Origin: Eutreptiella sp. 'Long Island Sound 2002'
Lineage: Eukaryota > Euglenozoa > Euglenophyceae > Eutreptiales > Eutreptiaceae
Reading direction: 5' to 3'
NCBI GenBank assembly: GCA_964036045.1
Contig: OZ038388.1
Span: forward strand, 2,117,501 to 2,181,500
Length of the DNA: 64,000 nucleotides
Part shown: piece by piece, positions 1 through 64,000 of the stretch
How the letters are laid out: every line of letters starts with the position of its first letter
Numbering within the stretch: the first letter of the stretch is position 1
Notes under the pieces: model-generated
What the model saw: only the letters and a program-made list of their open reading frames with translations
The model's database searches: none
What the model was told of the DNA's origin: nothing
Program-made: the position numbers and the translations under genes

Positions 1-3000
1 TTTTTCCTTTGGGCAAGCGAATAAAATCATCGAATTCATTGTCAAGTGTTAACCAACAACCCAACTAAACACATTTGCATGGCTAGTGCATCTTGAATGT
101 GTCTCTGAGGGATGAGTTGAACACGGTCAAGGAGGACGGCAATTTTGCGTGCACCCTAGTTGTGAACTTTTTCGAATGCCAAATATCACAAAAATGGAGT
201 AACGTCTGCATGCGAGCTGCTAGCTAGATTGCAATCGCTATCGGCTCACAAGAAATATTGTGGGACGAACACGCCAAAGGAATAAATACTTGCAAGACAC
301 CAAATAAAGTAAATGCAATGATCGATGTAGTGGTCAATGACCCTCGCTTCAATGGGAAGCATATGAACTTACATTTTGGCTTGGGTACATCTTCGGAATA
401 CCGGCAGCTGGAAACATTTGTCGAGGTAAGGATAGTCGCATATTGGGTCAAGCTTTGCGTGCCATTATGCGAATGCAAACCACATAAGAGGTGAGCTCAC
501 TGGGCGTGTCAATAAGTTTGAAAACACACCATGCATCCTCGGAGACCCGTCAACAAAATACAAAGTTGAGTGTGTATGTTTAGCTCGCTTCTTTATGTGG
601 TTACCATCAATGAGAACCATGGTTAGTGGAACGAACACGGTTCCACAATCTCCAAAACAAAACCTCGAGGCTTCAAGGGAAAGGCAAAGTTGACTCAAAA
701 CTAGCCAACGTAGCAATGTGTTGTCCGAGATACACCAATGTTGTCACACGTCGTCGAAAAAAGAGTACTCCGGGGCTGTTAGCGGTGCTCGGTAGACGTG
801 GCGACGAACAGCTTGGAGTGGCCCGACATGAGGAAATCACTACATGAGGGAAGTTGATTAAGCCGTTGGCGGCCACCTACATCATCAAATGATGCTGCGC
901 ACCAATCGCCGATACCAACGAGCAAGTCACGACCATCACGCTATACATGGTTGACCGGGTTGGGCGTGCTTAAGAGCGAGTACGCACCATAACACAACTG
1001 CCCCACAAATGCTTAGTTGACAAAGGAGAACGATGTGACAAAGTGCAAACGCATGAAATCGTGTGAAATCCATCCTAAGAGCCGAATATTCTCCGGAGGG
1101 GTATTTTTTACATGGTTGAGGATCTCGCTCGTCGCTTTGGGATTGGTTTGACACGATTGCAGTTTGCTCCACCAACTTCATTGCAACAAAATGATATCCA
1201 TCACCTTGATAAACATTTGACTGTAGCGAACACCTTATTCAACTCCGACGAGCAATAGTAAGAAATTGCAATCAAGGTTGTGCAAGGTGGCCGGACATGG
1301 CCACACGTTTCTTACCATGTCAAGGATGACAAGGGCACGAGAGAACACATCAAGATCCCATTGCAAAAAAATTGTGCAATACATAGGAACACCACCTTTC
1401 AGGGAAGGGTGCCTTTTCTTGGTAGATAAAGTGGCCGCGTAATTTTCGTAATCAAGATCCAAGCAATTGTTGGAAGTTACATGTACGGTGGGGCCATTTT
1501 TTCTCCGTGCAAGTTGAAGGATTTCTCAAGGTGAGGAGTCATCAATTGTGGCTCTGCATTGCAAGGTTCGTCAAACTCGTTGTGGTTGGGGCTTGTGTGC
1601 TTGTGATTGGATTTTTTGGGTCCAACCCATTTCGGTGGGGTTCGCAAGGGTCGTTCACCACCAACGAAACAAACTTCAACATAAAAAGAGAAGGAGAATT
1701 ATGGGAGTTCTTGATCCACAAGAGATCCACAAGTAGGAAACTCTTCATTTATCCACCACATAGCACACAAAAAATTGCAAACTTTGCATGCACGACTCTC
1801 AAAACCGCCATTGTGAGAGGAGGGCAAGCAGCGATACGCAACCGGAAATGCAAACTCCGTTTGCGGCAAATGCTTTCTTTCCACTTTTATAAGTAGCGAC
1901 GGAAAAGTTCACCCTGGTATATACCGCGGTATATACTGCGGTATATACTGGTATATCGGTAGTATATACCGGTATTTACGCGAGCGGCAACCAACCCAGC
2001 GTAAAAGCAGAATGATCCAATTCCGCCGCCATTTCCAAAAATAGTCTACCGGAGCATACCCGCCGCGGTTGTTCTTGGAAACTTGGCCCCGAGTTGAGAA
2101 ACGCTTTGGACTACGCCCATCTGCACAGTAGGCAGTCATCGCTCCCGCTCCACTTTTCCCACTGTCTGCACCACCAGGCCTGCAAACGCGCCAAACCATG
2201 AACGTGAGCGGCAAACCTTGAACGTGAACGTCTCGCCAGGTCTGTGATACGATCCACAGCAGATATCGCGGCTGGGTGTTATGATTGCGAACCGGATTGG
2301 CAAGTGACGATGTCGCCGCGCGTGGGTTGCTGGTGACGAATGCACACGGATGAAGGAAGGTCTACGAGCCACCTACGTTGCAGCTATGCACCTATGCTGC
2401 AGCTATGGTGCACGGGTGCACCTGCGATCCACCCAACAATCTGAGGTGCAGCGTCACTGCGTCGCAGCTACAGTGCTCAGGCACTAACACTTCCTTATTT
2501 GAGGTCCACTTGTCGCCCTAACGCTTGGAATCGGGCTGCACCAAGTCAACTGAAATGTTTTGTCTGGCAACTGGCCCCACGCCCCACGCCGTTGCCCAGA
2601 ATACGGTCAGTAACGAAGTCTTTTTTGTGGCTAGTGTGGCCTCGTCCAGCGACCCGGCCGGTGCTGCTAGTGATTCCTATCCCACGCTCTTGGTTCTGGA
2701 TTGTGGTGGCAGGCTAGACTGTGGCTGTGGGGAGGGGACTCCCTCATCATCTCCGAGCTTCATTTGTTGTGGTGCTGCCCAACAACGGCAGAGGGCAGGG
2801 ACTTGTGTTGTTGTGGTGTTGCCACATTGTTGCTCGCGGGTTGCACAAGGTAGGGGGCTCCAGCAGAGACACAACTGCTGCACCACTCTTATGGTACTTT
2901 GCGCTGCAAAGGAGGCTGGGGCAGCATTGCTGAGACTCTTTCTGAGGGTTTGTTTTGGCGGGGGCTTGCTGGCCCTGCGTGTTGTTGCGGTGTGGCCCTG

Positions 3001-3151
3001 TTGCATGTTGGGGGGGTTCTTGTGTAGGCCCAAACCACTGTGCTGCTCTTGTAGTACGCCTGTATTCCGGCCTAGCTTGTTTGGTGTGGTGGGAGTGGCC
3101 GTTTGTTTGTTTGCTTTTTGCGTTCTCTCATTTCTAGAGAACAAAGGCAAC
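1..3151. other. No recognisable gene upstream of the beta-helix gene
   Basis: Only short reading frames without recognisable domains are seen. The stretch holds a short palindromic AT repeat near 1915-1975 (listed separately). A frame open from about 2525 runs into exon 1 of the next gene. Its part before 3152 is Cys/Ala/Gly-rich low-complexity sequence, which I read as 5' flank or leader rather than protein. Confidence 0.5.
1915..1976. repeat. Short palindromic tandem repeat (GGTATATAC-type)
   Basis: About four imperfect copies of a 13-16 base unit built on GGTATATAC and GGTATATCG lie head to tail. Each unit is close to self-complementary, so the stretch could extrude hairpins. No function is evident. 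Confidence 0.6.
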
Positions 3152-3412
3152 ATGGGCCAACTTGTCGTTTTCGTCCTCATACAATGTTTCATGTTGCTTC
3201 ATGCGAAACGTCCGAATCCCCCGAGATGGCCCTCCAGTGTTCGAGTGTTTAGTCCCACCGACACCGACATCGAACAAGTGGTGAATACCGCTTACCGGAC
3301 GAACGGTGGTCACGTTCCACCGGACAATGGGCAGTTCAGCGACGCACGCTATGCTTTCCTCTTCAAGCCAGGGACATATTCGGCGGATGTCCCAGTGGGA
3401 TACTACACGCAG
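3152..3412 (+). CDS. Beta-helix gene, exon 1 (signal peptide and N-terminal strand region)
   Basis: It encodes 87 residues: a signal peptide starting [18 protein letters not shown], then the conserved VFSPTD...[19 protein letters not shown] block. It ends CAG before the donor GTAATG, phase 0. Confidence 0.85.
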
Positions 3413-6400
3413 GTAATGATATCACGTTGACGAACACTGCGCGAGAACACATGCCCGAACATTCCTGGGGTTTTTGAGCACGTGCTACCCACTACGACCT
3501 CTTGAGAAGGTGCGCCAATTTTAGGATACGTTACCAGGACAACACACGTAGACGGACGCGTAGATGCAAAGCAGTCTCGTGAAAATGATGCAATGTGCTT
3601 TGTGGGCGGACCAGCCAGCGTTGGACGCAGGTGTTGGACAAAGTTCTGGGGTTGCTGTGAGTGCATGTATGTGTCGTCGGTCATAGCAGCCAATCTTCCA
3701 ATAAATACCTGACATTCAAAGCCTCACCCTGGAGCACGCGGCATGCCCATGCTAGATCCTTGTCCTTTGCCACAGAATACATGAACGTTGGTTGAAGGAA
3801 GCTTCAGTGGGAGTAAATCATGCCCCTTGCCGTTGGGGTACAACCCACACACTGGTGTGCATTTTTCGTGTGTTTTTGTGTGTGGCCTAATATTCGCCGC
3901 CACCACTAGATTTAAAAGTGGTCGGAGTTCCTGAATTCAGGCGCCAGAGGTTCATTTCAGTTGCACTGCCATCCCACGGTAAGCCATATGCGTGGCACCG
4001 CCAGAATGCAGTCCCACAGGTGGCCATGGGCACCACACTGCACGGGTGCGTGGGTGGGAATTTGTGTCAGCTGTGCTTGCTGTATGGGGGTAGTAGGCAG
4101 AGGCAGGTGCATACCTGGCTGCACGACTGGACCTTTGTCGCCCCCCCACCTCTCTGATCCCCCCCTGCTCACATTAATTGGGTTTTACCCCTTCCCTCGC
4201 CCCACACAGTCACAGCCTGGAGGCACACCTCCACAAAACACAATCAAGTGTGTGAACGCGAAATCTCACCTCCTTCGGGGTTGGTTGACTGGCCACACAA
4301 GCACTGGCATCACAATTTGAGCGTGCCAAAACTTTTGCCGCTGAAAACATCCTCTCTGTATTGCGATGAATGTATCATTGTCTCAATGCACCAATGACTG
4401 TTTCAGTTTGAATAATGTGTGAGGCCTCTTTTGCAAGCGGCTGAACTCTGCAGTCTGTATCTCTGCCTCTCTGAGCTTGATTAAACACAGCAACAAGATG
4501 GTGATTTTTCCTGTATTGTGTTACGTTGCATCACGTTCTGAGTGTAGCCCTCACAGAATACAGACTGTGGCACAACGCGCGGTCAGGGCGCGCAGGCACG
4601 CAGAGAACACAACCATATCAAAATCTCAACAACAAAAACAACCGCGGCCAGACCTTCCTTGCTCGAGTCTCCACATGCCAAGGATGACAATTGATAGGTA
4701 TGTGGAGGCGCGGGCCCGGGAGGTTTGGCCGCTGTTTCCCCCCTGCAGCTCCCAAAGGATGCGCAGGAGGTGCGTTGGCACGGTTGGCTGCGTAACCCGG
4801 CCCTGCAACGCCAACATCCCGGCCATACATGTGGCGCTGCAGCCAGCGCATGTGAAATAAGCAGCTGTATGAGGGCCACGAAAAGAGCAAGGCCTCAGGT
4901 CGGCTCTCCATATTGAGGTGGGTACTAACTCGAGGAAAGGGTGTGATGGGGCTGGCCTGTCTTTTCGCAGAGCATATCACTTTGTGCCAAAGCTTCCCGT
5001 TTTTTGCCGTAGCCGGTGCCTTTTGGGGCCCAGGGAGCACGAGGTATCGCAAAAATTCCGCGGAGAAAATTCTGGGGTCAATCTGAAAAACGAAGTTTAC
5101 CCACGAAATTGACCCCATCATCCCCCATCTATGTTGCACTCTGTTGAAGCCTCTGCGATATTCGTGGCCGTCACAATGATTGTTCGCCGTGTTTAGGTCG
5201 TTGGCCTCGGCGACTCCCCGGATGACGTGGTATTTACTGGGCCCAAAGGCGTGCACTCTGAGGAGGGCAACTATCGATTCGTAGTCGGGGCGCTGAACTC
5301 ATTTTGGAGGTCCGCAGAGAACTTCAAATCGGTGTGTTGACATCGAAGTTCTGCTCCTCAGCCCGTCACTGAAATGACCCAAATGGCGGGCACTGGAGGT
5401 AATAGATGGGTTCAAGGTTCGAGCTTCCTGGTGCAGTGCTGCATCTCCGAGCACAAGGAGCTTGATTCAGTACAGCAACAAGACGGTTATTTTTCGCTTT
5501 TTTTGTTGAGTTTGCATTACCGTTCTGATTGTTGGTCACACAGAACACAGAGTGACACAACGCACGAGCATGCACCTCGTGTGTGAGCCGCGAGAGCCGA
5601 GTGTAGGAGCTGCACCGGCCGTCCGCGGGGGAGAATGACGGGCTACAGCCACAGGGATGGCAGCCAACCTGAGTAGCAAGCGTGTGTGGTCAGAATACTT
5701 AGGACTGACTTGGGATGGGGGATACCTTTGCAGCAAGACAATTTCCAATTCCCCATCTCCCCCCATAAACAACATTGGGAAGAGTCAACGCGGCTCTCCA
5801 GAGCTGCCATTCGTTGTGGGCGTTTTCAGAGCGCGCTCCCCAGCCAGCTAGCCAGGGGCATTCAAAGGCTGCCAGTTGCGCATTGGCACAGCTCCGTAGT
5901 TGCTGCAAATCTTGGATCACGATCCATGTGCCAAAGCTGCTGGTGAAGCCGGTTGTTTCCATTGGAAACATGAACCTCCGTCATGGCCAACGGGCCTCGC
6001 CATGCAGGCGGTGACAAAACGGTTGTAGGGCAAGAGGGGGGTGGACAGAAGCTGTTGGTACTGACAGTCGGGCGGGAACGGGGGGGGGGGGGGGGCATCA
6101 CCCCCTTCAAGCGCAGGCATTGGGCTCCCCATAACCCCGCCATGCGAGGTATTGTCTCACCACATGGTCCCTCAGGTTTCCACGTATCCTTGGTTCCCTG
6201 GCTACAACGGGATGCTGTGGGCCGTCTCACAGGCCGCCCCGCTGCGCCGTGTGCATGTCCAGACCAGCTTGTTGCTGTTTCAGTACACCTTCGGTGACGC
6301 GGCGGGCTTTGCCTCTGGCGGGTTCATGGCCAACTCCCGGGTGGACGGGCCGGTCTTCTCCGGGTCGCAGCAGCAGTGGATGACCCGGAATTGCCAGGTG

Positions 6401-9400
6401 GGCAGCTGGACGGGGGCGGTGTGGAACATGGTGTTCGTCGGGGTGGAAGGGGCGCCCCGCGCGCATTGTGGTGTGCAAGGCAAGGCCACGGTTGTGGAGG
6501 AGCGCACGCCGGTGGTCGCCGAGAAGCCCTACATCACTATCGGCACCGACGGGCGGTTTTTCCTGAACATCCCGGCCGTCAAGCGGGGCACTTCCGGGTT
6601 CGATTGGGCCCCTGGCGTGCGTGTGCCTTTCGAGGACGTGTATGTGGCCGACAGTGCCACTGACACCGCCGCGACCATCAACGAGCAGCTGGCCAACGGC
6701 CTGCACGTTGTATTCGCGCCGGGGGTTTACCAATTGGATGCTGCGCTTCACATCACCCACGACCACCAGGTCTACCTGCGCTGCGCTTCTGGCTTACCTC
6801 GTGCGTCGCGGCCAGGCCATTGCACAGTGGTAACCCGCACCACCACCCCTCAAGAGGTAGGTGCCAATTTTTTATGCCATTTTCCCCAGCCATATTCAAG
6901 GGGTGGGGGGTTCGCGTTTTTTGTAGGGAGGGGGGGGGGCTTGGGTGGTGGCAGACTGGGAAGGGTTACCACAGACGCACAGGTGTTGGTTCATTGAAAG
7001 GACTGCCATCCGTTCTGCATTCTTGGTTGTGTTCTTGCCTTCCGGCTACTTCTTGTGCTGTCCCACTTTTGTTCTGTTGCACCATGACAACATTTTGTCT
7101 GCTCATGTTGGGCGAATCAGATTTGGGGACTCATGAGGGTGTCTCTCGTCTATCACAGGGCCTGAGCAGAACCAGGCGTGGATGGGTGGGGTCAGTCCGC
7201 CCCAGAGAATAAAGATGCACGCAGGCATGTCAGATTGTGGAGTGCATTGCCTCAAATTTGCATTTTTTCTGCATCTGTTCAATTCTGTTTCCCTTTCTTT
7301 CAAACTCATTTTTTCAAATAATTAGGTCTCCCCCCCCCCCCCCGAGACTTTAGCAATGCCCTGATCACCTTGACCCTGGTTTCTACTACCATTTCCAAAC
7401 CCGCAATTGTGGAGGTCAGTTTCAATGTGCAGGGGGCCAGTTTTGCGTAGTCGGATGCCGGGTTCGGGCTCATTGTAGAGACTAGAAAACAGGCTTTTCA
7501 GAAAACATGCAAAAGTTCCCTGTCCCGTTTGGTTTCTGATTTGTTGATTGCGTTTGTTCTCGCATGCAGCGCACTCCAAAGCGCCCCTCATCCCCAGTGA
7601 CTGTCGCGGTGCCAGGACAGCTGTTTTTCATTACTGAAGCAGTAATGGTATCATTTAGAGGTCAATCGGTGGTGCCCAATGCTGATTGATGGCGGGTCTC
7701 TTGGCACTGGCATAGTGGAAGCCGCCGTCTGTGTATCTGTGTGGAAGGATTCCTTGCCATTACGGGAACCCCAAGATGGTAGGTGTTGGGTAATGGGTTG
7801 CAGCGTGAAGGGCTGATCTACAGATAAACCAGAGGTATGCATCGTGCTGCGAGCAGACAGCTCGAACTTGGCTTCCAATTGCACGGGCCCTGTGTATCAT
7901 CGAGGTAGTGGGGCGAGTGTTCTGAGCACTGTGCCACGGTATTTTGCGGGTCAGTGGAAGTGTTTCTCTGTGCACTTCTTGTGTCCCTCGGCCCTGTCCC
8001 TGCCTCAGGTGCTGCTGGGACTGGGGCTGGCCACTCTGGTGTCCGCGAAGGGGAACGCAGTCGTTCATGTAGACAGCAGCAGGGCCGGCGTACGCGTGGC
8101 CGGATTGCTGCTTGAGGCCGGGCCGCTCCCCACCGACGTGCTGCTGCAGTGGGGCTCGTCCAGCACCGCCACCTCCCCCTCTGCCGATGCGGGCCCCGGC
8201 GTCATCTCCGACGTCTTTGCCCGAGTCGGCGGGAGCTCACGGCAGCTGACGCAGGCCGACGTGATGGTGCGCATCGCGGACGCCAACGTGGTGGTGGACA
8301 ACGCGTGGCTGTGGCGGGCTGACCATGACGTGAAGGGCCTCGTGTACAACCGCACAAACCCCTGCAAAGTCGGTCTGCAGGTGGAGGGCGCCCATGTGAC
8401 AGCGTACGGTCTTGCAGTGGAGCACACACTGGAAGACCAGGTGCAGTGGACGGGGGAGGACGGGCAGGTTTTTTTCTTTCAGGCCGAGCTGCCATATGAT
8501 GTCACGCAGCAGGAGTTTGGCGATGCGGGCTACGCAGGCTACCGGGTCTGCTTGCACTGCCTGCCCCCTTGCCCGTGCTGCGACGCCCTTGCCTATCCCT
8601 GGGCCTCACCTGCCTCCAGCCCCAGGCAGGGGGAGGGGTTCCCGTGTGCCACCGAATCCCACTCCTGACGCGCCGTGGAAAGCGTATTTTCGTGTACGGA
8701 GAAGGGGGGTTGTGGCTACGCTATGGTGTGCAATAGTCACCCCCCCATTTTGATGTGGCATGGCGAGGACACTTTACATGTGAGATTTGAGCAGTGTCTG
8801 TGGTCAGATGTTGAAAATTTGGGGTTTTGAGTTGCTGAGGCCGAAATCTGCATCAACCAAAAGAAAGGACCCTTCGAGGACAGCTTGGAATGCATTTCTT
8901 GGCTGTTGCGATGTGTTTGGGTGCCAACAGCCATTCTGGGCCCCACAAAAAACCAATGAACGTGTCATGAGGCCAATTACAGACTATCGGCAATTTGTTT
9001 CAACCTTTAGGCAGGGGAAAATCTAACTTAGGAGTTGCCCCATAGTCTGTGATTGGCATTATGCAATCACCTCGAAGAGAGGTAGGTAGATCAAGCGCAG
9101 GCGCGAGCGTCGTATACCCCCTTTTTGGGGGGGTCGTTCGCGTAGCATACCCCAATGTATGGTTTCTGACGTCTAACCCCTTGTAAAATCATCGTTTTAG
9201 GACCAAAAATGATTTTTTTGGATTTTGACCCCCGTATCCCCCCCCCCCCCCCCGCACCTGGGTACCTTTTTTTTTAAGGGGGGGTCAAAACTTCTTTGCG
9301 TATTGTGGCCGCTGTGTGTGTATTTGGACCTGGGTTTTGAAGAATTTTTTTTGTATATGGACCCCCTAGCCCATGCCAGGGTTCCCGGGTCCCAACCCTA

Positions 9401-12400
9401 GGTACCCCCCCCCCCCCATGGCCCCCTTGCCAGTGAGGACTTAGCCATTTTCACGCTGGATAGGCTGTTTAGTGGCACCTTAAAGTTTTTTGAAATTCGA
9501 GTTTTCATGAATACCATCCGTTGCCCCAAGGATGGGTTTGGGTGATCTCCAGTTTGTCCCCCAAACTGGGTTTACCACCTCTACCCCCCCCCCCACTGTC
9601 TTCCACAGGTTTTTGAAAAAGTTATTGCTAGATCATGATGTTTCGTTCTCCCTCTCGACCACAGCAGGCACCCAACTGGGTTGGTAACGGGGAAGCAGCT
9701 CCCGCAGGGGCTGCTGCCTCACCTGCTGCCTCTTCTTTAGTGCCTGAGGACGCCTGCCAGGCCGAGCTCAGAGCGGCGCTGCACAAGCAACAGATGGAGC
9801 TGGAGGGATTGATTGAGGGCAAGACTTGAAGCCCAAAAGCTCTCAGACAAGAGCGTGACACTCAAAGGCATCGAGGAGTTCCTAGGCAGGGACACAATAC
9901 CGCAATGGATGCGGGAGTCTTCGGCGGCGGCGCTCAAGAAGTTCCTTACCGACCGGAAGTCGCCCACACGGCCCCCGGATATAGGGGGAGAGGTGCAGGC
10001 CCAGCCGCAACCAGGGGACGCCCGGGCATATTGCATCTGGGCTACCATGATCCGATCCCAAGGGGCGTACCAGAAGAGGTACCACGCCTAGGAGATGAGT
10101 GCCACAGCGCATGAGACCCTGGATCGATTGCCGTGGGAAGAGGCTACGTAGAAGGGGGGTGCCATTTTCATGTATAGGGGCGTCAATTTCGTTACCGAGG
10201 AAGGAAATCTGCAATTAGGTTGTTTTTGTATGCTCTCTCCCATTGATGATCTAACCACCCACCTCGTGTTGCTAAGTGGTGGGACCGGTTTGCGGGATGA
10301 TCACGTTGGGGAGCTGTTGGGGCAGTGGGCCTCGTCCTCCCCGTGGCCCCACCACCAATTTTTGGTGGCCGCAAAGGTCATCGGTCCATCGGTGCACAAG
10401 GAGGCGTGTAAGGCTGCCATGGCACAATATGCCCGATGCCTTCTCACCCCCGAGGCCATGGTGGAATTGGTGCTCAACATGCGGTCCCCCAAGATTGCCT
10501 TTCGGCAAGTCTCCGAGCTTATCAGCTTTCAGCAGCTCTGGTATCGGTCCACGGACCGGGACTACTACGTTCGGCCCCTGTGTACCCGCAACGCCTTCGA
10601 CCTAAAATGGAAGGAGCTGCTTACCCCTTTGCAGCTGGATCCGCCGACATCCACCACCCATCCCCGCGCTACAGCGGTGGTGTGGCCCTTGGACTCCTGG
10701 ATCCGGTACCTGTTCAGCCGGCTTGCGTTGATCCGGCAGGTTGACAGGAGTTTCCCCCTCACTTTCTTTGTCTAAGGGGATGGGTACCCTGTGGCGGGCA
10801 GTTCTTGGACCCATATCACCATCTCCTTGGTGAACATGGGTTGGTTCTGCCGGTCCCCTGGCGGTGTTTGGGCACTAGGGCTGGCCAATTGTGATGACAA
10901 GCAGATGCCGACGTTGGGAATCTTTTGGAAAAGCCTGTTTGAGGTGCGCAACACTGCAACGCAATGGTGCAATTGTTGGTCTAATCGTGTTCTAGCGCTT
11001 TTTGCCTCGTTTTGTTAGAACGTCATTAGAACGGTTCAGTTAGACCATGATTAAAACAAGTTGCACCGTTTTCGTTGCAGGCATTTCAAGGCATCATTGA
11101 CCAGGGCGCAGTCTACTGGGGTCCTGAAACTGATGTTGCGGCTACGCTTCGACTTGGTGGCGACATGCCCTTCAGCCAGCGTGTGGCAAGGGTATCTCCG
11201 GCCCCTCAGGTGGCCTCCCTCTTCAATGAGGGAGTTTGGCACAAGGACACCAGGACGTGGAGTGGCTTGGAGGTGCGCCGGACCATGGAACGAGATCAGG
11301 CACACCACACATGCTTCTTGGCTGGTGGCAAGTCATTGCAATGTGCGGGTTGTAGTGTGACCCCGCTCCTTGTGATGCCCGGGCATTGGGTGATCCCGTG
11401 CATTTTGCATTGCACCATGGCGATTGGTCGCCTGCGGCAGGACTTCATTAGGAAGGAGTCGGAGGCGCTATCCGCTGCGGACAAGATGTGCCTAGAGGGC
11501 GACCTTGCAGACCATAAGACAAGATGCTCCATCTTCCACTCTCGGAGTCCGGACGGGGAGGAGTCGAGGGCTTTGTTCGATGCATGGCTCGTGCTAGCGC
11601 GCCGGCTCCGCATCCCCACCATGGCTCGGAAGTATGGGGCGGTCGTGGCCATGGGGTTGCTGTTGCGGGACTTGTATAGGATAACTCAGGAGGGGAACCT
11701 TGTGTGTCACACCGTTGCCAAGGAGTATCGCCTGTAATGTTGCCCGGGCACAGCGTCAAACTACATGGTTTTTCTGGAATGGGGCTGTGACTTGGTGTTG
11801 CAGGGTATTCGTCCATGGGGGTTAGCGATGTTCTCGGGGGATGTGTAGGAAACACTCAACAGGTTCGAGAAGCAGGCACACAACGAGCATAGTGCGCGAG
11901 GTGGTGGGTCATTTGCGGATCAGGGGCTGGCAGTGGGCAGCTGGCGGCAGCAATCGGCAGTGAACAGGGAGAGTGCAGTGCTGGAGCAATGCTTGGGGTG
12001 GGTTTTGTGTATTTCGACATCCATGTCCTGGTCCATGGTTGTGTTCGGGCTTCGGCTTGTCGCGCCCGTGAGGCCCTGGAGGTCAAGGTTGCACATCCGG
12101 CGCTCCACATAACTCCTGTTCTTGTGACCGATGGCACAACCCCAAGCGGGGCTGGGCCAAGAAGCGTGGCACGCCATCCTACAGGTTTGTTCTAATCGCG
12201 TTCTAATAAACTGTTCTAATTATGTTCTAACAAAACCGACCCGAACGCGCGATTCGTTCGAACACCGTTAGATCAATCCGTTAGAACGCTGTTAGACCAG
12301 TTGCCATTTCGTACAAGCCTGCACACAAGCACCCGTAGCGGCAGTGCAGGCGTTGCAGCCGGGCCCACCACAAGATCAGGCATTGCAGCCGCCGCCCCCC

Positions 12401-15400
12401 GAGGTGCAGCAGTTGCCCCCCCTAGCCCTGCCTCAAGCTCATCCGCTAGAAGCCCCCCCCCCCCCCGCAAGTTCATCAACCGCCACCCCCCCTCCAAAGC
12501 GAAGAAAAGGGGGAGGTTGTGCCCGAGCCCTCCCCCTCCAATGGAGGACTTGCGCCGCCGGCTGGAGAAGGTGACCCGCTGGCCGAAGTGGGTCAAGGAG
12601 AATCCGGAGGACGCAGAGGGCAAGAAGGATTTGAGAAGAAGTGGGCAAAGGAGGTGGCACGGTGCTTGGCGGAGGGGGTGCAGCCGGAGGACATCCATGG
12701 TGTGAAGGAGGCGGAAGGGAATGTGAAGGAGGAGGATCCGAACGTGGAGGTGGAGGAAGCGCAGGAGGAGGAGGCAAAGGGTTCAGGGGATGTGGTACAG
12801 TGTTGGTGGCGGAGGGGGTGCAGCGATGTCGGGCAAGTGAGTGGTTGGCGGGGTTGATGGGGGGGGTGAGGGCAGCTAGGGGCCTGTGCGATTGGCCCTT
12901 CAACCAAGCCGCCCTGGATGGGCCGCAACCCACGGGGCTGAATGAGCCCCTATTGACTGCCCCAGAGAGCCTGGGGCGTGTTTATGTGGTTTTTTTTTGG
13001 GGGGGGGCACGCCTCGGCGTTCCCCCTATCGCGTGTGCCTCCCCCCTCCTCCGTGCGCCTCCCCCCTGTTCCCCCGTGTGCACCTCAACAGCCACTGCTC
13101 CTCCACTGTTGCTCCCCTTCTGCCCCCTTGGCAGCCCGTCAAGCCACACACAGCAACAAGTCTGTGTCAGCCTGCGTGCTCAACGCCGTCGTGGTTGCAT
13201 GATCCGTGTTGTAGGCACGGAGGCATCACGGCTCATGTCATCCGCCCCGCTGGAGGGCCAATCTCCATGCATGTCATTAGGTTAGGCTGCGAAGCTGCAT
13301 TTTGGGTGGCATGCGATCCATATATACACATGTACACCTGTACACCTGTTCATGCATCCGGCTCAGGGTCTACCTCCCCACCCGTACAGGCTCCCTTCGG
13401 GGCGCTGGCTCCCACCCCCTGAGTTACCCCACCGCACTACGGCCCGAACATCGGCCACCCCGCCCCCCATGCACCGTGCAGGGGGCCTGTACCGTGCTGA
13501 CTCAAGGCAATCATGCCCGTTGATGTGTCATGCACCACCTTCCTTGGCGGATGCACGTCGCCGTCATGGGTCCCACAAGCCCCTCAAGGGTTACAGGCCC
13601 AGGCGGTGCAGCGTCGGGCTGGGCCGCAGGCTTGGCTGCGGGCGGGGTTGCAGGCTGTGCTGCTTCAGGGGTTATGGGTTCAACGCACGGTGTGGCAGGT
13701 TGAGGTGCTGTGGGCCGGACAGAGGGCACCACACTTGTGTGTCCCTCTTCGACCTAGGCCTATGCACGGCAGACGAAGCCTGTACAGCCCGTTGGGATGC
13801 CTATGCGACACCCGATCCCCTGATCCCCTTGTTTTCCCAGTCATGTTGGAAGAATGCTAAATTACCGCTGCCGACGGATCATTGAGGTACAGATTCTAGT
13901 GGGAAAACACTAGATTTCAATCTGTGTCTGCGCTGGTTCAATTCCTGGTCATCAGAACCTGATACCAGAGAAAGCGGTACTTCCATTTCACTATGGGTAT
14001 TCCTTAATATAAGCTGTGGCAATAAAACATGTTTTGGCATATGATCTTTCATGATTTGCACTTTAGAAAACATGTTTTTAAATTATTGTTATCTTTTTCT
14101 CTATCACAGGTTGGTGTTTTTGTGAATCATCAGAAGTTGATTTGTCCAAGTGCGCTGCATTGTCTTATCAATCATCACGGAGTATCCAGGGGAATTTTAA
14201 CACTGGTAGCAATATCTACTTTCCATTATGGCTGGATTGTCTCTTGATGACCTGCAGACTGGGCCGACTCCTGGTGCTGGCCCATCTATGTTTTTGTCAC
14301 CACCTGCTGGGTTACCAAATCTTGCTCCCATTCACTTGGCGGCTTATATACATGCTCTGCAACAACATTTGGTTGACTACACTCAGTCTATGGGCGACAT
14401 GAAGCAAGCATTTGACGAGCAGATGGACATCATGCGGCAGCAACATGGACAACAGTTACGACAAGTGCAGCTTGAACAATAATGTCTGCAGCAGGACAGC
14501 CTTAATTTACAGAATCGTCTGGGATCCTCTCCGGGACATGGTTCGTCGACGTCGCTTCGATTGGATTGTCCGGCGTTTGGTTCTGAAGACGAGAGTGCAA
14601 ACATGAGGATCGGCCTACACGAGTTCCACACATGGCGCGTACAGGCGCTGGCGTGGTACTCTGAACGCACACTGTCAGTCTCGTCGAAGAATGTGGAAGC
14701 GTTCCAGAGCTTAAAGGGCGTGCGACTCGTGTGGTGACGGCGAAGTTGTTGCTTGACCAGCTGCAACAAGACCAGGGGTTTCTGATGCTGCTGGGTCTGC
14801 TGGTGTTGGTCTATGGTGGTGACTCCGCTGACAATATGGTGCAGGTGGTGACTGAGTTGCTGGATTGCAAACGAGGTGATCGTGACATGCTATCGTGGAT
14901 TACAAACTTGGATCATCTTGTGTATCGACTTGGAAATCTTGGTGTCACTTTGGACGAATGGCTTGCGGGGACGCTGGCGCTTTTGAAATCTGGTCTGAAC
15001 AGAGACCAACGTGCTATGGTGATGGCCAGTACGGGCCGTTCCTTGCAGTTGCCTAATATCCTGCTGGTCATCGGACAGCTCTTTCCAGAAGGCTCACCGA
15101 TGCAGCGCGCAGATGTTTTATTTGGGGCTGGGCGGATTCCGACGAAAACACCAACCAAAAATGGAGGGGCGCCAAAGGGCGGTGGGTCAAAGCGAGTTAC
15201 CTGCTGGCACGGCGGAGAGCGTGGACATGTTCAACGTGATTGCCCCAAGAAGCAAAAGCCATGGGACGACAGGGCGACACTGGCAGCGGAGATTCTGTGC
15301 CAGCAGAATGAGACGCACATGTACCACCGGTGCCCAGCATAGAACATTGGAAGAGAGACCAATATTGTCCGGTTGCCGGTGGCAATTTTAGGAAATCTGT

Positions 15401-18400
15401 ACCGACATGCATGCGATATGCTTCGGTCCGTCGCTTGGAAGTTTTCGAAAACCCTTGGAAAGATGCTCGGAAGTTTTGGCAGCCAGATCGGGTCCCAAAA
15501 CGCAACCGATATCGGTAGGAATGTTCCATGGGCTTCCCAGCCGACCGTGCCGGGGGAGCTCGGAAGAAATTTTGGCTGAGACTTCCGAGATCAACCCTGC
15601 AATATGAGTCCCATTTGCTGAGCATGAATGCTGAGCATCCCCGAATATCCTGAGCAACATGCTCAGCATTTTCCTACCATTTTTTACCTTCTATGCTGTG
15701 CGTCCCAGCACCATCTGGCGGAGGAGGATGGGGGAGCCCGAGGAGGAGCCGCGGACAGCAGTGGGGGCCGTGGAGCTGCGAGCTGACCTGAGGACGACAA
15801 TATGTTCTAATTCTGTTCCAACGAATTCGTTCTAACGACGTTCTAACGAAACTCATCCACCGCCGGCGTGTTTTTCGTTAGAACGCGATTAGAACGCTTT
15901 TGTTAGAACACAATTAGAACGTTTGCTGTTTTCACAGGTCGACAATGTGCAGTTGAATGTTGAGCATCCGGATGGGGCCCAAGTGGTCGGTTGTCGACCT
16001 GGAGGACAAGTGATCGCCGTGCCTGTGGGGTCGCTCCGCGGCATGCTCACGCGGCGTCTGCTTCAGGCCGTGGAGGTTTTGGGGGCGTTGGAGAGGGGTC
16101 CAAGGGCCGGAGCACGCTGAGTGGGGGGGGGGGGGGGTGGGGGGGGGGGTGAGTGGGAATGGGGGTTTGGGGTTGGGGGTTGTGGTTGGGGGGGGTTAGC
16201 CCTCTTCTTCTTGGGCCGGGGGATGGCGGCGTCCAACGGGTCGCCATCGTTGCTGGACTCCCACGCATGGGGGGTGAAGGAGGGCCGCGGGTTTGGGTTT
16301 GGCCTTTGGGGGGGGGGCTTCTCTGCTCTGGGCTTGGGGTGCGGGGCTTGCTCGGCCCCGGCACCCGCGCCGCCAAGCCGGCTCCCATTCCCCCAAGGGG
16401 CAAAGACCCCTATGGCGAATTCCCCCGTGGAGGGGAAACTCGGTGGGTGCCGTGGCGGGGGGGGGGGGGGGGGCGGATGAGGAGTGGAGTGTGAGTGAGG
16501 GGGTGGTTTTGGAGACGTGGGATGATGGGGTGGGTGAGGGGGAGTGGTACGTGGAGGTGGAGGAGTGGGTGAAGAAGGGGAAGGGTAAGAAGAGGAAGAG
16601 CAAGGCCATGTCTGCAGTTGCATCGGCCTTGCTCTTCAAGACCAAGGAGGAGGCGGAGGCCTACCTCTGCTAGCTAGAACGCCCCTAGAACAAAAATAGT
16701 AGCTGCTTATCAGGCCCCCCCCCTCCCTTGGAATGGCGGTAATTACATGGGTACCCACAGACATGACATCACAGAGCACACAACAGCATACGGCACCTAA
16801 CACCACAGGTGCACACACCACACACCGTGCCCCACCCAGCCAAACACCCAACAAACAACCCAAGCTGCCAAACAACCCCACCTGCCAAGCAACCAACACA
16901 CCCTTCAACCAACCAGACAGGCAACCGTATCGCACGATACCCCACCACACCACACCACACCACACCACACCACATGGCACCAGACCACACCACATGACAC
17001 CCGACCACACCACATGACAACACTGTGGTCTCGTAAGGTGTAAAGTGGTGTGGTGTGCTGTGTTGTAGTCTGTTGTGGTGTGTGATCTGCTTTGGTGTGT
17101 TGTACTGTGCAGTGGTGTGGTGTGGTGTGTTGTGTTGTGGTCTGATGGGGTGCTCCGCTGGCCGCTCGGAAAAACGCTCGGGATTTATCCGGTGGGCGCT
17201 CGGGAGATCGCTTGGGATTTATCCGGGGCCCGCTCGGGATATCGCTTGGGATTTATCCGGTGGGCGTTCAGGAAATCGCTTGGGATTTTTCTGGTGGCCG
17301 CTTAGGAGATCCCCAAGCATATTCGGTATAGCCTTAGGTGTATCCGAGCACGTTCCTAGGCATTTTCCATTTAAAATCCCCGGCGATTTGGACATAAGAA
17401 GCAAAGCGATGGAGCGACGTGTGATGGTGTGCTGTACTGTGCAGTGGCGTGGTGTGCTGTACTGTCTGGGGGGGTAGTGTGTTGTGGTCACATGACGTGC
17501 CCTGTGGTGTGCTGTGTTTTCATGTGGTGTGGTTGGTGGGGTTGGTTGAATGGTGTGTTGGTTGCTTGGCAGGTTGGGTTGTTTGGCAGCTTCGGTTATT
17601 TGTTGGGTGTTTAGCCGGTTGCGGCATGCTGTGTGGTGTCTGCACCCTGTGGTGTGTGCTGTGGCATTCTGTTGTATGGTCTGTGATGTCACATCTATGA
17701 GTACACCTGTATTTGCTGCCATTCCAAGGGAGGGGGGGGGGGGGCTGGTAAGCATTAAATATTTTTGTTCTAGCGGCATTCTAGGGAACCGTTCTAGCGG
17801 CGTTCCAGCGACACTCTAGCACCCCATCAGACCACAACACAACACACCACACCACACCACTGCACAGTACAACACACCAAAGCAGATCACACACCACAAC
17901 AGACTGCAACACAGCACACCACACCACTTTACACCTTATGAGACCACAACACACCACAACACTGCACAGCATTGCATGGCATACCTGCAACTTCAAAATT
18001 CAACTTCAAAATTGCATTTCGTCATCAACATCAATAAAATCCAAGAAAAAACCACCTGTGAAACGAAGAACAGAACACCCTCCGAGACCCCTGAGTCCAA
18101 CCCCCCCCCCCCCAAGGTAGTTCTCAAGCCACCCCCTGAAAAATGTGTGACAAAAGCAAAGCCCCCCCCCCCCCACTAAGGGCTTGAAGGGAGGGCACCC
18201 CCACAGTGCCCGTGCCTGCGTCAAAGTGTGTGTGTGCATGTGTGTGCATGCATGTGTGTGTGTGTGTGTGATAATTTGCTTTTTGTGTTCTACCCGGGCT
18301 ATTATATCGTTCTAGTTTTGATCTAATCTAGCCTAGAACGATCTAGCTAGAGTGTTCTAGGCTAGATCAAGATTGGGTCTTCTAGCGTGTACCAAGGGTT

Positions 18401-21400
18401 GTTGCTGTGTTGGCGGTTTTGGCGACGTCGGTGACCCTGTGCTACCCACTTTGAGGGGTGTGAGTGGGGATGTTGTGACAGTATATGCCTACTAGGATAC
18501 GAGAGGACGTTTTTTGCAGTCTCTAGCCTTGCTTAGGGCCTGACACCACCTGTGCCAAAAACGCGAAATGACTGCTTCCACCAATAATGGCTTACACGAG
18601 TGAATGGGCCGGTGCACAACTTGCTTATGCAGTTTTTCACCTTGGGCAGCTCAAAAATCGAAGTTTCCGAAACTTATTTTTTTGATATTGTGACCACGCA
18701 ATATGACCATCCAAGGTATGTAAAGCATGTGTTAGGCCGTAATTACGTGTTTTTCACCTTATTGGGTATTGGGGGCGGGGGGGCGGGGGGGATCTCCCAA
18801 GGGATTGGTACACAACCTGCTCATGCAGTTTTTCGGCCTAGGCAGCTCAAAAATCGAAGTTTCCAAATCTTATTTTTGTGATACCGTGATCACCTAAAAC
18901 GACCATCCAACGTATGTAAAGCCTGTTTCAGCCCGTATTCATGTGTTTTTCGCCCTTTTTGCGATTTATGCGGTTTTTCAGCCTATGCAGCTCAAAAGTC
19001 GAAGTTTCGAAACTTATTTTTTGATATTGTGATCACCTAAAATGACCATCCAAGATATGTAAAGCATGTTTTAGCCCGTATTTATGTAGTTTTTACCCTA
19101 TTTTGGGCATGTGTTGCTTGGGGTGGATTCTTTGCAAGGTGGACTTGCCAAAGGCAATAGGATCACCTCGCAGAGGTTGTTAGATCAAAGCCAGGGAGGC
19201 GTATATAGGGAAAAACGCCACATAGCCCCCCTTTTTGGGCTTTTTTGGGCCTATTCACGTACCCCACCCCAAGGGGTTGAATCATTTGTTTAAACCCTTG
19301 TAAAATCATTATTTTGTCCAATAAGCGCATCCCCCAGTGATTTTTTAGTCAAACCCACTTTTTGGAGCTTTTGAGGGGGGGGTGGGTCAAAAAATGCCCC
19401 CCCCCCTTTTTGGGGGTCAAAAGTCATGAATCTTTTGTTTTTTTTTCGATTTTGAGCCGAAAAAGCGTTTCCGGGTCCCGACTCCATGGAGTTTGTATGG
19501 GGCGGAGTGGGACAAGCGCTCATGCAGTTTATGTGCTTTTCAGCCATTTTTGCAATCTTGGCGGCTTTGGCGAGCTCGGTGACCCTGTGCTACCCTCTTT
19601 GAGGGGTTTGAGTGGGGATGTTGTGATAGTACATGCCTACTAGGATACAAGAGGACGTTTTTTGTAGTCTGTAGCTTTGCCGAAGGCCGGTCAAACCCGT
19701 GCCAATGACGCGAAATGATTGTTTCCACCAAAATTGGCTTAGTGAATGGGGCCCCTCCATGGCCTGCGTATGCAGTTTTTCACCTTGGGCAGCTCAAAAA
19801 TCGAAGTTTTCGAAACTTATTTTTGTGAGACTGTGATCACCTGAAATGACCATCCACGGTACGTAAAGCATGTTTTAGGCTGTATTTATGTATTTTTCAC
19901 CTCATATGGGTGTTGGGTGTTTGGGGGGGGGGGGGGGGGTTGTTCGAACGGGATTGGTACATAGCGTGCTTATGCGGCTCACAAAGGCGGGGATTGCAGG
20001 CCAACGCGTTCTTCCCTGTGCGGCACTGGTCCCAGATCTTGGCTGTCCGGTTCCAAGGCCGAGCGGACTAGGACAACCCCCATGGACCACACCGCAGCGC
20101 AGGTGAGCGCGAGATGCTGCCATGGTGCAGGTGTGTGTGGGCGGGCGCGCTCAGGAAGGGAGCCGTGGGGAGTGTGTAAGCCCGGTGCTCCGGGCCCTCG
20201 TGGGGAGGATGGGGGAGCCTGACACTGAGCCCACCACGGGAGATACGGGCCAGGGCATCACAGCCTCCAAGTCACGGAGACATACTGCCTGGACGCCCCA
20301 CGACTGCCAAGGCACGGGGGCGGGTGGGGCTTGAGGTCCGACTGGGGAGGCCCCACACTCCTTGATTGCCGCACGGCACAGGTGGTGTTGCCTGACGGCA
20401 GGGGCCAGCGTCCCACGGCCTGTGTGTGCCACCACAGCAATTGGAGGGGTCTCAAGGCGCGCTGAGCGCTTCCCTGCCCATGGGACCTGCTGGGGATGTC
20501 CCGGATGCGACGCTACAGCCCCTGTAGATAGGGGGGGCGCGAGGGCACACCACCTGAATGGCCCCTCCAACGGGGGGGGGGGGGAAGGGGTCAGCTAGTG
20601 GCCGTCTAGCCTCCAGGGGCCACCCATGACTGCATTGGAGTGCACGGGGCTGTGCAGGCGCGGTGGTCGCGCTGAGGTAGGAGGGGCACCTGCACACCTG
20701 GAGGTTCTCCAAGCATGCTGCTCCAGGGATACTCATGGCAGTCCCGCTGCGAGCCCTCCACAGCCACCACCATGTGCAGGCCCAGAGGGCGCTGACATCA
20801 TGAACCCCTCCCGTTGGGGGCAGGGGTAGGGGGGTCTCGCGGCAGGGGGGGGGGGGCGGTGGGTTAGAGGCGAGGGAGCGAAGGAGGGCAAGACCTGTGC
20901 TACCTCTTACCGCCAGAGTTGCCCGGAGTTGCCCCGCGCTCCGTTGGGACCTCTGAACCTGACCCTGTCTGTAACTGCAGAGCGAAAGGCGAGGCTGTGG
21001 GGCACAGGGTGTGTGGGTTTGGTTTTTCCCCCCAGCGCTGCAGCCGCAGGGCATGGAGGAGGACCAGGAGTTGCAACCATGTGTCCTATTCTCATGGGGC
21101 CACGGGCGGGCCAGCATGGACCAAACTTAAAGGACGTCATAATGCTGAGGTTCCGATTCAGCAGAAGAATCGGGGAACGGACACATAGAGGGCAGGCTCT
21201 CAAGTGAGCACGAATGTGGCTGCCGCCTCCAGGCTCTCAAGTCAGCAGGAATGTGGTTGCCGCCTCCAGGTTGCATATCGATCTACCTCGTTAATAGTAC
21301 AGCAGGGGTGGGATAGGGCAGGCCACAGGCAGGCTCTAACCCGCTAACCCCTAACCCTCCCATCGCAAGAGCGGCCAGGACATTAAAAGCCTCAACCTCG

Positions 21401-22168
21401 TTAATAGTACATAGTCGTCCAGGGGAGGGGGCGGGGGTCCAGCAGGGTCGGGAGCAGCAGTGCTGCCACGCGGGGGCACGCAGGAGCCGCAGGGCGGCCA
21501 CGGGAGGGCCTCAGAGGAGGGCACATAACACGAGGCGGACGTCCTTCCGCCGCGCCGCGACACACTGAGGGGCCAAGGGTGGGATAGGGCAGGCCACAGG
21601 CAGGCTCTAACCCGCGAACCCCTAACCCTCCCGTCGCAAGAGCGGCCAAGACATTAAAAGCCTTCAACCTCGTTAATAGTACAGTCCTTCCGCCGCGCCA
21701 CGACACACCGGGGGGCCAGGGGTGGGATAGGGCAGGCCACAGGCAAGCTCTGACCCGCTAACCCCTAACCCTCCCGTCGCAAGAGTGGCCAGGACATTAA
21801 AAGCCTTCAACCTCGTTAATAATACACGCTAACCCCAAACCCTCCCGTCGCAAGAGCGGCCAGGACATTAAAAGCCTTCAGCCTTGTTAATAGTACAGAG
21901 CACACACACACACACACACACATGCCTCATGCGTCCAGACGTACCAGGCCTTAGCCTGAGCCTACCACAAGACGTCCAAGTAGGTCATTGTTTCCAAGAG
22001 GCAGGCCATTATCAGACCTACCCCCGTTTGCCCCACCGCCAGCCCCAAGAATCCCCCTCCCGCGCCAAGCCGGCAGCAGTGATGACATGGATCCCTGTGC
22101 TGGACTCCACCAGGGGCACCACCTTTTAAATTAGCATGCACAACTAAATAAGCACCATGCACACACTG

Positions 22169-22201
<33 letters not shown>

Positions 22202-22368
22202 ACAAGTCACCCCTCCACCTCCTCTGCGCCTTCCTAGAGCGCTTTGCCCATACTGGCAGCGCCTCCGGCTCACTAAGCTGTACTACAGCTCTTCCTTGGT
22301 GTCTTGCTGATCGGTCGTTCCCGCGGCTTTCTACCCACCAACTTTCTGATTCCTGATTGCCGCGTACT

Positions 22369-22439
<71 letters not shown>

Positions 22440-22456
22440 AGATACAAGCACGCGCG

Positions 22457-22495
<39 letters not shown>

Positions 22496-22988
22496 TCCTT
22501 TCCTTCAGCCTGATCTGCTGTGAAGTCACTTCTGCATGCACTGGTCACCTCAGGTGGGCCCCAACGTACAGCGTCACATCGCAAAGGGCGTTGGTGTGTA
22601 TCATTTCTTTCGCGATCACAAAGTGACAGTCAAGAGCGGAATCGTTGCGCCAATGGCACCTGGGGTCCAATTTGATTCGCCACTGTCGGTCTACCTAAAT
22701 GGTAAAGGAACCGTCCAGCATGTCTTGAATGATCAGGGTCTGACCACGTCGCCCACATCTCCCAACAAGGATCCTGGTGCGCATCAGGCATGGGTTTGCC
22801 AAGCTGCTCAGGTCCACAATGCGTTCGGGGAGAGGCGTCCGTGCACCATTGTGAAGTCACAGGGTGAAGACTGTGAGCCCAAAAACAGCAGCGAGCACTC
22901 GGTAGCAGTGAAGCGCAGTATTGTGAGCCGCATCCAGCGATCTGTCAACGATACCCTTTCTCGCGTTCAACGTACTTTGAAGTTTTAA
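3152..22988 (+). CDS. Secreted right-handed beta-helix (pectate-lyase-fold) protein, five exons
   Basis: Coding exons are 3152-3412, 5197-5331, 6176-6769, 8009-8545 and 22554-22988, giving about 653 residues. Every junction is phase 0, and every downstream exon begins with GT after AG. The ATG at 3152 has a good context (CAACATGG) and opens a hydrophobic signal peptide of about 18 residues, so the product is probably secreted. The translated exons follow, in order and without gaps, a protein family often annotated 'coagulation factor 5/8 type domain' or 'adenylyl cyclase' in bacteria and fungi. Markers are YALLFKPGTY-like, GLGx[32 protein letters not shown] and [10 protein letters not shown] segments. 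Repeating short beta strands fit a single-stranded beta-helix. The biochemical activity of the family is not established to my knowledge; a role on extracellular polysaccharide is plausible from the fold. The stop is TAA. Confidence 0.85.
3413..5196 (+). other. Intron 1 of the beta-helix gene
   Basis: GTAATG...TTTAG, 1,784 bases. The block 4477-4600 has a related copy in intron 2. No other gene is seen. Confidence 0.75.
4477..4600 (+). repeat. Repeat shared by introns 1 and 2, copy 1
   Basis: The block starting near CTTGATTAAACACAGCAACA and ending near the CACAACGC segment is similar to 5461-5585 in intron 2. Both contain TTGTG/GTTGC, CGTTCTGA and CACAGAA words in the same order. Confidence 0.5.
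5197..5331 (+). CDS. Beta-helix gene, exon 2
   Basis: The acceptor is TTTAG. The exon encodes 45 residues beginning [18 protein letters not shown] and ending [10 protein letters not shown], the segment that follows the GYYTQ block in the family. The donor is GTGTGT. Confidence 0.85.
5461..5585 (+). repeat. Repeat shared by introns 1 and 2, copy 2
   Basis: Diverged second copy of the 4477-4600 block in the same orientation, indicating an old intronic duplication or a dispersed short element. Confidence 0.5.
6176..6769 (+). CDS. Beta-helix gene, exon 3 (core of the helix)
   Basis: It starts after CCTCAG and encodes about 198 residues with the family hallmarks [29 protein letters not shown] and [12 protein letters not shown] end it at HDHQ because the next exon then restores the continuous family sequence. 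The donor there is a weak GTCTAC. A consensus donor GTAGGT in the same phase lies at 6857 and would add 29 residues with no family counterpart. Confidence 0.8.
8009..8545 (+). CDS. Beta-helix gene, exon 4
   Basis: It starts after TGCCTCAG with [16 protein letters not shown] and encodes 179 residues, including the [19 protein letters not shown] block, which is a typical beta-helix turn series. It ends at YAGYR before the donor GTCTGC. The frame then becomes low-complexity Cys/Pro sequence and stops, so the gene continues only at 22554. Confidence 0.8.
9635..11739 (+). pseudogene. Degenerate multi-exon transposon-like ORF of unknown family
   Basis: A coding-like strand starts at the ATG near 9635, shifts frame once near 9815-9822, and then stays in one frame to about 10950. 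It is broken by TAG at 10089, TAG near 10148 and TAA at 10773. A likely intron (about 10950-11076, ending TTGCAG) joins it to a 220-codon frame ending at 11737. Visible segments include [22 protein letters not shown] and [17 protein letters not shown]. The constant frame across stops shows decay of a once longer protein. I suspect a DNA-transposon or nuclease-like protein from the spaced Asp, Cys and His residues, but I cannot name the family. Confidence 0.45.
10976..11060. repeat. GTTCTAA/TTAGAAC motif cluster 1
   Basis: The likely intron at about 10950-11076 is filled with GTCTAAT, GTTCTAG, TTAGAAC and TTAGACC words. The same words return in clusters at 12187-12300 and 15803-15921, each next to coding-like sequence of the nested element. 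Confidence 0.55.
12187..12300. repeat. GTTCTAA/TTAGAAC motif cluster 2
   Basis: Four GTTCTAA-type words on the left and three TTAGA(A/T)C-type words on the right flank a CG-rich centre. This gives an inverted arrangement able to fold back. Confidence 0.6.
12301..12860 (+). other. Low-complexity coding-like segment (Pro/Ala-rich then acidic)
   Basis: One frame is Pro/Ser/Ala-rich. The frame 12519-12857 becomes strongly acidic (EEAQEEEAK-type) around [20 protein letters not shown]. It follows a GTTCTAA cluster, as the other segments of the nested element do. It may be a further exon of the degenerate element or only biased repeat sequence. Confidence 0.25.
14228..15342 (+). pseudogene. Degenerate retrotransposon gag
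   Basis: The ATG at 14228 opens a frame with a Gln-rich helical N-terminus that stops at 14480. Coding character resumes in other frames and then in 14731-15342, which resembles the Gag capsid region ([19 protein letters not shown]) followed by a zinc knuckle. The knuckle reads [14 protein letters not shown], so the second Cys of the usual CX2C is replaced by Gly. At least two frame breaks are present. No protease or reverse transcriptase follows, so it is an isolated remnant inside intron 4. Confidence 0.5.
15803..15921. repeat. GTTCTAA/TTAGAAC motif cluster 3 with 13-bp perfect hairpin
   Basis: Left half: GTTCTAA words. Right half: TTAGAAC words. The inner arms CGTTCTAACGAAA and TTTCGTTAGAACG are exact complements around a spacer of about 20 bases. 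A splice-acceptor-like TTTTCACAG follows at about 15938. Confidence 0.6.
15939..16120 (+). other. Possible exon after motif cluster 3
   Basis: After TTTTCACAG the frame reads [20 protein letters not shown] and continues with no low-complexity bias to TGA at 16118-16120. No family is recognised. It may belong to the nested degenerate element. Confidence 0.3.
16121..16676 (+). other. G-rich low-complexity stretch with charged coding-like end
   Basis: Long G runs dominate 16121-16480. The frame that ends at 16673 finishes with an acidic segment, then [11 protein letters not shown] and [14 protein letters not shown] before a stop. This may be the last exon of the nested element. Splice sites could not be fixed. 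Confidence 0.25.
16681..16920 (+). repeat. Inverted repeat arm A
   Basis: Pairs as reverse complement with 17528-17785. Shared landmarks are CCCTAGAACAAAAAT against the reverse form at 17760-17785, the GGCCCCCCCCCTCCCTTGGAATGGC-type block, and the CAACCAACC block. Confidence 0.6.
17028..17150 (+). repeat. Inverted repeat arm B (TGTGGTGTG-rich)
   Basis: Starts GTGGTCTCGTAAGGTGTAAA and ends GGTCTGATGGGGTGCT. The reverse complement is at 17822-17952. The match extends through non-repetitive words, so it is not only shared simple sequence. Confidence 0.7.
17156..17312 (+). repeat. Tandem repeat of about 36 bp, four to five copies
   Basis: The unit is close to CGCTTGGGATTTATCCGGTG followed by GGCGCTCGGGAGAT. 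Copies diverge to the right. It sits between the inverted arms. Confidence 0.65.
17528..17785 (-). repeat. Inverted repeat arm A'
   Basis: Reverse complement of arm A. It ends next to GTTCTAGCGGCATTCTAGGG and further GTTCTAG-type words (to 17818). Confidence 0.6.
17822..17952 (-). repeat. Inverted repeat arm B'
   Basis: Reverse complement of arm B, from CATCAGACCACAACAC to CACCTTATGAGACCACAAC. Together the arms are in the order A, B, A', B'. Confidence 0.7.
18420..19915 (+). repeat. Diverged tandem repeat field, units of about 130-175 bp
   Basis: The unit contains ATGCAGTTTTTCACCTTGGG, then CAGCTCAAAAATCGAAGTTT, then GACCATCCAAGGTATGTAAA. Copies start near 18602, 18808, 18965 and 19741. A second block (GTGACCCTGTGCTACC...AGAGGACGTTTTTTG) is present at about 18430-18530 and again at 19570-19680, so a larger composite unit was duplicated. 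Confidence 0.7.
20100..21290. other. GC-rich stretch of intron 4 without a supported gene
   Basis: Several frames are open by base bias only. None shows a domain, and splice-like sites do not join them into a sensible protein. Confidence 0.4.
21295..21897 (+). repeat. Minisatellite containing telomere-like words
   Basis: About four copies of a unit with CTAACCCCTAACCCTCCCGT, CGCAAGAGCGGCCAGGACAT and TAAAAGCC, then CCTCGTTAATAGTACA. Some copies are extended by GGGTGGGATAGGGCAGGCCA. Copies end near 21412, 21683, 21826 and 21897. Confidence 0.75.
21901..22493. repeat. CA/TG dinucleotide microsatellites
   Basis: Tracts at 21901-21922, 22170-22204, 22373-22439 (broken by one CATACA) and 22460-22493. 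They lie within about 650 bases of the exon 5 acceptor. Alternating purine-pyrimidine runs of this length can adopt Z-DNA. Confidence 0.85.
22554..22988 (+). CDS. Beta-helix gene, exon 5 (C-terminus)
   Basis: After the acceptor CACCTCAG at 22553 the frame reads [19 protein letters not shown] and continues with the [19 protein letters not shown] block that closes the family domain. A Ser/Lys-rich tail of about 60 residues follows, ending in TAA. Phase and content join exactly to exon 4 about 14 kb upstream. Confidence 0.8.
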   Translation: MGPNVQRHIAKGVGVYHFFRDHKVTVKSGIVAPMAPGVQFDSPLSVYLNGKGTVQHVLNDQGLTTSPTSPNKDPGAHQAWVCQAAQVHNAFGERRPCTIVKSQGEDCEPKNSSEHSVAVKRSIVSRIQRSVNDTLSRVQRTLKF

Positions 22989-24029
22989 ACTGAATCCTCA
23001 GGATACGCTGTTGCCACCTCACAGCGCCCTGATTGAGCCCCCAAGGCACTTTTTGCTGAACCACACTGCTGCGTGCCATATGGACACTGCTTGGGTGCCT
23101 GGCTGCAAATATTGAAAATAGCATAATCGAGCACCATGGCTTAAGTGGCTTTGTGCTACCGTTATATGAAGATTGACGATGGCAGTAAAGACAAGCAGCA
23201 GCTAGCCGCATGCATGAATGCAAATGTACTGTGTGTTTCTTTCTGTAGCCATTAAAGCAGTATGATAATCAATACAAACAGTAGCCGGGGCTTACCACAC
23301 CTCCACCCCATTTTCACCAACCCATCTTTCCAATTTGCTCCCACAGCAGGAGAATTCCGTGGGAAAGCCTTTGCCGGGCCTTTGGCTGACACTTTCCTTC
23401 CTGATTCTTTTGAGGAACAAAGAGCAATCATTTTTTAATCTGATTATTGATTGTGTTTTGATGATCAGAGCCCAGCCCGCCCCACCCACCCCCAACAGCC
23501 CCCCTGGGCCCTCTGCCCCCTCACCCTCAGTACAACATCTTGTCTATGTTCCGTTTCCATCTGGTAAGCTATATATTTGCTGTATGGAATGTATGGGCAT
23601 CGTACAATCAGCTATCTGTGTGCTGTATGATATCTATGGGTATTGGACAATCATTCGACCCCTTTGCTGCACATTTTCTTCTGGCATGGAGTGGGACACG
23701 GAATTTCCCGAAATGACTGCTTTTTGCATGGATTGCTACGCCCAGGCTCATGTAGTGGTTCAGCAAGATTTCTTTTCAGTGCAGGATTTCTGTTCTGGTG
23801 CTTTTTCAATCAATTTTGAGCATTCAGCGGCATTCAGGGTTATGGTGTTGACAACCTTTTCGGTAAGGAGCCCCTGATTTTTCTTGCTGTCAGTTGTTTC
23901 CAAGAAGCATATGGTTCTTCATAGTAGGGATGCTGCGTGTGTTGCATCAAAGCCAAGATCCGCACATAAATTTTGGATCCACGGTTTCCACAAAAAATCC
24001 GCAATACCGTGACTGCTTTTTCATCCCAG

Positions 24030-24210
24030 GCTTCTAATGCTCAGAGGTCGGCTGTAGAGGCGGGTACAAGGGCCTGCGAGGCACAGAAGCACGCTGGCTT
24101 CAGAGGCACAAGTAGCAGTTTCTGAGGCGACCAAGCAGGCTGAATCGTCGATGAGTGCGGAGCGCGAAGCACAACAGTATGTGGCTGACACAAGAAGGGA
24201 CCGCGACTAG
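24030..24210 (+). pseudogene. Remnant of an Ala/Glu-rich coiled-coil exon
   Basis: After CATCCCAG a frame reads ASNAQRSAVEAGTRACEAQK. A one-base shift later a second frame reads TLASEAQVAVSEATKQAESS and ends at a TAG. Two helical segments in adjacent frames suggest a decayed exon. The parent gene is not recognised. Confidence 0.3.
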
Positions 24211-25179
24211 GTTGAGAACGACACTGCAGCGGCAATCATCTGGCCATGCATATGAATGGCAGCCAACACAGCCTCGCCAACACAGCCTCTGCAACCCACT
24301 CTCCATGAGATGCAGGGGCGTGGTCAGTTCGGCCAAAAGACCCAGTAGTCCCAATATTCATTTGTTGCAGGCCGCGGAGGTAGCAGGCATCCTATCCCCC
24401 CTCCCCCCCCCCCCCAAATTTGCAAAGAAGAATTTGCAAAACCCCCTCCTGAGTCACAAAAGTATGTGAAGGGTGAAAGGAGGCGTCTTGGGCGCTGTGT
24501 ACAAAGGTTGTGCCGGACCATACCAAAGCTGCATAGTAGTGCGTAGTCCCACAACAATGAGGTTTGTTATGCGTTTATGAGTTGCTTGCATCCTTTGCCC
24601 TCATTTCTAGTGCATTTGTATGTGTTGTTGTGCATCTTTTCTTGTAGTTTTGTATACAATTTCGGTTTGGATCCGAGTATGAACTATGATGATACATTCG
24701 GGTCTCTTTTCTGGTTGGGAATATGGACCGGCCTACGAATTTATGCATGCCCGGATGACACAAATATGTGCGCCAATCTTCGCGATCTGCTAGAACCCTC
24801 CACATTGGTTTTTTCATGACCGGAAGGGACCCTCATGGTCTCGGAAGGGTTACTGAAACCCTCAAAACCAGGTTGGATATGTTCAAAGTTGAACAAAATG
24901 TACATTGCATGTTGCAGAAGCAAACAACACTATGGGAACACCAAGCACCAAAGCTATTTGTCTGCACATGCAAAAATGTTGCCAATTGTAGCAAAAATTT
25001 CCATTTTTTGTATCATATGCGCGTTGCGCCAAGACACCCCAAGAAAAAGTCGCTATGGGATTTGGATACTCTGGGCATCCACGACGTGATTCTCAAGGGT
25101 GTAACGTGGTCGGTTTTTTTTCTTTAGGCCGCCGAAAGTGGTAGAGCCGGTTGGTTACTGCTGTTTGGAAGCTAGTAGT

Positions 25180-25560
25180 TTTGAAAATAACTGGTTTTTA
25201 ACGATTATTGTTACAAAAACAACCGGTTTTGCCGATTAATCGCCGTTCTCCAACCAAAAATTTGCCATTTTTCAAAAGAGAGCCTATGCAAGTCGGAGAG
25301 TAGTGGTCAAAACTACTTCGGAAGTTGTATTTGAGTATTGACCATGGTTTATTCCTATCAAAGCTTTTTTTTAAATGCAAAAATGGGACAAAATGTACCG
25401 CTGAAAAAAATTCCAAAAATGTGCAACCATTCCGTTTAATCGGTTCAAATTAGTTTTCAAAATATCCGGGTGTGCCGATTGTTTTGAAAATAACATCCGA
25501 TTATTGCTCATAACCGGTTTTTCCAATTAATTGGGAAAACCGGTTCCGAATCTTACCGAT
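25180..25560. repeat. AT-rich block with repeated ACCGGTTTT and CGATTAAT words
   Basis: ACCGGTTTT(G/T)CC and GATTAAT(C/T) words occur in both halves, some inverted, around less ordered sequence. It may be the ends of a degraded mobile element. Confidence 0.35.
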
Positions 25561-26339
25561 TGCGTTTTTTTTTCGAGGCGTGTACAGCCAGCCACGGGGG
25601 GGGTGGCCGGGCCGGGTGTTTGTATGCGACCCCCCCCCAACCACCCCGGGTTTTGAAAGATAGTGGTGCTGGGTCGGCCACCAACAAGTGTCCCTAGAGA
25701 AAACTGCCAAGCGCCAAAGGCGCCGATTTTTTTTTCATACTATGTGTTTATACTCAAAATACTCAAAATTTTGTAGAGAATCCATATTTGTGTTAAAACA
25801 ACAAGAAAAAAATATGACCTGAAGGAGGGCTACAGGAGGACTAGGCCCTAACAGCAACCGTAACCCTAGCACTGACCCTAATCAAGACTGAACATTGGGA
25901 CCGAGCTGGTGGGAGAAAAGTTTATAGTGTTTTCAGCACTGTGTTTTTGCTTCTCCTGCTGCTTGCTGTAGGTGTAGGGTTTCCTGCTGCTTGTTTTGGA
26001 AGATGAAAACCTTTTGTTTGCAGAAATAGAGTCAATCCAGGATAACCCAAGCCAGAAGTATGCAAAGAGGAGAAGATCAGGATCAAAGCATGAAGGGCTG
26101 CAGTGTAAACAGTGAAAGATGATTGGATATTCACAGAAGCTGCAACTCAGGTCACAAATGAATGCATATTCACAAAGATAGCTGAAATGTTTTGGGAAAA
26201 GAGTTAGAAAACTGCCCCATGGTCACTCTCTCTCCATAGTGCCATCTCAAGAGATGTGCACTCTTTGTTTTGGGTCCCATATGTGCTGAGGTGGCAGGGC
26301 ATGTGGCGATGAGGTCACTGCCATGTCACATGGGATCTT

Positions 26340-26432
26340 CCTACTTAGCTAGGCTGACCAGGAATTGAACCCAGGACCTCTCAAAAAGAGGTGCCTAGCC
26401 CCCTAGGGTGCATACCACTAGGGCAGATAAGT
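26340..26432 (-). repeat. tRNA-derived SINE-like unit
   Basis: On the minus strand a B-box-like GGTTCAATTCC lies downstream of an A-box-like CTAGTGGTATGCACC, at tRNA-like spacing. The arms do not pair well enough for a functional tRNA. A similar GGTTCAATTCCTGGTCA segment occurs on the plus strand near 13935. Confidence 0.4.
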
Positions 26433-29199
26433 ATTCATGGAAAAACATAGATAAATTCATAGGCTCTACTTTAGATATGTCAGTTCTCAGTCAACTCAGG
26501 AAAAGATGAATAGCTTCACATTGAAAGGGGATTAAGGGGTCCACTCCATATCCTGATTGGGTGTTTGGTTCCATAGGTCAGAATGTGTTATCACCACTTT
26601 TGGTGGGACCAATACTAAGATAAAAATGCATGGATGCTCAGTGCATCTCTAATACAACTAGAGTATGCCTCAAAGCAACGGAAAAGCACTTTTTCTTACT
26701 CCCTTCTTGTGCTGTGGTGGCCACCACTGTCGCATTTTGGGGAAAAAGGGAATTTTTCTTGGCCTTTCCTTGGTTTCCACATCTACTTTAAAATACCTAC
26801 AGTTTCCCTCACACTGAAAAATGAGCGCTCACCATGGCTGGCGCTCCTTTGCTGCTCTGTTTGTAACATATCCTACAGAAGACTCAGCGCTCATGGCGCT
26901 GCCGGGGCTCCTGTGGCTTGGTTGGGTTAGTATGGGAGCATGCCAAGACATGTGCATATGCATCCCTCCCTCCAAGACGCAGCGTCGACACAAACCCAAC
27001 GCAAGACACAATATACACACTCGCATGGGTTCTCGTAAACCTGCTGGCGACCTGTGACCTGTCTTAGGGCGAAGGGAGTCTCGAAAAAATTAAAATTGCC
27101 CCTTGGTGGGGTCTTGGTTCTGCTCAGTCTCTCCAGGCACCTGCGTTTCGGCCCGAACACGGCCTACTCAGCGAGGCTGCGCGTGGGTATCTGCAGAGGC
27201 AGGAATGGGAGAATTATGGACGAATCCACGCAAAAACGAAGCGACGACACCTAAATCCGTCAAATGACGGCCTAGAATTTTTCTGAAACAACACACCTGA
27301 GCAGAATCCAATTGTGCATCAGAAGCACATTTTTATAGAAATTATAGTCATCTCTGGATTTTTTAAATCCAGAAATTCATACGCATAAAATGGCGGCGCG
27401 CAGGAGCGGCTCCTAGCGAAGCGCCGGAAAATGGTGAAATAATGGAATTATAAACGTATGTCTCACGTAGTCTTGAAAATGACGAGACACACATTAATAA
27501 ATAAACATACAGATTCCACCCACACTCATAGTAGCTTCAAAAATTCAAGAATTCGAAAATGAACGAAAAGACTTCAATGAATCAGGTATAAACTACAGGT
27601 ATGCTCGTCTCGTATGCCGCATACACATTGCTCGTCTCGTGTCTCCGTGAACGAGCCTTGTAGCAGCGCTAACAGAGATAGAACGCGATAGAGGGATTGA
27701 TTAGAAAGATTGCAGATGATTAGCGGTCAGATCAGGGTGATTAGACATACACACAAGTGCATAGCAACGTTCTTCGCGTGCGCCCCTCACTTGCTCTCTC
27801 TCTCCAGCGGTAGGTAAGGTGAGTAAGCCCAGGCGGGGCCACCCCCTGGTGGAGTTCGTGATTACGGCTGAGATGGGCAGGTTTGCCCAAGTGGGTCGTG
27901 CATACTCTCGCATGCACACACGCATTAAAGGGTAGGCCACGCGAATTGCGCACGGTAAACCTTGTTTAGGCTACCCAGGGGCTCCTCGGTACGTTCTTTA
28001 AGAGAACCTGAGGAGTCCCTTAAAGCTTGCTTGCTTGACAAGGGTAGCTGGTCCTCCAGCGTGTTTGCGGACAGTGTATTATAGGTCACACTGAGAAGGG
28101 TATAATACCTGGGGTGTGGCTTGGTTCCTCCGCCGCAAACGCCCTTTCATTTGCCTTTGTTTTACAGGTGGGCAGGTAGGGTGATTGGTGCAGCAGCATT
28201 TTTTTTATGCCCTGCTAAACAAGGGCGCAGATCACACAAACAAGTAACTCCGCCCATGCCTGTGGCAGAGCAGGGAGTCCGACTTCATCGACATCTGCGC
28301 CGTGCACGCAAGAGCACCTCTTCCCTCCAAGCCCTCGCAGGGGAAACGCGTTGTGGCGTCCCCTGTCAGGCCACAGTTGCTTAGCAGCGCTGTGTTCTCT
28401 TGTCATTTCACAGGAGGGTCGCTAGGACCCACGACACCTTTGCCTTCGCAACGCCCAGTAGAGTGTGCGTGTAGGAGTGGTAGTCCTGTGTGGGGGCTAG
28501 AGCCAGTTGCCCAGTGCTCGCCCACCAGGATGGTGCCACTGTAGGGTGTGTAGGACCTGTAGTGCGTGTGTCACTGTCCCACCCGTTTCCTGCAATTTTA
28601 GCAGGGTTGGTGGGCTGTGGCAGTGGTTAGGTCAGTGTTTTGGCCACATAGCAAAACGGCGTTTTCATGCCTTCATAGCTTTTGGCCACCCCTCCCTGTA
28701 GTAGACAGATAGGTAGGGAAAACAATACCTGGATTAGTACGCTGGGTATTCCCCAAAGGTTTTGCGCCAGCACAGAAATTGGGCACTTAGGGGAGGGGAG
28801 ACCCGGGGCGTACCCCGTGGCATCAATAAGCCAACCCTCCAGGTTTAGCAAGGGCGCAGACTTGGGTATAATTAGGACACCACTTCTGTGGCTTGCTCTC
28901 AGGACCTTAGGAATAGCACACTCACACATACGCTTTGGCAGGTAAGGGTAAGGTTCAGTCCCTAGCTTTAGTCTTGGAGGCAAGCGTCTCAGCGAGCCTC
29001 AGCAACTCACCAAGGTTGTTCTGGGACAAGTAGTCAACCAGAACTGAGTTTAGGCGTCCCTCAGGTAGAACAAATGCAGAGAAGGGCTCTGAAGCCGGTT
29101 CGGACCCCCGTGGCCATCTTGGGGTCACTTGGGGTGTGTATCTATGTGCCGGCAAGCCGCCATTGGCTGATATCATACTCTCCCATCCACCTGATCTAA

Positions 29200-31345
29200 C
29201 CCGATGTGATAGTGTGATAGGTTTGGCCATTCCGGCTATGAGCGGCCATATTCAGTATCGAGGCGCCGCCAGCGGAGATTTATATATCGGAATATCGGAA
29301 TCAACAGGGTTTTATTATCATAATGTTTCCGTAATTTTTCAGCCTTTCGTTCTGATGGTCAATGTATCGGCGACTGTCAGTTGGCTCGCGATTTTGCGTT
29401 AACCGATTGGTTCACTGTTATTTCCAGATATTTTGGCGGAAACCCCGATGAAGGGTCAGATTTCATCAGTAAAGGGTTCGTTGCTTCCGCAATTTTCTAA
29501 ATAAGCACTCGAAATTTTAATCTGAATTTTTCGCGATGTCGAAATCGGATTTTCGACTTCGACATCGCCGCACTTGATTTGGTCTTCTTCGAGTGTTCAT
29601 ACTCTTTTCCCTATGCCCGAATCAGGTTTCCCTTATACTTGCCACCCATTTGACTTGGAGATATAAGGGAAACAAAAGCGAATCGTGGGACCACTTTGAA
29701 GGGCCATATGTACGCGCGAGTGTGATGAAAGAGAACAAGGAAGGTTGGGTTGCAAGCGCCTTAGTCTCAACTTAATTTAGGAAGCATCAAACGCCTTTGG
29801 TGTGTACACATGCCTGGTATAGCAAGGGATAATGGTCAAGAGGGTATAAAGTGATATATAACTCTTGGACCGTGCAACCGAACATTTTATTGCGACTTTC
29901 GAGTGTACCGCATGAGTGTTGGGGTTGCATAGCAACTTTCCTTGGGTTCCTACGTATTTTTAACGTGAAGTTATGTCCATGGAGGGACATGGCATATCAT
30001 GGTGGGAGCCACATTTTGAGGGTATGTGTTATATGCATGGTATATGTTTGATATGCTCACGCCCATGTTATATATCTTCGTGTGGCCGAAGAGATGGGGA
30101 GCCATACGTGACAAGGGCTTTGCCCATGTCCCAATTGTGGAATCCAAAGCGCTAGACTAAGTCTACCGCGTATGTATTGCTCATGGTATGTTTGGCAAAG
30201 AGATCCATAAGTGCACTCCCATTTTCATGGGGTATGTAGATATTGGTGGCGAAGGTATCTCCATGCGCCCGATTGGGGATCCAAGTGGGGGAATTGTTCG
30301 TAAATGGTTCCAATCATTTGTGTATTGAACCATGAGCGGATATCATGGGTGAGCATAGAGATATACTATCATGACAACTTTGTGTTTGGTCATATTTTCA
30401 TGTTTTTGACCTCAATTTTTGCTCATTTTTGCATTTTGTGTACCTACCTGGGCGGCAAACAGCAAGAAGCCTATGGAGAGTCGAACCATGGTATGTTGTT
30501 TATATGTTGGCATATGCTTTGGAGTTGAACACCACCATATGCCGGATCGCGTACTCCATTTGGCTTGGCGCACGAAGGATTACAAGAATTGGTCTCAAGA
30601 TCATGGGCTGACTTGGGCAGTGCGTGGCGCCCATATTCGAAGGGGTTTCGAGGGTAAAGTGGGGATGTACATGGGCATTGGCCTTTGGTCTCTATCCTCC
30701 ATGAATACTAGACTTCGATTCCATGCATGCTTTGAGTCCTCGGATAAGTGGTAACTTCAATTTTGAGCATATATTTGATATATGGCCAATATGGTGTGAA
30801 TTGGCAGTTTTTTGGCATGTTGTGAGTTCAAACTCATGGGGCATATCTCTAAGCCCAATCGACTCCAAGTCCAACCAAGGTTATGTCAGGGTAGGGCATG
30901 GTCCTGAGTGCCACTCTAGGCCATGACACGCCACCTCCCCTATTGGGCTAGGATTTAGAGGCTTGGGAGTGAACACATTTTTGGGGTTTGTGTAGTGACT
31001 TGTGACACATGGCATTCAGCCATCTCATTTGACCTGGTTCAGGGCAATATGTTGGTGAGTCAAGGAAAGGTCTTGAGTCCAGGGAATGAGGGGTTTATGG
31101 TTGTGAATGTGTATGTTTACCTCTTTCCCCAACTTTGCTTTATTTGTGTTCATATGCCAATTTCAGGGCTTTCTTCCTTGGTGCAATTCTTGTACATGCC
31201 CGCCACCGTGAGACAACCGGTGTGCTGAACGGAAGCCCGCAGCCCGTATTGGATTGTGAATTGGGCTTTTGCTGTACTTGTGGGATCTGGTTGCTATTCA
31301 GGGTTGAAGGAGGATTATATTTTCTATATTTTTGGATTTTGGACC
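29200..31345 (+). repeat. 5' LTR region of gypsy element A (approximate limits)
   Basis: The stretch aligns by eye to the LTR of element B over most of its length: CGCCAGCGGAGATTT near 29266, the GATGTCGAAATCGGATTTTC palindrome at 29535, GGGACATGGCATATCATGG near 29985 and a TCTCTAAGCCCA block near 30845. Divergence is substantial. The exact TG start and CA end could not be fixed. Confidence 0.6.
29535..29566. other. LTR hairpin palindrome, element A copy
   Basis: A 32-base segment whose arms GATGTCGAA and TTCGACATC pair. It is identical in the LTRs of element B (38781-38812 and 61494-61525) although the surrounding LTR sequence has diverged. Confidence 0.6.
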
Positions 31346-31359
31346 CTGGACTTTGAGAA

Positions 31360-34300
31360 ATGCAAGCATTGATCCGGAGCAAATCAGCAGGGATTACAGG
31401 CAGAAGGGGCACAGCGGGGGCCGGTCCTGGTAGGGACCTTCTTTATGGTAGCAGAGGCATACCTGCTGCCCCTACCTACCGCCGACCCGGGGACTTGGGC
31501 CCTTATGAGCCCTGCCCAAGTACGCCCCCGGTGCGTATTGTGGACTCGGTGGAGACCAAGCCGGAGATTGGAGCCATAGAAGAACCCAGACGTTCAAGAA
31601 CATGGCGAACTCCGGAAGTTGAAGCCCGAAGAGAAGTACGACAGTCGGGAAGGGGAGGACGTGACATGGAGGACCTAGTCTCCATGTGTGAGCGTCGCTG
31701 CCGAAAGGCATGCAACCTCCGCTCCGCCGCGGAGGACTCTGACGAGGCCTGCCATTCAGGCAGCAGTGGAGGACGGGCCCGGCGCTACCGGAAGCGCGGG
31801 TCACCCAAGTCCGCGGCAAGGGATGCCGGGGCTATGGACACGGACCCCAGCCCGGTCAGGCTGTGGGAATCCGAGGGGCACTCCGAGGGCTATCGGACAG
31901 CCTACGAGCCACCTTCGGAGTCGGAGATGTCCGCGCCGATCGCCAGGGCGCATACGGCCCCCGAGCCCGCCCTGAAGCACGATGCCGAGGGCTTGGAGAG
32001 GCCAGCCAGGGCCCGGACGGCACCTGTGCCCCGGCACACGGGACCAGAGACGGACGCCATAGGCGATACGCCCATGGGCGATGAGTCTGAGGCGCCGGGA
32101 ACCGCGGGATGCGCTGGATCAGGCGGACAGCACGCCGCGTGCCACTGCGAGCACGTGTCCTTCCTCATGGGCAAGTACCCGAAGATGGGGATGGACGCCA
32201 TCGTGCACCGCCTCGACAGCCTGGACAACGCGAAGGACGGCTTAGAGACGGACGTCGCCGGGATCCTGGATGACCAGTCGGCCGCGGAGAAAGATATGGA
32301 GGAGCTGCGAGCGGAACGGGACCGGTACCGGGAGAATCTGGAGCTGGCCCTGGAGAAGCAGCAGCGAGTGGTGGACAGCCTCCTCCACCTGGTGGAGGAC
32401 ATGTCGGGACGCCTGAAAAGGCTAGAGAAGCTACAGCCCCTCGCCTCGGGTCCGGAGCTCCCGGCAAAGCCGGCCGCGGCAGAGCTGGTGGAGCGGGTCA
32501 AGACCCTCAGGAGCGCCATGGACAAACCCATGGGAGGCCCTGCAGAGGCACCCTACGCGCCTCCGCGTGTTGACCCGGGTGCGCTGCCGTTTGTTCCCAT
32601 GTTCAGCGAATCCACAATGCTCGGGGAACACACGGCACCGGCTGGGTCCATGCGGGAAGGGCACGTAACCACAGACCCGAGGAGCCTGACGGTACAGATG
32701 TCCCATGCCACCCAGGATCGACCGCCCACTACGACTACCTATGCAGTTTATGCGGAAGAGGAGATCCAGAACCAGTCCATGCAGGGGCGAACCATGGGAA
32801 GCGCCGACGGACATGGTCGAGGCCATCCAAGCGGAAACCTGTGGGCGAAGGACCCCAATACGGGGATATGGACAGCCGATGGAGCAACTCCTTCCCGCAT
32901 TCCAAACCCCATGGGTTCAGGCCCAACAGGACCGCATACCATGGAGGAGAGGGATGTACGGGGAGTGTACTCAAACCCCCCAACCACAGGTGGTATCCGT
33001 CTCGTCGGAGTGGTGGCCGGTGACGTCGGAGACGCCATCAGGATTGACGACCTCAGGGGAATCAAAATCCCCTACTACGATGACAACCCCTCCAACCTGG
33101 ATGACTTCATCCTGGATTGGGAGGACTTTGCCGAGGAGGTCGTCGGCGAGATGCGGGGAGCGCCGCGGGATAAGTGGGTATGCCGGACATTGCCACACCG
33201 GCTGGCGCAGGACCTGAAGGAGGTGCTGCGGGATCAGATCCGGGAAGGACTGATCAGGACGGAGCAGGCCTGCCTCCAGTGGTTGGAGAATGAGGAGCGG
33301 GTGGACGCTCCGAACCAGAAGCTGGAGGACTTGTGGTCCATCCCGCTGCCGCTGGACCGCGGTGAGTTGAGGTTCCGGGAGTGGAACCGGTATCTGCGGA
33401 AGTACCGCAGATGCCTCAAGCTGGTGGAGGACTGGAACGAGGCCAGCGAGATCCGCCACCTCCTGAAGGACGTCCTCCCCGGCCAATGGAAGAGGCGAGT
33501 GGAGGACGAGGAGAGGAAGCGCGCCAAGAAGCGAGTGGTGGTGAGGATCATGGCGGCGGAGGATACCCATGCGGGTATCATGGAGTTCTTCAGGAGGAAC
33601 CTGGGCGAACCCAACCGGATGTTGGGACTGAAGAACGCCGTGTACGTGGAGGTGTTTGGAGACTCCATGGGGCAAAGGTTGCTGCGCATCAACAACGTGG
33701 AGTGGAGGCGCGGGGAGCCGCTGAGGATGCAAGTCATCTTCGCCCGCATGAGCCTTGACGAGATCGTGAAGTACATCACGGTGGAGTTGAAGCTCAATGC
33801 AAAGAACAAGGCCCACGTGCAGGATCGACATGGTCATGGACAACGAGGCCACCGAGAAGACCGCCATCATCGGGAGATCCAGGAGGACACGGCCAACTCC
33901 GCGGAGGATGGTAGTGGAAGTGGCCAAGACCACTGGACCGGGTCCCGGGAGGATCATGAGGAGGCCCACTTCTTCGTGTTTGTGGCGCACAACGTGAGGA
34001 ACCATGGGCAGGATCGGTCCAGATGGAGCCAGGTGGGACCCAAGAAGAGCAGAGCGTCAAGGAGGATCGGGAACCCACCGCTCTCGTTCCGGGAGTACAG
34101 GTCTCAGCACGACGGGTGCTGGGTCTGTTATGGCAAGGGAAACAACCATGCACACGACCACCGTCAGTGCAAGGTGTATGAGGCGGACAAGAAGGCCTAC
34201 TTCGCCGCCCACCCCGAGAAGAAGCCCAAGGAGCAGCGGATTTCCGATTGGAAGGCGAAGGGCGGAGACGGGGGAAAAGGCCAAGGCAAAGGTCAAGGAA

Positions 34301-34473
34301 AAGGCGGAGGAAGAGGCTATGGTGATGGACCTGGTCAAGACCGACGAGTGAGGTCGATCGAGGAAGTTGCTGAGCACATGTTGAGGACGTTGGAGGAACT
34401 CAAAGCCCAGCAACGTGGTGGACAAAGTCCTGGCGGATCGCAGCCGGAAGGGGTTGCGGGAAGCCAAGTCTAG
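31360..34473 (+). CDS. Gag of Ty3/gypsy element A
   Basis: ATG at 31360, 1,037 codons, stop TAG at 34471. The N-terminus is Arg/Pro/Glu-rich and disordered. A coiled coil follows at about residues 295-365 (AEKDMEELRAERDRYRENLE). The capsid-like core is at about 560-850 (IKIPYYDDNPSNLDDFILDW, ERVDAPNQKLEDLWS). A zinc-knuckle-like motif lies near residues 918-936 (GCWVCYGKGNNHAHDHRQC), with CX2C followed by several His and a final Cys rather than the standard CX2CX4HX4C. A Gly/Lys-rich tail closes it. Gag packages the element RNA into particles. The reading frame continues without a shift into pol after the single TAG. Confidence 0.8.
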   Translation: MQALIRSKSAGITGRRGTAGAGPGRDLLYGSRGIPAAPTYRRPGDLGPYEPCPSTPPVRIVDSVETKPEIGAIEEPRRSRTWRTPEVEARREVRQSGRGGRDMEDLVSMCERRCRKACNLRSAAEDSDEACHSGSSGGRARRYRKRGSPKSAARDAGAMDTDPSPVRLWESEGHSEGYRTAYEPPSESEMSAPIARAHTAPEPALKHDAEGLERPARARTAPVPRHTGPETDAIGDTPMGDESEAPGTAGCAGSGGQHAACHCEHVSFLMGKYPKMGMDAIVHRLDSLDNAKDGLETDVAGILDDQSAAEKDMEELRAERDRYRENLELALEKQQRVVDSLLHLVEDMSGRLKRLEKLQPLASGPELPAKPAAAELVERVKTLRSAMDKPMGGPAEAPYAPPRVDPGALPFVPMFSESTMLGEHTAPAGSMREGHVTTDPRSLTVQMSHATQDRPPTTTTYAVYAEEEIQNQSMQGRTMGSADGHGRGHPSGNLWAKDPNTGIWTADGATPSRIPNPMGSGPTGPHTMEERDVRGVYSNPPTTGGIRLVGVVAGDVGDAIRIDDLRGIKIPYYDDNPSNLDDFILDWEDFAEEVVGEMRGAPRDKWVCRTLPHRLAQDLKEVLRDQIREGLIRTEQACLQWLENEERVDAPNQKLEDLWSIPLPLDRGELRFREWNRYLRKYRRCLKLVEDWNEASEIRHLLKDVLPGQWKRRVEDEERKRAKKRVVVRIMAAEDTHAGIMEFFRRNLGEPNRMLGLKNAVYVEVFGDSMGQRLLRINNVEWRRGEPLRMQVIFARMSLDEIVKYITVELKLNAKNKAHVQDRHGHGQRGHREDRHHREIQEDTANSAEDGSGSGQDHWTGSREDHEEAHFFVFVAHNVRNHGQDRSRWSQVGPKKSRASRRIGNPPLSFREYRSQHDGCWVCYGKGNNHAHDHRQCKVYEADKKAYFAAHPEKKPKEQRISDWKAKGGDGGKGQGKGQGKGGGRGYGDGPGQDRRVRSIEEVAEHMLRTLEELKAQQRGGQSPGGSQPEGVAGSQV
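34471..34473 (+). promoter_or_regulatory. In-frame UAG between gag and pol, element A (probable readthrough site)
   Basis: TAG is followed by AGG AGC CCC, and the frame stays open for more than 900 codons of pol. Element B has TAG CGG AGC CCC at the matching point. Confidence 0.55.
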
Positions 34474-37400
34474 AGGAGCCCCCACGGGAACGGGACCTCG
34501 GAGGTCTCTCCTCCGAAAATCAGTGGAGTCCCAGAGAAAGCGAAGGCACATCGGGTGCCGAAGAAGGCTCCACAAGAGCCAAAACCACTGAGCTTCGCCA
34601 CTCCCAACCCCTGGAGCGCCCTGCCAAGGGAAGTACATGTGGGTACGGGACATGGCAAGAAGGAAGGAGCGACCACGGAGAGCCCCGTGGACGGGCAGGA
34701 CCAACCCAAGATCTACACCATCCGTGACCATACCCTTGAAGTCCTGATGCACCCAGACGTGCTAGAGTTGCATGCCGTGAGAGTCGTCCATACACCTCAT
34801 GGCGACGAGCAGCAGTTGCACTTGAAAGTGCGAGTACGGTGCGGACGAGAGGAGAAGGTGGTGGATGTGTTAGTGGATACGGGTGCCCAGGTGAGCCTGG
34901 TCCGGAGAGGGTTGTTCAAGGAGGAACTCCTGCAGCCCAGCCGGAGACCGGTCCGCCTGAAGGTCGCCAACGGAGAGATTATGGGTGGCGGCACCCATGA
35001 GGCCACCATCAGTATGGAATTCTGGGAGCATGAGCGCTTGAACCGCCCTGATCAGGCGAAGAAAAGCACTCTATCCGGGAACTTCTATGTGGCCGACATT
35101 ACTGATTGGGATATGATCATGGGGTATGACTTCATGGTGGCAAACGCCATTGGAGCCCTTCCCCATCGCGCAACGCTGGTACGGGAGGATGATGAATGCC
35201 TCACATGGCTGTCCACGGACTATGCATGCGGATCATCCCAATGGAATGCTGAGGAAGAGGATCGGATCGTCCAAGCGGTGCAAGCTGTGGGTGCCAAGTC
35301 CAGAGGAGACCGTGGAGTTCAGCTCACGGAGTATGGAATGGCGCCGCAGGTGTATACCAGGATGATCCAGACGCTGGGAGCCGAAGCGCCCGAGACGGAC
35401 GTCTTTGCTTCCCGGGATGCCCCACTTCTGAGGAAGTGTAGGCGGCACTGGCATCGAGGAGACTCAGCCTGGCACCGGCATTGGGGTTTGAAGGAGTGGG
35501 GACCCATGTATTGGCATGGCTCCCTGGACAATACCAGACGTACGGTGGAGAAGATCATCGTGGATAGGGCGAAGGCAATCCTGGTCATAACCGGCATAGG
35601 ATCCACCCCATGTCCGCTGGAGGGTCTCAAGTCGACGCTGGACTCCATCACCCTGAACGAGATGTCATTCGGGCCAGAGGAGGAGTTGTTCATCGACGCC
35701 AAGGGTGTATCAATGCCCTCCCCGGGTCAAGCCTGGGGTACCAAGGCTTTCCTGGTGGATGGGGCGCAAGCTCAGCCCACGGGTGATGAAGCATTCAACC
35801 GTAGGGTGGAGGCGGTGCCCATGAAGGTCATGTTTGAGCCCAAGGAGGGGACGGATCAGCCAGTGGATGGCATTGACATCCTGTCCCACTCCGAGATCGA
35901 CGATGTCGTCAACTACATGCGAATGGGGATGCACGACCGTGTGGCAGCCAAGAAGAGGCGGGCCATGGTCACATCTCCGCATTGGTGGGATGACAAGATG
36001 TTGGTCACCGGCAAGTATGAGAAGGATGAGTTCGTGGCGAGGGTCATGGATCACATCGCGGACCAATATGATGGTCCGGTTGGGTCGGACCCGCCGACAT
36101 GGGATCTTCCAAGAATGGGGGCTGATAGCGACAGTAACCAGCCCGACGCCGCAAATTTTCGAAGATTATCGGTGGGAAGTGCACCCCACGACGATGAAGA
36201 CGGCATATCGGACGAGGAGAAGTCGGATTCGGACCCGGAAGAGGCCTATACCGCAGTGCGTTCGGTTGTATCGATACCGAAGCAAGCGGCTGAAGAGGCC
36301 CAGGAGAACCCGAAGGTCGCCGAGCTGAAGGAGAGGCTGATCAATGCCTATCCGCGGCTATTCAGTGGCGTCGCCAACAAGAACCCTCCAGATCGTGGGA
36401 GGTTTGGTACAGCGAAGATCAAGCTGAAGCCGAACCCCAAGATCTATCGTCATCGGGAGTACCAGCTTCAGGGCGATCGGGCCGAGGCCATGAAGAAGCT
36501 GTTGGCCGAGTTCATTGAGCGGGGATGGATCGAACCCTCCGACAGTGAGTGGGCCAGCCCAGCCTTCATCGTGCCCAAGAAGGAGAAGGGCGAGTGGAGG
36601 TTGGTGGTTGATTACAGAGGTTTGAACGAGCAGACCGAGCACGACTCGTACTCGCTTCCCCTGATCGACTCCATCCTCCAAAAACAACAGAAAAAGCCGA
36701 TCTTCACGGTGTTGGACCTGAAACACGGTTATCACCAGATGCCGCTACACCCGGACTCCAGGGCCTGCACAGCGATGTCGACGCCGCTGGGGCCCATGCA
36801 GTGGAAAGTGGTGCCTATGGGCGCCAAGAATGGCAACGCCGCTTTCCAGCGCATGATGGAGGACCTACTCGGTCCTGTCCGGGACTGTGCGGATCCCTTC
36901 GTGGATGACATCATCATCGGGTCCGGCACGGAGAACATGACTGAGGACGAGCTCATCGACGCGCATGAGAAGGATCTGCGCCGAGTGCTCAGCGAGTTGG
37001 ACAAGCACAACATGGTGTGCAAGCCCACCAAAGCCTCACTCTTCGTGAAGGAAGTGGAGTTCGCGGGTCACGTGGTTGGTCACGGACAACGCCGTCCCAT
37101 GCCTGGGAAGCTGGCGTCCCTGCACCACTGGGAGAAGCCCCAGACCATCAGCGAACTCCGGTCCTTCATGGGGTTCTGCAATTACTATTCGGGCTATGTC
37201 CGGATGTATGCAGAACTCTCGGGGCCGCTGCACAAGATGCTGCAAGTCCGGCAAGTTCGATGGCCGGAAGGGGAGCAAGAAGAAGCTTGCCGGGACCCCT
37301 GAGGCTGAGGATGCGTTCAACCGCCTGAAGGAGCGACTCCTGGGGGAGTTAGGGCTGTTCCTGGTGGACCCGGACAAGGGATTCGTGCTACGGACAGACG

Positions 37401-38147
37401 CCTCGGACTATGCCGTGGGGGCAGTCCTCGAGCAAGTCCGGGACGACGGGACTCATGTTCCCGTGGCGTTTTGGAGCAGGATCCTGGCCGAGGGCCAACG
37501 CCGAACATGGACCGCGAGGGAGAAGGAGACATACGCCATTGTATGTGCGCTCAGGAAGTGGTCTGGCCACATCGGACTGCAGCCGGTGGTGGTTTGCACG
37601 GACCACCAGTCCCTACAGAGCTGGCACAAGGAGCATGTCGACACCCCCTCAGGACCAGCGGCTAGGAGGGCCCAATGGCACGAGACGTTCGCCAAGTTCG
37701 ACCTCAGCGTCGTGTACGTCCCGGGGAAGGACAACACTGTGGAAGATTGCCTCAGTCGATGGGCCTACCCCGTGGGCAAGGCGTGGATGGACATATCCAG
37801 CCATGGCGACGCCGAGGAGACCGAGGAGGCCAAGCGCATCATCGAGATGGAGAAGGCCATGGAGCAAGAGGGAGTCAAGTGTTTTGTGTTGATGGCAAAC
37901 CGTACAGACCTGGCCAAGTTCCGGGGCGCCCGAGTCCAAGCTATTCGAGAGGAAACCCTCGAGCAATGGATGGTGGCCCCTGTAGAGCTAGTCAGGTCGG
38001 TGCTCACAGAGGACTGGTCGGATGACTATGCGGCATCCGAGCACTGGAGCAAGTACTGGAATGCCGTGAGCGCCCCGTCGGACGACGAATGGCCCGAGGG
38101 CTTGACCGAGGATGGCGACAAGTTGTTCCTCAAGGACAAGCTGCTGG
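34474..38147 (+). pseudogene. Pol of Ty3/gypsy element A, frameshifted and truncated
   Basis: Same frame as gag. Order: aspartic protease (VLVDTGAQVSLV near 34865), reverse transcriptase (YHQMPL, catalytic FVDD at about 36898-36909), then RNase H (TDASDYAVGAVLEQ). A one-base frame change at about 37236-37250 puts RNase H into the next frame; the original frame stops at 37300. The second frame runs to 38147, where an inverted LTR interrupts it at the point matching KLLV in element B. Integrase and chromodomain are therefore missing. The protease and RT parts still look intact, so the damage is not very old. The element cannot move by itself. Confidence 0.8.
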
Positions 38148-38392
38148 TGACGCGTTCCCGTGGGGGGCCGGCCACGGGACGCTGCGGTGGACACGCGCAA
38201 GTGAGCAGGCAGGCAAAGCACTACGCTCACAGGGGCATCAATGCGCTCATGTCATGTGACAAAGCGTTTCAGAATCCTTGCCACTCTGCAAAGAGGGAAC
38301 AAAAGTATGTACAACAACACATCAGGATATGTACACATGGGGTTAAGACTGGACTGGGGTAAGGGCATCACAGGACAATAGACACTCAGTCC
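38148..38392 (-). mobile_element. Inverted LTR end fragment (third gypsy copy)
   Basis: This 245-base piece is the reverse complement, at roughly nine bases in ten, of the last 245 bases of the element B LTR. It begins TGACGCGTTCCCG at 38148, which mirrors the CA terminus of that LTR. It therefore looks like the end of an LTR inserted on the minus strand into pol of element A and later split by element B. Confidence 0.65.
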
Positions 38393-39691
38393 TAATGAAG
38401 CGGTACCCAGAACCCCATGGCCAGGTTACGGCATACAACCGGTCTCCGGTCCACTAACCCCATGTACGGCGTGTTCCGTGCCGTGAAGCCCCGCATCGGC
38501 AACCGATGCACCGCCAGCGGAGATTTGTGTATCAGAATATCAGGAATCAACAGGGTTTTATTTTCATATTGTTTCCGACAATTTTTACGCTTCCGTTCTG
38601 ATATTCACTGTTTTGACTGCTGGCGGTTGGTTCGCGACTTTACCGTAACCGCCAGTTTAACTGTTTATAATGGAAACTTTAACGCTATCCGCGACGAAGG
38701 CTCCAAAGTCGCCAGGAACTGCATGGATGCTTCCGCAATTTTCATAATTAATACTCGCAACTTTAATCCGAATTTTTCAGGATGTCGAAATCGGATTTTC
38801 GACTTCGACATCCCCGCACTTGATTTGACCTCTTTCGAGTGGACCTACGTGCTTCCGTATGCACGAATCAACTTCCCTTTCATCCTGCCCTCCATTTGTC
38901 TTAAAGATATGGGCAAAACAAAGTTGATTCGTGAGGCCACTTGTGAGGGTCATATCTCGTGCCGCTTGCGAGTATTGACGATAAGGAAACGTGGGATGTA
39001 TTCACAATACTCCCGACGTAATTTAGGAAGCTTTACATGCCTTGCGTTTCTACACATGCGCGCTAGTGTAATGGATCATGGTCAAGAGGGTAGAGTTTGC
39101 GTTATAACTCTATGACCATGATATTGCGTGCGTTAAGATAACTTTCGAGTGTAGCGCGCAAGTGTTGGTGTTGCATAGGAACTCTCCTTGAGTTCCTATG
39201 AGCGATTGACACAAAGTTATGCCCTTGGAGGGGCATGACATATCGTGGTGGGAGCTACATTTTTGGGCAATATTTGGTATGTGCCAGGTGTTGTGTTGCG
39301 TGCCCATTTGGCGGGCCCATTGCTCCAAGACAAGCCCGCCAATGGACCTCATATTGTGCAAGCCCCTTCTCCGTACTCCCTACGGTCAATTGCAAGCCTA
39401 ACCTTCGTGAAGGGAAGCTTGTGTGGTGATCCCGAAGCGATGCGTTGGGAGCAAGGTGTGTATTTTACATTTTTCCATATTTTCATGTGCCCACTTGGGA
39501 AGCAGCGCTTGTAACCTTTCAAGGCGCCCCAAGTGGAGCACATACGTGGGATCGAAGGTCATTGGTGTCAAGTCATTGTGTTTAGAAGGATTAAGTGATT
39601 GCACGATCCAAGCCAAAGATATTATAATATAATTATGCGCCTTTCAAGGCACTTTGGTTTGTCTTTGTGCCAATTTTGCCATTTTTGGCCC

Positions 39692-39749
39692 GTCATGATG
39701 TCAAGTGGCGACCGTGTATTTCAACGTTGCGCTCAATTGACATCATGAC
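39692..39749. other. 13-bp inverted repeat inside the LTR
   Basis: GTCATGATGTCAA at 39692-39704 and TTGACATCATGAC at 39737-39749 are exact complements. The 3' LTR carries the same pair near 62405-62462. It could be a hairpin or a binding site for a dimeric factor. Confidence 0.5.
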
Positions 39750-41151
39750 CCAAGTATGATATGAGGGTACATACTTCGGTGCCCAACATATCTTGGACCC
39801 GGCGAATAGCTCCTCTTAGGCTTGGCATACCGTGGCCGCCATGTTGGCGATTTGGGACTATCCCAAATCATGGGCTCACTTGGCGACCCTGCCATTCCCA
39901 ATACCGGAGGAGTTGGGCGACGCCCCAAAGATATGTTGGACACATATGACTTGACATCAATCCTATGGCACACTCCGGTCCAAGTCGGGCACGTGCCTCA
40001 TTTGCCCTAACCATGAGCGTGCGCAATTTTGGCCATTTTGAGCATTTTTCCACTTTTGCTGCCCGCCGTGCCCCATGTTCTAACCTTCGTGCACGCCGGA
40101 CGCATGGACCAATGGACCATATATGACATGGGTGTTATGGGTAATGGTCCTCATGGTCCACACACCACGTGGGCGAAGCGGAGCCGCCTTCGTCAAGGCG
40201 CTAGGCCAAATTGAGTATGGGCAATTTTGCCATTTTTGCATTTGTGGACCCAATTGGGATCGTCACCACGCCGAGTGGCATGGAGATCTTTGAGAGCCAA
40301 GGGCAGGGGAGTCTCCGTTGGACTCCCGGTGGATCACGTATGGAATGGCGGATCCGATCTCCAAGCCGGCGTGGAGATATACTATTGGGAGCACACCGAA
40401 TTTTGGCTCATTTCAAGCAGCCAAAATGACCCAATTTTGGGACCCCAATTTCCCCCTTCCGTGTGGTCAATTGGCGGCCCCATTTCTCTAAGCCCATAGG
40501 GAGCCCGGACCTAAATCCAAGTTGTACACTCAGATATAAGTCCTAGGTCCTGCCTCCTACCCTGTGAGCCATTGGCCTTACCTTGGCCGGGCGAGCCACG
40601 CATGGGAATGACGCCAATTTTGGTGATTTTGGCATCATGACCCCACTTGACTCATCCGTGTTGCCCTGATGCCGGGACCTCAGAGGGAACCAGGTTGGGT
40701 GAGGGCTCCAGGGAGTTCGTACTCGAAGGGCATAGGGTCAGTTGCCTCGTCCCTACCTCTGGCGGGTCCGGACGAGGGGTCAATTTTGGAGTTTTTCAAG
40801 CTAATTTCAGTTTGGGCTGAAACAGCCCATTTTCAGCTACCAACTCCTGGGTGATAATGGCGGGGCCATATCTCTGGCTCAGAGTGGAGTTGGGACCTGC
40901 CGTTAAGGGAGCATAGGGAGCCACTGTCGGTTGGCCTTGGAGCCGATTGGTTCCCAGGAACTCGCCTGTGGCTGTGCGGGACACCTCTCCCATTGGCAGG
41001 GTTTCAGGGCCCGGACTGAGCAGGGCATGGGTTGTGTTTGAGCCCCCGCCCCCATCAGCCACTGAGAGGGTCGGACCTGGGATTGGGATATGAGTCGGGA
41101 CTGAGTGTCTATTGTCCCTTGATGCCCTTACCCCAGTCCAGTCTTAACCCC

Positions 41152-41165
41152 ATGTGTACATATCC
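41152..41165 (+). repeat. LINE target-site duplication, left copy
   Basis: ATGTGTACATATCC. The uninterrupted 3' LTR has this sequence once (near 63865-63878), followed directly by TGATGTGTTGC, as after the right copy. Confidence 0.9.
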
Positions 41166-41554
41166 TTTTTGCACTGAACGGCGCCTTTTGTGGCTGGCCA
41201 GGCCGGGGAGAAAGGCTCTTGCGCGCCAAGCTTTTTTGGGGAGGGGCGGGAGCCCGAAATCAAGTTCAATCGCGGGCTGAGTACCGCTGCACGTTGCTGT
41301 CCTCGTCTGCTTCATCTCAAAGAGACTTGGCAGCCCCGTTATAGACAACCGCAGGCCGGGGTCTCCGCTTGATACCCGAAGGCGGTGTGGTTGCGGATTG
41401 GGGGTTAGAGCATGACGGCTTGAGCACGGGGGGTGGCTTGGGGGAGGGATTCATTTGCAGAAGTGACTGGTGAGTGCCAGTGTGGTAGTACTGATTGATC
41501 GCGCCGCTAGGGCTGTCGAGGGTCGGCGTGAGAAAATGTGTAAGTGTGGCTTTT
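41166..41554 (-). other. 3' UTR of the LINE
   Basis: Non-coding stretch between the ORF2 stop and the target-site duplication. Its minus-strand end reads GCCGTTCAGTGCAAAAA, a tail of only five A residues. Confidence 0.7.
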
Positions 41555-44500
41555 TCAAAGAGATGACACGTTGGACGAGTGTGAGGACGATTGTGAGTTT
41601 GTACTCGCGGGGGAGGGGGGGGCTGGTGCGAAGTACCTTGTTATGCGAGGAGAAGGGGCGGAAATGGGGGCGGAGGCGGCGAGGGGGGGTGCTGGTCTAG
41701 GGGGGGGGGGGAGGTTGAACATGTCCCTGATTGTGAGCGGCCGTTTGGGGGGCGGAGGCTCTGGCTGGGGTTGACTTGCGGTACCGCGTTTCAGTGATAG
41801 AGGCCGGACGGGCCTTGGGGGCTGGCGGCCGTGTTTTCGAGTTTTGGTGTGTGCCGCAGGAGATGGGGGGCGGGGGCGTTTTGGGGGCTTGTGTGCAACT
41901 TTGTCCGGGAGGGGGGGGGGAGGGTGGTAGGCGGGGGGGGGGCGTTGTTGGGCGGTGTGCGACGTGCTGTAGGGCGACCAGGGGCGTCCCCATGAGTTGG
42001 GGCCCGTAGGGGGGGTGAGCGGGGCTGGGGGGGGGTGGTCTTTTAGCCATTCCAGCGTGCGGTATAGGGCGCTGAGGAGCAGGGGAACACGATCCTTCAG
42101 GGCGAGTTTTAAGTCGTGACAGTGTGCTGGTTTTCTTCGGCCGGAGGGGGGGGTTGTGAGTTTGGTGTACAGCGTCATGGGAACAAGCCCCCGGACGAAA
42201 TTGCGTCTCTCCCCCACGTGTGTGGTCGCGGACCACCATTGGGACACCACCGTGGTGAAGGGGGGGCGCCAGCATTGAATGTAGGATTGGACCAGGTGTT
42301 CGCACGTTGGGCAGTGTGAGACGAAAGAGATAACATCCATCGGGTGCGGGTCGGGGCAAGCGTGGCAATGGCGAGGGCGCAAGTCGTCGTGGAAAGCAAA
42401 TGGCGCCATGTTGAAATTTCCGGAGGACCATTTGAAAGGGAGGCCTTTGAACCACGAAGTGTGATTGTAAAAATGGAAGCTGGACGGTGCGTGGATGTTT
42501 TCGTGTTTGTGGCGAGGGAGGAGATGCTTGATTGAGGTTGTAGTCAATTTGTGTATGACTGGGAGGGGGCCCCTGGATATGCACCCTATCGGGGGGGGGG
42601 GAAGGAGGGAGGGGTCCCAGACCATCACGTGGGCGGCCCACTTTGAGTAAGCATCTGAGATTTCATTCCCCACGAACCCGGCGTGCCCCTTGATCCACCC
42701 CCAACCCTGGATCATCCCTGGGCGTAGGGAGGCCTGAATGGACTGGAGAGAGGATTCCCACGTGCCGGCTGGCGAGCGTGATGGGAGGCCTGGGGGGGTG
42801 TTCGGAGAGAGAACAGTGATAACGTGGAGGTTGTCCCCTAGCACGGCGAAGGTGAGGTGCGGGTGAGATGCAAGGGCCCACCGTAGGAACATAATAGCGG
42901 CCCAGAACTCCGATCCCTCTGATGACTGGTACGGGGACGTTTGGCACAGTACCCATCTGGAGCCATTTGGAAAAACCAGGGTGGCCGCCGATCCGTAGCC
43001 CAAGGCGCCCGCTGAGCCATCCAAGTACACCCATGTCGTGCCGGGGGACGATGCGAGGAGGAGGGCAAGGGCTGCTTCACAACCCCATTCTTCGAGGTCG
43101 TCGGGGTCAAGGGAGTGAGGTTCATCTGGGAGCCGGTACAGCTCGCCATGCAGTGACGAGTCGAGTAGGACCCCGCCGTATGGCCCGGGGGGGGGGTTGA
43201 GGATGTATTCTTGAGGGTGAAGAAGGGGGGGGGTGAGCAGTTCGTGGCGCCCCGCCAGTTGAGGGAGGACAGAAATGGCTGGGTTTTGAAAGGTGTATTC
43301 TTTCTCGTTGCGGCGGAGACCGGGGTTTTTGATGGTGTGGGTGGTGCCGTCCGAAAACTGGAGTGTGGCCGATTCTGAGTGCACTTCCGTGACTGTACCT
43401 AGGTGGAACCCCAGGTCCTGGGGCGTCCGTTTTAATCTGTTGCCGAACTTGCTGTATTGTGGTGCCGGCTTGGTGGCTAGGAACCGGACCTGGACTTTTT
43501 CTTTTGGGAGGAAAAGGGAGGGGGGGCAGGAGGCCCAGAGGCCGGTGCTGTGGTATCGGAAGCCTATGGCGTGGCATGCGTCCATGATGGTGTCTTGGAT
43601 TGGGTTGCGTGTGGTGGAGAGCATTGCTTCGGAAAAAGATTCGTTTGTCGAGGCCGGGCCGTCTCCGTTGAGGTACCTTATTGCGGTGTTTACCAGGGCC
43701 ATGCAAATTGAAAAAGTGAAGTGGCGGAGTCCTAAGCCTCCCTGGTGGCGAGGGGTGTAGCGGGCCTTAGGGGAGACGAGGCGGGAGATCCTGTTGGCTC
43801 TGTCCGGGGAGGGGTCATGCGCAACATTTTGCCAGATCATGGCCTGAAGGGCCCCCAACTCGTTCAGGGCCAGGGGGTGTGCCATGAGGCGGTAGGAAAG
43901 AATAGGGATGAGTTGGACGTTCACCAAGAGAATGTATTCCGAAAGGGTGAGCTGGAGGGGTTGGAGGGTTGTGAAAAATGAGCGTATTTCCGACTTGGCC
44001 AATGCCAGTGTTTGTGCCTCATGGTTGGCGGTGAAGATGTATACCCCTAGGTATTTGTAGCAATTGTGTGGTTGCCCCGTCTTTTGGTTTGTTGTCGACA
44101 GGGGGGTGCCCGAGGGGGAGGTGAAGGTTCTGGGGGGAGCTGTTCCCATAGCGTGGATCTCGGTTTTGCTGAGGTTAAGGTCTAGACCCCACTCCCTGGC
44201 GACCGTGTCGAAGAAGTTTAAAACTTGCTGTATGCGGTCCCCATTCTCTGATCGATAGAGGAGGTCGTCAACAAAGGCGTGGCCCGATTCGTGTGGGGAG
44301 GGGGGTGCAGTGACGTGGGACGGCAAGGCGAAGAGGAGCACATTCAGGTAGAGGCAGAAAAGGATTGGTGACATGGGGCATCCTTGCCGAACGCCTCTGG
44401 TTTGCAGGTGTGAGGAGTGGGTTTGACCTGACACCACTGGGAAGTCGCGAGGGGCACGGTACAAGGATTGAATGAGGTTTACAAGGGGCGTAGGAAAGTT

Positions 44501-46600
44501 CAGGCGGGATAGAACTGTGAAGAGGGTGGTGTGGGGGACGGAGTTAAAAGCCTTATTGAAATCAATGTAGAGGCTGTAGCTACCGACCGATTCCCGAAAC
44601 GTGGATAAGAGGTTGAAAATGTGGTCCTGGCATCTGCGGTTCGGAAGCCCGCCGAACTGGGTGGGGTGTATGATGGAATGTTCAATGGCCGCTGCCAGTA
44701 GCTCTCGGTTGGCGTGTGTTGCAATTATTTTGTAAACGCTGTTCAGCAAGGCTATAGGCCTGTAATTTATCGGGTTCATCACGTCCCCTTTTTTAAAAAG
44801 CAAGATAATGTTGGCTTCGAGCCATTTCTCGGGCAACGGCCGGTGGAGGTAGTAGTTGCATACCTTCCAAATGAATTGTTGGATAGGGGGGGGGGAGACG
44901 TGCAAAGTGTAGTTGTTTGTGAAGTCCCGCCCCCCCGCCTTGTTGGGCTTGGACCTCTTAAGCGTGTTGCGTAACGATTCCCAGGTAATGTCAGGGAGGA
45001 GGCCGTGTTTTGTGGGTTCGGGGCAGGCGGGGGAGTGTGCGAGTAGGCGATCCACTAGAGTGTTCGGCGGTGCGTATTCGAGGCTGCCCCCCAGGGTGAG
45101 GAGTGTAGAAGAGAAAATAGAGCCCACTTCTTTGGGGGTGGAGACGAGCTGTGTGGTGCCAGGGCGCTTCAGCGTTATTTCACCTCGTTCCACGGGGTTG
45201 AGCGCCTCGTTGATGGTGCGTTTGATCCTAGTTTTCCTCACTAGGCACCGATGGATTTTGGTGGTTGCGGCCTTGTTCACTTTGGTTTCCCACTCCTTGA
45301 CGAGTTTGTTGAGCGTGTCCATGGAAGCGGGGTAGTTGGGATGGCTGGGGGGGGGCAGGGTTTGCAGGGACTCTTTGATTTTCTTTACCAGAGCCGAGGA
45401 GGTAGGGCGTGACGGCGTGGTGATACTGTGGTAGCTGGTCGCCACTTCCTCCAGCACGACGTCTGTGAAAAGCTCGATGTCCGCCGAGGACAAGGACTCA
45501 AAGCGGGGGAGGGTAGACTCGCACCACCGCGCCAGGGGGGCAAGGGAGTCGTGGTGCTTGGAGCGTTCCCGCTCCGTCAGTTTTCGGAAAACTTTCCTCT
45601 TAGTTGTGGGAGCTTCGGTAAAAGGGTGAGGGGGGACTTGAGAGGTGTACGTGACTGGGTGGTGGTCTGACGTTTTGTCGTCGGTTTGGATGGTTGCAGA
45701 GGTGGGGGCAAAAAATTCCGAGGCCGCCGGGGAGAGCAAAATATGGTCAAGGCGGCTACTGCTTGCCCTGTACGGGGTGGGGTATCGGGAGAAGGACCGC
45801 TCGGTCGGGTGAAAGTGCCGAAAGGTATCGATGAGGCGCGGCGGGTCGCTCGTGATCTGTCTGCGAAGCCACGGCCATTCGTTGTCCGTTTGGAGGTTCG
45901 ATCCGTCTAGTTCAGGGCACATTATGCAATTGGTGTCCCCACCGAGGACGTGGTTAGGATACTGATGCATGAGTGGCCGTAGGATGTTTTCAATTTTTGA
46001 GCGGTGGACGTCTGTGCTTGGGGCGTATACCGAGACCAGCAAGGTGGGCGGGGCCCCCGGGAGAGTGAGAACGGCTGCCGCCAGCATCCCTTCTGTATCT
46101 AGTCGGGGAAGGGGGGTAACGAAGCGGGAGAGCCGGGGGGAACAGACCAAGACGGAACCATGCTCGCCTCTGGAGTGTTTGTCTTGGCTGATATTCGAAA
46201 CGATGGTGGCTTTAGTGCCCGAACCGTAGGCGTATACGTGGGGGAGGATGGGGGCGTGATTGATTTCTTGGAGGAAGAGGATGTCGAAGTCGTTCTTGAG
46301 GTGTCGGAGAATTTGGCTGCTCACTATGGGTTTCTTCTGCAAGTTGTGGGATAGAAAACGCAGTTCTGAAGGGAGGGGTATGGGGGGGCGGTGAGGCCGT
46401 TGGTAACCCTTCCGTAGGCGCGTTTTGGATCTCGGGGGGGGCGGGATAGGGGGGGGCTGGGGGGGCACTGGGGAGCCGGGCTGGCTGGGCTGGCTAAGGC
46501 AAAGAAAGTGCTGAATTTGGTCGGCCGGTATCCCGGCCGAGGTGAGCTCGTCGTCTAGCCCCTTGCCTGTGATGGTGGAAGCCGTGACTGGGCCGGTGGT
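41555..46600 (-). CDS. LINE ORF2: endonuclease, reverse transcriptase, RNase H polyprotein
   Basis: The frame is open from just after a TGA at 46601-46603 to the TGA at 41555. No ATG occurs before the middle of the endonuclease domain, so initiation is unclear; a GTG lies at 46466-46468. Numbering residues from that GTG (1,637 codons): APE-type endonuclease at about 36-275 (FLQEIN, SVYAPS, GGDTN, SRLDHILLS, SDHHPV); reverse transcriptase at about 545-810 (NYRPIALLNSVYKI, YIDFNKAFNSVPH, RQGCPMSP, catalytic FVDD 732-735); Tudor-like strand-rich segment at about 1016-1050; RNase H at about 1145-1285 (YLDGS, SSEGSEFWAA, GDNLHVI, WIKGHAGFVGNEISD); Cys/His cluster at about 1368-1391 (CHACP...HCPTCEH). 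A Pro-rich tail ends with LTIRDMF and PRITRYFA. The product nicks target DNA and primes reverse transcription there. Confidence 0.9.
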   Translation of the reverse strand, partial: TTGPVTASTITGKGLDDELTSAGIPADQIQHFLCLSQPSQPGSPVPPQPPPIPPPPRSKTRLRKGYQRPHRPPIPLPSELRFLSHNLQKKPIVSSQILRHLKNDFDILFLQEINHAPILPHVYAYGSGTKATIVSNISQDKHSRGEHGSVLVCSPRLSRFVTPLPRLDTEGMLAAAVLTLPGAPPTLLVSVYAPSTDVHRSKIENILRPLMHQYPNHVLGGDTNCIMCPELDGSNLQTDNEWPWLRRQITSDPPRLIDTFRHFHPTERSFSRYPTPYRASSSRLDHILLSPAASEFFAPTSATIQTDDKTSDHHPVTYTSQVPPHPFTEAPTTKRKVFRKLTERERSKHHDSLAPLARWCESTLPRFESLSSADIELFTDVVLEEVATSYHSITTPSRPTSSALVKKIKESLQTLPPPSHPNYPASMDTLNKLVKEWETKVNKAATTKIHRCLVRKTRIKRTINEALNPVERGEITLKRPGTTQLVSTPKEVGSIFSSTLLTLGGSLEYAPPNTLVDRLLAHSPACPEPTKHGLLPDITWESLRNTLKRSKPNKAGGRDFTNNYTLHVSPPPIQQFIWKVCNYYLHRPLPEKWLEANIILLFKKGDVMNPINYRPIALLNSVYKIIATHANRELLAAAIEHSIIHPTQFGGLPNRRCQDHIFNLLSTFRESVGSYSLYIDFNKAFNSVPHTTLFTVLSRLNFPTPLVNLIQSLYRAPRDFPVVSGQTHSSHLQTRGVRQGCPMSPILFCLYLNVLLFALPSHVTAPPSPHESGHAFVDDLLYRSENGDRIQQVLNFFDTVAREWGLDLNLSKTEIHAMGTAPPRTFTSPSGTPLSTTNQKTGQPHNCYKYLGVYIFTANHEAQTLALAKSEIRSFFTTLQPLQLTLSEYILLVNVQLIPILSYRLMAHPLALNELGALQAMIWQNVAHDPSPDRANRISRLVSPKARYTPRHQGGLGLRHFTFSICMALVNTAIRYLNGDGPASTNESFSEAMLSTTRNPIQDTIMDACHAIGFRYHSTGLWASCPPSLFLPKEKVQVRFLATKPAPQYSKFGNRLKRTPQDLGFHLGTVTEVHSESATLQFSDGTTHTIKNPGLRRNEKEYTFQNPAISVLPQLAGRHELLTPPLLHPQEYILNPPPGPYGGVLLDSSLHGELYRLPDEPHSLDPDDLEEWGCEAALALLLASSPGTTWVYLDGSAGALGYGSAATLVFPNGSRWVLCQTSPYQSSEGSEFWAAIMFLRWALASHPHLTFAVLGDNLHVITVLSPNTPPGLPSRSPAGTWESSLQSIQASLRPGMIQGWGWIKGHAGFVGNEISDAYSKWAAHVMVWDPSLLPPPPIGCISRGPLPVIHKLTTTSIKHLLPRHKHENIHAPSSFHFYNHTSWFKGLPFKWSSGNFNMAPFAFHDDLRPRHCHACPDPHPMDVISFVSHCPTCEHLVQSYIQCWRPPFTTVVSQWWSATTHVGERRNFVRGLVPMTLYTKLTTPPSGRRKPAHCHDLKLALKDRVPLLLSALYRTLEWLKDHPPPAPLTPPTGPNSWGRPWSPYSTSHTAQQRPPPAYHPPPPLPDKVAHKPPKRPRPPSPAAHTKTRKHGRQPPRPVRPLSLKRGTASQPQPEPPPPKRPLTIRDMFNLPPPPRPAPPLAASAPISAPSPRITRYFAPAPPSPASTNSQSSSHSSNVSSL

Positions 46601-46685
46601 TCACTGAATCTTGGCCCTTTTGTGTTCAGGTAGAGGGGGCTGGACAGTGCAGGAGGCGGGTACCCGGCCCTCTGGCTTTCGTGGG

Positions 46686-49397
46686 TTAGCTTGCCTGCGG
46701 TATGTGTCGGAGGACTAGAGCGAGGCGAGGGACGGTACGAGGGACGGTTAGCCCAAACACTTCGTCTTCTCTCCGTCGAGGTATACCGTGGTGCCACTCA
46801 TGGCGTGCGGCCCCCGTGAGGACCAGGAGAGAGCGGGCAAACAGGCGGATGCGAAAGGAGTCCCCGTTGGAGGGGTTCTTAAAGAACATTGTGGTGTCCG
46901 ATTGGGAACCAAAAATGGACACTGGGTCGCCTAGCAAGGGGTCGTCCCCGTGGTAGCCGATGCCCTCTCCCGGGAGATACATTGTGCCCGTGATTTGGTT
47001 GGGAGGAGGGTGTGAGAGGCCTAGCCGCTCCAGCGCGGCATTGTAGGTTTGGAGGATGGAGGAAAACTCTTCCGGGATGGGGGACGTGGCGGCGACTTTG
47101 CTCGGGCCGAGGTATGCGTGGCCGAAGTGTTGGACTGAGCGCCCGTGGTACTTCTCCCACGTGTTGTCGTGGAGAATCTTTTTTACCGTTTCCTCTTGGC
47201 TTTCGGAGAATACGTCGCGGACGTAATAAAAACCAGCGGGGAGGCGGGGGTCGATTTGAATATCCGAGGCGGGGGTGGGGGCACCGTGGTCGGGGGGTAG
47301 GAGGGTGGTCGCCTCGCCTCCTAGTGGAGCAAGCAGCGGGACGCTGGTCTCGGACATCTCTTCGATGCGGCTTGGTCCCGGCGTTGGCGTAGCGGCGCCG
47401 ACGTCCTCCGGTGCCGCGTTCCACTCGCTGATGCGCTCAGTCAGCCCCGTAGCGGGCCTTTCACGAAGGGCGGTGACAAGTTGGGACACGAAGGCCGTGG
47501 ACCCCAAGGCGGCTCCCGCTTGGAGGCGCTGCACTATGGGTTGCTCGTGCTCGGCCACATCCGGGTCTTGAGCGGGGAGGATCTTCTCGAGGGCGATGAG
47601 GTTGCGGTGTAGTGGGGCAAAGGCAGCGTCTCCATATTTGAAATCATGCGCTAGCAGCGCGGATTCCCCCTTTTCGTAGACCACGAGGTAGGCTTGTTGG
47701 TGTTCGTAGGGAGGCCGCGTGGGCTCGAACGACACGTACGGGCCAAGAAACCCCGCTTGGACGCGCAAGTCGAGAGCGTGCGCCGATCTTGGGGCCACTA
47801 GGAGCACGGCGGTCTTCGGGGCCTTAGATGAGTCGTATGAGGGCGGGGCCGGCGTCGCGTGGGCTCGCTCGGGGGCGCCCGAAGGCGCGGACCTCGCGTT
47901 GCCGTCGGATCGTGACGAGAACCGCACTAATTGCCCATCTATGCCATGAAAGAGGACAATGCCGCATGAGTGGAAGAAGCGGATAGCTAACGTTTGGACA
48001 CCGGTCTTCATGACGTCGCACGGCGCGTGAGTGGTGTCAATCGCCACGACCAAGGAATCTTTAGACCGGAACATCGCTCCTAGGGGCGGTGAGGCGCCCC
48101 GTCCACCGGGCAGGTTGGCGATCATCATGGTGAGCATTTCCGGAGCTTGTAGGTCTTTGTTTCTTTCCTTTCGGTCCCTAGCGATCACGGCTTGATACAC
48201 TTCGGTAGTCGGCAAAGCGTGCATGTCCATTGCAAGGAGTTCTCCGGTGAGGAATTGGGCGCACTCTCGGACCTTAAACATGAGCTCGTCGGCAAAGCGA
48301 GATGGGAGTTCCCAATCAAACCGGTAGTAGGCCCAATGCGGGCTCTCGGAAGGGACTATGTGGCCAAACGGGTAGTAGGCATTTTTGGTGTTCACCGATA
48401 CGTTTGCTAGCGCGGGGACAAACATTTCGTTCATTAACTTCATGAAAGCACGGGCGTCTCCAATTTTGCGTTGCCTTGGTTTAGTTTTATCTCTCTCTTC
48501 CGGCGGCGAAGGCTCAATGTGATCAAGGAATTCTATGCTCACCTCAAAACGTAGTGTTTTGTGCAACCGGAGGTCTCGCACCGTTGGATGGGCGTGCTTG
48601 GCGGCGAAGCGGAAAGGTTCAAACTTAAAATTGATGTCTTCATATCGGCACCCGTCAAAGGAAGAGGTGTTTAGGAGCAAGGCAACATACGGCATCGTTT
48701 GATGGCCGCTCGTGCGGAACTCGTAGGAGTCTTTGCCGTCCCTTTTGACCTTGTAGGCGTCCCGGAGTTGCGCCCCGTGCATACATATCACGCTAGAAAT
48801 GTACGGAAGAAGAGGAAAAAGGGCGGAAGTTGAGCCTAGCATGCGAAAGGTGGCGGCAACCACTTGAGCGTCCCACGCCGGAATAACGAACCATCCTTTG
48901 AGGTCTTTGTTCTCTTCTTTGGCTTTATCTAGCACGGTTCTTAATTGTTTAGCCCACGGGGTGGCGGTGGGTGGAGACTCCTTGGCTTCGGCTTGGGAAT
49001 AGTCCAACTCATACGGCTTTAGGTAGAAACGCTTGTGCTTGAACAAAAGCTTTTCGAGCTCGTTGTAGTTATTGTGCGCAACGGAAGAGACCCTACCTCG
49101 ATCTAGAATTTCCGTGGAGTTGCTCCCAACGAAGGCGGATTGAATATCGGTGCCTTCCACATCCAGGTAAAACTCGGAGTAGTCTTGTAGTCGGCGGTAG
49201 ACTTCGGGAACGAAAATGCGTTGGCGTGTGTCAAATATTTTGCCTTCAATGGCTTCAAGTTGGCGTGACGGAAAGCGTGTTTGCAACGGCGAATTTGAGG
49301 CTTGGTGTTTTTGAAAGAGGTGTGACGGAGAATAGTTGAATAGCGTTGAAAGGCCATCATCGGCGGTTTTGGAGCTTCCAAATAGGGTGAAATTCAT
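46686..49397 (-). CDS. LINE ORF1 with C-terminal AlkB-type dioxygenase domain
   Basis: ATG at 49397 is the first in-frame Met inside the element; 903 codons to TAA. The frame is also open upstream into the target LTR, which is accidental. Residues 1 to about 600 match no ORF1 type that I know: no RRM, no CCHC knuckle, no clear coiled coil. A Pro/Ala/Ser-rich linker follows. Residues 718-903 (47246-46689) form an AlkB-like Fe(II)/2-oxoglutarate dioxygenase: NQ at 800-801, YLPGEGIGYHGDD with the iron ligands His816 and Asp818, distal His870 in WHHGIP, and Arg891/Arg897 in RLALVLR, the R-x5-R that binds 2-oxoglutarate. Such enzymes oxidatively remove alkyl groups from nucleic-acid bases. The likely role is keeping the element RNA or cDNA free of methyl marks or damage, in the particle or at the target. 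The domain identity is strong; the role is inference. Confidence 0.85.
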   Translation of the reverse strand: MNFTLFGSSKTADDGLSTLFNYSPSHLFQKHQASNSPLQTRFPSRQLEAIEGKIFDTRQRIFVPEVYRRLQDYSEFYLDVEGTDIQSAFVGSNSTEILDRGRVSSVAHNNYNELEKLLFKHKRFYLKPYELDYSQAEAKESPPTATPWAKQLRTVLDKAKEENKDLKGWFVIPAWDAQVVAATFRMLGSTSALFPLLPYISSVICMHGAQLRDAYKVKRDGKDSYEFRTSGHQTMPYVALLLNTSSFDGCRYEDINFKFEPFRFAAKHAHPTVRDLRLHKTLRFEVSIEFLDHIEPSPPEERDKTKPRQRKIGDARAFMKLMNEMFVPALANVSVNTKNAYYPFGHIVPSESPHWAYYRFDWELPSRFADELMFKVRECAQFLTGELLAMDMHALPTTEVYQAVIARDRKERNKDLQAPEMLTMMIANLPGGRGASPPLGAMFRSKDSLVVAIDTTHAPCDVMKTGVQTLAIRFFHSCGIVLFHGIDGQLVRFSSRSDGNARSAPSGAPERAHATPAPPSYDSSKAPKTAVLLVAPRSAHALDLRVQAGFLGPYVSFEPTRPPYEHQQAYLVVYEKGESALLAHDFKYGDAAFAPLHRNLIALEKILPAQDPDVAEHEQPIVQRLQAGAALGSTAFVSQLVTALRERPATGLTERISEWNAAPEDVGAATPTPGPSRIEEMSETSVPLLAPLGGEATTLLPPDHGAPTPASDIQIDPRLPAGFYYVRDVFSESQEETVKKILHDNTWEKYHGRSVQHFGHAYLGPSKVAATSPIPEEFSSILQTYNAALERLGLSHPPPNQITGTMYLPGEGIGYHGDDPLLGDPVSIFGSQSDTTMFFKNPSNGDSFRIRLFARSLLVLTGAARHEWHHGIPRRREDEVFGLTVPRTVPRLALVLRHIPQAS

Positions 49398-49620
49398 GGT
49401 GTTTTCGGGATGAACGAAAAGGTGGCTTGGCGTCAATTGAAAGATTGCGAGCGTGGATTTGAACTCGGGAATTGAGATGATGATTTGAAAACTGCGGGAA
49501 AGGCTCCAGAACTTGAACAGCCCAGGATTTTCTCCAATCACCGAATAGCCTGGACTACTGGTGGATCCATCAACAAAATGCTGAGGGTCAATCGAAAAAA
49601 AATAGACACTCAGAAAGTGT
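49398..49620 (-). promoter_or_regulatory. 5' UTR and presumed internal promoter of the LINE
   Basis: About 223 bases between the right target-site duplication and the ORF1 ATG. LINEs of this kind usually carry their promoter here. No specific box is recognised. Confidence 0.5.
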
Positions 49621-49634
49621 ATGTGTACATATCC
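49621..49634 (+). repeat. LINE target-site duplication, right copy
   Basis: ATGTGTACATATCC, identical to 41152-41165. After it the LTR resumes with TGATGTGTTGCTGC. Confidence 0.9.
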
Positions 49635-49810
49635 TGATGTGTTGCTGCACATACTTTCGTTCCCTCTTTGCAGAGTGGCAAGGATTCTGAAACGCTTTGT
49701 CACATGACACAGGCGTATTGATGCCCTTGTGAGCGTAGTGCCTTGCCTGCCTGCTCACTTGTGCGTGTCACCGCAGCGTCCCGTGGCCGGCCCCCCACGG
49801 GAACGCGTCA

Positions 49811-50261
49811 AAAGCGTTTCACCGCCGCGGGGTTACCCAGCCCTCGCGTGCCACTCGGGGCCACCAACCCCGAGCAGCGCGTCGCAGCAGCGCGGCGCAG
49901 CTCGCAGCTCGCAGCGCAGCGCAGCGTCTCGCAGCGCAGCGCAGCAGCTCGCAGCGCCACTCAGCGACAGCGCCGAGTTCGTCACGGAGCCCGCAGCGCC
50001 GTCAAGAGCATCGCCCTGATCGCGCAGCGCCCGTGGAAGAGGTGCACAGACCAGGACTCCTGCATCAGCCCCATCGGCCGACCCGGAGTCCCAAGGGCCG
50101 ACCAGCAAGGCCGCGTCAACCACCTCCACAACCACCGGCTGACCAGCACCAGCCGCACTTCCAATCCAGTGCTGCAGCACCCTCCCCAACAACCACAACC
50201 AGTTCGTTGAGGTGAATGAGTGCACGTCAAGGACTTCAAGACCATCTACGCCCCCGCTGCC
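49811..50261 (+). other. Leader of element B between LTR and gag
   Basis: It begins AAAGCGTTTCACCGC directly after the LTR end. No clear match to a plant initiator-Met-tRNA primer site is seen, so the priming mode is open. About 49870-49965 is a GCAGC/GCAGCGCA low-complexity repeat. Confidence 0.55.
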
Positions 50262-53200
50262 ATGGTGAATTGGCAGGAAGCGGGCAGGACGTGGCCGCGG
50301 CCCCACCCCCATGCAGCACGCCTGCTGCGTGGGTTGGTTTGGGACCAGCATTACCGCCACAGCAACCCCCAGTGCGAAGGGGGCATGCCCAGGAGCTTCG
50401 AGCTCCGCACGGACATCGCCCCCGACCGCCTGCAGGCCGTGGAGGACTGGCTGCGGGCGGAGGGGTACGAGTACCGCCACCAGCAGAGGCGCTGGAGGGC
50501 GTGGACCCGGCCGGACAGGCCCGGGGAAGGGCTGCGTCCCGACGGGATTGAGGAGGACGAGGAGCCCAACGCCTACCCATCGGGCGCCTCGATCAACGTC
50601 TCCCTGTGGGACGTGATCGAGAAGAAGTTCCCGGAACCGGGGAACGAGCGCAGGCTGCAGGGCAGCAGCAGCGCGTCTCCGGCGACGGAGAAGAGGTCCG
50701 CCGGGGACAAGAAGAGGGACCGGAGGTGGCGGGAGTACCAGGAGTCCCTGGCTGCCGAAGCCGCCCAAGGCGCCAAGGGCGGAACCCCAGCCCCCAGTCC
50801 CCAACGGCCCAATGGTGGACACCACCCCGGCTCCACCACCCTTGGCGACTACATCCAAGTCGCCAAGCAGACCCAGGCCAAACCCCGTCCGCTGCTCCTG
50901 AGGGCCCGGCAGGCCTCAGCAGGCCCCAGCAGCGACATCGAGTCGGCCCACCGCGGGAGGACGCCGGCCGACCAGGCCAGCTCCAGCAGCAGCGTCGCTC
51001 CCGAAAGGGACGTGGCGCGCGCCTGTGAGCGCGCCTGTGGGGTGCCCTGCAACCGTCGGGTTGCCCGGCAACGGGCCAAGCAGTACAGCGCTGCTGTGGA
51101 GGGCGCCGCCGGCATCGCCCAGGAGGAAGCTGCGCAGTGGGCGCATGGCATGGCCATCCACACCCAGACCGTGGCGGCCATTGCGGCTGGACTCACGGCC
51201 GTGGCCGCCCATGGGGTAGCGACTGCCCAGGTCAACGGTGAGTTGGCGGCAGCCGACGAGGAAGCCCGCCTGACGCAGGAGGCCATTGCCCGCAAGGAGG
51301 CCGAGGTGAAGGCGCTGGGGGAGGCGCTTGCCCAAGAGAGGGCAAAGAAGGAGGCGGAGGAAAGGGCCCACGCCGAAGCGACGGCTAAGGCCCATGAGGA
51401 TGCCGCCAAGAAGGAAGCCATCGAGGCCGCGCGACGGAAGGTCGCTGAAGAGAAGGCCAAGACGGAGGCGGAGCTGGCGGCGTTGGAGGCGCAGAAGGCG
51501 CAGCTGCTGCAGGCCCGGGAGACCGAGGCGGCTCGTGCTCGGGAAGAGGCCGAAGCGCGAGCTGCCGCAGCCACCGCCGCCGCAATGGAGGAGGCAGAGG
51601 CCAAACTCCGCCACGAGACTCCCCCGGGAGGATCGCGAGTGGAGACCCTTCGAAGGCTTTTCGAAGGGGACGCCTCCTCCAGGATGAAGCTGGATGAGGC
51701 AGACACGGGCAGCAGTGGGAGCGGTAGCACCACCGCCCGTCGACGGAGGAAGGGCAAGGGGAAGACCCCCGAGAGGCCGCGGAGGCCAGCGGGTGGGCAC
51801 CCCCACGACAGTGACCCCTTCTTCACCGCCAGTGACGGGGATGAACGAGGCCGTCGACATCGCCAAGTGGTGGCTTGGACGGGCGGAAGTGGCGGAGACG
51901 TCCCCATGGAAGGTGAGGATGAGGATCCCCCTCCTTCCTACCGGAGCTCCGAGTCCTCCGTGACCGAGACGCCCAGGTGGGGCGACATGGACGAGGATGA
52001 CGACATGGACTTCGGCATCACGAGGAGGCGCCCATCCTCGGACCCACCGAGGCGACCCGGCGGAGACCCACCGGGACCCCCTGGCGGAGGACCTTCAGGA
52101 CCCCCTGGAGGACGCCCACCAAGTGGACCCCCTGGAGGCGGACCACCGGGCGGGGGAGGACCCCCTGGACCGGGCGGACCCGGCGGAGGCCCTCCTGGAG
52201 GACCCCCTGGGGACCCCAGCGACCCACCAGGGAACGGTGTCCCGGACGCCACCTGGCGGTGGATTGTCTACCTCCGCAGGAGAGTCCAGTTGCTCGAGCT
52301 GGAGGTAGACACGGGCAAGAGCGAGATGGCTCGCATCTCCACGGTCGCCGCGCGCGCGCAGAAGGACTTGGACATCGCCAGGGCCGAGACCAAGTCGCTG
52401 ACCAACGTCGTCAGCGGCCTGCAGGAGAGGCTGGATGCGCTGGAAGCCCGTGGGAGAGTCGGCAGCGACCACCCACCCCTGGAGCCTGGCTCGTCGGACG
52501 ACGGCTGGGGACCCGGACCAGGTCCAGGCAGACCCCACGCCCCCGGCGGAGCCCCCAGGAGTCGCCCCAGCGCCAGTGCCCCCTCTCTCTCCGCCCCCTC
52601 TCACCACAGCGCGGGCCGCCGCAACGAGCGCGTGCCGCCCGGCAGTGGCAGTGAGGAATGGCGCGATGAGTGGCTCAGCGCGGACTACCACAACCGCCGT
52701 GCTCCACCGCGGACGCCTGTACGCCCCCGACGCCCGCCACCAGCCCCGGCGCCAATCCCCAGGGCTGGAGGACGTTATGGTGGACTCAGGGATGAGGTCC
52801 CCAGAGGAGACGTGGAGTGGGATGTCGGTGAAGGTGAGGACCTGGACCTGGACCTGGACCTGGAGGAGTTCGACATCAGCCCGCCGCGTGGTGTACGACG
52901 GGAGGCCGCTGAACGCAGCCGCCGGCGCCGTGAGGAGGATGCGTACATGGATGCAGTACGGCGTGAACACTTCGGTTCAGCGTACGTGGAGGAACCGCGG
53001 CGTAGCCACAGGGATTCCATGGAGGAGATGGACGTGGCGGCCGTGGGAGTCCGTGGGCGAGGCCGATGGGAACCTCGGTCGACCTCGCGGCCGGCGTTCA
53101 TGGTCTCTAAGGCCGCGGACGCCGCCGTGTGGGAAGACTTGAAGGACATCAAGCCCCCCATGTACGACGGCAACCCCCTCAACCTCGACCGCTTCTTGGA

Positions 53201-54590
53201 GAAGCTGGACGATTGGGGGCTGGCCGTCACTGAAGACCAACCTCCCGCGGATGCGGAGAGATATGTCTTCAAACGGTTCAGGTACCGCCTGCCGGAAGTG
53301 CTCGGCGAGCTATACTTCGTGGCGACCAAGGAGGGGAAAATCAAGACCCTCAAGGACGCCAAGAAGTGGCTCAACGAGCAGGAGCGGGTGGACGCTCCGC
53401 AGGTGGCTGCCAAGCGCTGGAAGTCCATCAAGCTTGAGCATGATGGACGGGAGATCCGCCTACGGGAATGGCGTGACTTCCGAGGGAAATACACCCTCTT
53501 CCGCCGCAACGTGGAGGATTGGAACGAGGGTGACGAGCAGGCTCGCCTGCTCTCCATGCTACCGGAAGCATGGATCAAGAGGGTCACCAAGGAGGAATCC
53601 AAGAGGGCCAAGTCCAACCACACGGTCAAGATGATGCTCCCCAAGGAGTATCATACGAACGTGGTGAGTTGGGCGAAGAAGAACGTGGCCCGGGATGTCA
53701 AACGGCACTCCCTGCGGAACGCTCTTCTCATCACCGTCTCGGGCGATCGCGAGAAGACCGCGATTTGGCGCCTTGACGACTGTGAGTTGAGCGGCCAGAC
53801 CATCCGTCTGCAGCCCATCCCGGCGCGGATGAGCTGCGACGAGATCCTGGAGTGGGTTGGCGAGGAAGTACTCAAGGAGTACCGAAACCTCCACCACACC
53901 CGCGGGTTGAGGCCCGGCGACCGCGAAGTCAACTACGTTGGCGAGGGGCCTGGCGGGGAATCTGCCATGGACCCAGCGGGAGCCGGCGGCGATGAGACTC
54001 TCGTCGACGATGACGACGACGATGAGCCCGCCGAAATGGCCGTGTGTGCCTTCGTGGCCAAGAACCTGAGCGCGGGGACCAAGCCAGCAAACTGGAAGCC
54101 CCTGCAGCCAGGTTGGAAGAAGCAGGAGAAGAGGGACCCTCGCCGTATTGGCGACCCTCCGCTGTCCTTTGGGGAGTTCGTACGAGCTCACCCGCAGGGC
54201 TGTTTCGTGTGTTATGGGAGGAAGAAAGGCTTCAACCATGACCACCGAACATGCCCCGTCCACAAGGCCGACACGGAGGCTTACAAGAAGGCGCACGGGT
54301 CGAAGAAGCGTGCGCCCGCGGGTATCCGGGAAACCAAGATGGAGGTGGACAAGGACGAGCTGGCCAAGCTGATGTCGTCGGTGGGAACCGAGTTGGCCAA
54401 GGAGATCCAGGAGATCAAGCGGAACTGGGTCCCCAGGTCGGACAACAAGAACAAGGAGAACAACCAGAATGACCAGAACAAGGACAAGGACAAGAAGGGT
54501 AAAGGAGGAGGTAAAGGGGGAAGGAAGAAAGGCGTCAACGACGTTGAGGCCGAGGAGAACACCCCCTCTTCCACAACCGACGCCCCCTAG
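50262..54590 (+). CDS. Gag of Ty3/gypsy element B (very large)
   Basis: First ATG in the frame at 50262; 1,442 codons, TAG at 54588. This is several times the usual gypsy Gag length. In order: charged N-terminal region; long Ala/Glu/Lys coiled coil at about residues 300-455; a collagen-like Pro/Gly stretch (GPPGG repeats) at about 595-655; a second coiled coil at about 670-735; acidic and Arg-rich patches; capsid-like core at about 955-1210 (IKPPMYDGNPLNLDRFLEKL, ERVDAPQVAAKRWKSIK); knuckle-like CFVCYGRKKGFNHDHRTC at about 1314-1331; a Lys/Asn/Gly-rich tail for nucleic-acid binding. The core and knuckle match Gag of element A; the long N-terminal part does not. Confidence 0.8.
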   Translation: MVNWQEAGRTWPRPHPHAARLLRGLVWDQHYRHSNPQCEGGMPRSFELRTDIAPDRLQAVEDWLRAEGYEYRHQQRRWRAWTRPDRPGEGLRPDGIEEDEEPNAYPSGASINVSLWDVIEKKFPEPGNERRLQGSSSASPATEKRSAGDKKRDRRWREYQESLAAEAAQGAKGGTPAPSPQRPNGGHHPGSTTLGDYIQVAKQTQAKPRPLLLRARQASAGPSSDIESAHRGRTPADQASSSSSVAPERDVARACERACGVPCNRRVARQRAKQYSAAVEGAAGIAQEEAAQWAHGMAIHTQTVAAIAAGLTAVAAHGVATAQVNGELAAADEEARLTQEAIARKEAEVKALGEALAQERAKKEAEERAHAEATAKAHEDAAKKEAIEAARRKVAEEKAKTEAELAALEAQKAQLLQARETEAARAREEAEARAAAATAAAMEEAEAKLRHETPPGGSRVETLRRLFEGDASSRMKLDEADTGSSGSGSTTARRRRKGKGKTPERPRRPAGGHPHDSDPFFTASDGDERGRRHRQVVAWTGGSGGDVPMEGEDEDPPPSYRSSESSVTETPRWGDMDEDDDMDFGITRRRPSSDPPRRPGGDPPGPPGGGPSGPPGGRPPSGPPGGGPPGGGGPPGPGGPGGGPPGGPPGDPSDPPGNGVPDATWRWIVYLRRRVQLLELEVDTGKSEMARISTVAARAQKDLDIARAETKSLTNVVSGLQERLDALEARGRVGSDHPPLEPGSSDDGWGPGPGPGRPHAPGGAPRSRPSASAPSLSAPSHHSAGRRNERVPPGSGSEEWRDEWLSADYHNRRAPPRTPVRPRRPPPAPAPIPRAGGRYGGLRDEVPRGDVEWDVGEGEDLDLDLDLEEFDISPPRGVRREAAERSRRRREEDAYMDAVRREHFGSAYVEEPRRSHRDSMEEMDVAAVGVRGRGRWEPRSTSRPAFMVSKAADAAVWEDLKDIKPPMYDGNPLNLDRFLEKLDDWGLAVTEDQPPADAERYVFKRFRYRLPEVLGELYFVATKEGKIKTLKDAKKWLNEQERVDAPQVAAKRWKSIKLEHDGREIRLREWRDFRGKYTLFRRNVEDWNEGDEQARLLSMLPEAWIKRVTKEESKRAKSNHTVKMMLPKEYHTNVVSWAKKNVARDVKRHSLRNALLITVSGDREKTAIWRLDDCELSGQTIRLQPIPARMSCDEILEWVGEEVLKEYRNLHHTRGLRPGDREVNYVGEGPGGESAMDPAGAGGDETLVDDDDDDEPAEMAVCAFVAKNLSAGTKPANWKPLQPGWKKQEKRDPRRIGDPPLSFGEFVRAHPQGCFVCYGRKKGFNHDHRTCPVHKADTEAYKKAHGSKKRAPAGIRETKMEVDKDELAKLMSSVGTELAKEIQEIKRNWVPRSDNKNKENNQNDQNKDKDKKGKGGGKGGRKKGVNDVEAEENTPSSTTDAP
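54588..54590 (+). promoter_or_regulatory. In-frame UAG between gag and pol, element B (probable readthrough site)
   Basis: TAG CGG AGC CCC. Upstream and downstream frames are the same and the downstream frame runs on for 1,673 codons. A stop followed by CGG is a context known for programmed readthrough in some RNA viruses (there usually UGA CGG). Element A has TAG AGG AGC CCC at the same place. Confidence 0.6.
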
Positions 54591-57500
54591 CGGAGCCCCT
54601 GCAGCCAAGGGCCCCAGCTAGGGCGGTCGCAGGATGGTGACGTGGGAAGCGCCGATCCATCCCAGTCGGGAGTCTATAAGCACAAGGGGACTGCCGCGGG
54701 CGGAAGGCCCGGTCTGGCGCCCAGTCGCGGAGGCGGGGTGAGGGCAAGTGAAGGCACGAACCCTTGCACCCGTCCGTCCTTCGCGACCAAGAACGTGTTT
54801 GATGTACTACAGGATCTATCCGAGAGTATCGGAGGATCACCCGGACCGCAGCTGGATGCTGCAGATGGGCAGCCTGAGCCCATTGTCCACGACCTGCACC
54901 AGTCGCTTGTGGAGCTTCTGGAACGGCCGGAGATCCTGAGTTTGCACGCCGTGCGCCGTGTCGGTCGCGAGCGGCAGTTGCATCTTAAGGTCCGTGCCCT
55001 ATGCGGAGAAGTGGAAAAGGTTTTCGACGTGTTGGTCGACACGGGAGCTCAAGTCAGCTTGGTCAAGGCTGGCCTACTTCCACCAGAGTGTCTGACCGAC
55101 AGTCGGAAGCCTGTCAGGCTGAAGGTGGCGAACGGCCAGTACATGGTGGGAGGCACGAAGGAAGCGGCCATTGGGCTGCAGTTCGTGAACCATCGTGAAC
55201 TGAGCCGCCCAGACCTCGGCAAGGAAATCCTCCTGCACGGTAGCTTCTACGAGGCCGAGATGGACTGGGACATGATCGTTGGGTACGACTTCATGATGGA
55301 GACGGACTCCGGCGTCCTCCCGGCCCAGGCTTCCATGACCCTGTACCAGGACGACCAACTCTCGTGGCTTTCGTCACCTGAGCACCATGTGGAATGCCAA
55401 TGGATCCACCCCGAACGCAATCAGCTCGAAGTGGCCGCGCTGGACACTGAGCCAACTGGTCCTGCAAACCAGGAGTACGGCGTAAGGCCGGAAGTGGCGA
55501 GCCGAGTTGTCGCGGACTTGGGAGCGTCGGATCTGGCCCTGGATGCGTTCTCTTCAGGAACCTCCGCCCATCTGCGGGTATGTGAGAAGTACTGGAGCGC
55601 CCAGGACTCCGCGTGGAAGAAGCACTGGGGTCCGCATCAGGGATTGATGTGGATCCATTGCCCCCGTTGGGACATTCCAAGAGCGATAGCGAAGATTCGC
55701 AAGGACCGCTCCAAGGCAGTGCTGGTTGTTCCTATGGGATGCACCGAGGAGGAAAGTACCCGACATTGGGTAGCCTCATTGACCAACATGACCTTGAACA
55801 AGGTCGTCCTACCGGCTGGAGAGAGTGTCCATCAGGACGCTAAGGGACAGCCCATGCCACCCCAGAGATGGCCAACAGAATTCCACTATGTGGATGGGGG
55901 CCTTGATCAGGCCGACACCACGGACTTCGTGTGTGTCAACCGCATCATAGCAGAGCCATGGCGGCAATGCTTTGCGGTTCCCCCTGTTGACATCGAAGAA
56001 TCGGACTCCGAAGACCCCCTCACTGAAGAGGAGTGGGATCTGGTTCAGGGGTATATGGATCAGCCCTTTCACGACTGGGGAAACCAGCGTGAGGGCAAAG
56101 GCCAGGACAAAGCCTGGTGGGAAGTGGACTCAATCGTCTCCGGTTCCTATGACGGGAATACCTTCGTGCAGAGGGTGCTGGATCACATGTCCAGCCAAGA
56201 CGAGCCGCCTGGCGGTAACCCACCCACCTACGGCGATCTGTTCCGAGGCAAGACCAGAGATGGCCCTTTGGGCCACCTGGGAAGACCACCTGAGCCGAAA
56301 GCGAGCGGGGTCGCTACCCCTCAAGTAAGCTCCGTGGTTCAAGTGCCCGGAAAAGCCAAGGCGGAGTCCGATGACTGCCCCAAGATCCAGGCATTAAGGG
56401 CCAGGCTGAAGCAGAAGTATGGTGATACCTTCTTCAGCGGCAAGCCTGTGTTTCCCCCACCGGTGCGTGGACCGTATGGCGAGGCCAAGATACGACTGAA
56501 GCAGGACCCCCGTGTGTATCGTCACCGGGAGTTTGCCCTGAGGGGCGAGAGGAAAGAGGCCATGGAGAAGATCCTCCGTGACTTCATCCAGAGAGGCTGG
56601 CTTGAGCCGTGCCACTCCGAGTGGGCCTCTCCCTGCTTCGTCGTCCCCAAGAAGGTTGCCGGTGAGTGGCGGCTCGTGGTCGATTACCGCAGCCTGAACG
56701 CCCAAACGCAGCATGACAGCTATACGCTGCCCCTCATTGAGGACATGCTGCAAAAGCAACACCGGCGGAGGATCTTCACGGTGATTGACCTGAAACATGG
56801 TTATCATCAGATGCCTCTCGCCGAGGAGTCCCGTGCCTGCACAGCCATGAGCACCCCACTTGGACCTCTCCAGTGGAAGGTGATGCCTATGGGCGTTACC
56901 AACGGCAATGCGGCTTTTCAGCGGATGCTGGAGAACCTGCTTGAGCCGGTGCGCGACTGTGCGGACCCCTTCGTGGACGACGTGATCATCGCGTCCGGGG
57001 ACCCCAGCATGAGCTACGAGGAGCTCCTGGAGGCACACGAGAGGGACGTCACTCGAGTGCTGGACCTTCTGGTTCGGCACAAACTCACGGGCAGCAGTGA
57101 CAAGGCCACCATTGCGGTAAGCGAGGTGGTCTTCGCTGGCCACGTAGTTGGGAACGGGCAGCGAAAGCCCATACCTGGCAAGGTGGCTGCGATTGAGCAC
57201 TGGGAAAAGCCCAAAACGGTCTCTGAGCTACGGGCGTACTTGGGGTTCTGCAATTACTACTCGGGGTATATCAAAATGTATGCCGAGTATGCAGCCCCCA
57301 TGACGACCATGCTCAAGGGCAACCGAGAGGAGACCAAGAAGGGGTCCAAGAAGGCTCTGGTCTGGACTGAAGAGTCTGACCGTGCCTTTGAGGGGATGAA
57401 GCAGGCGCTGCTATCCGCAGTGGGTCTGCACCTCGTGGATCCCGACCGAGGGTTCGTCCTGCGCACCGACGCTTCCGACTACGCCATTGGGGCTGTGTTG

Positions 57501-59612
57501 GAGCAAGTGCTTGACGATGGGAGGCACGTGCCCGTGGCCTTCTGGAGCCGAGTCCTGGCGGAAGGCCAGAGACGGACGTGGACGCCCCGTGAAAAGGAGG
57601 CGTATGCCATCGTCATGGCTCTCAGGAAATGGGCTGGGTACATAGCCCTCCATCCCGTCACCGTCTGCACCGACCATCAGAGTCTGCAGTCGTGGCACAA
57701 GGAGCACGTGGACACCCCCTCAGGTCCCGCCTCCCGACGGGCAAGATGGCACGAGACCTTGGCCAAGTTCGACCTTACGGTTGTTTATATTCCTGGAAAG
57801 GATAACACCGTGGCGGACTGTCTCAGTAGGTGGGCCTATCCCGCCAGCAAGGGCATGCAGGATATCTCTGCCCATGGCGATGAGGCTGAGACCGCTGAAG
57901 CCAAGAGGATCATTGAAATGGAGCGCCTGATGGAGGAGGAGGGTGCCAAATGCTTCGTCGTCATGGCCGCAGATGCCCCCCTCGCATCGAGGGTGAGCGG
58001 AACGGTCAGTGTACTCGCCCCTGTGGGTGCCGCGGGCGGAAGGCCCGGTCCGGCACCCCCTGTAGGAGTGGAGTCCGACAAGCACCTCTTCCCAGAGTCT
58101 TGCCTCCAGGACGACTGGACCGACGATTACGCCAAGTCTGAGGCCTTTGCGGCCGAGTATAGGGCTGTGACCGACCCTGACGACGGGCAGAAGTGGCCAA
58201 AGGGGCTGACTGAGGAAGATGGCAAGCTCTACCGGAATGGTAAGCTGCTAGTCCCAGAGTCCCGGGTGCTCGAGCTGTGTGAAGCTTGGCACCACCACAT
58301 GCTGCACCCAGGGGTCAAGAAGCAAGCTCTTGACATGCAGCGTCGGTTCGAGATCGACCATATCGTTCTCTACACCGCCATCAAGAAGGTCAGGAAGGGT
58401 TGCTCGGTCTGTCAGGCCTGCAATCCCGACAACCGGAACGTCAAGGGGGAACCCCAATGGACCCCGGTTCCTGATCAGCCCATGGAGAGCGTGGCCATGG
58501 ACGTCTTCTCCATGCCCGAAGTGCACATTGGCAAGGAGACCTTTGACTGTGTGGTTCTCTGTGTGGACCGCCACAGCGGCTACGTTGTAGCCGTTCCGGC
58601 ACGCAAAAAGGGGTTGCTTGCCAAGGAGGTGGCAGTCATGATGATTCGTCATTGGCTGACCGTCTTTGACATCCCCCGCACCATTTGCAGTGACCGAGGG
58701 CCCCAGTTTACTGGTGGCTGGTTCAAGGCCATGTGTTCCCTGATGGGAATACGGCACGCCAAGAGCGTCGCCTATCTCAGCCGGTCTAACGGCCGTGCTG
58801 AAGTGGCTGGACGGCAGCTGTTCGAGAAGCTGCGCAAGATCCACATCACCAATCCACGGCGGAACTGGTTCGAGGAGATGTGGCCTGCTCTGAAGGCCCA
58901 TCATGACACCCCCACTCCGGGCGGTTTGTCCCCTCACCAGATTCTGTTTGGCAGGGACCCCCTGGGTAGGGGACTTCCCTTGTCTGGTGATGGCATGGCT
59001 ATGGATGCCAAGGAGTTCTTCGCGCGGCAAGAGCAAACGGCGCAGGACATCCGCCAGCAGCTTGAGAAGGAGCATGCTGAGCGTCAGAGGTCCGCCCCGA
59101 GCTCGACAGCTCAGAAGTTCAGGGTGGGAGACCCGGTGTGGGTGATCAGACCCCGCCCCATGGGCACCCACCGCACCAAGACCTGGTTCACACCCGGCGA
59201 GGTGGTCCGCAGGATTGGTGAGGACACCTACCGCATCAAGGTGGGTCACGGACAGTTCCGGGAGCGCCACGAGAGTCAACTCCGTGTGCGGGAACCCGAC
59301 CTCCGTGGCCGTCATGTGTCCCTGGACTACGCCAAACATGAGGCCGATTCGGACGACGACTATGCTGAGCAGGACGACTATACTGTCGAGAAGATCCTGG
59401 CTCAGCGTCCGAAGGCCTCGGCACCCGGAGGTCTGGAGTTCAAGGTTCGTTGGCGAGGCTATGGGCCGTCCCACGACACCTGGGAACCCGTCTCCTCGTT
59501 TGTGCCGCGGGTCAATACTCCCTTCATGGAGTACATCCGCAAGCACAAGACCAAGATCCACGTTTCGGACTTGGCAGCACTCACCCGGGCGATTGCAGCC
59601 AGGGGTGCCTGA
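54591..59612 (+). CDS. Pol of Ty3/gypsy element B: PR-RT-RNase H-integrase-chromodomain
   Basis: 1,673 codons in the gag frame after UAG; it ends TGA. Residues counted from 54591: aspartic protease with Asp150 in VLVDTGAQVSLV; reverse transcriptase at about 640-880, catalytic FVDD with Asp796 and Asp797; RNase H at about 955-1075 (RTDASDYAIGAVLEQ); integrase with a zinc-binding HHHMLHPG...CSVCQAC near 1233-1275 and catalytic Asp1304, Asp1368 and Glu1404, the last two separated by 35 residues (D-35-E); C-terminal strand region (VGDPVWVIRPRPMG); chromodomain at about 1595-1660 (VEKILAQR...FKVRWRGYGPSHDTWEP). The chromodomain usually directs integration to chromatin with particular histone marks. 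No frame break or lost catalytic residue is seen. Confidence 0.9.
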   Translation, partial: RSPCSQGPQLGRSQDGDVGSADPSQSGVYKHKGTAAGGRPGLAPSRGGGVRASEGTNPCTRPSFATKNVFDVLQDLSESIGGSPGPQLDAADGQPEPIVHDLHQSLVELLERPEILSLHAVRRVGRERQLHLKVRALCGEVEKVFDVLVDTGAQVSLVKAGLLPPECLTDSRKPVRLKVANGQYMVGGTKEAAIGLQFVNHRELSRPDLGKEILLHGSFYEAEMDWDMIVGYDFMMETDSGVLPAQASMTLYQDDQLSWLSSPEHHVECQWIHPERNQLEVAALDTEPTGPANQEYGVRPEVASRVVADLGASDLALDAFSSGTSAHLRVCEKYWSAQDSAWKKHWGPHQGLMWIHCPRWDIPRAIAKIRKDRSKAVLVVPMGCTEEESTRHWVASLTNMTLNKVVLPAGESVHQDAKGQPMPPQRWPTEFHYVDGGLDQADTTDFVCVNRIIAEPWRQCFAVPPVDIEESDSEDPLTEEEWDLVQGYMDQPFHDWGNQREGKGQDKAWWEVDSIVSGSYDGNTFVQRVLDHMSSQDEPPGGNPPTYGDLFRGKTRDGPLGHLGRPPEPKASGVATPQVSSVVQVPGKAKAESDDCPKIQALRARLKQKYGDTFFSGKPVFPPPVRGPYGEAKIRLKQDPRVYRHREFALRGERKEAMEKILRDFIQRGWLEPCHSEWASPCFVVPKKVAGEWRLVVDYRSLNAQTQHDSYTLPLIEDMLQKQHRRRIFTVIDLKHGYHQMPLAEESRACTAMSTPLGPLQWKVMPMGVTNGNAAFQRMLENLLEPVRDCADPFVDDVIIASGDPSMSYEELLEAHERDVTRVLDLLVRHKLTGSSDKATIAVSEVVFAGHVVGNGQRKPIPGKVAAIEHWEKPKTVSELRAYLGFCNYYSGYIKMYAEYAAPMTTMLKGNREETKKGSKKALVWTEESDRAFEGMKQALLSAVGLHLVDPDRGFVLRTDASDYAIGAVLEQVLDDGRHVPVAFWSRVLAEGQRRTWTPREKEAYAIVMALRKWAGYIALHPVTVCTDHQSLQSWHKEHVDTPSGPASRRARWHETLAKFDLTVVYIPGKDNTVADCLSRWAYPASKGMQDISAHGDEAETAEAKRIIEMERLMEEEGAKCFVVMAADAPLASRVSGTVSVLAPVGAAGGRPGPAPPVGVESDKHLFPESCLQDDWTDDYAKSEAFAAEYRAVTDPDDGQKWPKGLTEEDGKLYRNGKLLVPESRVLELCEAWHHHMLHPGVKKQALDMQRRFEIDHIVLYTAIKKVRKGCSVCQACNPDNRNVKGEPQWTPVPDQPMESVAMDVFSMPEVHIGKETFDCVVLCVDRHSGYVVAVPARKKGLLAKEVAVMMIRHWLTVFDIPRTICSDRGPQFTGGWFKAMCSLMGIRHAKSVAYLSRSNGRAEVAGRQLFEKLRKIHITNPRRNWFEEMWPALKAHHDTPTPGGLSPHQILFGRDPLGRGLPLSGDGMAMDAKEFFARQEQTAQDIRQQLEKEHAERQRSAPSSTAQKFRVGDPVWVIRPRPMGTHRTKTWFTPGEVVRRIGEDTYRIKVGHGQFRERHESQLRVREPDLRGRHVSLDYAKHEADSDDDYAEQDDYTVEKILAQRPKASAPGGLEFKVRWRGYGPSHDTWEPVSSFVPRVNTPFMEYIRKHKTKIHVSDLAALTRAIAARGA

Positions 59613-61097
59613 TCAGCGCCCTGAGCTCTCCCCTGATGTGTTATGAGCGCTTGTGAGGCCGACGAATCGTCCCTTACTTGCTTGCTCTCTTCCATCTTTT
59701 GGTGACAGAGTGGCCATATACCCCCCCCTTCGATCCAGAGGAGGATGGCCCCTCTCTTTCAATTCTATTCGTCACTCACCCCCCCTGCTGAATCCTTGGG
59801 AAACCAGGTAGGGCGACTGACCTTCATATTTTTGAGCTCTTGGGGCCTTAAAGCCCATACGACGTTGCGCAACGGATGCCGCTGTCATCGGCATTGCGAT
59901 TTTTTTTGGTGTGTGGTCTGGTTCCATGGCATTTGCGGAATCCAGATCAGTCGACGTGTGTCTCGAGACTATATATGCCTGATCTCAGGCGTTATCCTGT
60001 CCATCCTCCTGCATTTGCCTTATCCTGACCGTGGCGTGGTTTGGCACTCTGTTCTGAGTGTGTTTACACGCCTATTTACCCAAATTGTTGCTTGCTTTTC
60101 TGCCCTCCAGGATATGTGCATCTGTATGTTAAGTGTCATCAGCCCATCGCTGAGGGATGGACTGTTTTTCACCACGAATCGGGATACAGAGGCGCCTTGA
60201 GTCGCCGTGTACATATCCTTACAGCCTGGTCCAGCCTGGACCAGTACTTGATTACAGATTCTACTGTTTGAGTGCCCGTGATACCGTGTTGCCCTATTCG
60301 CTGTGATGTGTGGAGATCCTGATGGCGCCAGGCGGGAAGCCCAGTTGCCTGACTACACTCCCAGCGGTCCGCCACTGTCAGTCCCAGTGTGAGCCTACCG
60401 ATTTGCAGACGCACTTGCATTCGGATGGCGGCCTCCGGTGCTCCTGACCTCGGTCAGTCTGCCTGGGAAACTGGTGGTTTGAGGAGTCGACGCCTCCGCC
60501 CACACTGCATGAGGACTCCCTCATGTATGGCCACGCTTCGTGGTAGTAGGGCGAGGGAAAAGACGGCCTTGATGCCCGATCCCTTCAGGAGGAGTTCCCT
60601 TACGATTTGGGGTTCGTAAGGAGTTCGACTATGGCACTCTGGACTCGCGTCGTATGGATATGGACATGGTGCGCCCGAGGAAGGACCCGTGGGGACTCTC
60701 CCCAGTCGGCGGGCCTTGGGAAGCTTGGGGTAGCCGGATGGATCTTTGTGGTCGCTCTCGACTTGTGGGGCCACCTCGGCCGTCGTGTGACGCCTATGTT
60801 GGCCGTGTATGCCACTGCCGCTGTGGTGGTGACCGTAGCAGCCGGCACCCGGTGCGCCTGGTATGGGTTAACGGGTCCTTTGGATGCCGAACAATCGCCG
60901 CCAGGACCCGGGACTTGATACTTGATACTATACATGTGCCACGAGCTGTTACAGCAGCATACCCATCCCACTGTGGGATACCTATCTTACTGTGACTTAC
61001 TGAAGTGAGGATGTGACACCCCCCCCCCCTTCAGGAAGTGGTCCTGGGTACCCGCTGCCATGCGTGGTTGTTATCGAGCCCCCCCAGGGTTTGCTCT
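59613..61097 (+). other. Untranslated stretch between pol and 3' LTR
   Basis: About 1.5 kb without a recognisable gene. A frame of 151 codons at 59745-60200 has no domain. Near its end lie a C run (about 61020) and CCCCCCAGGGTTTGC. Confidence 0.6.
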
Positions 61098-61108
61098 AAG
61101 GAGGGGGG
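61098..61108 (+). promoter_or_regulatory. Polypurine tract of element B
   Basis: AAGGAGGGGGG directly precedes the TG of the 3' LTR, the standard position for the plus-strand primer. Confidence 0.8.
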
Positions 61109-64000
61109 TGAAGCGGTACCCAGAACCCCATGGCCAGGTTACGGCATACAACCGGTCTCCGGTCCACTAACCCCATGTACGGCGTGTTCCGTGCCGTGAA
61201 GCCCCGCATCGGCAACCGATGCACCGCCAGCGGAGATTTGTGTATCAGAATATCAGGAATCAACAGGGTTTTATTTTCATATTGTTTCCGACAATTTTTA
61301 CGCTTCCGTTCTGATATTCACTGTTTTGACTGCTGGCGGTTGGTTCGCGACTTTACCGTAACCGCCAGTTTAACTGTTTATAATGGAAATTTTAACGCTA
61401 TCCGCGACGAAGGCTCCAAAGTCGCCAGGAACTGCATGGATGCTTCCGCAATTTTCATAATTAATACTCGCAACTTTAATCCGAATTTTTCAGGATGTCG
61501 AAATCGGATTTTCGACTTCGACATCCCCGCACTTGATTTGACCTCTTTCGAGTGGACCTACGTGCTTCCGTATGCACGAATCAACTTCCCTTTCATCCTG
61601 CCCTCCATTTGTCTTAAAGATATCGGCAAAACAAAGTTGATTCGTGAGGCCACTTGTGAGGGTCATATCTCGTGCCGCTTGCGAGTATTGACGATAAGGA
61701 AACGTGGGATGTATTCACAATACTCCCGACGTAATTTAGGAAGCTTTACATGCCTTGCGTTTCTACACATGCGCGCTAGTGTAATGGATCATGGTCAAGA
61801 GGGTAGAGTTTGCGTTATAACTCTATGACCATGATATTGCGTGCGTTAAGATAACTTTCGAGTGTAGCGCGCAAGTGTTGGTGTTGCATAGGAACTCTCC
61901 TTGAGTTCCTATGAGCGATTGACACAAAGTTATGCCCTTGGAGGGGCATGACATATCGTGGTGGGAGCTACATTTTTGGGCAATATGGAGTATGTGCCTT
62001 GTGTTGTGTTGCGTGCCCATTTGGCGGGCCCATTGCTCCAAGACAAGCCCGCCAATGGACCTCATATTGTGCAAGCCCCTTCTCCGTACTCCCTACGGTC
62101 AATTGCAAGCCTAACCTTCGTGAAGGGAAGCTTGTGTGGTGATCCCGAAGCGATGCGTTGGGAGCAAGGTGTGTATTTTACATTTTTCCATATTTTCATG
62201 TGCCCACTTGGGAAGCAGCGCTCGTAACCTTTCAAGGCGCCCCAAGTGGAGCACATACGTGGGATCGAAGGTCATTGGTGTCAAGTCATTGTGTTTAGAA
62301 GGATTAAGTGATTGCACGATCCAAGCCAAAGATATTATAATATAATTATGCGCCTTTCAAGGCACTTTGGTTTGTCTTTGTGCCAATTTTGCCATTTTTG
62401 GCCCGTCATGATGTCAAGTGGCGACCGTGTATTTCAACGTTGCGCTCAATTGACATCATGACCCAAGTATGATATGAGGGTACATACTTCGCTGCCCAAC
62501 ATATCTTGGACCCGGCGAATAGCTCCTCTTAGGCTTGGCATACCGTGGCCGCCATGTTGGCGATTTGGGACTATCCCAAATCATGGGCTCACTTGGCGAC
62601 CCTGCCATTCCCAATACCGGAGGAGTTGGGCGACGCCCCAAAGATATGTTGGACACATATGACTTGACATCAATCCTATGGCACACTCCGGTCCAAGTCG
62701 GGCACGTGCCTCATTTGCCCTAACCATGAGCGTGCGCAATTTTGGCCATTTTGAGCATTTTTCCACTTTTGCTGCCCGCCGTGCCCCATGTTCTAACCTT
62801 CGTGCACGCCGGACGCATGGACCAATGGACCATATATGACATGGGTGTTGTGGGTAATGGTCCTCATGGTCCACACACCACGTGGGCGAAGCGGAGCCGC
62901 CTTCGTCAAGGCGCTAGGCCAAATTGAGTATGGGCAATTTTGCCATTTTTGCATTTGTGGACCCAATTGGGATCGTCACCACGCCGAGTGGCATGGAGAT
63001 CTTTGAGAGCCAAGGGCAGGGGAGTCTCCGTTGGACTCCCGGTGGATCACGTATGGAATGGCGGATCCGATCTCCAAGCCGGCGTGGAGATATACTATTG
63101 GGAGCACACCGAATTTTGGCTCATTTCAAGCAGCCAAAATGACCCAATTTTGGGACCCCAATTTCCCCCTTCCGTGTGGTCAATTGGCGGCCCCATTTCT
63201 CTAAGCCCATAGGGAGCCCGGACCTAAATCCAAGTTGTACACTCAGATATAAGTCCTAGGTCCTGCCTCCTACCCTGTGAGCCATTGGCCTTACCTTGGC
63301 CGGGCGAGCCACGCATGGGAATGACGCCAATTTTGGTGATTTTGGCATCATGACCCCACTTGACTCATCCGTGTTGCCCTGATGCCGGGACCTCAGAGGG
63401 AACCAGGTTGGGTGAGGGCTCCAGGGAGTTCGTACTCGAAGGGCATAGGGTCAGTTGCCTCGTCCCTACCTCTGGCGGGTCCGGACGAGGGGTCAATTTT
63501 GGAGTTTTTCAAGCTAATTTCAGTTTGGGCTGAAACAGCCCATTTTCAGCTACCAACTCCTGGGTGATAATGGCGGGGCCATATCTCTGGCTCAGAGTGG
63601 AGTTGGGACCTGCCGTTAAGGGAGCATAGGGAGCCACTGTCGGTTGGCCTTGGAGCCCATTGATTCCCAGGAACTCGCCTGTGGCTGTGCGGGACACCTC
63701 TCCCATTGGCAGGGTTTCAGGGCCCGGACTGAGCAGGGCATGGGTTGTGTTTGAGCCCCCGCCCCCATCAGCCACTGAGAGGGTCGGACCTGGGATTGGG
63801 ATATGAGTCGGGACTGAGTGTCTATTGTCCCTTGATGCCCTTACCCCAGTCCAGTCTTAACCCCATGTGTACATATCCTGATGTGTTGCTGCACATACTT
63901 TCGTTCCCTCTTTGCAGAGTGGCAAGGATTCTGAAACGCTTTGTCACATGACACAGGCGTATTGATGCCCTTGTTAGCGTAGTGCCTTGCCTGCCTGCTC
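61109..64000 (+). repeat. 3' LTR of element B (cut by the window end)
   Basis: Begins TGAAGCGGTACCCAG and matches the 5' LTR almost base for base, without the LINE. By comparison with 49756-49810 about 55 bases remain beyond the window. Confidence 0.9.

Follow-up and report, generated by a model that had tools for sequence, protein, structure and literature searches.

A LINE of Eutreptiella with an AlkB-type dioxygenase domain at the C-terminus of its ORF1 protein

The window, the whole stretch of 64,000 nucleotides analysed here from Eutreptiella sp. 'Long Island Sound 2002' (contig OZ038388.1, positions 2,117,501 to 2,181,500), contains a complete LINE on its reverse strand. The element is bounded by an exact target site duplication (TSD) of 15 bp, AGGATATGTACACAT, at both ends, in agreement with a previous sequence-only reading of this DNA (Table 1). 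The same reading described both ORFs as open. This holds for ORF1, which starts with an ATG and is free of stops (the mechanical ORF call begins at a GTG further upstream of that ATG), and for ORF2 as a frame, but the first ATG of the latter follows only after 171 codons (46600-46087) and lies within the endonuclease. The two ORFs do not overlap, being in different frames and 85 nt apart. PF03372 and PF00078 scored above their cut-offs in ORF2, whereas PF00075 reached 23.5 bits against a cut-off of 25.8, with its motifs present; we take the endonuclease and RNase H motifs to have their usual roles. With an endonuclease, a reverse transcriptase and an RNase H in ORF2, together with TSDs and a short A-run at the 3' end, the element has the features of an APE-type LINE with RNase H. 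Rfam, at gathering scores, gave no match anywhere in the 64-kb window.

Table 1. Features of the LINE and of its insertion site (positions are those of the window).
Feature	Position	Strand	Basis
Complete LINE, 8,454 bp, 5' end at 49620	41167..49620	-	TSD and empty-site alignment; ends agree with other copies
5' TSD copy AGGATATGTACACAT	49621..49635	-	Exact 15-bp match
3' TSD copy	41152..41166	-	Exact 15-bp match
LINE 5' UTR, 223 bp	49398..49620	-	From the 5' end of the LINE to the start codon of ORF1
ORF1, 903 aa plus stop, without internal stop, ATG start	46686..49397	-	Open frame
N-terminal part of ORF1 (residues 1-717), without a recognised domain or CCHC knuckle	47247..49397	-	Pfam and pattern search
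AlkB-type Fe(II)/2OG dioxygenase domain, ORF1 residues 718-903	46689..47246	-	PF13532, PDB matches, predicted model, Foldseek, VIA-align, dN/dS
ORF2 open frame, 1,681 codons plus stop	41555..46600	-	Open frame
ORF2 endonuclease (PF03372), motifs N, E, DxN, D, SDH	45662..46351	-	Pfam and motifs
ORF2 reverse transcriptase (PF00078), FVDD motif	44039..44791	-	Pfam and motif
ORF2 RNase H (PF00075), motifs D, E, D, HxxxxNExxD	42638..43036	-	Pfam just under cut-off, and motifs
Left part of Gypsy 5' LTR split by the LINE, resuming at 49621	38396..41166	.	99.57% over 2,771 bp to 61109-63879
Gypsy 3' LTR, reaching the window end; uninterrupted (empty) site	61109..64000	.	63865-63879 common to both flank alignments

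The flanks of the LINE are two parts of a single Ty3/Gypsy LTR, and the corresponding empty site is present in the same window. Positions 49621-49756 are 99.3% identical to 63865-64000, and this alignment overlaps that of the other flank by exactly the 15 bases of the TSD. The AGGATATGTACACAT word was found twice more in the window, at 63865-63879 and at 38324, each time in a copy of the same LTR sequence. Since the LINE splits the 5' LTR of this Gypsy element, it is younger than the Gypsy insertion, whose LTRs differ by 0.4%. The host element (38396-64000), with LTRs of about 2.9 kb or more, contains a gag-like ORF (50220-54590) and a pol ORF with a chromodomain (54642-59612). Beside the LTR start, about 190 bp within 38148-38392 form an inverted repeat of the far end of the LTR (94% identity to 49621-49810 and 63811-64000). 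A diverged Gypsy-like pol ORF (34555-37302), of a second Gypsy element, lies within 31360-38362, and the DNA there is about 69% identical to that of the first over 36424-37896. Local repeats, both inverted and direct, were also observed at 16674-19975 and 21303-21826.

The C-terminal part of ORF1 (residues 718-903) is an AlkB domain, as the sequence-only reading had claimed. PF13532 (2OG-FeII_Oxy_2) matched residues 771-879 (E 1.1e-7, 32.7 bits against a cut-off of 31.2), NCBIfam gave no match to ORF1, and a PDB search with an ORF1 alignment returned four matches up to E 10, all within the AlkB part. The predicted model of the domain (pLDDT 82.4) adopts the double-stranded beta-helix AlkB fold, according to Foldseek and VIA-align, so that the profile and structure comparison suggested beforehand bore out the assignment. 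H816, D818, H870, R891 and R897 were confirmed in ORF1, forming the HxD...H triad and the R-x5-R motif, and they occupy invariant columns in an alignment with five other AlkBs; by homology, the first three would bind iron and the two arginines 2OG. Additionally, we compared the domain with 18 AlkBs taken from bacterial and viral contigs. Of the 66 positions that at least 85% of these AlkBs share, it keeps 37, and of the 47 positions at which the commonest residue stays below 50%, it keeps 5; long-term constraint on the AlkB-conserved positions is probable. Conversely, the NQ pair (residues 800-801) that had been counted in the AlkB signature does not contain the conserved Asn of the relatives, whose column holds Thr805 in the ORF1 of the window, Ala805 in the annotated protein P0002 and Arg805 in the genomic copy L049. 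We equate this Asn with Asn120 of E. coli AlkB, a residue that binds 2OG; with its replacement, the activity of the domain could be altered.

The nearest solved relatives by sequence were Ofd2, ALKBH8 and ALKBH6 in a single-sequence PDB search (E 4.5e-13 for Ofd2 and 5.9e-13 for ALKBH8), whose 15 matches up to E 10 did not include ALKBH5. A profile was needed to retrieve ALKBH5 and E. coli AlkB, and they matched much more weakly (ALKBH5 4.9e-7, versus 3.8e-37 for ALKBH8, the top match). The closest relatives are not proven base demethylases, which counts against the reading favoured below, in which the domain oxidises modified bases of element RNA, and m6A or m1A on element RNA as the substrate, as formerly proposed, is not supported so far. 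General repair, that is, the removal of alkylation damage from element RNA or from cDNA or target DNA, as by AlkB, ALKBH2 and ALKBH3, is quite unlikely in view of the weak sequence match to these three proteins and of Pro820, which stands, with the spacing judged by eye, at the place of AlkB Asp135, presumably a substrate residue.

The top position of ALKBH8 in the profile search, and its proximity to Ofd2 in the single-sequence search, would fit a domain that hydroxylates tRNA wobble uridines, or a similar uridine modification, thereby adjusting how the element is translated instead of demethylating its RNA; ALKBH8 itself modifies wobble nucleosides in tRNAs (PMC3175000). We consider this unlikely, because the profile ranking leans to ALKBH8 and Ofd2, pieces of which were two of its three starting seeds, VIA-align places ALKBH6 and ALKBH3 above ALKBH8, and Pfam found no counterpart of the ALKBH8 RRM in ORF1 residues 1-690. 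Likewise, S. pombe Ofd2 is the best single-sequence match, and it is described as nuclear, with 2OG turnover stimulated by histones and no detected DNA repair activity (PMC3175000); a later paper calls it a histone H2A dioxygenase in its title (PMC3250473). A domain acting on histones or chromatin and easing integration or transcription of the element is nonetheless distinctly improbable, since the same paper, of 2011, reports no change in histone modification by mass spectrometry (PMC3175000) and no feature of the LINE points to chromatin.

The remainder of ORF1 resembled nothing in the same searches. Pfam gave no match up to E 10 in residues 1-690, including any to an RRM, and the AlphaFold model of the full ORF1 is unusable (pLDDT 28). 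The CCHC pattern is absent from ORF1, which has five cysteines in 903 aa and no type I CCHC zinc knuckle.

Many near-identical copies of the LINE exist in its own genome (2.28 Gb, 2,205 contigs). A search with ORF1 produced 3,283 first-look candidates, and the best 50 scored were all stop-free and 99-100% identical over residues 1-903. Ten copies (L038-L047), ranked by ORF1 protein similarity, were taken with their flanks from these 50. Nine begin at the same base as the LINE of the window and one six bases later, whereas the 3' end GTGCAAAA is common to eight, including L041, which has an internal deletion, the match stopping short in L040 and L045. Exact terminal repeats of 16-19 bp, of which a few bases may belong to the element ends, were found in seven copies, with no credible duplication at the ends of the other three. 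L039, L043 and L044 lie in sequence related to the two Gypsy elements of the window, and the flanks of the other seven match nothing in it; those of L043 align to two adjacent segments (34939-35771 and 34443-34952) of the second Gypsy element with a 14-base overlap, a second empty site. ORF1 has no internal stop in any of the ten copies (the L042 alignment lacks the last two bases, within the stop codon), as expected from their choice by ORF1 similarity. ORF2 is open and ungapped in four, in one of them from its second base, and is interrupted by a stop, gaps or a deletion, or matched over a short length, in the others.

Because it lies between the TSDs and is present in other copies, the AlkB domain is part of the mobile unit. 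The same position and distribution rule out a host gene or a chance neighbour. None of the 18 loci L030-L047, chosen for ORF1 similarity and representing 13 different insertions including that of the window, has lost a catalytic residue. Among L038-L047, the AlkB part (558 bp) had 3 variants, the remainder of ORF1 (2,151 bp) 33 and ORF2 (5,043 bp) 120; synonymous variants were also few in the AlkB part (2 versus 28 in the ORF1 remainder). As the copies were ranked by ORF1 protein similarity, this variation is biased for ORF1 and was left out as evidence.

Protein searches for ORF1 yielded 11 significant matches of 2,233 candidates and 20 of 7,995 scored, 20 different proteins overall, with 73-99% identity to the ORF1 of the window in the alignment, the low values corresponding to copies with out-of-frame or foreign parts. 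Distant AlkB-bearing LINEs could escape this search, since it needs shared 5-residue words. Among the gene models, P0002 comprises 163 member sequences, P0004 comprises 121 and the ORF2 protein P0021 comprises 372. Eight of the 20 proteins (P0001-P0008) span the AlkB core and keep all five catalytic and cofactor residues, P0008 having an out-of-frame stretch ahead of the core; P0009 ends early and carries D818N, P0011 and P0012 leave the frame, and the remaining nine do not extend to the core. The P0010 gene model joins the 5' end of the LINE straight to about residue 203 of ORF1, and may represent an internally deleted copy or a predicted intron. Relatives of ORF2 showed 54%, 43% and lower identity; 7,987 were scored, and no protein among the 37 listed contains PF13532 as well.

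The young copies are unfit for a selection test, being too alike and ranked by ORF1 similarity. We compared the copy in the window with the five older-subfamily copies nearest P0004 (L048, L049, L052, L050 and L051, values given in this order; 2,712 bases each), which were drawn from hits with an open frame, so ascertainment by ORF1 remains. P0004, 94% identical to the ORF1 of the window, was found in the same genome, with no internal stop in the best 55 places scored. For residues 718-903, nonsynonymous to synonymous changes were 14:32, 18:30, 13:26, 10:27 and 9:31, with dN of 0.022-0.043, dS of 0.218-0.279 and omega of 0.12, 0.16, 0.15, 0.11 and 0.08. Against the ratio of about 3:1 expected without selection, binomial p ranged from 5e-8 to 4e-12, the five comparisons sharing ancestry and not being independent. 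Omega was 0.35, 0.10, 0.18, 0.09 and 0.14 for residues 1-400, where dN is inflated for L048 and L052 because their N-terminus is out of frame (two and one internal stops, respectively), and 0.19, 0.14, 0.22, 0.16 and 0.22 for residues 401-690. The AlkB value was the lowest of the three parts in three comparisons, intermediate in one and the highest in one (L049, 0.16 versus 0.10 and 0.14); the domain is constrained about as much as the rest of ORF1.

When the older copies were compared with each other (ten pairs), AlkB omega was 0.22-1.22, as expected after insertion, and the damage near the site in L049 (L808R, P809R and R865G) and L052 (H757R and H869P) would fit decay of inserted copies. 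The six copies, including that of the window, keep all five catalytic and cofactor residues at dS 0.22-0.28. This argues against the AlkB fold being an RNA-binding or structural part of ORF1p with dispensable catalysis, which we regard as very improbable even though the Asn of the relatives is replaced. Among the annotated copies, variable positions were no rarer at AlkB-conserved sites than elsewhere, both without P0008 (12/37 versus 38/140, p 0.54) and with it (17/37 versus 61/140, p 0.85); this null is expected, as most annotated copies look dead, yet lends no support. P0002 and P0004 differed at 1/37 versus 11/140 (p 0.46). Purifying selection kept the AlkB domain while the subfamilies diverged. 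The claim that the domain was retained in a mobile element stands, on its place inside the TSD-bounded unit, its presence in other copies and an omega of 0.08-0.16. The refuting outcome named in the earlier reading, a loss of the catalytic residues in other copies, was not observed in the six copies or in the 18 loci.

LINE ORF1 proteins bind element RNA, as established for L1, and by analogy the ORF1p described here may do so too; the failure of Pfam to recognise a domain in residues 1-690 counts against this. Tied to an RNA-binding ORF1p, the dioxygenase would meet element RNA first. Its likeliest role would be to oxidise modified bases on that RNA within the RNP, in cis, by demethylation or hydroxylation, and this would restore or change translation, stability or templating of the RNA, or remove a host silencing mark. 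We thus lean, with modest confidence, towards a LINE family with endonuclease, reverse transcriptase and RNase H in which an AlkB-ended ORF1p binds element RNA and oxidises its modified bases in cis. It is a more tentative proposal that ORF1p combines an RNP protein with the element's own eraser or writer of RNA marks, acting in cis and needed for transposition, which would make it a new ORF1 type, with AlkB next to an N-terminal part of no recognised kind, and an epitranscriptomic counter-defence of non-LTR elements. AlkB-type domains of other organisms edit marks on RNA or DNA, and the element may edit its own RNA or that of the host. For human L1, m6A is reported to favour the element and ALKBH5 to suppress it (PMC7873242), so a benefit from m6A removal is not to be assumed, and a simple 'erase m6A to escape' scheme is disfavoured. 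Overall, the earlier interpretation is partly supported.

Comparative surveys reportedly mention AlkB domains near eukaryotic mobile elements. The domain shares its fold with S. pombe Ofd2 and human ALKBH8 and ALKBH6, to which it was 25-29% identical along its length in fold searches; unlike the LINE AlkB, these are host proteins outside mobile elements. Plant RNA virus replicases, retrieved in the viral fold search, likewise include an AlkB fold in a larger protein of an RNA-templated element, but belong to RNA viruses and not to retrotransposons; named plant-virus matches had E values of 5.5e-9 and above, with 11-16% identity, and the best giant-virus or phage matches 8.8e-16. An orchid Ty3/Gypsy element is, like the LINE, a retrotransposon carrying AlkB with the catalytic set intact, and its ALKBH5-like protein binds RNA and demethylates m6A in vitro (PMC9289625), which may serve by analogy as a precedent for a demethylase mechanism. 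However, that is an LTR element with a separate ORF of the ALKBH5 group, whereas here AlkB is fused to the C-terminus of a LINE ORF1 and is nearest to Ofd2, ALKBH8 and ALKBH6. Fungal DNA transposons with TET/JBP, thought to counter silencing, also recruited an Fe(II)/2OG dioxygenase, although of a different family and in DNA transposons (PMC12730594).

ORF1 types I-V (Khazina and Weichenrieder, cited in PMC4120745) similarly comprise APE-type ORF1 proteins encoded upstream of ORF2, with RRM, CCHC and coiled coil modules, whereas the ORF1 described here has AlkB and neither CCHC nor a recognised RRM. The word AlkB has 0 occurrences in PMC4120745, and no report of AlkB in a LINE appeared, by titles and abstract starts, among the matches listed in the open-access literature. 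AlkB in a retrotransposon was already known from the orchid Gypsy, and AlkB as a LINE ORF1 module is new within the literature matches listed.

With its many near-identical copies and a retained AlkB domain that appears catalytically complete, at a dN/dS near 0.1, the LINE makes it testable whether RNA modification controls retrotransposons and whether the elements fight back. Together with the AlkB of the orchid Gypsy, the TET/JBP of fungal transposons and viral AlkB, the LINE AlkB suggests that mobile elements have recruited 2OG dioxygenases repeatedly.
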